Origin: a virus
DNA: 27,684 bases
Strand: one strand, 5' to 3'
IMG/VR virus record: IMGVR_UViG_3300013087_000003
Location: 1 to 27,684 of that record
The notes below the pieces were generated by a model, which was given only the letters and a program-made list of their open reading frames with translations, was not told where the DNA came from and did no database searches. Below are positions 1 to 27,684 of the stretch, piece after piece (positions within the stretch are counted from its first letter, which is position 1; every line of letters begins with the position of its first letter). Both the position numbers and the translations under genes were made by a program.

Positions 1-557
1 TATTCGTTAATAATCCTATGTATCAGCGGATTGCCATACTTGACAGTATAGGACGGTTCAAATACAAAAATTCTATTGTTAGGCTGGATGGCATAGTTGC
101 CATCATCTCGTTCTATTACATGACCGCATTTATGTTCATCAGGTGTTTCGGAGTATCCATCATCTAGCCTGTTGCTATCAGAGTTATGCCAGTCAAGGGT
201 GAATAGATACTTGCCGTTGACCTTGGTCTTGTTCCTATCCACATAGTGCAGGCTTAAGTTGGTTAGGTTAGCGAACTTGGTTACGGTTATAAAAGGGCTG
301 AAAGAGTTCCATAGGACTAGGTTGTATAGGCTCTCTTGCGGTACACCAGGTGTCTTACAGAACGCATTAATAGGCATACGCCACCATAGCCCGCCATCTT
401 CCATCATGAAATGAAACAATGGGCTTCTGTTTTGCACACTGCTTACCCCAAATATTACACAAGGAAAGTATTGGTCAAAGCTATCTTTCTGATTACGCAG
501 GAAGTTACCTCTGACAAAACAATCTATTGGCGGAATGTTAGCATTTAACTCAGGCAT
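1..557 (-). CDS. Hypothetical phage protein, 3' end cut by the window edge
   Basis: An open frame starts at the ATG at 555-557 and runs off the left edge after 185 codons without a stop, so only the N-terminal part is seen (begins MPELNANIPPIDCFVRGNFL). It starts immediately after the stop of the preceding gene (TAAATG), as expected in a tightly packed leftward operon. The visible part is rich in aromatic residues and asparagine, has no signal peptide or membrane segment, and carries scattered cysteines (residue 13 and later). I do not recognise a domain. Its place after the holin-like genes at the end of the structural module would fit a late accessory or virion protein. Being a gene is well supported by length and junction; the function is unknown. 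Confidence 0.8.
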   Translation of the reverse strand, partial: MPELNANIPPIDCFVRGNFLRNQKDSFDQYFPCVIFGVSSVQNRSPLFHFMMEDGGLWWRMPINAFCKTPGVPQESLYNLVLWNSFSPFITVTKFANLTNLSLHYVDRNKTKVNGKYLFTLDWHNSDSNRLDDGYSETPDEHKCGHVIERDDGNYAIQPNNRIFVFEPSYTVKYGNPLIHRIINE

Positions 558-761
558 TTATTTTCTAATTGCTTCTTTAACCAATTCGGTAAGTAACTCT
601 ACCTTCTGTTCTAATAGGTCAACTTTATCTCGAAGGGATGTACCGCCATTAGCTTTGAGTTCAGTAAGATAGTGTTTGACTAACCAACGAACTGAGCCAG
701 CAAAGCTGGCGACTATTGTGGTAACCGCTACCGCGATACCAGCCCATTCGTTGGTACTCAT
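558..761 (-). CDS. Small membrane protein with C-terminal coiled coil (holin/DUF2746-like)
   Basis: 67 residues. One hydrophobic segment at about residues 6-28 (WAGIAVAVTTIVASFAGSV) is followed by a basic stretch and a heptad-like helix at about 44-66 (LRDKVDLLEQKVELLTELV). A single membrane helix plus the 'GGTSLRDKVDLLE' type of linker is typical of small phage proteins encoded beside holins in actinophages (DUF2746-like). Its start codon overlaps the stop of the upstream holin candidate by one base (TAATG), so the two are probably translated together. It may be a holin partner or accessory lysis protein. The pairing is an inference from topology and neighbourhood; no lysin was found nearby. 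Confidence 0.6.
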   Translation of the reverse strand: MSTNEWAGIAVAVTTIVASFAGSVRWLVKHYLTELKANGGTSLRDKVDLLEQKVELLTELVKEAIRK

Positions 762-970
762 TATTCTGTCTTACCGAACGCTGAATCGGATGTATCTAAA
801 GCACGGAGCACGACGGGCAGCACTGCCACGACTCCCGCTGTGAAGATTGCTTTGAGTCCTGCTGTATCAAGAGTGAAGATATCCCCACCAGTAGCAGTAA
901 AGGCAGCAAGGCAAGCACCGATAAAATGGCGGACATAGCTTTTAACAGCTGCAAAAGTTTTTTCATTCAT
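761..970 (-). CDS. Putative holin
   Basis: 69 residues with two hydrophobic segments: about 16-27 (FIGACLAAFTAT) and about 41-58 (AIFTAGVVAVLPVVLRAL). It ends in a charged tail (RALDTSDSAFGKTE). The 'VLPVVLRALxxxDxAFG' C-terminus is a pattern I associate with small holin-like proteins of actinophages and cyanophages. Holins permeabilise the inner membrane at the end of infection so that an endolysin can reach the cell wall. A good ribosome binding site (AGGAG) precedes the ATG at 970. It is coupled to the next small membrane protein by a TAATG junction. No endolysin gene is visible in the window, so the lysis role rests on size, topology and resemblance only. Confidence 0.6.
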   Translation of the reverse strand: MNEKTFAAVKSYVRHFIGACLAAFTATGGDIFTLDTAGLKAIFTAGVVAVLPVVLRALDTSDSAFGKTE

Positions 971-981
971 TTATTTCTCCT

Positions 982-1371
982 TTAGTTTTCAGAAGGTATT
1001 TCTATTTCTACTTGAACCCACTCTTGATTTATTTCAGACCATATACGGTCGTAGCCTTCAATATAATCTGGAGCAGGAAATGGTGCATCCCAAATAAATG
1101 TTTTATAATTTAACTTCCAAGAAGGATATGGTTTAGGTGGAATAAAAGCATCAAAATCTGGGTCGTATATATAATCCTTACCAGCATAATGTTTTCTTTT
1201 ATTTCCATTGTATGAAGTTTGAACCCACTTTGTATTTTCACCATAAAGTGATTTACAAAAGGCAATACCTTTGGATTCTGACTCAACTCCATCTTCTAAA
1301 AGTTCATTATTATGAACAACAATAACTTGAGTTACTTTATTGTTTTCGTTTAATTGTGCAAAATGTGCCAT
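982..1371 (-). CDS. Conserved aquatic-phage protein of the 'MAHFAxLxENNxVTQVIVV' family
   Basis: 129 residues. The start MAHFAQLNENNKVTQVIVV, the centre 'FCKSLYG...WVQTSYNGNKRKHYAG' and 'FIPPKPYPSWKLN', and the tryptophan-rich end (IWDAPFPAP, WVQVEIE) match a family I know from cyanophages, pelagiphages and metagenomic viruses. There it usually lies among tail-fibre genes. The function is unestablished; a tail-fibre-associated or chaperone-like role is inferred from position only. The ATG at 1371 overlaps the stop of the fibre gene by one base (TAATG). No membrane segment or catalytic motif is visible. Base composition is more A/T-rich than its neighbours, which could reflect transfer as a cassette with the fibre. 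Confidence 0.75.
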   Translation of the reverse strand: MAHFAQLNENNKVTQVIVVHNNELLEDGVESESKGIAFCKSLYGENTKWVQTSYNGNKRKHYAGKDYIYDPDFDAFIPPKPYPSWKLNYKTFIWDAPFPAPDYIEGYDRIWSEINQEWVQVEIEIPSEN

Positions 1372-3023
1372 TAGTAGGTTATACTCCCGCTTCCTGTAAA
1401 TTTGTAGATGTGGTATGAACCTGATGTAGTATAGGTTGGAGAACCTGTAGTAGATGCTGCTTGTTGGGTTGCACGAATAATAACTACTCCTGAACCGCCT
1501 GCTCCAGATGTTGCATTCTGAAGAGTTATTTGGTCATTTCGGCAAATTGCTCCACCGCCACCACCAAGATTTGTCCCTCCGTTATTACCTGTTGTAACAT
1601 CACCAGCAAGACCAGCGCCACCACCACCAGTACCACCGCCAGCAGCAGGCGTTGTTGATGCTCCGTGACAAGCACCACCACCACCTCCAGCATAAGTTAC
1701 AGAAGAACCAGTAATAGACACTGCAACACCATTACCACCAGCAGTGCAAGTACCACCTGAAGTATTACTCCCAGCAGCACCAGCACCACCACCACCTGCT
1801 CCTGCACGAGCTAAGTTAGTGCCGCTTGCGGTACCATTTCCACCCGCATAGCCTTGATTAGCAGTTCCAGCGCCACCAGAAGGATTAGGAGGGTCACCAG
1901 CACCAGCACCACCGCCTGAACCGCCAGAAGATGCAGCATTAACTTGGCTATATTGCCCACCCTGTGCTCCACCGCCACCAGTTGAAGTTATAGTAGTAAG
2001 ACCAGACCCAGATATTGAAGAATTGTTGCCAGAATTAGCAAGAACTCCGCTTTCGGTTGCAGCAGTAGTTGTCTGTGCAGAACCACCACCGCCAACTGTT
2101 ACCGTATAGGTAGTTCCTAAATTTAAAGTAAGTGCTGATTCTACAGAACCACCACCTCCAGTTGCAGTTACTGTTGACCTTAAGCCACCAGCACCTCCGC
2201 CACCAACACCAGTTCTTGCAATCCTAGATGCTCCAGCACCGCCACCTGCAACTACTAAATAATCAACACCAAATACAGTGCTAGGCATAGTTGCACTATT
2301 TGTTGCATTTGAGTCAGCAGAAGTTCCATTAGCGTTAGTTGCTTTTACCTTAAATGTATATGAAGCACCAGCAGTTAATTGACCTTGTGTAAATGTATAT
2401 GATGTAGAACTTGTAGTTGCTGCTGTACGAGGGGTTTCAGCAGTAACTCCGTTAAGAAATGGAGTGATAGTTATAGATGTAAGATTTTTACCGCCATTAT
2501 TTCCATTAGTCCAAGTTACTGTTACTTCACTGGCAGAAGCTGATGCTGTTGCAGTACCGATAGTTCTTACTTCGGGCAATGTTGTTGGAGTTACTGGAGC
2601 AGCATTTGCTGTATTAACAGTAGTTCCAAAGTTATTTTGAGCATTACCATAAACGGTATAAGCAGTTCCTGGGGTGAGACCAGTAATAGTTACTGTTGTA
2701 GATGAACTTGATGCACTATTTCCACCAGCGGTTGTATAAGCATTATACTGATTAGGGGTTCCACCACCGCTACCTTGTGTAAATACAACAGATAGTTTTC
2801 CAGCAGTAGCTGTATAAGCATCACCAGTTGAAGCATCAGTTGGTGTTGCAATAGTAGGTGTTGAAGGTGGGGCAGATACTGCTACAAATGTAGTTCCATT
2901 GAAAATCTCAAGGATTTCAAGTTGACCGTTATAGTAGGTATCTCCGATTACAGGGTTAGTTGGGCGACCAGCAGTATTGCCTGATGGTATGCCACCTTTA
3001 AAGGGATATTGTTGGAATGGCAT
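1371..3023 (-). CDS. Tail fibre/adhesin with two FN3-like domains and glycine-rich tip
   Basis: 550 residues. The N-terminus (1-50, 'PTNPVIGDTYYNGQLEILEIFNGTTFVAV') resembles the attachment region of phage tail fibres. Two fibronectin type III-like domains follow: about 53-148 (LTPGTAYTVYGNAQNNFG) and about 150-247 (ITITPFLNG, SYTFKVKATNANG). From about 252 the protein turns into a glycine-rich tip opening with VDYLVVAGGGAG and full of GGGG and GGGA blocks, ending with a short beta-rich segment (SGVVIIRATQQ, YHIYKFTGSGSITY). Glycine-rich tips, possibly of the polyglycine-II bundle kind known from some receptor-binding proteins, determine host contact. It sits between two small tail-region genes with TAATG junctions at both ends. 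The class is confident; the receptor is unknown. Confidence 0.85.
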   Translation of the reverse strand: MPFQQYPFKGGIPSGNTAGRPTNPVIGDTYYNGQLEILEIFNGTTFVAVSAPPSTPTIATPTDASTGDAYTATAGKLSVVFTQGSGGGTPNQYNAYTTAGGNSASSSSTTVTITGLTPGTAYTVYGNAQNNFGTTVNTANAAPVTPTTLPEVRTIGTATASASASEVTVTWTNGNNGGKNLTSITITPFLNGVTAETPRTAATTSSTSYTFTQGQLTAGASYTFKVKATNANGTSADSNATNSATMPSTVFGVDYLVVAGGGAGASRIARTGVGGGGAGGLRSTVTATGGGGSVESALTLNLGTTYTVTVGGGGSAQTTTAATESGVLANSGNNSSISGSGLTTITSTGGGGAQGGQYSQVNAASSGGSGGGAGAGDPPNPSGGAGTANQGYAGGNGTASGTNLARAGAGGGGAGAAGSNTSGGTCTAGGNGVAVSITGSSVTYAGGGGGACHGASTTPAAGGGTGGGGAGLAGDVTTGNNGGTNLGGGGGAICRNDQITLQNATSGAGGSGVVIIRATQQAASTTGSPTYTTSGSYHIYKFTGSGSITY

Positions 3024-3337
3024 TAGGCAATCTCCACTCCGCTAATATGAAAGTTGACACCAGTTGTTGAAGCAAATCCAGTAATAGTCTTTGCTGGGTT
3101 GGCAGCGGGTATAACCTGCTTCATATCAAACCCAACTACAGAGTTGGCATCTACCTTGATTGTCGGTACAACTACTACGCCGTCGATTGCGATAGTCGCA
3201 GTCGACTGAGAAGTTGCAGTATTGGCAATAACTATATTAGTTACTACCGCCAGTGTGCTCGTATTAGGAGCTGTGTATAGTGTTGCGCTAGATGTCGCTG
3301 CTGCGGTTCTAGCCAACACTTTAGTTGTTGTAGCCAT
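3023..3337 (-). CDS. Small beta-rich virion-associated protein, unknown function
   Basis: 104 residues with no cysteine or tryptophan. It is dominated by Thr, Ala, Val and Ile in alternating patterns (VVTNIVIANTATSQSTATIAI, GVVVVPTIKV) that predict a compact beta sandwich. There is no signal peptide. It lies between the two fibre genes and its stop overlaps the start of the downstream fibre by one base, so it probably belongs to the tail or its decoration. Similar-looking small proteins occur beside fibres in many phages, but I cannot name a family. Start at the ATG at 3337, preceded by a GAAAGGTAGTAACTA leader with a good AAGG core. Confidence 0.7.
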   Translation of the reverse strand: MATTTKVLARTAAATSSATLYTAPNTSTLAVVTNIVIANTATSQSTATIAIDGVVVVPTIKVDANSVVGFDMKQVIPAANPAKTITGFASTTGVNFHISGVEIA

Positions 3338-3352
3338 TAGTTACTACCTTTC

Positions 3353-4873
3353 TTAATACGCGCCCATGATGTTCATGAACGTTATGTTTATTTCTTTAGA
3401 GTCGGCATCAAGTGATGCATATGTTCCAGATATAAGTTTGGTAAATCCTTCTATTGTTGTAACTGTCGCGCCAGAATTTATAATAGTTGAACCAAGCGTT
3501 GGAGCGCTATAAGCATTAGCTGAATTAATAGGGCTCCATGTGGAACCAGTCCATACTGCCATAATGCCAGTTACTGAGTTGAAGTATAGAGCTCCAACAA
3601 TAAGTGCGTTACCATCGTTATCTACAGATGGGTTGGATGTCTTGGTTCCAAGATACCTGTCATCAAATTGGTCATAAGTTGTTTCCGCACTTGAGGCAGA
3701 AGTTGCTGCCGAACTTGCTGAGGTGGCAGCTGATGATGCAGATGTTGCAGCATTAGCTGCACTAGTCACCGCCGTTGCTGCAGAATTAGATGCCGAAGTT
3801 GCGCTATTTGCAGCAGAAGTTGCCGATGTAGCAGCAGCGGTTGCACTATTAGCAGCGCTTGTAGCGCTAGTGTCTGCAGATGTTTGCGATGTTAATGCGC
3901 TAGATGCTGATGTTGCTGCCGAAGATGCGCTTGTTGCTGCACTGGTAGCAGATGTTGCTGCAGCAGAAGCTGAGTTGGCTGCTGAGGTTTGCGAGTTGGC
4001 TGCAGAAGTTGCTGATGTGGCTGCCGAACTCTGAGATGTAAGAGCAGATGAGGCAGACGTTGCAGCGGAAGAAGCGCTATTACTAGCTGAAGTAGCGGAA
4101 GTGGCTGCAGATGTTGCCGATGTCGCTGCTGCTGTTTGAGACGCTAAAGCAGAAGTGGCGCTGGTTGCTGCAGCTGTTTGGCTAGCAAGCGCTGATGTTG
4201 CACTTGTACCTGCAGACGTTGCGCTTGTTAAAGCGCTCGATGCGCTAGTAGCAGCAGAAGATGCTGAAGTTGCAGCCGATGTTGCTGAAGTAGAAGCTGC
4301 AACCGCAGAACCAAGAATGCTATCAACATAATTTTTAGGAGTAGCAGAAGAATCAACCATTCCAGCAGATGACAGACCAGTAATGGTTGCACTACTTATT
4401 GTGCCACCAGTAATTGTTGCAGTAGAAGTAAACGTACCACTGATTGTTGCACCAGCAATTGTTGGCGTATTAACTATTGGAGAAGTAAGGGTCTTTGGAC
4501 CAGTGAGCGTTTGTGCTCCACCAGTACCAACTACGTCTCCAGTAACACCGTGTGCTGAGGTAGTAGCCTCGTGGCTGCGTGATTCTGAAAAATCACGAGC
4601 AGATACACCGTGTTCAACTGCTGCACCTACAGAGTGTGACTTTGCGGACGAACCGTCAACACCGCGTGTTACGGTAAAGGTAGAGCCGACTTTTGCTGTT
4701 ACCTCTATGATTTCTTCGTTAGCGGTATCTTTTTCAAGAATTAATGTGAATGGATACTGCGCTGGTAACCCTGTAGCAGCAGCCAAAGAGAAGCTTGTCG
4801 CGCTGGCATCAACCGCACTAGATAGTGTGGTCTTAGCAGCAGTAGAGCTGTAATAGCGTGAAATTGACGGCAT
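3353..4873 (-). CDS. Tail fibre with Ala/Ser/Thr heptad-repeat rod
   Basis: 506 residues. An N-terminal beta domain (about 10-90) ends with the motif TRGVDGSSAKSHSVGAAV, which is shared with the 299-residue neighbour. A short 'LTGPKTLTSPIVNTPTIAGATISGTF' region typical of fibre shafts follows. Residues about 190-397 are a rod made almost entirely of A, S and T in blocks such as SAATSASSA and TSATSA, with period near seven. Such rods in side tail fibres (for example lambda Stf) form trimeric shafts. The tip (about 398-506) begins YDQFDDRYLG and 'VDNDGNALIVGALYFNS', a sequence common in phage fibre ends. SD GAGG precedes the ATG. Confident as a fibre; the repeat number may vary among relatives. 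Confidence 0.85.
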   Translation of the reverse strand: MPSISRYYSSTAAKTTLSSAVDASATSFSLAAATGLPAQYPFTLILEKDTANEEIIEVTAKVGSTFTVTRGVDGSSAKSHSVGAAVEHGVSARDFSESRSHEATTSAHGVTGDVVGTGGAQTLTGPKTLTSPIVNTPTIAGATISGTFTSTATITGGTISSATITGLSSAGMVDSSATPKNYVDSILGSAVAASTSATSAATSASSAATSASSALTSATSAGTSATSALASQTAAATSATSALASQTAAATSATSAATSATSASNSASSAATSASSALTSQSSAATSATSAANSQTSAANSASAAATSATSAATSASSAATSASSALTSQTSADTSATSAANSATAAATSATSAANSATSASNSAATAVTSAANAATSASSAATSASSAATSASSAETTYDQFDDRYLGTKTSNPSVDNDGNALIVGALYFNSVTGIMAVWTGSTWSPINSANAYSAPTLGSTIINSGATVTTIEGFTKLISGTYASLDADSKEINITFMNIMGAY

Positions 4874-4876
4874 TTA

Positions 4877-5776
4877 TTACCTCGTATACTGGATAGTGTT
4901 TAGGAATTTTGCTTGTTGTTTTGAAATTTCTTCCGTCAAGCGAACGGTATAAAGATTAAATATGTATTTAGCTATAGATGTAGAAGCACCAGCTTGAACT
5001 GGTTGGTCTAGGGCATCGGCAGATACCGAAGTAGCTATAACCTTTCCAGGGTCTACTGTAGATAGCAAGCGATACATAGCGCCAAGACGTACTACATCTT
5101 CGCAAGATACAGGCAAGCCACTAACGGTTAATTCTTGATTTTCTGTAATCACGGTTGGAAGCTTTACGTATTGAACATTAACCGTACGACCAGGCATAGG
5201 CGATTCATTAAGAATCAAAGCTATTTTTATAGATGCCGTATCGGTATCATAATAGTTTTTATCAATCCTATAGCGTTTAATTATCTGCCATACACCAGTT
5301 GAATCTGGAACATCCCACGAAATACCAACAATATTTTTCAATGTGTCTGGCATTATGTATGAGTAATCAGCCCCATTAAACGTAAATGTATGATTTGCAA
5401 TGCAAGGAAAATCCATACCTTTTATTGTTTCAAGGATGGCTCGTTTAACTTGATTACGTGGAAAAGTTGGATTGTTTCTTACTATCGAGCCAGTTACATG
5501 GCTTGCTGCTGAAGTGCCACGCCACCCACGACCAATAACATTAGCAGCAGTACCTAATGCTTGAATAGTGCCTGTTGTTGGAAATACTTTTTTTAGGTAT
5601 ATAAGCTCATCGTCAATTTCAACAATACCTCTACTCAATGCAGTAGGGTCATCTACTAACATTGTTAAATCACCAGCGGTTGTTGCGCTTGTTATTATAG
5701 TTACCGACTCTTGGTTTTGCACATAACTATTAATTTCGCCAAGCGTCTGCTCAATCAATTCTTTCAAGGTTGCCAT
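4877..5776 (-). CDS. Virion structural protein, candidate head-tail connector/adaptor
   Basis: 299 residues. A short helix (1-20) is followed by a beta domain at about 25-101 (LVDDPTALSRGIVEIDDELIYL ending GRGWRGTSAASHVTGSIV). A helical stretch comes next (PRNQVKRAILETIKGM, about 106-120), then a long mixed region and a C-terminal helix (YTVRLTEEISKQQAKFL). The gene lies after the capsid protein and small head genes and directly before the fibres, the place where podoviruses keep adaptor/tail-tubular proteins. The C-terminal helical end resembles such adaptors in my memory of actinophage proteins, so I suggest a connector linking portal and tail. Confidence in a structural role is good; in the exact role it is low. 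Its stop lies 3 bases upstream of the fibre start. Confidence 0.65.
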   Translation of the reverse strand: MATLKELIEQTLGEINSYVQNQESVTIITSATTAGDLTMLVDDPTALSRGIVEIDDELIYLKKVFPTTGTIQALGTAANVIGRGWRGTSAASHVTGSIVRNNPTFPRNQVKRAILETIKGMDFPCIANHTFTFNGADYSYIMPDTLKNIVGISWDVPDSTGVWQIIKRYRIDKNYYDTDTASIKIALILNESPMPGRTVNVQYVKLPTVITENQELTVSGLPVSCEDVVRLGAMYRLLSTVDPGKVIATSVSADALDQPVQAGASTSIAKYIFNLYTVRLTEEISKQQAKFLNTIQYTR

Positions 5777-6030
5777 TACGCTTGCGCTGCCCTTCCGATA
5801 AGGTCAGATACTCTGACCGCTTTTTGAATGTCTTTCATTTTTGTCGATGCAGGCTGGATGCCTTGTTTGCGAGCGTCACGATAGGCACTTAATTCCCTAT
5901 CGGTTGTCTTAATCGACTGTGCAATCGGGTCATTGCTAACAGCAATGTTTGCTGCACGTAAACAATCACCCCAAGACTCATGGTCTTGGGTGGGGCATCC
6001 AGTTCTACACTGTGACAATGTATTCTCCAT
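5776..6030 (-). CDS. Conserved 84-residue phage protein with CCHC pattern
   Basis: I place the start at the ATG at 6028-6030, giving MENTLSQCRTGCPTQDHESW, because a longer in-frame start (6156) would overlap the preceding gene by 150 bases. The shorter start matches the form I remember from actinobacteriophages, which often begin MENTL. Cysteines and histidine are spaced C8-x3-C12-x4-H17-x5-C23, suitable for one zinc ion. The rest is helical and charged (TDRELSAYRDARKQGIQPASTKMKDIQKAV). Its end is coupled by TAATG to the structural gene at 4877-5776. It is widespread beside capsid genes in actinophages; the function is unknown. Zinc binding is an inference from spacing only. Confidence 0.75.
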   Translation of the reverse strand: MENTLSQCRTGCPTQDHESWGDCLRAANIAVSNDPIAQSIKTTDRELSAYRDARKQGIQPASTKMKDIQKAVRVSDLIGRAAQA

Positions 6031-6259
6031 ATCCAGCAGCAGTAAGCTCTGCAGCTTCTGCATCTGTAATTGGGTTTTCGTAACCTCCACGCAGTACCCT
6101 GTCATAAGAGGACAAAGTACTGTCTTGTGGAGAAACAATTGTTGACCAAGTTCCATTCTTTTTCACTACAGTTTTAGCCCATGGGTATGAGACAAACCAG
6201 AGTTCATTACTCATTCCCAATTTAATTTTCATAGATGGTCCACGAAAAATTTTAGGCAT
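6005..6259 (-). CDS. Small head-region protein, unknown function
   Basis: 84 residues (MPKIFRGPSMKIKLGMSNEL). Hydrophobic/aromatic N-terminal half (WFVSYPWAKTVVKKNGTWSTI), then 'LRGGYENPITDAEAAELTAAGYGEYI'. The last part recalls a short conserved end found in small actinophage head proteins (LTAAGYGxYI), so I consider it real even though no domain is named. It overlaps the next gene by 26 bases and lies 4 bases after the preceding one. An internal ATG at 6232 is a possible alternative start. It sits in the run of small genes between the capsid and connector genes, where decoration, stabilising or head-completion proteins are usual. Confidence 0.7.
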   Translation of the reverse strand: MPKIFRGPSMKIKLGMSNELWFVSYPWAKTVVKKNGTWSTIVSPQDSTLSSYDRVLRGGYENPITDAEAAELTAAGYGEYIVTV

Positions 6260-6263
6260 AAAA

Positions 6264-6587
6264 TTACTTCATGTAGCTTCCAGCACCGCCACCGCGCATT
6301 TTTGGTTTGCTAGGTGACAAGCTTGAGATAAATGCATTGCGAGTGCGAGCATCCGCTCCCTGACCCTTAGCTGCGCTAGCGCGACGTGCGCCGTACATAC
6401 GCTTGATTGCTTCCTGATACTCTGCATTGGATGAGGTCTGAGCCTTCTTCAATGACTTAGTCATACCCCTTGCCTTAATCTTGTCGATTGTAGCCTGAGA
6501 TACTTTGATTCTTTTTCCTGCTGCAGCCTTCTTAGCTTGCTTACGAGCGTAAGCAGCGCGAGCTGCATCTGGCGACTTTGCTGCCAT
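6264..6587 (-). CDS. Small very basic protein, unknown function
   Basis: 107 residues from the ATG at 6585-6587; a GTG at 6596 would add MVN but lacks a better ribosome binding site, whereas AGGTGA lies at normal distance from the ATG. The protein is rich in Lys, Arg and Ala (ARKQAKKAAAGKRIKVSQAT, IKRMYGARRASAAKGQG) and ends in a glycine-rich tail (MRGGGAGSYMK). The composition predicts helices and nucleic-acid contact, so a DNA-associated head protein is possible. It overlaps no neighbour in this form and lies between another lysine-rich gene and a small head gene. No recognised family. Confidence 0.7.
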   Translation of the reverse strand: MAAKSPDAARAAYARKQAKKAAAGKRIKVSQATIDKIKARGMTKSLKKAQTSSNAEYQEAIKRMYGARRASAAKGQGADARTRNAFISSLSPSKPKMRGGGAGSYMK

Positions 6588-6589
6588 AT

Positions 6590-6871
6590 TTACCACTTCA
6601 CCTTATCTGCCCAAAATGCGGCACTTAGTTTTCCTTTTGCTATATTTTTTGCATGACGAGCTTTAAAACTTTTACGTTTTTTGGTCATTGAAGTGGACTC
6701 ACCAGATTTAGGTGCTCCCGCTGTTTTTGCTCCTTGCTCGCCAAATCTAATTACTTTTGTTTTTCCGCCAACTTTAGCCACTACTACATGTGATTTTTTT
6801 GGATGAGTAGGCGTTGCTTTCGGTCTGTTATAACCAGATACCCCAATTCGTTTAAGCTTTGGGTCTAACAT
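6590..6871 (-). CDS. Conserved lysine-rich phage protein ('FKARHAKNIAKGKxSAAxWADKVKW' family)
   Basis: 93 residues. It begins MLDPKLKRIGVSGYNRPKAT, has a short beta segment (SHVVVAKVGGKTKVIRFG) and ends with FKARHAKNIAKGKLSAAFW and DKVKW. This is a strongly conserved small phage protein that I have met in many marine and freshwater phages, usually near capsid or terminase genes; it is annotated as a domain of unknown function (I think DUF6321, but I cannot verify the number). The charged, arginine/lysine-rich end could bind nucleic acid. Start at 6871 overlaps the previous stop by one base (TAATG). The family is confident; the function is unknown. Confidence 0.8.
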   Translation of the reverse strand: MLDPKLKRIGVSGYNRPKATPTHPKKSHVVVAKVGGKTKVIRFGEQGAKTAGAPKSGESTSMTKKRKSFKARHAKNIAKGKLSAAFWADKVKW

Positions 6872-7071
6872 TATTCCTCATCCTTTTCTATAAAATCTGG
6901 TGCTTCTAATTCCCAATCAGGAAGATGACGAACCATTAGTTCCCACGCTTCACCCTCCGTAAATCCCGCCTGAGCAAAAGAGTTATACAACTCATGCGCC
7001 TGATGTGCGTACTCTTGTAATGGCGTAAAAAAATCTAATAGTAGTTCTTCAGCTTTTTTCTTTTTAGCCAT
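6871..7071 (-). CDS. Small acidic/helical protein after the capsid gene
   Basis: 66 residues: MAKKKKAEELLLDFFTPLQE, then aromatic helix-forming text (YAHQAHELYNSFAQAGFTEG) and an acidic end (APDFIEKDEE). It has an excellent ribosome binding site (AAAGGAG, 5 bases before the ATG), placed directly after the strong hairpin that follows the capsid gene, so it can be translated efficiently even if transcription is reduced there. It is the first of five small genes between capsid and connector. The 'GFTEGEAWELMVRHL' segment resembles a short helical motif in other small phage proteins, but I cannot assign a function. Confidence 0.75.
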   Translation of the reverse strand: MAKKKKAEELLLDFFTPLQEYAHQAHELYNSFAQAGFTEGEAWELMVRHLPDWELEAPDFIEKDEE

Positions 7072-7085
7072 ATTTCTCCTTTTGT

Positions 7086-7113
7086 AAAGAGGGGTGGTTA
7101 CCCACCCCTCTTT
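7086..7113. terminator. Perfect 12-bp hairpin downstream of the capsid gene, T-run on the plus strand
   Basis: A perfect inverted repeat: left arm 7086-7097 (AAAGAGGGGTGG), loop 7098-7101, right arm 7102-7113. Read on the minus strand (the coding direction of the capsid gene) the loop is GTAA, a GNRA tetraloop, and the stem is followed by ACAAAAGG rather than a T-run. Read on the plus strand it is followed by ATTTTTT, a classical intrinsic terminator tail. It may partly terminate or protect the 3' end of the abundant capsid mRNA and also stop antisense transcription. The structure is certain; the direction of action is inferred. Confidence 0.75.
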
Positions 7114-7123
7114 ATTTTTTAAA

Positions 7124-8098
7124 CTACGCAGCGATACTTGATTTCGTCTGAATGACGTAGCGAGCTTCTTTACGGAAGATATTCCAACCGATAAGAGCCT
7201 TCCAGCCAGCAGGACGGAACCGCATCAACTTGTCAGTTACAGGACCAATAACTGTCTTTGGCTCGTAGCAAACAGCCTCAAGAAGAGCCTGCTTACCGAG
7301 AAGAACAGTTGCGTATACCTTGTTTGCGCCAGAGCCAGAAATTGACTCGCAGCGTGGAGATTCGATATAACGAACCTGGTCATAGATACCAATTTCACCG
7401 TTCCAAAGATTGGCAACGCCAGCCTCTGTATAGGTGTGAGGTAACTGCCAAACAGCAGAACCAGAGGTCTGAGCTTCAGAACGAAGGTCGAAAGACACAT
7501 CTGGGTGGATAAGTGCTGTATAGAGTCCGCCATCGCGTGGTTGTACGTTTGCGCCACGAAGCTTTGCAACACCTTTACGTGCAAGTGCAGCGGTAAGGTT
7601 TGCAGCTGTGGTGCTCGCAGATACGTTTTCACCATTGATGGTTGCTTCGTTAGCAGCAGTTGTTCCTGTAAAACGCATTGTTGCAAGCGATGTCAACTTG
7701 GTCCACACTAGTGAATCAAGTGAGTCACGCATGTTGAATGACAACATGTCTGCAACAGCTGGGTCGATTGCGGAGATTGACTCAAGAGCCAAGCGCTCGG
7801 TTGTGATTACGGCATTGCCGTACTCATCAACAGTAACATTCACCTTATTGGTGTTGTTAAGTTCTACAGCGTCTGGGTCCTGTGTCTGGGTTAGTGCAGT
7901 AGTTGCACGTGATAGGTCTTGGTAGACCTGAAAGACGACGGTGTTACCTGGGTTTGTTACATCGACTGGGCGCTTGTCCGCAAATTTACGGAACATTGGC
8001 TCAGAACGAAGGTTAAACTCAATGTACTTGTCATACGCCGTCTGAATCAAGTTCGACAATGTGCTTGTCGTAGTTGATGTTGCGGGTGTAGTAGGCAT
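7124..8098 (-). CDS. Major capsid protein, N4-gp56 family
   Basis: 324 residues. The N-terminus (TLSNLIQTAYDKYIEFNLRS) and the C-terminus with YEPKTVIGPVTDKLMRF and GWKALIGWNIFRKEARY are typical of the N4 gp56 family of capsid proteins, which adopt the HK97 fold and assemble the icosahedral shell. The middle has the family's long segments (VDEYGNAVITTERLALESI and 'ALIHPDVSFDLRS'). The length agrees with the family. The gene lies directly after the scaffold and has its own ribosome binding region (AGAAGGAAATC, ATG at 8098). It is followed by a strong hairpin, consistent with high separate expression. Highest-confidence call with the terminase. Confidence 0.93.
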   Translation of the reverse strand: MPTTPATSTTTSTLSNLIQTAYDKYIEFNLRSEPMFRKFADKRPVDVTNPGNTVVFQVYQDLSRATTALTQTQDPDAVELNNTNKVNVTVDEYGNAVITTERLALESISAIDPAVADMLSFNMRDSLDSLVWTKLTSLATMRFTGTTAANEATINGENVSASTTAANLTAALARKGVAKLRGANVQPRDGGLYTALIHPDVSFDLRSEAQTSGSAVWQLPHTYTEAGVANLWNGEIGIYDQVRYIESPRCESISGSGANKVYATVLLGKQALLEAVCYEPKTVIGPVTDKLMRFRPAGWKALIGWNIFRKEARYVIQTKSSIAA

Positions 8099-8130
8099 GA
8101 TTTCCTTCTAATTAGGTTTACTGTGGACTA

Positions 8131-8580
8131 TCAGCTTTTGAGAAGGTTACTCAATTCCTCTGGCGAACTAGCGTTCGCGATACGAGAAGCCAAGTCTTGA
8201 CCCACGTATGGGTCAATGTCACCATTGTCAAAATCTGACATTCGCTCATATTCTTGAGCGTCGGGAGATTGCTCTCCCTCTTCAACGGCTTCGATACCAA
8301 AAGCATCGCCGTATTCATTTAACCATTCAGCTACCGCATCCTCATCGGCTTCGATTTCCTCTGGGATGAATGCTGCGATTTTTGGGTTGAGTCCAAAGTT
8401 TTCTAAGATTTCTCCAACAGATGCTTCGTGACTGTAGGCTGTAATCTCCTCAAGAATATCGTCTTGCTCTTTAATTTGTTTTGAAAGCCTGTCGATTTCT
8501 TTTCGAAGTTTTTTTACCAGGTCAGTACCGCTACCTGCGTCTTCATCTTCAAACTCGTACTCGTTATATTCTTCTGCCAT
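8131..8580 (-). CDS. Capsid scaffold protein
   Basis: 149 residues from the ATG at 8578-8580, chosen because GGGAG lies 7 bases upstream; a longer in-frame start at 8628 would add 16 residues without such a site. The protein is very acidic at its start (EEYNEYEFEDEDAG), then has a coiled-coil helix at about residues 20-46 (LVKKLRKEIDRLSKQIKEQD), an acidic centre and a C-terminal helix (SPEELSNLLKS). Acidic, coiled-coil proteins immediately upstream of the capsid gene act as internal scaffolds that shape the procapsid and then leave or are cleaved. The function is inferred from composition and position, which fit well. No protease gene is visible next to it. Confidence 0.8.
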   Translation of the reverse strand: MAEEYNEYEFEDEDAGSGTDLVKKLRKEIDRLSKQIKEQDDILEEITAYSHEASVGEILENFGLNPKIAAFIPEEIEADEDAVAEWLNEYGDAFGIEAVEEGEQSPDAQEYERMSDFDNGDIDPYVGQDLASRIANASSPEELSNLLKS

Positions 8581-8724
8581 TGTTTTCTCCCTATTAGTAG
8601 TTAAAACCCTCATCGGGTCCTGCACCACACGTACTCGTCAGCAGGGGTACTGATTCGTAGACGTGATGACTTCCAGGCTTATACACATCACCAGGGCTGG
8701 ACGGTCTGGGACGGATTCTGTTTG

Positions 8725-10395
8725 TTATACGTCAGGTCTTTTTGAGCGAGAACCTAGCGACGCTCTATTAAGAGCGCTTTGTTGCTGGAATTTTGCACGT
8801 TCTTTGCTTGCTAGTTTCTTAATCTTAACTCCAACATCTGCTCCACCAGCAAGTGCAAGTGCTTCACGAGTCAAATCTTCGGTTCCAGCGGTTTCGCCAT
8901 ATAGACCCATAAGTCTTTGGTAATCTTCTTGTTCGCGAACTGAGCTTTGGAATGCACGTTCAGCCGAATCGCCTTTACCAGCTTTAAGAATTTCTTCGGC
9001 AAAATCTTTACTGATTCCAGTTTGCATACCAGCGCGAGTAGCTGCGCCACCGATTTCAGAGGCTTGATATTTACGTTTTAACTCGTCAGAGGTGTATGTA
9101 AACCTAGAATCAATTGCACGGAATGCTTTATCTGGGTCAAGTAGGTAGGCAACCATGTCACCTTCTGACAAACCGTAATACTGCTTTAAAGAGTTTTTAA
9201 TGTTTTGGTCTGCATTTTGTAACGCTTGTTTAGCTAGATTTACACGAGCAGCAATCTCAGCGACAGAGGTTCCTAGCTCTCCAATAAACTTAGCAAAATC
9301 TTCTGGTTGGTCGTAGAAGTAACTAGGTAAGCCAGCCTCAGACATAATTTCCCTGTAAGCATCTTCGGTCTTAACGTATTCGGATGGGCTAAGTAACCTA
9401 TCTCCTGGTAGACCTTTGCCATCTGCCATACGTTTACGAATAATTTCATTGCCAGCGAATCTAGTTTTATAAGCATCGCTGTTATAGACAGTGTTTAAAA
9501 CCTGTGCTTCGGTAGGCATAATATTTTCTTCATACACTTTGTCCATAATATCCATTAAACTTTTTGAAAATTGTTTATCAAGACCAGCGTTTTCAAACAT
9601 CTTCATTGCTGAGTCACGAGCGCCAAGGTCTTTATAACTTTCAAGAACATTCCCAGTAGAGCCATCAGACATGACCTGAACAACTTCTACAATGCCACCT
9701 TTTTTACGTACGGTACGTGTTCCAACAACTTTTGGCTTAGCAGCTTCAATTGCTGCTGCGTTTTGCATTTTTGCTATTTGGTCGGTAAGCGCTTTAATTT
9801 GGTCCATAATTGCTTTTTGTGCAGCAGCATCTGGACCAGAACCGCCAGCGCCAGCACCTATACCAGTTGAAGTACCAGTTGAAGTACTAGTTGGAGTACC
9901 AGTTGAAGTACTAGTTGAAGTATCTGTTGAGGTACTAGTTGAAGTACCAGTTGAGGTACTAGTTGAAGTATCTGTTGAGGTACTAGTTGAAGTATCTGTT
10001 GAGGTACTAGTTGAAGTATCTGTTGAGGTACTAGTTGAAGTATCTGTTGAGGTACTAGTTGAAGTATCTGTTGGGGTATCTAAATTTCTTTCTGCTTCTA
10101 GCGCTTTTCGTAAAGCTTCTGCAGCCTGCTCCCTGGCAATTCGTGCTTCTTCTTGCGCTTCTGCTGCTTCAACTCGTGCAGGAGATTTATTGGTTTTAGG
10201 GTCCCTTGTATAATAAGGGTCAATTTTTGCAGCAAATACTTTTGAGACAGGTTGATTTGCTGATTGTGCATATTGCTGTGCTTGCGCTATTCTGCGCCGT
10301 TCGCGAGCATCTTCACCAGGGTCAAAATCAACCACTGGTCTTTGAGCAGCTTTCCTGGCTTCTAATATTGCTTCATAAAAACTATCTCTTGACAT
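8725..10395 (-). CDS. Internal/ejection-type virion protein with Thr/Ser/Asp octapeptide repeats
   Basis: 556 residues. Charged helical N-terminus (1-104, with 'ARERRRIAQAQQYAQ' and a coiled-coil-like stretch at about 75-103), then eight tandem octads of the form DTSTSTST or GTSTSTST at 110-173, a glycine/alanine hinge (about 178-187), and a long helical C-terminal half (190-556). The C-terminal part, with 'LSPSEYVKTEDAYREIMSEAG' and 'YYGLSEGDMVAYLLDPDKAF', resembles a family I associate with actinophage virion proteins, without an established function. It lies directly upstream of the scaffold. An internal or ejected protein is the best guess. Ribosome binding sequence is weak. The repeats are low complexity in DNA too. 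Confidence 0.7.
   Translation of the reverse strand: MSRDSFYEAILEARKAAQRPVVDFDPGEDARERRRIAQAQQYAQSANQPVSKVFAAKIDPYYTRDPKTNKSPARVEAAEAQEEARIAREQAAEALRKALEAERNLDTPTDTSTSTSTDTSTSTSTDTSTSTSTDTSTSTSTDTSTSTSTGTSTSTSTDTSTSTSTGTPTSTSTGTSTGIGAGAGGSGPDAAAQKAIMDQIKALTDQIAKMQNAAAIEAAKPKVVGTRTVRKKGGIVEVVQVMSDGSTGNVLESYKDLGARDSAMKMFENAGLDKQFSKSLMDIMDKVYEENIMPTEAQVLNTVYNSDAYKTRFAGNEIIRKRMADGKGLPGDRLLSPSEYVKTEDAYREIMSEAGLPSYFYDQPEDFAKFIGELGTSVAEIAARVNLAKQALQNADQNIKNSLKQYYGLSEGDMVAYLLDPDKAFRAIDSRFTYTSDELKRKYQASEIGGAATRAGMQTGISKDFAEEILKAGKGDSAERAFQSSVREQEDYQRLMGLYGETAGTEDLTREALALAGGADVGVKIKKLASKERAKFQQQSALNRASLGSRSKRPDV
9877..10068 (-). repeat. 24-bp coding minisatellite (8 units)
   Basis: Eight in-phase units of about 24 bp encode the octads of residues 110-173 of the 556-residue protein. 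On the plus strand the recurring core is GTTGAAGTATCTGTTGAGGT followed by ACTA. Central units are identical in DNA, the outer units carry substitutions (accagt for atctgt), which is the usual pattern of recent expansion in the middle of an array. Unit number probably changes by slippage without breaking the frame. Confidence 0.9.
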
Positions 10396-10403
10396 TATTT
10401 ACC

Positions 10404-11768
10404 CTAAGCTAAAAATTGAAAATCGCGAAGCATTGCTTGTGCCATACCAGTTTTTTCTTCTTTTGCTTGCTGTGTTAAATCAAAATTATCACTACGGCGA
10501 GCTAGCTTTTTTGTGTCATATAGATTCATTGTAGTGAAGTTACCTTTCTCGTCTTGATGGTTAATGGCTCTTTGTAAGTAATCATTGTTAAGGTCCAATG
10601 AATCTGGGTCTACCTCCCATGTCATTGCTACAGCGTTAATATGTGCATCGGCTGCTTGGCGCAAGGTCTGACCTTGGTCAATAAACCTAGCAAGACCAGG
10701 AGCAAATGACTTTGCTCTTTGTTGAAGCAGGTTGTCTACATCTTCTGGATTTAAAGTTCCAGCAACTAGACCCTTCATGCTTGATTCAAACCAATTACTA
10801 AACCCTTCGTTGGACATGGTTGCTGGAAACCCATACTCCCAAGCTCTGCCATATAGCTCAGTAGCCATAGTTTCCAACTTACCAGCCAAGCCAGTATAGG
10901 TAACCCGACCATCAATAGTTCCAGTCTTAGTGAACTTAATAGAGTCGGACATTAACTTGTTTAGATAGTCTTGGTCGAACCTGACAACTTTGCCGTCCTT
11001 AATAATTACTTGTTTCATGGCATTGTTGGCATAATCAATAGCATCTTGCGCCGTGATAGACAAACCTAAAGATGCAAATTGTTTGACAATCTTACTTGCA
11101 TTTAGTTGCAAATCTGCAGCAAATTGCCCAGGGTTGGTTGCTCTGTAATAATCATATGTTCGTTGAGTATCTGTTTGGTCGCGATACCAACTGGTTCCTT
11201 TGATAATTGCTTCCTGTATAGCGGGGTCGGTAATCATAGGTTGACCGTCTTTACCAAGGATTCTGTTTAACGCCTCAACTAAGCTTGGATTGTTAGCTAA
11301 CACTGCAGCAGCAATACCAAACTGCTTCATCAATTGTTCCATTGATAAAGTGTCTTTAGTTGTTGGATAAACAGAAGATGAATCAGCTGAATCAAACGAA
11401 CTAGATTCTTCCCTATCCGATTCCTCAAACTGCCTAAACTCTCCTGGGCTAATAATCTTAGTTTCTGCAACTACTTGCGGTTTAGGTTTAGGCTTACGGT
11501 TAGGTTTACGTTCAATCTTACGAAGAGGTGTTCTAGGTGTTTTAGGTGGGTTAACTAATTTACTGCCTGCTGCAGCTTTACCTCCACCTTTTGGCAATGC
11601 ACCTTTAGGTTTTTTGACTTTAGTTGAAGCTTTGCTTCCACTTTTAGATATAACCCTGTTTGTTGCAGAGCTACCACCAAACGGTCTACTTGATGCGGGA
11701 ACGGTGTTTCCGCCAGAAAGCTTAGGCTTTCTCTTTGGCAATGCACCTTTAGGTCTTTTCTCTGCCAT
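10404..11768 (-). CDS. Virion-associated protein with basic disordered N-terminus
   Basis: 454 residues. The first ~105 residues are basic and low in hydrophobics, with KRPKGALPK (4-12) repeated as KKPKGALPK (52-60) and a Lys/Pro tract (KIERKPNRKPKPKPQ, 84-98). A serine/acidic linker follows (EESDREESSSFDSADSSS). The remainder is helical (TLSMEQLMKQFGIAAAVLAN, FAADLQLNASKIVKQFASL). The basic arm could hold DNA inside the head. It lies in a row of three medium-sized genes between the giant protein and the scaffold, joined to the preceding one by TAATG. I recognise no domain; an internal or ejection protein is inferred from composition and position. Confidence 0.7.
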   Translation of the reverse strand: MAEKRPKGALPKRKPKLSGGNTVPASSRPFGGSSATNRVISKSGSKASTKVKKPKGALPKGGGKAAAGSKLVNPPKTPRTPLRKIERKPNRKPKPKPQVVAETKIISPGEFRQFEESDREESSSFDSADSSSVYPTTKDTLSMEQLMKQFGIAAAVLANNPSLVEALNRILGKDGQPMITDPAIQEAIIKGTSWYRDQTDTQRTYDYYRATNPGQFAADLQLNASKIVKQFASLGLSITAQDAIDYANNAMKQVIIKDGKVVRFDQDYLNKLMSDSIKFTKTGTIDGRVTYTGLAGKLETMATELYGRAWEYGFPATMSNEGFSNWFESSMKGLVAGTLNPEDVDNLLQQRAKSFAPGLARFIDQGQTLRQAADAHINAVAMTWEVDPDSLDLNNDYLQRAINHQDEKGNFTTMNLYDTKKLARRSDNFDLTQQAKEEKTGMAQAMLRDFQFLA

Positions 11769-12535
11769 TACTCAACCACCTGACCTATTGCGTTAGGGTC
11801 GCGAAGTACACTTTGTATAATTCCTAATACTGCTTTAGTAGCAAATGACTCAGCAAAATCTGGACGACTACGAGCAAAGTTTTGTGCATAAATAGTTGGG
11901 TCAAACCCAGTAGTTTGGCTGACCTTGCTGGTTGTAGAGCCAAGGATTGCGTTAGCTCCTTTACCGCTACCAGGCTTGGTGGTATCTGTTCGTTTTGTAA
12001 TAGCAGGGCTGCCCGCAGCTTGCTTATTAACACCAGCTAAGTAAAGGTCAATCTCTTCCTTGGTGGCAGTTCTTCCTACTTCACTCTCCATAAACTTGTT
12101 TATGTCAGCGCTAGCGCTTGATGGAGAATATTTTGTAACTACACTAGTTTTAGATTTTGTTGTTCCGTATTTCTTTTTGGATTCAGACGCGTAATCAGAT
12201 GGGTCAAGCACTCCAAGATAACCAGATGGGTCACCAGTAGAACCAGACCCTGGGGTCTGGGTCCAATCGACTGCATCTTTCCACACGCTATTCCATTTAG
12301 ATTTAGGAATACCTAAAGCTTGAAGACGTTGAACAAACATATCGTAAGCTTTGCGAGCTGGAGTTCCTTTTGGTGCTTTAGCAGCAACTAATCTAAACCA
12401 ACCATAAGCTTCGCTTGCCTGTGCGCCACCACTAATTCCAGGAAGTAAAACAGGTGGAGTACGTCCAGTAAATGAAGGTTTGTCTTTGGAATCCCTAATT
12501 TGTTTTTCACGCATTTGATTGTAAGTTTCAGTCAT
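11768..12535 (-). CDS. Virion-associated protein, unknown function
   Basis: 255 residues from the ATG at 12533-12535, which overlaps the stop of the giant gene by one base (TAATG); a longer frame reading (start 12586) would overlap the giant gene by 52 bases and is less likely. A compact region (about 40-110, EAYGWFRLVAAKAPKGTPAR, WNSVWKDAVDWTQTPGSG) is followed by a Ser/Lys/Thr-rich linker. After it comes a helix with 'KFMESEVGRTATKEEIDLYL' and a final helix ending SVLRDPNAIGQVVE. The 'GRTATKEEIDLYLAGVNK' segment looks like a small helical module seen in phage structural proteins. The function is unknown; co-expression with neighbours suggests a virion or assembly role. Confidence 0.7.
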   Translation of the reverse strand: MTETYNQMREKQIRDSKDKPSFTGRTPPVLLPGISGGAQASEAYGWFRLVAAKAPKGTPARKAYDMFVQRLQALGIPKSKWNSVWKDAVDWTQTPGSGSTGDPSGYLGVLDPSDYASESKKKYGTTKSKTSVVTKYSPSSASADINKFMESEVGRTATKEEIDLYLAGVNKQAAGSPAITKRTDTTKPGSGKGANAILGSTTSKVSQTTGFDPTIYAQNFARSRPDFAESFATKAVLGIIQSVLRDPNAIGQVVE

Positions 12536-15500
12536 TATTCTCTCACCGCTAACTCTTCGTTTAATTCGGGCATGTTGTTTAACCATCTATAAGCAAAAGC
12601 AGCAAAATCATCTGATGCCGTCTGTAAATAGTCGTAATGAAACTGTGCAAACTCTGTCTTAAGGCGAAGCTTGCGGTCATCTGTGTTGGCTGTCTGGCTA
12701 TATAGCCGTTTGAAATTCTTAGCTTGTTCTAGCCAGTAAGCAATCTCTTCCCACTTGTCGCCGTTTTTATAAGCATGACTGCGCCATTTGGTGTCGTTTG
12801 AAATCTTCTCAACTGTTGGAATAAGCCCCCGCCAATAATCTTCACGGTTGTCATTGTAAGCCTGGGTCCAGCCTGGAAACTGATTAGCAATATCATCAAC
12901 CATGTTGTCGTAGTATTCTTTGATTCCACTACGTTCGTACATTACTTCTTGGGTTGAACGGATGCCGTATTGATACATCATTGCATCTCGCCACTCTTGA
13001 GCTTTTTGGTATTCAGCCCAACCGCGTCGAGCCTCTACCTCTTCTCTAATTCCACCTAATCCAGAAATATTTTTTCTCTGGGTTATTGGTAAATCTACCG
13101 TGCCAGGAAAATTTAATCTTTTATAAATTGCTGCAACTTCTGCAGAATATTTAGAATTGGTGGTTAAGTCGTTGTCATACCCTGAGGAAAGCATTCCTGC
13201 ATACTTTGTCCCATACCTACCCATATCAGAAAGCAATCCTTCAAAATTACGAATAATTTTTATATCGCTATTGGTAGCTGCAAGACCTGCGTTGTTGCGT
13301 TTACTTGAGCCAATTAAGGCTAAGGAATCTACACCCCATTGCTCAATCATAATTTTTTGAGCCATGTCGTAATCGCCTTTAAATTCCTCTACTAAATCTG
13401 CGTAATAAGTTGTGGCAGCGCGAGTGACAGGGTCAAACCCAACAGAAAGAGGTGAGTTAAATTGAACTACAGCGCGAATAAACATCATTGCGCCAGCTGA
13501 TTTAGCTGCCTGCTCTGGCGTTGGCGGATTACCAGAACGACCATTTCTGTCCCATTCTGCGTAAGCAACTTTATATTGGTTTACAATTTCATCCAATGCT
13601 CGTTCTGAACCGTTTGAGCCACCACTAAACATTAAACTAAATCCATCGACAATTGATTTTCCATATCCTGGAAATATGACATTAAGTGCTGTATCTATAC
13701 TGTTTTCGCCCTCAACTGGATAACCACCAAACAGTATGCTTGATTCATATATATCATCGCCAAGTGAGTTACGCATAGCCTTGGCTATATCCTCACCATA
13801 TACTTTCCAAGGTCTTATACCGAAACCATTTTTAATTAATTGAGATATTGTTACGCCACCAAACCATGAAACAGATGGGTCCGCAATCATAAACTCTAAT
13901 TGTTTTGGATTTACTCTAATACCGCCACCGCGGACATCGGTATATGGTTTTAAAGAATCGCTAGCCCAGCTAGGTATTTTTCCGTGTAACGGAAACTTGA
14001 CAGTTACTGATGTTCCTTTAGGAACATCACTGATGCTTTTATAGGTATTACCATCGCGGTCTTCATACGCTTGGAAATCATCTAGCGCTGTCTGCACACT
14101 GCTATACCAATAAGCATTCATTGGGTTGCGGGCAATTAATCGCATTGCAACTAATTGACTATTGAAAAATGCTAATGGGAAACTCATGGCATAACGCGCC
14201 AAATACATACCGTTGGTCAGTCGACGCGAAGAGTAAAGCGTACGTTCTACACGAGTCAGGGCGTTGCGATAAGCAATGTCGCGCAGTTCCTGATTTATAA
14301 CAGCATCATCTAATTTACGTCCAGCACGTTCAGCTGAATTAATTAAAGTTTTAAGTTCTTGACGAGCATAAATTAAAAATAACGGATTACGAGCCATTCT
14401 ATTTTCAGAATAGGCTAACACCCTCCAGAGTGTATCAATACCTGCGCTAAACTGTGCATATTTTTTTTCAACACGATTTAATTCATTGAGGCTTATATTG
14501 GGTCCGTCAATAGATTCAGGTAAATCTAACCTACCCATCAAAGAGGCTTCTACCTCTTTAGGACTGACATTTCGAGTTAATATAGTAGCTCTAAGTTTTT
14601 CGTCTGGAAAATATCTCATAAGAGTATCTTGGGTTTCATCAAACCAAGCACCAAAGTCATCTCGCGTCATTGGTCTGCCGTAAAGTTTTTCCATACGGAT
14701 TCGATAATTAGCACCGTTAGGACCATACAACCAATCTAAAACATCAATCTTGCTATCGCCTCTAAATATCATTCCTAAAGGTAGGTCTAGTTCTTGACGA
14801 ATCTGCCTATTAGCTAAATGCGACAAACCATTCCAGTATGGCTTACCTTCGTTTCGATAAATTTTTACAAATTTTGAACCTTCATATTTAAGCCTACGGC
14901 TAATTTCTGATTGCAAAGATGCTGCGTAAAAATTAATGCTACTGTCAACTTCATCCATGTAAGGGCTAACGCCACGAATATTAGGGTCTGCTAATCCAGC
15001 AATCGTATATTTCTTTCCGCTGGCACTAACTATTGTTTCTTCTTCCACACCAAGGGTTTTAGTTTTTCTTAACTCACCTTCACCAAAAACAAATGGCGTA
15101 ATTTTTTTTCTTTCTGATTCAATAAGTTTGGCGTAACCGTGCATTTCATCAGCAGATTTAGTAAGTGCGTTTTGTGCCTGGTTGTACGCAGAAACAGCTT
15201 TATAGTAATTATCTTGAGCTGCTTGAGCTGCAGCATGTACGTCTGGGTCATTGCTGCGAGCTGCTCTGGCAGCTAGTCGGTCACGAGTACTAGCAGCTTT
15301 GGTTAAAACCTTATCTGCATCGTTGGCTGCCTTCTGTGCGTTTTCCCAAATTACAACTTTAGGTTCTATATCTGAACGAAACTTTGCAATATTAAATTTA
15401 GCTTCTTCTGCTATTTTACGAGCTTTGTACTTAGGGCTACCTGGAATAAATTTTTTTAATCTTTCTACTCTAAGTGAGCCATTATATAAAAAGTTACTGA

Positions 15501-17454
15501 TTCCAGGTAAAGAGTTACGAATAATTTCCGTAGATTCAAGAGCCATACTTGCGCGAGCAATTGGGTCAACCACTGAGTTTTTAGGAATGTAGGCAACGCG
15601 AATAAGATTTAAATTACTAAACGTCATGTTTGCAATATCAAAAAATTCACCAAGCGTCATTGCAACTTTTGCGGTTTTAGCTCTCGTTACATCCTTAGGT
15701 GAAACCTTTGGTGTGCCTTTTAAATGAATAATGACATCTTGCTCTAATTTGCGAAAATCTAATATTGGCAAGGTGTTTGCTTCAGTTGTCGGAGATAACC
15801 AATTTTGCACGTTTACGACTCCATCTTCTGGAATGTAACCATGCTTAGCAGCATAAGATTTCATATCTTGACGCTTGCTAGACTTTTCTAAATGCCAACT
15901 TTTCATTTCTGTAATGGCTTGTTCCATGGTGCGAACATCTTGTAAATCCGTTACGCCATAACGTTTAGCCATCATCTCTAACACTTCTTGTTCAATCTCT
16001 GTTAATACTATTGCGCGAGTTGTATTATCTTGGGCTCTTAGAAACCTATCTACAGCTTTGCGTTTATATGCTACCCCTTCTGCCCCTTTAAGAAACATAA
16101 TGCGATTTAGGTCAGACCTTAAATCAGCTGCTGCTTCAAATTTACGCGGGTTAGAAAGATTAATATGACCCTGAGGTCTTCCAGAACCCATCCAGGAAAT
16201 AAGGCGAATCATTCGGTCATACGGTTCTGATTGATATACTGAAACTTTCCAGGCGTTATTACCTTCTGCCCCAAATAATTTTAAATCGCCATACTGTGCT
16301 TGATTAGCTATTTTTCTTCTAGTCAAATCTAAATTTTCCAAAGCAGCATATTTACCAGGACGGTAATCTGCAACCTGCTTACTGGTCAACATGTTTTCTA
16401 ACGCATCAGCAAAATCCCTATCGGTTGCTTTTTTAGCATCAATTACTTTTTGATACCGTTGGGTTAGCTTTGGACTTAATTCATCTAATCCAACATCTGC
16501 AAAATCTGAAATAGGTTTCGTTAATACAATTCCATAGTTATCCAAATGGTCAGCCTTAAGTGGATTGCTTTCCATAAATCTTAAGAATGCTGCAGTATCT
16601 CCACGTTCTGCCATGAGATAATCGGCTACATCTCTATGGTTATCTAACCTAGAAACTATGGTTGCTGTCCTGTAAGGATTATTAGATTCCGATATAAATG
16701 GGTTGATAGATAACTTAGACAAATCTTTTTCTGCGACCAAATCATCAAGAAGAATGGTAAGACCAGTTCTAGTTCTTTGCTCGACTGGTAAAGCTTGCTG
16801 AGATACAGCATCTTCAAGTTCAGATTTGAACTTATTCATATCCTCAGTGGTGACAATTCTTTTTGAGCCTATGGTTTTGCGAGCTCCCGCTCTTACTGCG
16901 CTACCAGCACCTTTGGTTCCAAGAAATGCACCTGCAATATCGCTTGCTCCAGATGCAAATATACCAATCCACTCATCGCGAAACGCTCTGTCGCGTTGCT
17001 TATCATTAAAGATATCAAAATTGTCATCCATGAAAGTTGGAGTAATTTTGTCTGGCAAGACAGGGCTGGCAAATTGACCTACGGTAGTTGCAAAAGCTGC
17101 GCCGTAGGAAATTCTTTTAGATTGTTCTTTGGCAAAACGAAAACTTTGTATAGGGTTACCCTTACCAGCCATCATTGCCTGTGGTGTAAGCAATGCTGTG
17201 GATATTCCCTGGGTTAGCGGTTGTATTACACGCTTATTAAGACCTTCAACAAGTCCAATTGCGGGATTTACGAAAAAACCAAACCTGCCCTTTTTACCCG
17301 ATTCAATAGCGCTAGCAACTTTAGGGATTATTGCTTCTTCTATTTTACCGACTTTGGTATCATCAAATTGTTGTTTCTTAAACTTGTCTACCTTGGATAA
17401 CGGAGGTTGTGGTTTATTTTCTCCATACAAACCCGAATCAGTCCATAGACTCAC
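12535..17454 (-). CDS. Giant virion protein (1639 aa), probable internal/ejection protein
   Basis: Start is GTG at 17452-17454 with AGGAGG 10 bases upstream. Visible features are a flexible basic N-terminus, a Gly/Ala-rich amphipathic part at about 60-200 (FLGTKGAGSAVRAGARK), a helical segment near 735-785 (QAAQDNYYKAVSAYNQAQNA), hydrophobic amphipathic segments near 1085-1110 (RYAMSFPLAFFNSQLVAMRL) and near 1335 (VVQFNSPLSVGF), and a Trp/Tyr-rich C-terminal 200 residues. There is no catalytic motif I can name: no polymerase, lysozyme or protease signature. In short-tailed phages, very large helical proteins of this kind (T7 gp16-like in role) are ejected into the host to make a conduit for DNA. 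A tape measure is the alternative, but tail-tube genes are absent. Confidence 0.65.
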   Translation of the reverse strand: MSLWTDSGLYGENKPQPPLSKVDKFKKQQFDDTKVGKIEEAIIPKVASAIESGKKGRFGFFVNPAIGLVEGLNKRVIQPLTQGISTALLTPQAMMAGKGNPIQSFRFAKEQSKRISYGAAFATTVGQFASPVLPDKITPTFMDDNFDIFNDKQRDRAFRDEWIGIFASGASDIAGAFLGTKGAGSAVRAGARKTIGSKRIVTTEDMNKFKSELEDAVSQQALPVEQRTRTGLTILLDDLVAEKDLSKLSINPFISESNNPYRTATIVSRLDNHRDVADYLMAERGDTAAFLRFMESNPLKADHLDNYGIVLTKPISDFADVGLDELSPKLTQRYQKVIDAKKATDRDFADALENMLTSKQVADYRPGKYAALENLDLTRRKIANQAQYGDLKLFGAEGNNAWKVSVYQSEPYDRMIRLISWMGSGRPQGHINLSNPRKFEAAADLRSDLNRIMFLKGAEGVAYKRKAVDRFLRAQDNTTRAIVLTEIEQEVLEMMAKRYGVTDLQDVRTMEQAITEMKSWHLEKSSKRQDMKSYAAKHGYIPEDGVVNVQNWLSPTTEANTLPILDFRKLEQDVIIHLKGTPKVSPKDVTRAKTAKVAMTLGEFFDIANMTFSNLNLIRVAYIPKNSVVDPIARASMALESTEIIRNSLPGISNFLYNGSLRVERLKKFIPGSPKYKARKIAEEAKFNIAKFRSDIEPKVVIWENAQKAANDADKVLTKAASTRDRLAARAARSNDPDVHAAAQAAQDNYYKAVSAYNQAQNALTKSADEMHGYAKLIESERKKITPFVFGEGELRKTKTLGVEEETIVSASGKKYTIAGLADPNIRGVSPYMDEVDSSINFYAASLQSEISRRLKYEGSKFVKIYRNEGKPYWNGLSHLANRQIRQELDLPLGMIFRGDSKIDVLDWLYGPNGANYRIRMEKLYGRPMTRDDFGAWFDETQDTLMRYFPDEKLRATILTRNVSPKEVEASLMGRLDLPESIDGPNISLNELNRVEKKYAQFSAGIDTLWRVLAYSENRMARNPLFLIYARQELKTLINSAERAGRKLDDAVINQELRDIAYRNALTRVERTLYSSRRLTNGMYLARYAMSFPLAFFNSQLVAMRLIARNPMNAYWYSSVQTALDDFQAYEDRDGNTYKSISDVPKGTSVTVKFPLHGKIPSWASDSLKPYTDVRGGGIRVNPKQLEFMIADPSVSWFGGVTISQLIKNGFGIRPWKVYGEDIAKAMRNSLGDDIYESSILFGGYPVEGENSIDTALNVIFPGYGKSIVDGFSLMFSGGSNGSERALDEIVNQYKVAYAEWDRNGRSGNPPTPEQAAKSAGAMMFIRAVVQFNSPLSVGFDPVTRAATTYYADLVEEFKGDYDMAQKIMIEQWGVDSLALIGSSKRNNAGLAATNSDIKIIRNFEGLLSDMGRYGTKYAGMLSSGYDNDLTTNSKYSAEVAAIYKRLNFPGTVDLPITQRKNISGLGGIREEVEARRGWAEYQKAQEWRDAMMYQYGIRSTQEVMYERSGIKEYYDNMVDDIANQFPGWTQAYNDNREDYWRGLIPTVEKISNDTKWRSHAYKNGDKWEEIAYWLEQAKNFKRLYSQTANTDDRKLRLKTEFAQFHYDYLQTASDDFAAFAYRWLNNMPELNEELAVRE

Positions 17455-17608
17455 TTGGGATAGCCTCCTCTTTCGCCGTCAATTCCTCTAGCATTGCGTA
17501 TCGGTCATCGTCAGAATCAAACGGAAAACGCGCCAAATCCCATGCCAGCGGAGCCATGTCAAATCCAAGGTATTCAAGATTCTCTTCGAATTTCCTGAAT
17601 ATTTTCAT
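17438..17608 (-). CDS. Small 56-residue protein overlapping the giant gene start
   Basis: ATG at 17606-17608, stop at 17438-17440, 56 residues (MKIFRKFEENLEYLGFDMAP, then LAWDLARFPFDSDDDRYAML and an acidic tail). Its start overlaps the stop of the preceding gene (ATGA) and its end overlaps the GTG start of the giant gene by 17 bases, so the three genes form a translational relay and AGGAGG of the giant gene lies inside it. It is acidic and helical, with no recognised domain. The perfect fit of both junctions is the main evidence that it is real. Possible chaperone or regulator of giant-protein translation, but that is speculation. Confidence 0.7.
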   Translation of the reverse strand: MKIFRKFEENLEYLGFDMAPLAWDLARFPFDSDDDRYAMLEELTAKEEAIPSESMD

Positions 17609-18024
17609 TCTTGCTGACTCCGTAAGTATTTAACAAAAGCTTTCATTGTTCCCGAAGATTGTGGTGAATCTGCAAATTGCACCATTAATGGCAAGTATTT
17701 ACTTAGTTTCCCTAAGTCTTCTAATTGTGCATCAGCTTGTGATTTATTAAGCCCTAATATTTCACTACCTGGACCTGGAGTATCATCTACTCCAGCAGTA
17801 ACTAGCTCATCTGGTCTTTGTGTTGGTGCATTAAATGGAACGATGTTAGCCATCAGGTCGTTCATACTTGGTCTAGCTCCACCGCTTTTTGCCATAGGAG
17901 CCGACATCTGTTGATTCTGAAATTCCTTTTGCTCGCCATAGGCAGCATTAGGAAGGCGCTTTGCGCCTTGGCGGTCTGTGCGTTTTGTGTATGGACCAGG
18001 ACCTGCTGGCTGCATCGTTGACAT
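17605..18024 (-). CDS. Small virion-region protein, unknown function
   Basis: 139 residues. Disordered, basic and glutamine/proline-rich start (MSTMQPAGPGPYTKRTDRQG), then a region with 'MNDLMANIVPFNAPTQRPDE', and a helical C-terminus (LEDLGKLSKYLPLMVQFADS, MKAFVKYLRSQQE). It sits between the LysM protein (8 bases away) and the 56-residue gene (ATGA overlap). Start at 18024 is used because it follows the previous stop closely; an SD-like AGG is weak. No domain is recognised. Confidence 0.7.
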   Translation of the reverse strand: MSTMQPAGPGPYTKRTDRQGAKRLPNAAYGEQKEFQNQQMSAPMAKSGGARPSMNDLMANIVPFNAPTQRPDELVTAGVDDTPGPGSEILGLNKSQADAQLEDLGKLSKYLPLMVQFADSPQSSGTMKAFVKYLRSQQE

Positions 18025-18032
18025 TTATTAAC

Positions 18033-19469
18033 CTATTTCTTTTTAGGAATTTTTACGGTTGTTCCTGCCCAAATCATGCTACCTTGCTTGTATTTAGGAT
18101 TCTTAGCAAACTTCTTATTTGCTGCACGTACGTCAGCAAGGGAAACACCTGCAGCTTTAGCAATACCTGAAAGCGTATCACCTCTTTTGACTACGTAAAC
18201 ACCGCTTGGCTTAGAATCAGATGAACCGCCAGAGACAGATTTTGTTCTATCTCTTCCTGCTCGCACTGCGGTACGTCCACGTTCTGCAGCAGAACTGCTA
18301 CCAAACGCGGAACCCGAAGCGGTTTTAGTCTTTTTCTTCTCCCGCCTAATTAATTTATTAAGCTCATCCATACGTTCACGACGTGTTTGACCAACAGCAC
18401 CGAAAGTTGCAAGGTCAGCAAAATTGGATAGATTAGATTGCATCAACTTTCTGTTTGTATTAAATCGACCACCAACTGTTGCGTTTGCAGATTTCTTCCC
18501 TTGAGCCTTTGCTAACTTTTCTTCTAGGCGGTTGATTTCTTTCATATCTTTATAAACAGAACCTTTAGCAAGAGATACAATTTCAGCAGCTGCTGCTGCA
18601 CCTACTGCGCCTACTGCAAACCTTCTACCAAATTTAGCTAACTTACTGGCTTTCTTTGCTGCGCCAGCAGCTGCTGCCTTTGGCTTGGGCTTTGAACCTG
18701 TTGTAACTACAGTTCCTTTTGGACGAACCGCTACAGTGCCACTAGTTTTAGGTGCAGCAGTGGTTGTTTTGGCAACACCAGCCTTAGTTTTCTTTTGTAC
18801 AAACTTTGGCTTTGTGGTTCCTTTACCTGCTTTTTCTGGCTGTACGTTTGTAACACTTTGCACAGGTGCAGTTTTTGGTGTTGCTGTTGCGGGATTAGCG
18901 CCTGGTCTAGTAGCTTTCCAGTTTTTGCGCTCTTTTGGAGTCATATTCTTCCATGCAGCTTTATTAGCAGCAGACTTCTCTGCACGAGTCATCTTCTTTT
19001 CAGCCTTAAGTTTCTTTTCTAGTTCTCCACCTTTAGTTACTGGTGTATCAACTACTCTAAGAGGCTTTGTGCTACCAAACTTCTTGGTATTCTTAGCAAC
19101 TTCCTTGTCGGCAGCAGATTTAACTGCAGCTTTCTTAGTAGCCTTCTTAGCAGGTTTCTTTTTTGGCTTTTCATCATCATCTAAGGGATATTTACGTAAA
19201 GCCTCGGCTTTTGCTGCAGCACGGTCACGTGCAATACGTTCTTGTGCGGTTTCGGTAGGTTTTGAATATACACGCTCGCCAGTATCCGTGGTTATATAAC
19301 CGCGTTTAGCTTCTTGCTGGATTTCCCGAAGAATCTTTTGGTCTTCTGCAGAATACTTTACGGTTCTGTCTTTGACGACGGCTTTTCTTTTACCAGGAAA
19401 AGCTTTTTTAGCTTCTGCTTTAGCGTCTTTTCTAGCCTGGCGAAACTTCTTTGGTGTCTTCTTCGCCAT
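18033..19469 (-). CDS. Lysine-rich protein with C-terminal LysM domain
   Basis: 478 residues, extremely rich in Lys and Ala over the first ~290 (KKPKKKPAKKATKKAAVKSA), reminiscent of histone H1-like basic proteins. A hydrophobic segment lies near residue 290-310 (FAVGAVGAAAAAEIVSLAKG), then a coiled-coil stretch, and a LysM domain at about 424-474 (YVVKRGDTLSGIAKAAGV, then LADVRAAN and IWAGTTVKIP). LysM domains bind N-acetylglucosamine in peptidoglycan. The gene is next to portal and giant-protein genes, so it is likely a virion protein that touches the cell wall during entry rather than an endolysin, as no catalytic domain is seen. DNA binding by the basic part is plausible. Confident for LysM, moderate for role. 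Confidence 0.8.
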   Translation of the reverse strand: MAKKTPKKFRQARKDAKAEAKKAFPGKRKAVVKDRTVKYSAEDQKILREIQQEAKRGYITTDTGERVYSKPTETAQERIARDRAAAKAEALRKYPLDDDEKPKKKPAKKATKKAAVKSAADKEVAKNTKKFGSTKPLRVVDTPVTKGGELEKKLKAEKKMTRAEKSAANKAAWKNMTPKERKNWKATRPGANPATATPKTAPVQSVTNVQPEKAGKGTTKPKFVQKKTKAGVAKTTTAAPKTSGTVAVRPKGTVVTTGSKPKPKAAAAGAAKKASKLAKFGRRFAVGAVGAAAAAEIVSLAKGSVYKDMKEINRLEEKLAKAQGKKSANATVGGRFNTNRKLMQSNLSNFADLATFGAVGQTRRERMDELNKLIRREKKKTKTASGSAFGSSSAAERGRTAVRAGRDRTKSVSGGSSDSKPSGVYVVKRGDTLSGIAKAAGVSLADVRAANKKFAKNPKYKQGSMIWAGTTVKIPKKK

Positions 19470-19477
19470 GATTTTCC

Positions 19478-19627
19478 TTACTTAAGCTTGTTATTGTTGC
19501 CCTTGATACCTTTAGGTGTTGGGGCTTTTGCAACTTGTCCGAGTCCTACACCTTTGCCACCAGACTTCTTGCCTGCGTGACCTGGGTGAACAGGAGCCTT
19601 TGCTGCTTTACCTTGTCTTCCAATCAT
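19478..19627 (-). CDS. 49-residue basic Gly/Lys-rich protein
   Basis: A short gene with ATG at 19625-19627 and TAA at 19478-19480. The protein begins MIGRQGKAAKAPVHPGHAGK and ends GIKGNNNKLK; half of it is Lys, Gly and Ala. A strong ribosome binding site (AAGGAG, 6 bases upstream) and exact filling of the space between portal (ends 19640) and LysM gene (starts 19469) support it. The composition suggests an unstructured, nucleic-acid-binding or capsid-internal peptide. No family recognised. Confidence 0.7.
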   Translation of the reverse strand: MIGRQGKAAKAPVHPGHAGKKSGGKGVGLGQVAKAPTPKGIKGNNNKLK

Positions 19628-19639
19628 TTTTTCTCCTTA

Positions 19640-21397
19640 TTATGCTGGGATTTGTCGAGTTACTCGTCCTGCTAGAACAGGATTGCCTGAACCAGTTAGA
19701 CCTGCTAACAGTTCTTGCATTGCTGGTCTACCTTGTGGTGCTTGTGGTAGTTCGCCACCGCCCATAGGTTCTCCTGGTTGTGCCATATCTGGCAGTTCAG
19801 GGGTTTCTTCTTCTGCTGGTTCTGGCTTAAACGCTTTAGCTACAGCATCTTCAAGCGCTGTTCCCTTTTTACGTTCTTCTATAACTATTGCCATTTTTTC
19901 AACAACATCCATTGGGTCTTGTCCTTGCGTTACCATCATGGGTATTGCTTGAGCAAGGGATGCAATAGAAGTCTTTAGACTGTCACGCATCTCTTCAATG
20001 TCAATTGCTCGCTCTTCTTCTCCAGCATTGAGCGAAATTGGTAAATTGCGACGTAGCATTCCTCGTGAGATTAGCTTGTCGCCTCGTGCTTGTAGACCCC
20101 AAACCAGTGCGCGGTTAGGGTCAAGTCCTGCCATCAATCCATATTCAACGGTTACGCCATGGTTACCGTTAATGTCGTTTGATGGTTTATATCTTAATTT
20201 ATATGGAACACCATTGGCTGTTGCAGATACTTCACTAACCGTGTTAGCAAAAAATGCTTCATCGGTTGCAAACGCAATTGAGATTGCCTGACCAATTGCT
20301 TCACCAAGGATAGATTGAATAACTTTAATCTGTGAATCAAATCCAGCCATAAGCGCCTTAACGCCTTGACCAGTAACAATAGAACCTTCTGCCTGACCTG
20401 CACGTGCTTGTGGAAACCTGGTTCCTAGCTTTAACTCATCTGCAAGAATGTTGTTTTCGGCAAAGGCATATTGCGGTACATCTAAGTTTATGCGACGTAT
20501 TTTCTCAGGACTGTTCGAACGAATGACCGAATCAGGACCAACGGATAGCTGAGTAACATCAGTGGGAAGAGCAAGAGGAGCTTCAACAGACTTTTGAACA
20601 GCCTCCATAGTGAGCAAAGCAAGACGCGCTTTTGCTGCATACACTGGCAAAACATCGTCGAATGTCCCTCGGATTTCACCATCAAGCGAAGGGCGTTGAG
20701 CAACCGTAACTGGGACTCGACCAATCTTGTTTTGGCTTTGGGCAAGTACTACACCTCCGCGACTTGGTATAAACATTACATTACGGTTCTTATCCACCCA
20801 TCGGACAACCTCAAGCAATTCGTTCTCATTTGCTCTTTGTCCAAACGCACTGGTCTGTAAAATTTTATCTGCAACCTCAGGGAACTTGGCTGCTAAATCA
20901 CCAGCTTTGCGATAATATGAACGGCAGTAGACAGTTACTTCCCCGAATCTGTCCGTGTCGTAATAAGCACCCATGGAATTTTCGACATGGATATGCGGTC
21001 TTTTTTCCTTGAAGTTAGGCTCAACCCTAAATACACAAAATCCATAGGTTCCTAACTGGTCTGCGCCACGCAGTAGCTCTGTTCCAAGACGCGAAGATGC
21101 AACATAATAGTTTGCAATTTTTGTTCTTTTGTCAGCCTTGGTACGCTGGTTATCATCAAGGGACGAATCTCCAGCAGCTGTTATGGTAGGTAATACACCT
21201 GCCTGCTCAGAGACATCGCGAGCAACCACGTCAATAAGGTTGGCAATAATAGGCTTAGACCAGTTTCCCTCTGGGAATAAACCACGAAATACTTGGTCAG
21301 CATTACCTGCTCGGACCATGGCAACTTCACGCATACGTTTGTCGCGTTCAGCATTACGAGTTTTTATCTGCTCATAGGCATGTACAAGTTCTTTCAT
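19640..21397 (-). CDS. Portal protein
   Basis: 585 residues, placed directly after the terminase gene (2 bases apart), the usual portal position. Helical N-terminus (KELVHAYEQIKTRNAERDKR), then 'WSKPIIANLIDVVARDVSEQ', a beta core (GTYGFCVFRVEPNF, HIHVENSMGAYYDTDRFGEV) and long helices around residues 215-470 typical of the stem and crown (LALLTMEAVQKSVEAPLALP). The C-terminus is Pro/Glu/Gly-rich (EPAEEETPELPDMAQPGEPM). As the dodecameric portal it forms the DNA entry gate and head-tail connector. The length agrees with podoviral portals. No single diagnostic motif is visible, so the call leans on position, size and overall pattern, which agree well. Confidence 0.85.
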   Translation of the reverse strand: MKELVHAYEQIKTRNAERDKRMREVAMVRAGNADQVFRGLFPEGNWSKPIIANLIDVVARDVSEQAGVLPTITAAGDSSLDDNQRTKADKRTKIANYYVASSRLGTELLRGADQLGTYGFCVFRVEPNFKEKRPHIHVENSMGAYYDTDRFGEVTVYCRSYYRKAGDLAAKFPEVADKILQTSAFGQRANENELLEVVRWVDKNRNVMFIPSRGGVVLAQSQNKIGRVPVTVAQRPSLDGEIRGTFDDVLPVYAAKARLALLTMEAVQKSVEAPLALPTDVTQLSVGPDSVIRSNSPEKIRRINLDVPQYAFAENNILADELKLGTRFPQARAGQAEGSIVTGQGVKALMAGFDSQIKVIQSILGEAIGQAISIAFATDEAFFANTVSEVSATANGVPYKLRYKPSNDINGNHGVTVEYGLMAGLDPNRALVWGLQARGDKLISRGMLRRNLPISLNAGEEERAIDIEEMRDSLKTSIASLAQAIPMMVTQGQDPMDVVEKMAIVIEERKKGTALEDAVAKAFKPEPAEEETPELPDMAQPGEPMGGGELPQAPQGRPAMQELLAGLTGSGNPVLAGRVTRQIPA

Positions 21398-21399
21398 TA

Positions 21400-23289
21400 T
21401 TACAATCTCACTATTCGCTGCGCTGCAGCTAAGTCATCTAAGTTAATGATGTATCTATCCTCAATCGCCTTAGAAGGCGTAAATTGATTTTTCATAAAAT
21501 TGGGTACGTTCGAAGCGGTAAGCAATACATCGCGGGCTACGATTTCACAGAACCATAGTGCCATTACAGCATCCATCTTGAGTTTCTTACCCTGCACCCC
21601 TGGTTGCCAAACAACCAGTTGTTCTATTAATTTTTTTACATGTTCATTACGTGAAGAATCTGGCAACTCAATCATATGGTCACCAGCATGCTTTAAGTTA
21701 TTATTATTACCATCACGTTTAATGATAGTTCCAAACAACGGAGCCAGAGAAGCTACACCAAACTCTGGGTCTTGCTTATTGTTACCTGTGTAGTGTGGGC
21801 GGTAGTTGATACCGCGAGTAGACAAGAAGTTTCTAATCTCCTCATCCTTTGTCAAGAAAAGCTGAAAAGCATTCGACTCAACAATAACCGTATGTGGTTT
21901 GTAGGCATCGGTCCATTCTCGAATCAGAGTTCTGATTGCTGCAGGTGTGGGGCTGCTCATGACGTAAACGTCCATGACATAGCGCTTTTGTGTTCTGCGG
22001 TCAACCGCGTAGGCAACTGCTGCGGTGTCACCAGACATAGCAGGGTCAATACCAATGATTCGGTAAAAGTTTTGCGAGTTATCAGGGTGACCAGCAGCGC
22101 CTGCAACCAGCGCACCCGATTTTCTCATTCCATTAACTGCGCCTCTAACGCACATCGGGTCGAAGATTGCATTCTCTGCGATATCGAGATTCTGGTAGAC
22201 CAAACTCCATTTGGATGGACCAGCCTCGTTACGGACCGCTGTTAGACGCGGTCCTGTCCATCGGTCAAAGTAACCATTCTCATCTGGAATATCATTTTCA
22301 ATAAGAGGTTGTTCTGACTTTCCCCAGAGAGTTTTCCAATCCTCTGGATTGTCTGCGTATTCCAATACGGCAGGCATGGACAAATAGGACCACGGTACGA
22401 TTCCGTCCGTGTAATGCTGCGGGTTGCGTAATTCTTTATATAGGTCTACTGCAGAAACTCTGGTTCCAACGACAAGAAGCTGCCCTCCGCCTGGTGGAAG
22501 ACGGCTGGCAACTTCTTGGCGAATCCATTCTTGTTGTTTAGCCCATTCCGCTGAGTTGGAAAGCGTAACAACGTCATCAAGTACGATTAAGTCAGCGCGA
22601 GCACCGTAGATTTGCCCACCCATACCAATTGCTTCAATTGTTGGGTCTTTAGAATCCGACTCGCGGATATCTGCGCCTAAGTAAATCTTGTTTGCCGACC
22701 ATTGGTCGGAGGTTGCTTTATACCCATCGTTAGGACCAAACCCAGCTTGTAGGTCAGCATAACGTGGATGAGTCAATCTTTGTTTAATACCGTAGAGAAA
22801 CTTCTTAGCTTGCTCTTGAGTTTTAGAAATTAAGATTACGTTTATGTTTGGGTTTTGAACTACGCGGTAAGTCACGTAGTTTATGGTGATTGTCATGGTC
22901 TTGGCGTGGTTAGGAGGGATATTTACCAAGAGGCGGGATAATCCCGCCGACCCCTTCTCGTAGGTCATTGCTGGATGTAACCAGCGGGGTTCTTTGCCTT
23001 CCAACATGTCAACCACGTTGAGCATATGGTCCCAGACTTTAGTAGCCAAGTAAGCCTCAGAGAAGCTCGCGAAGTCTTTTAGACCAGAGCGAGCTTCGCC
23101 AGCCAAGTCAGAGGTTCTTAACCGAGCATTGTCTATATATGCAGCGAAGCCCTCGGCTTCGCGCCGTTGGGTGTCATACCAAGAACGACTTCTACCAATA
23201 ACTTTTAAGGCATCGGTAATGGTGCGCCCTTGGCGCACCAAATCGATTAGTTCTTTCCTGGCTTCTTCAGGGGTTAAATTTCTTTCCAA
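21400..23289 (-). CDS. Terminase large subunit with N-terminal helix-turn-helix
   Basis: 629 residues, start TTG at 23287-23289 with GGAG 6 bases upstream. Residues 1-60 hold a helix-turn-helix-like part (RTITDALKVIGRSRSWYDTQ, 22-41) of the kind found in small terminase subunits. The ATPase follows: Walker A variant NIPPNHAKTM (123-132), Walker B LIVLDDV (234-240, D238/D239) and the coupling motif VVGTR (273-277). The nuclease (RNase H fold) has candidate acidic residues D415 (IGIDPA), E471 (VIVES) and D573 (MDAVMALW). It cuts and pumps phage DNA through the portal. No separate small subunit gene is seen. The call is confident. Confidence 0.95.
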   Translation of the reverse strand: MERNLTPEEARKELIDLVRQGRTITDALKVIGRSRSWYDTQRREAEGFAAYIDNARLRTSDLAGEARSGLKDFASFSEAYLATKVWDHMLNVVDMLEGKEPRWLHPAMTYEKGSAGLSRLLVNIPPNHAKTMTITINYVTYRVVQNPNINVILISKTQEQAKKFLYGIKQRLTHPRYADLQAGFGPNDGYKATSDQWSANKIYLGADIRESDSKDPTIEAIGMGGQIYGARADLIVLDDVVTLSNSAEWAKQQEWIRQEVASRLPPGGGQLLVVGTRVSAVDLYKELRNPQHYTDGIVPWSYLSMPAVLEYADNPEDWKTLWGKSEQPLIENDIPDENGYFDRWTGPRLTAVRNEAGPSKWSLVYQNLDIAENAIFDPMCVRGAVNGMRKSGALVAGAAGHPDNSQNFYRIIGIDPAMSGDTAAVAYAVDRRTQKRYVMDVYVMSSPTPAAIRTLIREWTDAYKPHTVIVESNAFQLFLTKDEEIRNFLSTRGINYRPHYTGNNKQDPEFGVASLAPLFGTIIKRDGNNNNLKHAGDHMIELPDSSRNEHVKKLIEQLVVWQPGVQGKKLKMDAVMALWFCEIVARDVLLTASNVPNFMKNQFTPSKAIEDRYIINLDDLAAAQRIVRL

Positions 23290-23303
23290 GTCATCTCCAG
23301 TAC

Positions 23304-23409
23304 CTGTAGGGGTCTACAGGGGGATAGACAGAGGTATCCCCACTTTATTTTTTTACCAAGGTTAGGCAGGCAAAAGCCTGCCTTCTACGGCTTCGTGGAA
23401 CTCAGCCGT
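23304..23409 (-). promoter_or_regulatory. Cluster of four hairpins in the terminase leader
   Basis: Four perfect inverted repeats lie within 106 bases just upstream of the terminase start: 23304-23319 (CTGTAG arms, 4-base loop), 23320-23341 (GGGGATA arms, 8-base loop), 23365-23382 (GGCAGGC arms, 4-base loop) and 23387-23409 (ACGGCT arms, 11-base loop). The first two abut without a spare base. They could fold in leader RNA and control access to the weak TTG start, or act as the DNA site recognised by the packaging enzyme. The structure is directly visible; the function is inferred. Confidence 0.6.
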
Positions 23410-23529
23410 TACACTTATATAGGGGACTAGAGCATGGGCGTGTTTCAAGAGCAAAATAAAACTTTTTTTCTTGGTTATATAAAAGTGCTGGTCAGAGTGG
23501 GTTTTCTGGTGAAAATATTTTAGCTGATA

Positions 23530-23550
23530 GGGGGGGTGGGGGTGGGGGGG
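23530..23550 (+). repeat. G-run tract, possible G-quadruplex
   Basis: Three runs of seven, five and seven G separated by single T. The runs are long enough to supply the four G-tracts of an intramolecular quadruplex with very short loops. It lies in the non-coding control region. Homopolymers of this length are also prone to sequencing errors, so exact run lengths are uncertain. Confidence 0.75.
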
Positions 23551-23588
23551 CAGTTAAAAAACCCTGGGGTTCGATACAGCGCGGACGC

Positions 23589-23612
23589 AAAAAAAGGGGC
23601 AGAGGTTGCCCC
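23589..23612 (-). terminator. Intrinsic terminator, minus strand
   Basis: On the minus strand a 6-bp stem GGGGCA/TGCCCC (23607-23612 with 23596-23601, loop 23602-23606) is followed directly by seven T (plus-strand A at 23589-23595). It lies downstream of the leftward 88-residue gene and would keep its transcript from running into the terminase leader. Confidence 0.8.
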
Positions 23613-23646
23613 CTGCCCCAGTAAAAACACGCTCAAATTTGACAAA

Positions 23647-23675
23647 ACCGCCCCGCATGTGGTATGCGGAGCGGT
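23647..23675 (-). terminator. Second terminator-like hairpin, minus strand
   Basis: Arms ACCGC-C-CCGCAT (23647-23658) and ATGCGG-A-GCGGT (23664-23675) pair over 11 positions with one C/A mismatch around a 5-base loop. On the minus strand the stem ends in GCGGTTTTGTC, a short T-run. It is located 38 bases after the stop of the 88-residue gene, ahead of the stronger terminator. Confidence 0.6.
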
Positions 23676-23713
23676 AGTGTTTGCTGACTATCTATAGGCG
23701 CGCCCGCGTATCT

Positions 23714-23980
23714 CTACGCGTTGACCCGCTTGATGACTACGCGGAGGGAATTGAGCACGATTGACAACTCGCGCACACCGCGATTTTCGACTACGTCGAA
23801 CACGATTCCGACATGCTTACCGACTGCCACGATATCGCCATGCCATGCGTCTACTAGACGCGTCAACTCGAAATCGGGAACGTGCTCTAACGTCGGCACG
23901 TTGTAAAACTCTTTCACTGCCCTGACCTCTTCGCGTAGGTTCACGAGTAGGTCATCCTTCGTCCATGCTGTGCCTTCCAT
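23714..23980 (-). CDS. Lone leftward 88-residue protein, unknown function, possible regulator
   Basis: 88 residues (MEGTAWTKDDLLVNLREEVR, then HVPDFELTRLVDAWHGDIVA, KHVGIVFDVVENRGVREL and 'RVVIKRVNA'). It starts at an ATG with AAGGAG 8 bases upstream. Helical first half, beta-rich second half, no cysteine. It is the only leftward gene right of the terminase and has its own promoter-like sequence (24031-24060), an inverted repeat just downstream of it, and tandem terminators behind it. An independent unit between early and late blocks would suit a switch regulator or immunity-type protein, but no DNA-binding motif is evident and I do not recognise a family. Confidence 0.7.
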   Translation of the reverse strand: MEGTAWTKDDLLVNLREEVRAVKEFYNVPTLEHVPDFELTRLVDAWHGDIVAVGKHVGIVFDVVENRGVRELSIVLNSLRVVIKRVNA

Positions 23981-24002
23981 GCTGTTGCTCCTTGTTCAAT
24001 CA

Positions 24003-24019
24003 CTGAACCCAGCGTTCAG
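24003..24019. promoter_or_regulatory. Operator-like inverted repeat
   Basis: CTGAAC at 24003-24008 and GTTCAG at 24014-24019 form a perfect 6-bp inverted repeat with a 5-base spacer. It begins about 11 bases downstream of the -10 box of the leftward promoter, between the transcription start and the ribosome binding site. A repressor site or a short leader hairpin are both possible. Confidence 0.55.
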
Positions 24020-24030
24020 CGATAGGGAGC

Positions 24031-24060
24031 ATTATCTCACGACCATGCCCCTCATGTCAA
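24031..24060 (-). promoter_or_regulatory. Sigma70-like promoter for the 88-residue gene
   Basis: On the minus strand a perfect -35 TTGACA (24055-24060) is separated by 18 bases from the -10 GATAAT (24031-24036, five of six matching TATAAT). Transcription would start near 24024 and reach the ATG at 23980 after about 45 bases. This is the best-formed promoter in the window. Confidence 0.75.
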
Positions 24061-24114
24061 TTCCAGCCGTCTGACTGAGCGTAAATGCGGCGTGTCTAAC
24101 GTAACCCATCACAT

Positions 24115-24154
24115 CATGACACATCACACCCGATACGCCCCAGACATGACACAT
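24115..24154. repeat. Direct repeats CATGACACAT spaced 30 bp
   Basis: Exact copies at 24115-24124 and 24145-24154. The 30-bp period is close to three helical turns, so bound proteins would face the same side. They sit midway between the divergent transcription units, where a repressor or activator would work. Confidence 0.6.
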
Positions 24155-24156
24155 GA

Positions 24157-24166
24157 AATACGTATT
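24157..24166. promoter_or_regulatory. Palindrome AATACGTATT
   Basis: A perfect 10-bp palindrome 3 bases after the second direct repeat and 15 bases before the TTGACA of the rightward unit. It is a possible half of an operator, but a palindrome of this length also occurs by chance. Confidence 0.35.
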
Positions 24167-24180
24167 ACGCATATGGGTAA

Positions 24181-24204
24181 TTGACAGCTCGCGCATGTTC
24201 TTTT
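24181..24204 (+). promoter_or_regulatory. Candidate early rightward promoter, first copy
   Basis: A perfect TTGACA at 24181-24186 is followed after 4 bases by GCGCATGTTCTTTT. The same 14-base element with one change follows a TTGGCT upstream of the gene product 88 homologue. No good TATAAT is present at 16-18 bases, so this may be a phage-specific or activator-dependent promoter rather than a plain sigma70 one. Confidence 0.45.
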
Positions 24205-24212
24205 CATTGAAT

Positions 24213-24281
24213 AGCAAATCGAAGATTTGCTTAGATAAATGTCGCCAATCGGAAACACCGAGACGGCAGAAAGGAAGCACC
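24213..24281 (+). promoter_or_regulatory. Structured start-associated leader A
   Basis: Hairpin with 8-bp arms AGCAAATC (24213-24220) and GATTTGCT (24224-24231), triloop GAA. Then a small TCGG/CCGA stem and a conserved CGGCAGAAAGGAA ribosome binding block, with the ATG 50 bases after the hairpin. Closely matches leader B; the stem differs from it by a compensated A-T to C-G pair. Confidence 0.7.
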
Positions 24282-24446
24282 ATGCCAAAAGGAATCACCA
24301 ATCCCCAACGCAAGAACGGCAAGGCTTGGAAGAAGAAGCCAAAAGTCCAACGCAAGACAGGCAAGACAATCGGAGGCTACTCGCTACTCAAACTCGTAAA
24401 GCGAGCAGACAAACGCGCACCATTCACAGGTAACGCAATCAGATAG
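24282..24446 (+). CDS. Small very basic protein, first rightward gene
   Basis: 54 residues from the ATG at 24282 (MPKGITNPQRKNGKAWKKKP, then KVQRKTGKTIGGYSLLKLVK). Longer in-frame starts upstream would run through leader A and are rejected; AAGGAAG precedes the chosen ATG. Nearly every third residue is Lys or Arg in the first 35, followed by a short amphipathic stretch. The composition suggests RNA or DNA binding. It opens the rightward cluster, and its stop codon TAG lies at the foot of the next leader hairpin, so the end of this gene and leader B are physically joined. No recognised domain. Confidence 0.7.
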   Translation: MPKGITNPQRKNGKAWKKKPKVQRKTGKTIGGYSLLKLVKRADKRAPFTGNAIR

Positions 24447-24512
24447 CACATCGAAGATGTGCTTAAAAGATAGACCGCTAGTCGGAGATACCGACGGCAG
24501 AAGGGAAACACC
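24445..24512 (+). promoter_or_regulatory. Structured start-associated leader B
   Basis: Hairpin with 8-bp arms AGCACATC (24445-24452) and GATGTGCT (24456-24463), triloop GAA. Then a GTCGG/CCGAC stem (5-base loop) and the block CGGCAGAAGGGAAACACC directly before the ATG at 24513. Spacing from hairpin to ATG is 49 bases, against 50 in leader A. Confidence 0.7.
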
Positions 24513-24761
24513 ATGAGAAAAGTAGCAACCCAAACCCTCAGCGCCACAGTCAAGAACGGCGTTGTTCATGTAAGCAAGGCGGATGACAAGCGAGTATTCG
24601 CGAAAGTCCGTATCACCACCAACACCGCCAAATCTTCAAAGAAGATTCAGGCAATCCTTGACTCGTTCAAGGCATACCCCAACTTCGTAACACTCTTAGG
24701 CGAGATTCAGAAAGTCGAGCCAAAGGCTTACCTCACACTTAAGGGAGGCGTATCAGCATGA
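24513..24761 (+). CDS. Small hypothetical early protein
   Basis: 82 residues (MRKVATQTLSATVKNGVVHV, then VFAKVRITTNTAKSSKKIQA and a helix 'ILDSFKAYPNFVTLLGEIQK'). Alternating beta strands in the first half and helix in the second, moderately basic. It has the strong leader B and ribosome binding site GAAGGGAA, and its stop overlaps the next start (ATGA). There is no recognised domain, but the coupling and leader support a real and well-expressed early gene. Confidence 0.75.
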   Translation: MRKVATQTLSATVKNGVVHVSKADDKRVFAKVRITTNTAKSSKKIQAILDSFKAYPNFVTLLGEIQKVEPKAYLTLKGGVSA

Positions 24762-24952
24762 GTGAGGACACCACACTCTCCATCATAATGCTTTGCCTAT
24801 TGGCAATGACATTCATAACTGGAGCCCTTATGGGCTCATTACGTCGCGACACCGAGTGGCGCAGGTTCTTAGCAGAACAGAGTTCTGCTGATGATACTCA
24901 TTGGGACACGACAATTCGTGAAACCGAGTCGAAATCCATATGGAACGACTAG
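24758..24952 (+). CDS. Small membrane protein
   Basis: 64 residues. One hydrophobic segment at about 6-28 (LSIIMLCLLAMTFITGALMG) with acidic residues before it and SLRRD after it, so the positive-inside rule places the C-terminal part, with its many acidic and Trp residues, in the cytoplasm. Start overlaps the preceding stop (ATGA) after GGGAGG. An early membrane protein could act in superinfection exclusion or host takeover, but this is only a suggestion from topology and position. It overlaps the tiny following gene by 13 bases. Confidence 0.7.
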   Translation: MSEDTTLSIIMLCLLAMTFITGALMGSLRRDTEWRRFLAEQSSADDTHWDTTIRETESKSIWND

Positions 24953-25026
24953 ACCAAGCAACGACAGAGGCAGTCATCACCTGCGGTGACTGCCTGCGTC
25001 CCGAATGTAAAGGATGTGAATACTGA
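24940..25026 (+). CDS. Tiny 28-residue cysteine-rich protein
   Basis: Codons from the ATG at 24940 give MERLDQATTEAVITCGDCLR PECKGCEY and a TGA at 25024-25026. The four cysteines are spaced C-x2-C-x4-C-x2-C, enough to hold one zinc ion in a minimal knuckle. It starts inside the end of the membrane-protein gene and its stop overlaps the next ATG by one base (TGATG), as its neighbours do. The ribosome binding site is weak, so coupling would be needed. Being real is supported by the junctions and the cysteine pattern; the role is unknown. Confidence 0.55.
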   Translation: MERLDQATTEAVITCGDCLRPECKGCEY

Positions 25027-25178
25027 TGATGGGTTATACAACCGACGACATTGACAAGTTCCAAGGAACTTTAATGAATGTCTACGCCAGTGGCGTATGT
25101 AATAGCAAGCAAGCCGAAGTCCTAAAAGAAATCAAAGATTTCTTTGATGGGCTACTAGTGGAAGGAAGAATCCAATGA
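25026..25178 (+). CDS. Small 50-residue early protein
   Basis: 50 residues (MMGYTTDDIDKFQGTLMNVY, then ASGVCNSKQAEVLKEIKDFF and DGLLVEGRIQ). Two ATG codons in a row at 25026 and 25029 offer alternative starts; GGATGTGAA lies upstream. Its TGA overlaps the start of the following gene by four bases (ATGA). It looks helical and mildly acidic. No recognised family, though the compact overlaps on both sides argue for a gene. Confidence 0.6.
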   Translation: MMGYTTDDIDKFQGTLMNVYASGVCNSKQAEVLKEIKDFFDGLLVEGRIQ

Positions 25179-25474
25179 GCAATTTTGACGCAAATGATTT
25201 CGCACATGACTGGCTATTGGTCATTGAAAATGACCATGAGTCATGGACACGTCTCGTAGATGATGTCAAGTCTATGGACTGTGACCGAATCGCAGTGACC
25301 ACGTATCTCCGCGAAGAGTGGGATGTGCTGGTCGACCAAATGGCAAGCGCTGTCGAAGACAAGGTGTCAGATGTAGGCGCTTTACTGCTACGCCAGATGT
25401 TATTAACTGGCGACTATCCATTCCATCTCATTGCTAATCATGTGATTAGCAATATCAAAGAAACGGAGGTATAA
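25175..25474 (+). CDS. Hypothetical early protein, 99 residues
   Basis: Acidic, helical protein (MSNFDANDFAHDWLLVIEND, then LVDDVKSMDCDRIAVTTYLR and LLLRQMLLTGDYPFHLIANH). The start overlaps the preceding stop, and GGAAGGAAGAA provides a ribosome binding site. It ends two bases before the next gene. 'REEWDVLVDQMASAVED' looks like an amphipathic helix. I recognise no domain; it is one of the string of small genes typical of early regions in actinophages. Confidence 0.7.
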   Translation: MSNFDANDFAHDWLLVIENDHESWTRLVDDVKSMDCDRIAVTTYLREEWDVLVDQMASAVEDKVSDVGALLLRQMLLTGDYPFHLIANHVISNIKETEV

Positions 25475-25476
25475 AC

Positions 25477-25823
25477 ATGGGAGCAAGGGTGAATTTCGTG
25501 TTCACACAGTTTGAGAACTCACCAAAGGTGGTGCTGTATTCACACTGGGGCGAGACCACATGGGAGTATGACCTGGCTTGTGCTCTGTCTGTAGCAGAGC
25601 CACGTTGGGACGACCCTACTTATGGAACTCGTATCGTCATCTCCAATTTAATTGGAGAACATGGAAGTCAGAGACTGGCTTCGGTATCTACGCAACCACA
25701 GACATGACAGATGCCTGGGACTTGTGCGTAGAGATTGACTTTGTCAATAAGACTGTTGACAGAGTTCCTTTTAATACATTCACAAAATATCAAATAGCGA
25801 AAGGAGAATACCAAAATGCCTAA
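25477..25823 (+). pseudogene. Actinophage 'MGARVNFVF' family gene broken by a one-base frameshift
   Basis: From 25477 the frame gives MGARVNFVFTQFENSPKVVL YSHWGETTWEYDLACALSVA and reads well to IGEHG, then loses sense (SQRLASVSTQPQT) and stops at 25707. In the -1 frame the text resumes exactly there as WKSETGFGIYATTDMTDAWD and continues to a stop at 25823, which overlaps the next ATG by 8 bases as its neighbours do. Homologues that I remember read IGEHW.SETGFGIYA, so one base, most simply a T in CATTGG, is missing near 25662. Intact length would be about 115 residues. Function is unknown. Either a real mutation or an assembly error; no canonical slippery heptamer is present. Confidence 0.8.
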
Positions 25824-26034
25824 GTATCTCGTATGGCAAAAGCGCGAGTTCATGTTCTACCAGGAGGTAGAAGCACCAAGCAAGAAGCAAGCAGTCGAGC
25901 TCGCGCTAGAGCAAGGTGACTGGGAACAAGACCAGAACTATGCCGAAATGTTCTACGAAGTAGAACCAATACCAAATGAACTACAACCTGAGGTCGATGA
26001 CCTCATCAAATCAAAGGAGGAAAGCAATGCCTAA
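25816..26034 (+). CDS. Small acidic early protein
   Basis: 72 residues (MPKYLVWQKREFMFYQEVEA, then PSKKQAVELALEQGDWEQDQ and an acidic tail). The pattern of a short strand, 'EVEAPSKKQAVELA' and helix resembles small DpnD/PcfM-like proteins in which a strand-helix unit ends in conserved Ala positions, but the match is loose. The ATG overlaps the previous stop (ATGCCTAA) with AAGGAGA upstream, and its own stop overlaps the next gene in the same way. Function unknown. Confidence 0.7.
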   Translation: MPKYLVWQKREFMFYQEVEAPSKKQAVELALEQGDWEQDQNYAEMFYEVEPIPNELQPEVDDLIKSKEESNA

Positions 26035-26608
26035 TTGGGTAATGAACACGCTGTCTATCACTGGCACACCAGAGGTGATAGCACAGATGAAGGCGCAGTT
26101 ATCTGCGCCATACGAAGTCAGTCACTACGACTGGCGTAGTGAAGAGATGGAAATTGTAAAGGTTGAACAACCTTTTAGTTTCTGGAACATCATCAAGCCA
26201 ACAGACTTAGAGGCTTACTATGATGCGAAGGACAAGCCACAAACAGGAGCAGACCACTGGTATTCCTGGAACATCCGCAACTGGGGGACTAAGTGGGATG
26301 TCCGCGAAGTCCAAGCCAGCGAGTCACCCGAATCTTTAGGATTCGGATTCGATACCGCATGGGCTCCGCCAACCGAGGCAATCGACAAACTTGCTGAGCA
26401 ATACCCAACCGCATCCATCGAGCTCGCATATACGGAAGAGCAAGGATGGGGTGGGGCTATTGAATGGGAAGATGGAACTGGTTGCGAAACCGATTCATAT
26501 GAATATAAATGCTGGAACTGCGACGAGAAGTTTCAGTCATACGAAGAGGCAGAGTTCGACGAAGAGTCGGGCGAACATCTATGTAAGGAGGAAACACATG
26601 GGAAGTAA
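26027..26608 (+). CDS. YubB/DUF1281-like protein with C-terminal zinc ribbon-like part
   Basis: 193 residues from the ATG at 26027, which has AAAGGAGG 7 bases upstream and gives the family start MPNWVMNTLSITG. An in-frame start at 25976 lies inside the previous gene and is rejected. Family hallmarks: FWNIIKPTD (52-60), WNIRNWGTKWDV (81-92), FGFDTAWAPP (106-115), and a final strand pair around 131-147. This is a ferredoxin-like fold known from plasmids and phages (YubB/DUF1281), with no proven activity. Unusual is the added tail (about 153-193) with C162-x2-C165 and further cysteines C153 and C186, possibly a zinc site. Overlaps both neighbours. Confidence 0.85.
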   Translation: MPNWVMNTLSITGTPEVIAQMKAQLSAPYEVSHYDWRSEEMEIVKVEQPFSFWNIIKPTDLEAYYDAKDKPQTGADHWYSWNIRNWGTKWDVREVQASESPESLGFGFDTAWAPPTEAIDKLAEQYPTASIELAYTEEQGWGGAIEWEDGTGCETDSYEYKCWNCDEKFQSYEEAEFDEESGEHLCKEETHGK

Positions 26609-26855
26609 CACATCGAAAGACCTAGCAGAGAATGTCATTGACATTCGCACATCAATCGCAATCCAGTTGCGAGGTAATCATTATCCGCCAGTCCCATTGT
26701 CCATGGTCGAGCCATGTATAGAAGCCATCTATGCCTGCTCGGACGAGGACTACGACAAACAGATAACACTCCCAGAGGGAGTGACATGGAAAGGCAAGAC
26801 GACTGCGCCAGCATGGGCGATAGTCGAAGGACATCACCTAGAGCCTTGGCTGTAG
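26598..26855 (+). CDS. Conserved 85-residue actinophage protein
   Basis: 85 residues from the ATG at 26598 (MGSNTSKDLAENVIDIRTSI, then NHYPPVPLSMVEPCIEAIYA and ITLPEGVTWKGKTTAPAWAI). 'YPPVPLSMVEPCIEAI' and 'LPEGVTWKGKTTAPAWAIVEGHHLEPWL' match a small family widespread in actinobacteriophages. Its function is unknown. The ATG overlaps the YubB-like stop by 11 bases with AAGGAGG upstream. A longer in-frame start (26391) would overlap most of the preceding gene. Its TAG lies at the start of the promoter-like element for the next gene. Confidence 0.8.
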   Translation: MGSNTSKDLAENVIDIRTSIAIQLRGNHYPPVPLSMVEPCIEAIYACSDEDYDKQITLPEGVTWKGKTTAPAWAIVEGHHLEPWL

Positions 26856-26927
26856 CGCGTGTTCTTTTAGCACATCTTTAGATGTGCTGATAAATAGCAA
26901 CGGCAAAACTCAACGAAAGGAGCAGTC
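26846..26927 (+). promoter_or_regulatory. Candidate promoter and structured leader C of the gene product 88 homologue
   Basis: TTGGCT (26846-26851), 3 bases, then GCGCGTGTTCTTTT (26855-26868), the same 14-base element as at 24191 with one change. It is followed directly by a hairpin AGCACATC (26869-26876), loop TTTA, GATGTGCT (26881-26888). ACGGCAAAA and AAAGGAG precede the ATG at 26928, 39 bases after the hairpin. Arms are identical to leader B. Confidence 0.6.
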
Positions 26928-27635
26928 ATGCCGAAACTCAAGCGGTCACATGACCGCAAGGTAACCAACCTAGCAACGCCGAATGGCAAGCGGTCAGCAA
27001 TCGCTAACACATTCGGTCTGCCTAGTGGCAAGCAATACTCATGCCCCTATGCCACCAGTATCTGCGAAAAGATTTGCTACGCAGGGAAACTGGAGAAGAT
27101 GTATACCTCGGTTCGTGAAGTGTTACTTCACAACTGGAATGCCCTACGTGATGCCGATAGGTATGACATGTGGGCAATGCTCGACACCATGATTCTGGAT
27201 TTCAAATCAGAATGCGACACCAAAGGTGTCGAGAAACTATTCCGTATCCATTGGGATGGCGACTTCTTCAACGACCAATACACATGGGCGTGGAAGGTAG
27301 TCATCGAGAACCATCCCGACATACAGTTCTGGGTGTACACACGTAACCCAGACGCAGCTCGTGCGTTACGAGATATTCCCAATCTCTCGCTGTATTACTC
27401 TGCAGATGCAGAGAACTGGGAGTTCGCACCGCAAGGTGTGAAGATTGCCTACCTCGCTGACACTTTCAGTGATGGTAAGCGAATCATACTAGCAATGACA
27501 GGTAAAGCGGGAGCCTCATGTCCCGAACAACTCAAGCGCATCCCACTCATCTCCGAAAAGGGTGGAGCCTGTGCGGTATGCCGTCTCTGTGTAGATGGTA
27601 AGTCCGACATTCGATTCAGTATCACCAAACGATAG
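26928..27635 (+). CDS. Gene product 88 family protein, possible Fe-S enzyme
   Basis: 235 residues. It opens MPKLKRSHDRKVTNLATPNG and has eight cysteines: C39-x6-C46-x3-C50 (in CPYATSICEKICYAGK), C96, C198 and C215-x2-C218-x2-C221. The core FRIHWDGDFFNDQYTWAW, then IQFWVYTRNPDAARALRDI, is the diagnostic region of the mycobacteriophage gene product 88 family (Pfam GP88). Arrangement of a CYA-ending cysteine motif, 'D-F' strand and '(Y/T)TRNP' resembles the DUF5131 (Gp37/Gp68) radical-SAM-like phage proteins. Fe-S binding is inferred; the activity is unknown. Own leader C and ribosome binding site AAAGGAG. Family confident, chemistry speculative. Confidence 0.85.
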   Translation: MPKLKRSHDRKVTNLATPNGKRSAIANTFGLPSGKQYSCPYATSICEKICYAGKLEKMYTSVREVLLHNWNALRDADRYDMWAMLDTMILDFKSECDTKGVEKLFRIHWDGDFFNDQYTWAWKVVIENHPDIQFWVYTRNPDAARALRDIPNLSLYYSADAENWEFAPQGVKIAYLADTFSDGKRIILAMTGKAGASCPEQLKRIPLISEKGGACAVCRLCVDGKSDIRFSITKR

Positions 27636-27645
27636 GAGCAAACAT

Positions 27646-27684
27646 ATGGAAACAGAAACAGTAACAGGAACAGAGTCACCCAAA
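27646..27684 (+). CDS. Start of next gene, cut by the right edge
   Basis: ATG at 27646 with AGGAG 9 bases upstream gives METETVTGTESPK and continues open to the end of the window. It follows the gene product 88 stop by 10 bases. Too little is present for any assignment. Confidence 0.5.
   Translation, partial: METETVTGTESPK

Follow-up and report, generated by a model that had tools for sequence, protein, structure and literature searches.

Covarying leader hairpins precede early genes in a clade of freshwater viruses whose early operon is rich in hairpins

The window analyzed here is the whole stretch of 27,684 nt given by IMG/VR record IMGVR_UViG_3300013087_000003 (positions 1 to 27,684). 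Three genes in it are each preceded by a short hairpin leader (Table 1): gene A, whose product has no match in Pfam and PHROGs, gene B, and gene C, hereafter gp88. The clade that bears these leaders consists of freshwater (lake) bacterial viruses with genomes of ~41.7 kb, which are distant relatives of phages infecting the most abundant freshwater actinobacteria; no cultured phage is a near DNA match to the window.

Table 1. Positions of leaders, genes and coding hairpins in the window.
Feature	Position	Strand	Details
Leader hairpin A	24213..24231	+	8-bp stem, GAA loop, AGCAAATC-GAA-GATTTGCT; before gene A; model R1 match 24208-24242, E 1.8e-7 (in training set)
Leader A second stem	24244..24267	+	TCGG/CCGA, outer GCC/GGC; homologous in relatives, sequence changed
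Gene A	24282..24446	+	54 aa; stop TAG touches hairpin B
Leader hairpin B	24445..24463	+	8-bp stem, GAA loop, AGCACATC-GAA-GATGTGCT; before gene B; model R1 E 6.9e-8
Leader B second stem	24477..24498	+	GTCGG/CCGAC plus 3 bp extension; also checked in relatives
Gene B	24513..24761	+	82 aa; conserved in 58 viral loci
Coding hairpin in gene B	24631..24647	+	
Coding hairpin, leader-like stem in gene	24871..24889	+	AGCAGAAC-AGA-GTTCTGCT; model R1 E 0.05
Coding hairpin	25125..25145	+	9 bp, AAA loop
Coding hairpin	25218..25236	+	8 bp, GAA loop
Coding hairpin	25430..25453	+	10 bp
Coding hairpin	25640..25658	+	8 bp
Coding hairpin	25855..25872	+	7 bp
Coding hairpin	25950..25966	+	GAA loop
Coding hairpin	25989..26005	+	7 bp
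Coding hairpin	26092..26109	+	7 bp
Coding hairpin	26122..26142	+	8 bp
Coding hairpin	26158..26175	+	7 bp
Coding hairpin	26328..26346	+	7 bp
Coding hairpin	26630..26646	+	identical sequence at homologous place in relative G012
Coding hairpin	26767..26783	+	7 bp
Leader hairpin C	26869..26888	+	TTTA loop, AGCACATC-TTTA-GATGTGCT; before gp88; model R1 E 7.8e-6
Gene C	26928..27635	+	GP88 family (PF17338), 235 aa, E 9e-53
gp88 coding hairpin	27115..27131	+	GTGAAGT-GTT-ACTTCAC; hairpin at same codon in 40/41 clade homologues, stems changed
gp88 coding hairpin	27215..27231	+	CGACACC-AAA-GGTGTCG; covarying stems in relatives

The original prediction had placed three related hairpins 39-50 nt before start codons, and they are indeed found there: the distance from hairpin end to ATG is 50 nt for leader A (ATG at 24282), 49 nt for B (24513) and 39 nt for C (26928). 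The C(GAA)G loop ascribed to A and B is likewise present, C having TTTA instead, and the second small stem said to be common to A and B folds in both. A pattern search of the window that allowed 3 mismatches returned A and B only (0.10 matches expected; at least two in 0 of 100 shuffles). RNA folding z-scores are -2.3, -4.7 and -4.5 for A, B and C, respectively, and the stretch between hairpin and start codon is on average weakly structured across the leaders (mean z -0.5). Two further structural candidates were rejected. The second stem is not a general leader feature, as RNAalifold does not call it and only leaders of the A/B type show it clearly. An outer stem enclosing the hairpin, which appeared in individual folds, was discarded, since swapped flanks pair at least as well as a leader's own; this result speaks against an mRNA-hairpin reading.

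The replacement of an A-T pair in leader A by C-G in B and C, from which selection on structure had been proposed, is real and is joined by many more double changes in relatives. The 7-bp stem is perfectly Watson-Crick in every one of 149 distinct leaders, all from one clade, relatives being non-independent samples. In an alignment of 42 leader sequences, 294 of 294 pair cells pair, both sides have changed in 60 cells (16.8 when shuffled), and stem pairs 4 and 6 occur in all four pair types; the compensatory base-pair changes expected of a structured mRNA leader are therefore present. The same alignment holds not a single G.U pair in stem 1. Other stem positions are conserved, including a half-site RCAnAnC. 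Read on the mRNA strand, the loop is (A/G)NA in 139 distinct leaders and of the complementary type in 9; about one leader in eight has a 4-nt loop, and GAA and TTC loops are exchanged on the same stem. The hairpin is usually flanked by a conserved (A/G)ATA box on its 5' side and by an A/U-rich block, TTATATATAG, on its 3' side; a TATATA-like block adjoins the stem. An intrinsic terminator would require a G+C-rich stem directly followed by a T-run, and was rejected on account of this 3' flank.

Complete relative genomes carry 4-5 copies, compared with three in the window. All copies share the strand of the early genes and stand 24-73 nt upstream of a start codon, such that three to five early genes per genome are preceded by a leader hairpin. 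The suggestion of a phage-wide control element for early genes is partly supported: every copy stands before a gene of the rightward, presumably early, operon, for which it is a putative control element, but the element is not phage-wide, its copies being limited to the first ~5 kb of that operon. We note that matches of model R1 to its own training sequences are circular; the informative observations are that it matches whole genomes at homologous places and has no match in three outgroup phages. The nearest cultured phages also lack the element in our searches, and no Rfam 15 covariance model matches the leaders with E values admitted up to 5. In GTDB genomes, apart from chance matches, the search for the leader motif returned only a Pseudanabaena repeat and a single hairpin, both unrelated, and hence no link to a host.

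The leaders are not alone. With a perfect hairpin defined by a stem of at least 7 bp and a loop of 3-5 nt, the window contains 53 (a raw count, in which one hairpin may be listed at two loop lengths) versus 5.4 in shuffles, crowded in the early operon and mostly intragenic. This operon of ~6.5 kb is studded with short perfect hairpins at 15 times the codon-shuffled expectation (191 versus 12.6 in early coding sequence), and their density falls at the operon end. Like the leaders, coding hairpins prefer AAA/GAA loops (25 versus 5.5 expected). The framing as three isolated leaders was therefore too narrow: the leaders are a special, sequence-conserved, untranslated class within an operon-wide hairpin array.

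Several observations concern the strand on which the array acts. Relative to shuffles, early-operon hairpins are enriched 45-fold when perfect, 10-fold with a G.T, 3.7-fold with an A.C and 3.9-fold with any other mismatch; on the mRNA strand, a wobble thus behaves as a base pair. Early coding sequence folds more strongly in sense than in antisense direction (z -3.3 versus -2.2, p 3e-10), whereas late genes show no difference between the strands. The gp88 genes contain 2-6 perfect hairpins in 41 of 41 clade homologues and none in 18 homologues outside the clade; within the clade these hairpins covary at the same codons, the stems being kept across synonymous changes. Taken together, the 15-fold intragenic excess, the G.U enrichment confined to the mRNA strand and the clade-specific gp88 hairpins point to selection on mRNA structure.

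We propose, with a probability of roughly 0.5, that the leaders act in cis, as hairpins of the early mRNA, to stabilize and insulate early translation units; that they act as RNA, and on stability or translation, is what we infer. In each leader, a stem of 7-8 bp with a loop of 3-4 nt stands ahead of the ribosome-binding site of a gene with which a separate translation unit begins. The hairpin would most probably keep the leader from pairing with the Shine-Dalgarno region, and would protect or separate mRNA segments from ribonucleases. Early translation units would thereby be expressed independently and live longer. RNA stems usually tolerate G.U pairs, and leader stems without any such pair speak against an mRNA hairpin. 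The conserved stem positions and the adjoining TATATA-like block suggest recognition rather than plain stability.

The strict absence of wobble from stem 1 makes promoters of the N4 type the best rival, albeit an unlikely one. Here, hairpins extruded from the DNA would be recognized by a polymerase, with a transcription start within or past the A/T-rich block, a few bases downstream of the hairpin. The promoters of the N4 virion RNA polymerase have a 7-bp stem, a 3-nt G-N-A loop on the template strand and fixed as well as free-but-paired bases, and occur in few copies before early genes (PMC4496689). The leaders share the strictly Watson-Crick 7-bp stem with both kinds of position, the 3-nt (A/G)NA loop, the few copies in one orientation before early genes and the A/T-rich block after the stem. 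However, their (A/G)NA loop lies on the non-template strand, opposite to N4, and 4-nt loops are tolerated. Neither was an RNA polymerase found: a virion protein of 1639 aa, considered as a candidate, gave no PDB match with E below 0.3 and no Pfam match above cut-off in sequence-level searches, and phage F5 encodes a homologue of it (22% identity) but has no leaders.

Less probable still are promoters for the host RNA polymerase or a phage sigma factor, in which (A/G)ATA and TATATA would be the -35 and -10 elements, separated by a spacer that contains the hairpin. The conservation of (A/G)ATA on the 5' side of the hairpin and of TTATATATAG on its 3' side would fit, as would the sigma-K-like factor encoded by the clade. 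Covariation as a hairpin would not be expected of a spacer, however, and judged by sequence the -35/-10 matches are poor and their spacing of 19-20 is long. A TTGACA upstream of leader A (at 24181) could serve that leader instead; in the region upstream of the first leader the relatives' alignment is too divergent to place a host promoter.

We consider it very improbable that the hairpins are a mutational by-product, made and repaired by template switching at quasi-palindromes without selection on RNA. Such a process would account for the perfect stems, for the GAA/TTC flips on the same stem and for the hairpins of late genes, which are also enriched (42 versus 9.2 codon-shuffled) without strand bias; it does not account for the G.U and sense-strand bias of the early operon, the drop in density at its end, the conserved position and flanks of the leaders, or the gp88 stems maintained across synonymous changes. 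The least probable alternative, dyad-symmetric operators for a phage repressor or activator, would explain palindromes in several copies with a conserved half-site, but a dimer reading two half-sites does not need pairs 4 and 6 to run through all four bases while always staying complementary, and the half-site spacing shifts between 3 and 4 bp.

Beyond the leaders, it is conceivable, though short of even odds, that this clade combines a globally hairpin-armoured early mRNA, carrying a perfect hairpin about every 150-200 nt of its coding sequence, with dedicated leader hairpins for several translation units, serving early expression or resistance to host RNA degradation. If so, it would be a strategy without description for DNA phages in the literature searched. 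Phage leaders seldom offer strong covariation as evidence of a functional cis-element; here dozens of natural variants of the element are available as well, and the coding hairpins suggest that a DNA virus may shape its codons to fold the early message. One may then ask what effect selects for such hairpins, whether of a ribonuclease, of the ribosome or of a defence.

Among known systems, the SAS/ESAS elements of cluster K mycobacteriophages are likewise short repeated elements with inverted repeats that stand immediately upstream of some non-structural genes and almost always point the same way. In the ESAS, the 17-bp inverted repeats are imperfect, and the way they vary gives no support to base pairing in RNA; they are joined to the 13-bp SAS GGGATAGGAGCCC near the start codon (PMC3203893). 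The leaders, by contrast, are perfect covarying stems, and the SAS is absent from leaders A, B and C and from leader alignment A2; that their sequence differs from the cluster K elements had been anticipated correctly. RNA viruses possess genome-scale ordered RNA structure, pervasive in coding RNA as it is here; the present case concerns the mRNA of a dsDNA phage, a single operon and discrete perfect hairpins. Finally, intercistronic and 5' mRNA hairpins stabilize or process bacterial and phage transcripts. The leaders resemble these in that a hairpin adjoins an A/U-rich stretch in the intercistronic part of a polycistronic message, but differ in forming a conserved, covarying sequence family that recurs several times within one operon and belongs to a new phage clade.

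The three leader hairpins and their distances to the start codons (Table) are as the original prediction placed them, and the double change in the stem from A-T to C-G is real. The hairpins exceed chance expectation and fold stably for their composition. Each lies between or before translation units and is followed on its 3' side by an A/U-rich stretch; in the folds of leaders A and B the ribosome-binding site is left free. The window is the entire IMG/VR record (27,684 bp), and its overlap at both ends with the record G022 (IMGVR_UViG_3300025283_000003) implies that the phage genome is a circle of about 41.7 kb. The minus strand encodes terminase, portal and capsid genes, and the plus strand from 24282 carries a rightward operon of small genes, presumably early judging by this layout. 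By structural genes, the nearest cultured phages include E7 and F5, phages of 'Ca. Planktophila' (PMC10202952; terminase 45%, portal 40%, helicase 40%), and Streptomyces phages, Kumquat among them. No host was found for the clade. The clade encodes a sigma-K-like factor; in one relative (G002, L138-L140) it is on the minus strand, some 8.7-9.3 kb away from where the terminase starts.

Features of the window and matching segments of G022
Feature	Position	Remark
Overlap with G022	1-10048	G022 17558-27605, 99.99%
Hairpin	7085-7114	13-bp perfect stem, then T-run, just after capsid gene; resembles a terminator or a hairpin for processing
Gene with internal short repeats	8725-10395	repeats at 9861-10082, from multiple matches against G022
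Overlap with G022	24166-27684	G022 1-3520, 99.97%
Hairpin-studded span	24200-27684	with homologous ~7 kb in relatives G001-G020
Leader A (+)	24213-24231	start codon 24282; folding z -2.3
Leader B (+)	24445-24463	start codon 24513; folding z -4.7
Leader C (+)	26869-26888	start codon 26928 (gp88); folding z -4.5
1-base deletion relative to near-identical G022	25662	gene at 25477 shortened from 115 to 76 aa; either a real frameshift or an error of assembly

Relatives gathered with protein B (58 viral loci) and gp88 (80 viral loci) show a hairpin before the start codon in nearly all B homologues and in most of the gp88 homologues from one clade; its stem varies (GCAGAAC, GCAAATC, GCACATC, GCAGACC, GCACAGC, GCATAGC, GCAAAGC, ACAGATC and others). 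The alignment of 42 distinct leaders is Watson-Crick paired in 294 of 294 pair cells. Both sides have changed in 60 cells, all still paired, compared with 16.8 in shuffles, which bears out the predicted covariation; sliding the partners out of register lowers pairing to 22-42%. All four pair types occur at stem pairs 4 and 6, while pairs 2 and 3 are invariant and pair 5 almost so. Further copies were likewise found: the covariance model detects 4-5 sites per complete relative, compared with 3 in the window, and none in E7, F5 or Kumquat. Every site is on the strand of the early genes, in the first ~5 kb of their operon, and precedes the start codon by 24-73 nt (mostly 32-53). The gene behind the first leader encodes an MRKVAT-type or MDALYW-type protein depending on the subgroup, so the element is tied to operon position more than to one gene. 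In a DNA pattern scan of IMG/VR, hairpin-forming copies occur in this clade and non-hairpin matches resembled chance; a scan of GTDB gave only chance matches, one unrelated hairpin and a Pseudanabaena repeat. The latter, dispersed in a Pseudanabaena MAG (L260-L261, L265-L270, L273) and containing AAGATAGCAGAGCGAAGCTCTGC, is unrelated and probably a small mobile element.

The fixed stem bases and the lack of any wobble in the leaders are the strongest point for reading them as DNA-hairpin promoters of the N4 type, whose 7-bp stem has conserved bases that are read and others that need only pair (PMC4496689). Against this, the loop lies on the opposite strand, 4-nt loops are tolerated, and no polymerase candidate was found. 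A repressor operator is unlikely, because the free stem positions remain complementary.

The leaders are accompanied by a hairpin array. Counting every perfect hairpin (stem of at least 7, loop of 3-5), the window contains 53, compared with 5.4 in dinucleotide shuffles, concentrated in the early operon and mostly within genes. The same peak occupies the first ~7 kb adjoining the terminase in 16 near-complete relatives and drops where the rightward operon ends. The densest 5 kb hold 13-38 hairpins per clade genome; for 25 contigs and phages outside the clade the range is 2-8, and the G+C-rich Kumquat reaches 22. Early coding hairpins number 191, versus 12.6 in codon-shuffled controls that preserve protein and codon use, and early coding sequence covaries at synonymous sites. 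Late (minus-strand) genes of G002-G019 show a milder excess (42 hairpins versus 9.2 codon-shuffled, 4.6x).

In gp88, each of the 41 distinct clade genes has 2-6 hairpins, compared with none in 18 homologues outside the clade. One codon carries a hairpin in 40 of the 41, with stems as divergent as GTGAAGT/ACTTCAC, GTAAGAGA/TCTCTTAC and GTGAAGGAG/CTCCTTCAC. The outgroup is lower in G+C (0.40 versus 0.48), hence composition could explain part of this difference, but not the covariation.

Wobble and strand bias point to coding hairpins acting at the mRNA level. Across ten genomes, perfect 8-bp early hairpins are 45-fold over shuffles; with a single mRNA-strand G.T the excess is 10-fold, whereas one A.C gives only 3.7-fold, like any other mismatch (3.9-fold). 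With leaders masked, G.T still leads A.C (75 versus 44 distinct sites). Of 104 early genes, 85 fold better as sense than as antisense strand (p = 3e-10); late genes lack this bias. Leaders and coding hairpins favour the same loop, which reads RAA on the mRNA strand and is closed by a C-G pair, and we therefore take the leaders as untranslated members of the same array. In the leaders of three relatives (G012, G014, G015), one and the same stem encloses either GAA or the reverse complement of this loop, TTC, as though the whole hairpin had flipped. A likely role of the leaders would be to make early translation units more stable and to insulate them; in a variant, a processing site would adjoin the stem. 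For the array, too, any function is putative.

The observation holds, is specific to this clade and extends beyond what was first reported. Rfam lacks the leader element, and in the partial library of papers searched we found no dsDNA phage described as having hairpins arrayed along an operon. Identity with the SAS/ESAS of cluster K mycobacteriophages is rejected: these contain GGGATAGGAGCCC, which is absent here, as the original prediction had it in calling the sequences different, and changes in ESAS do not support pairing (PMC3203893), whereas changes in the leaders keep it.
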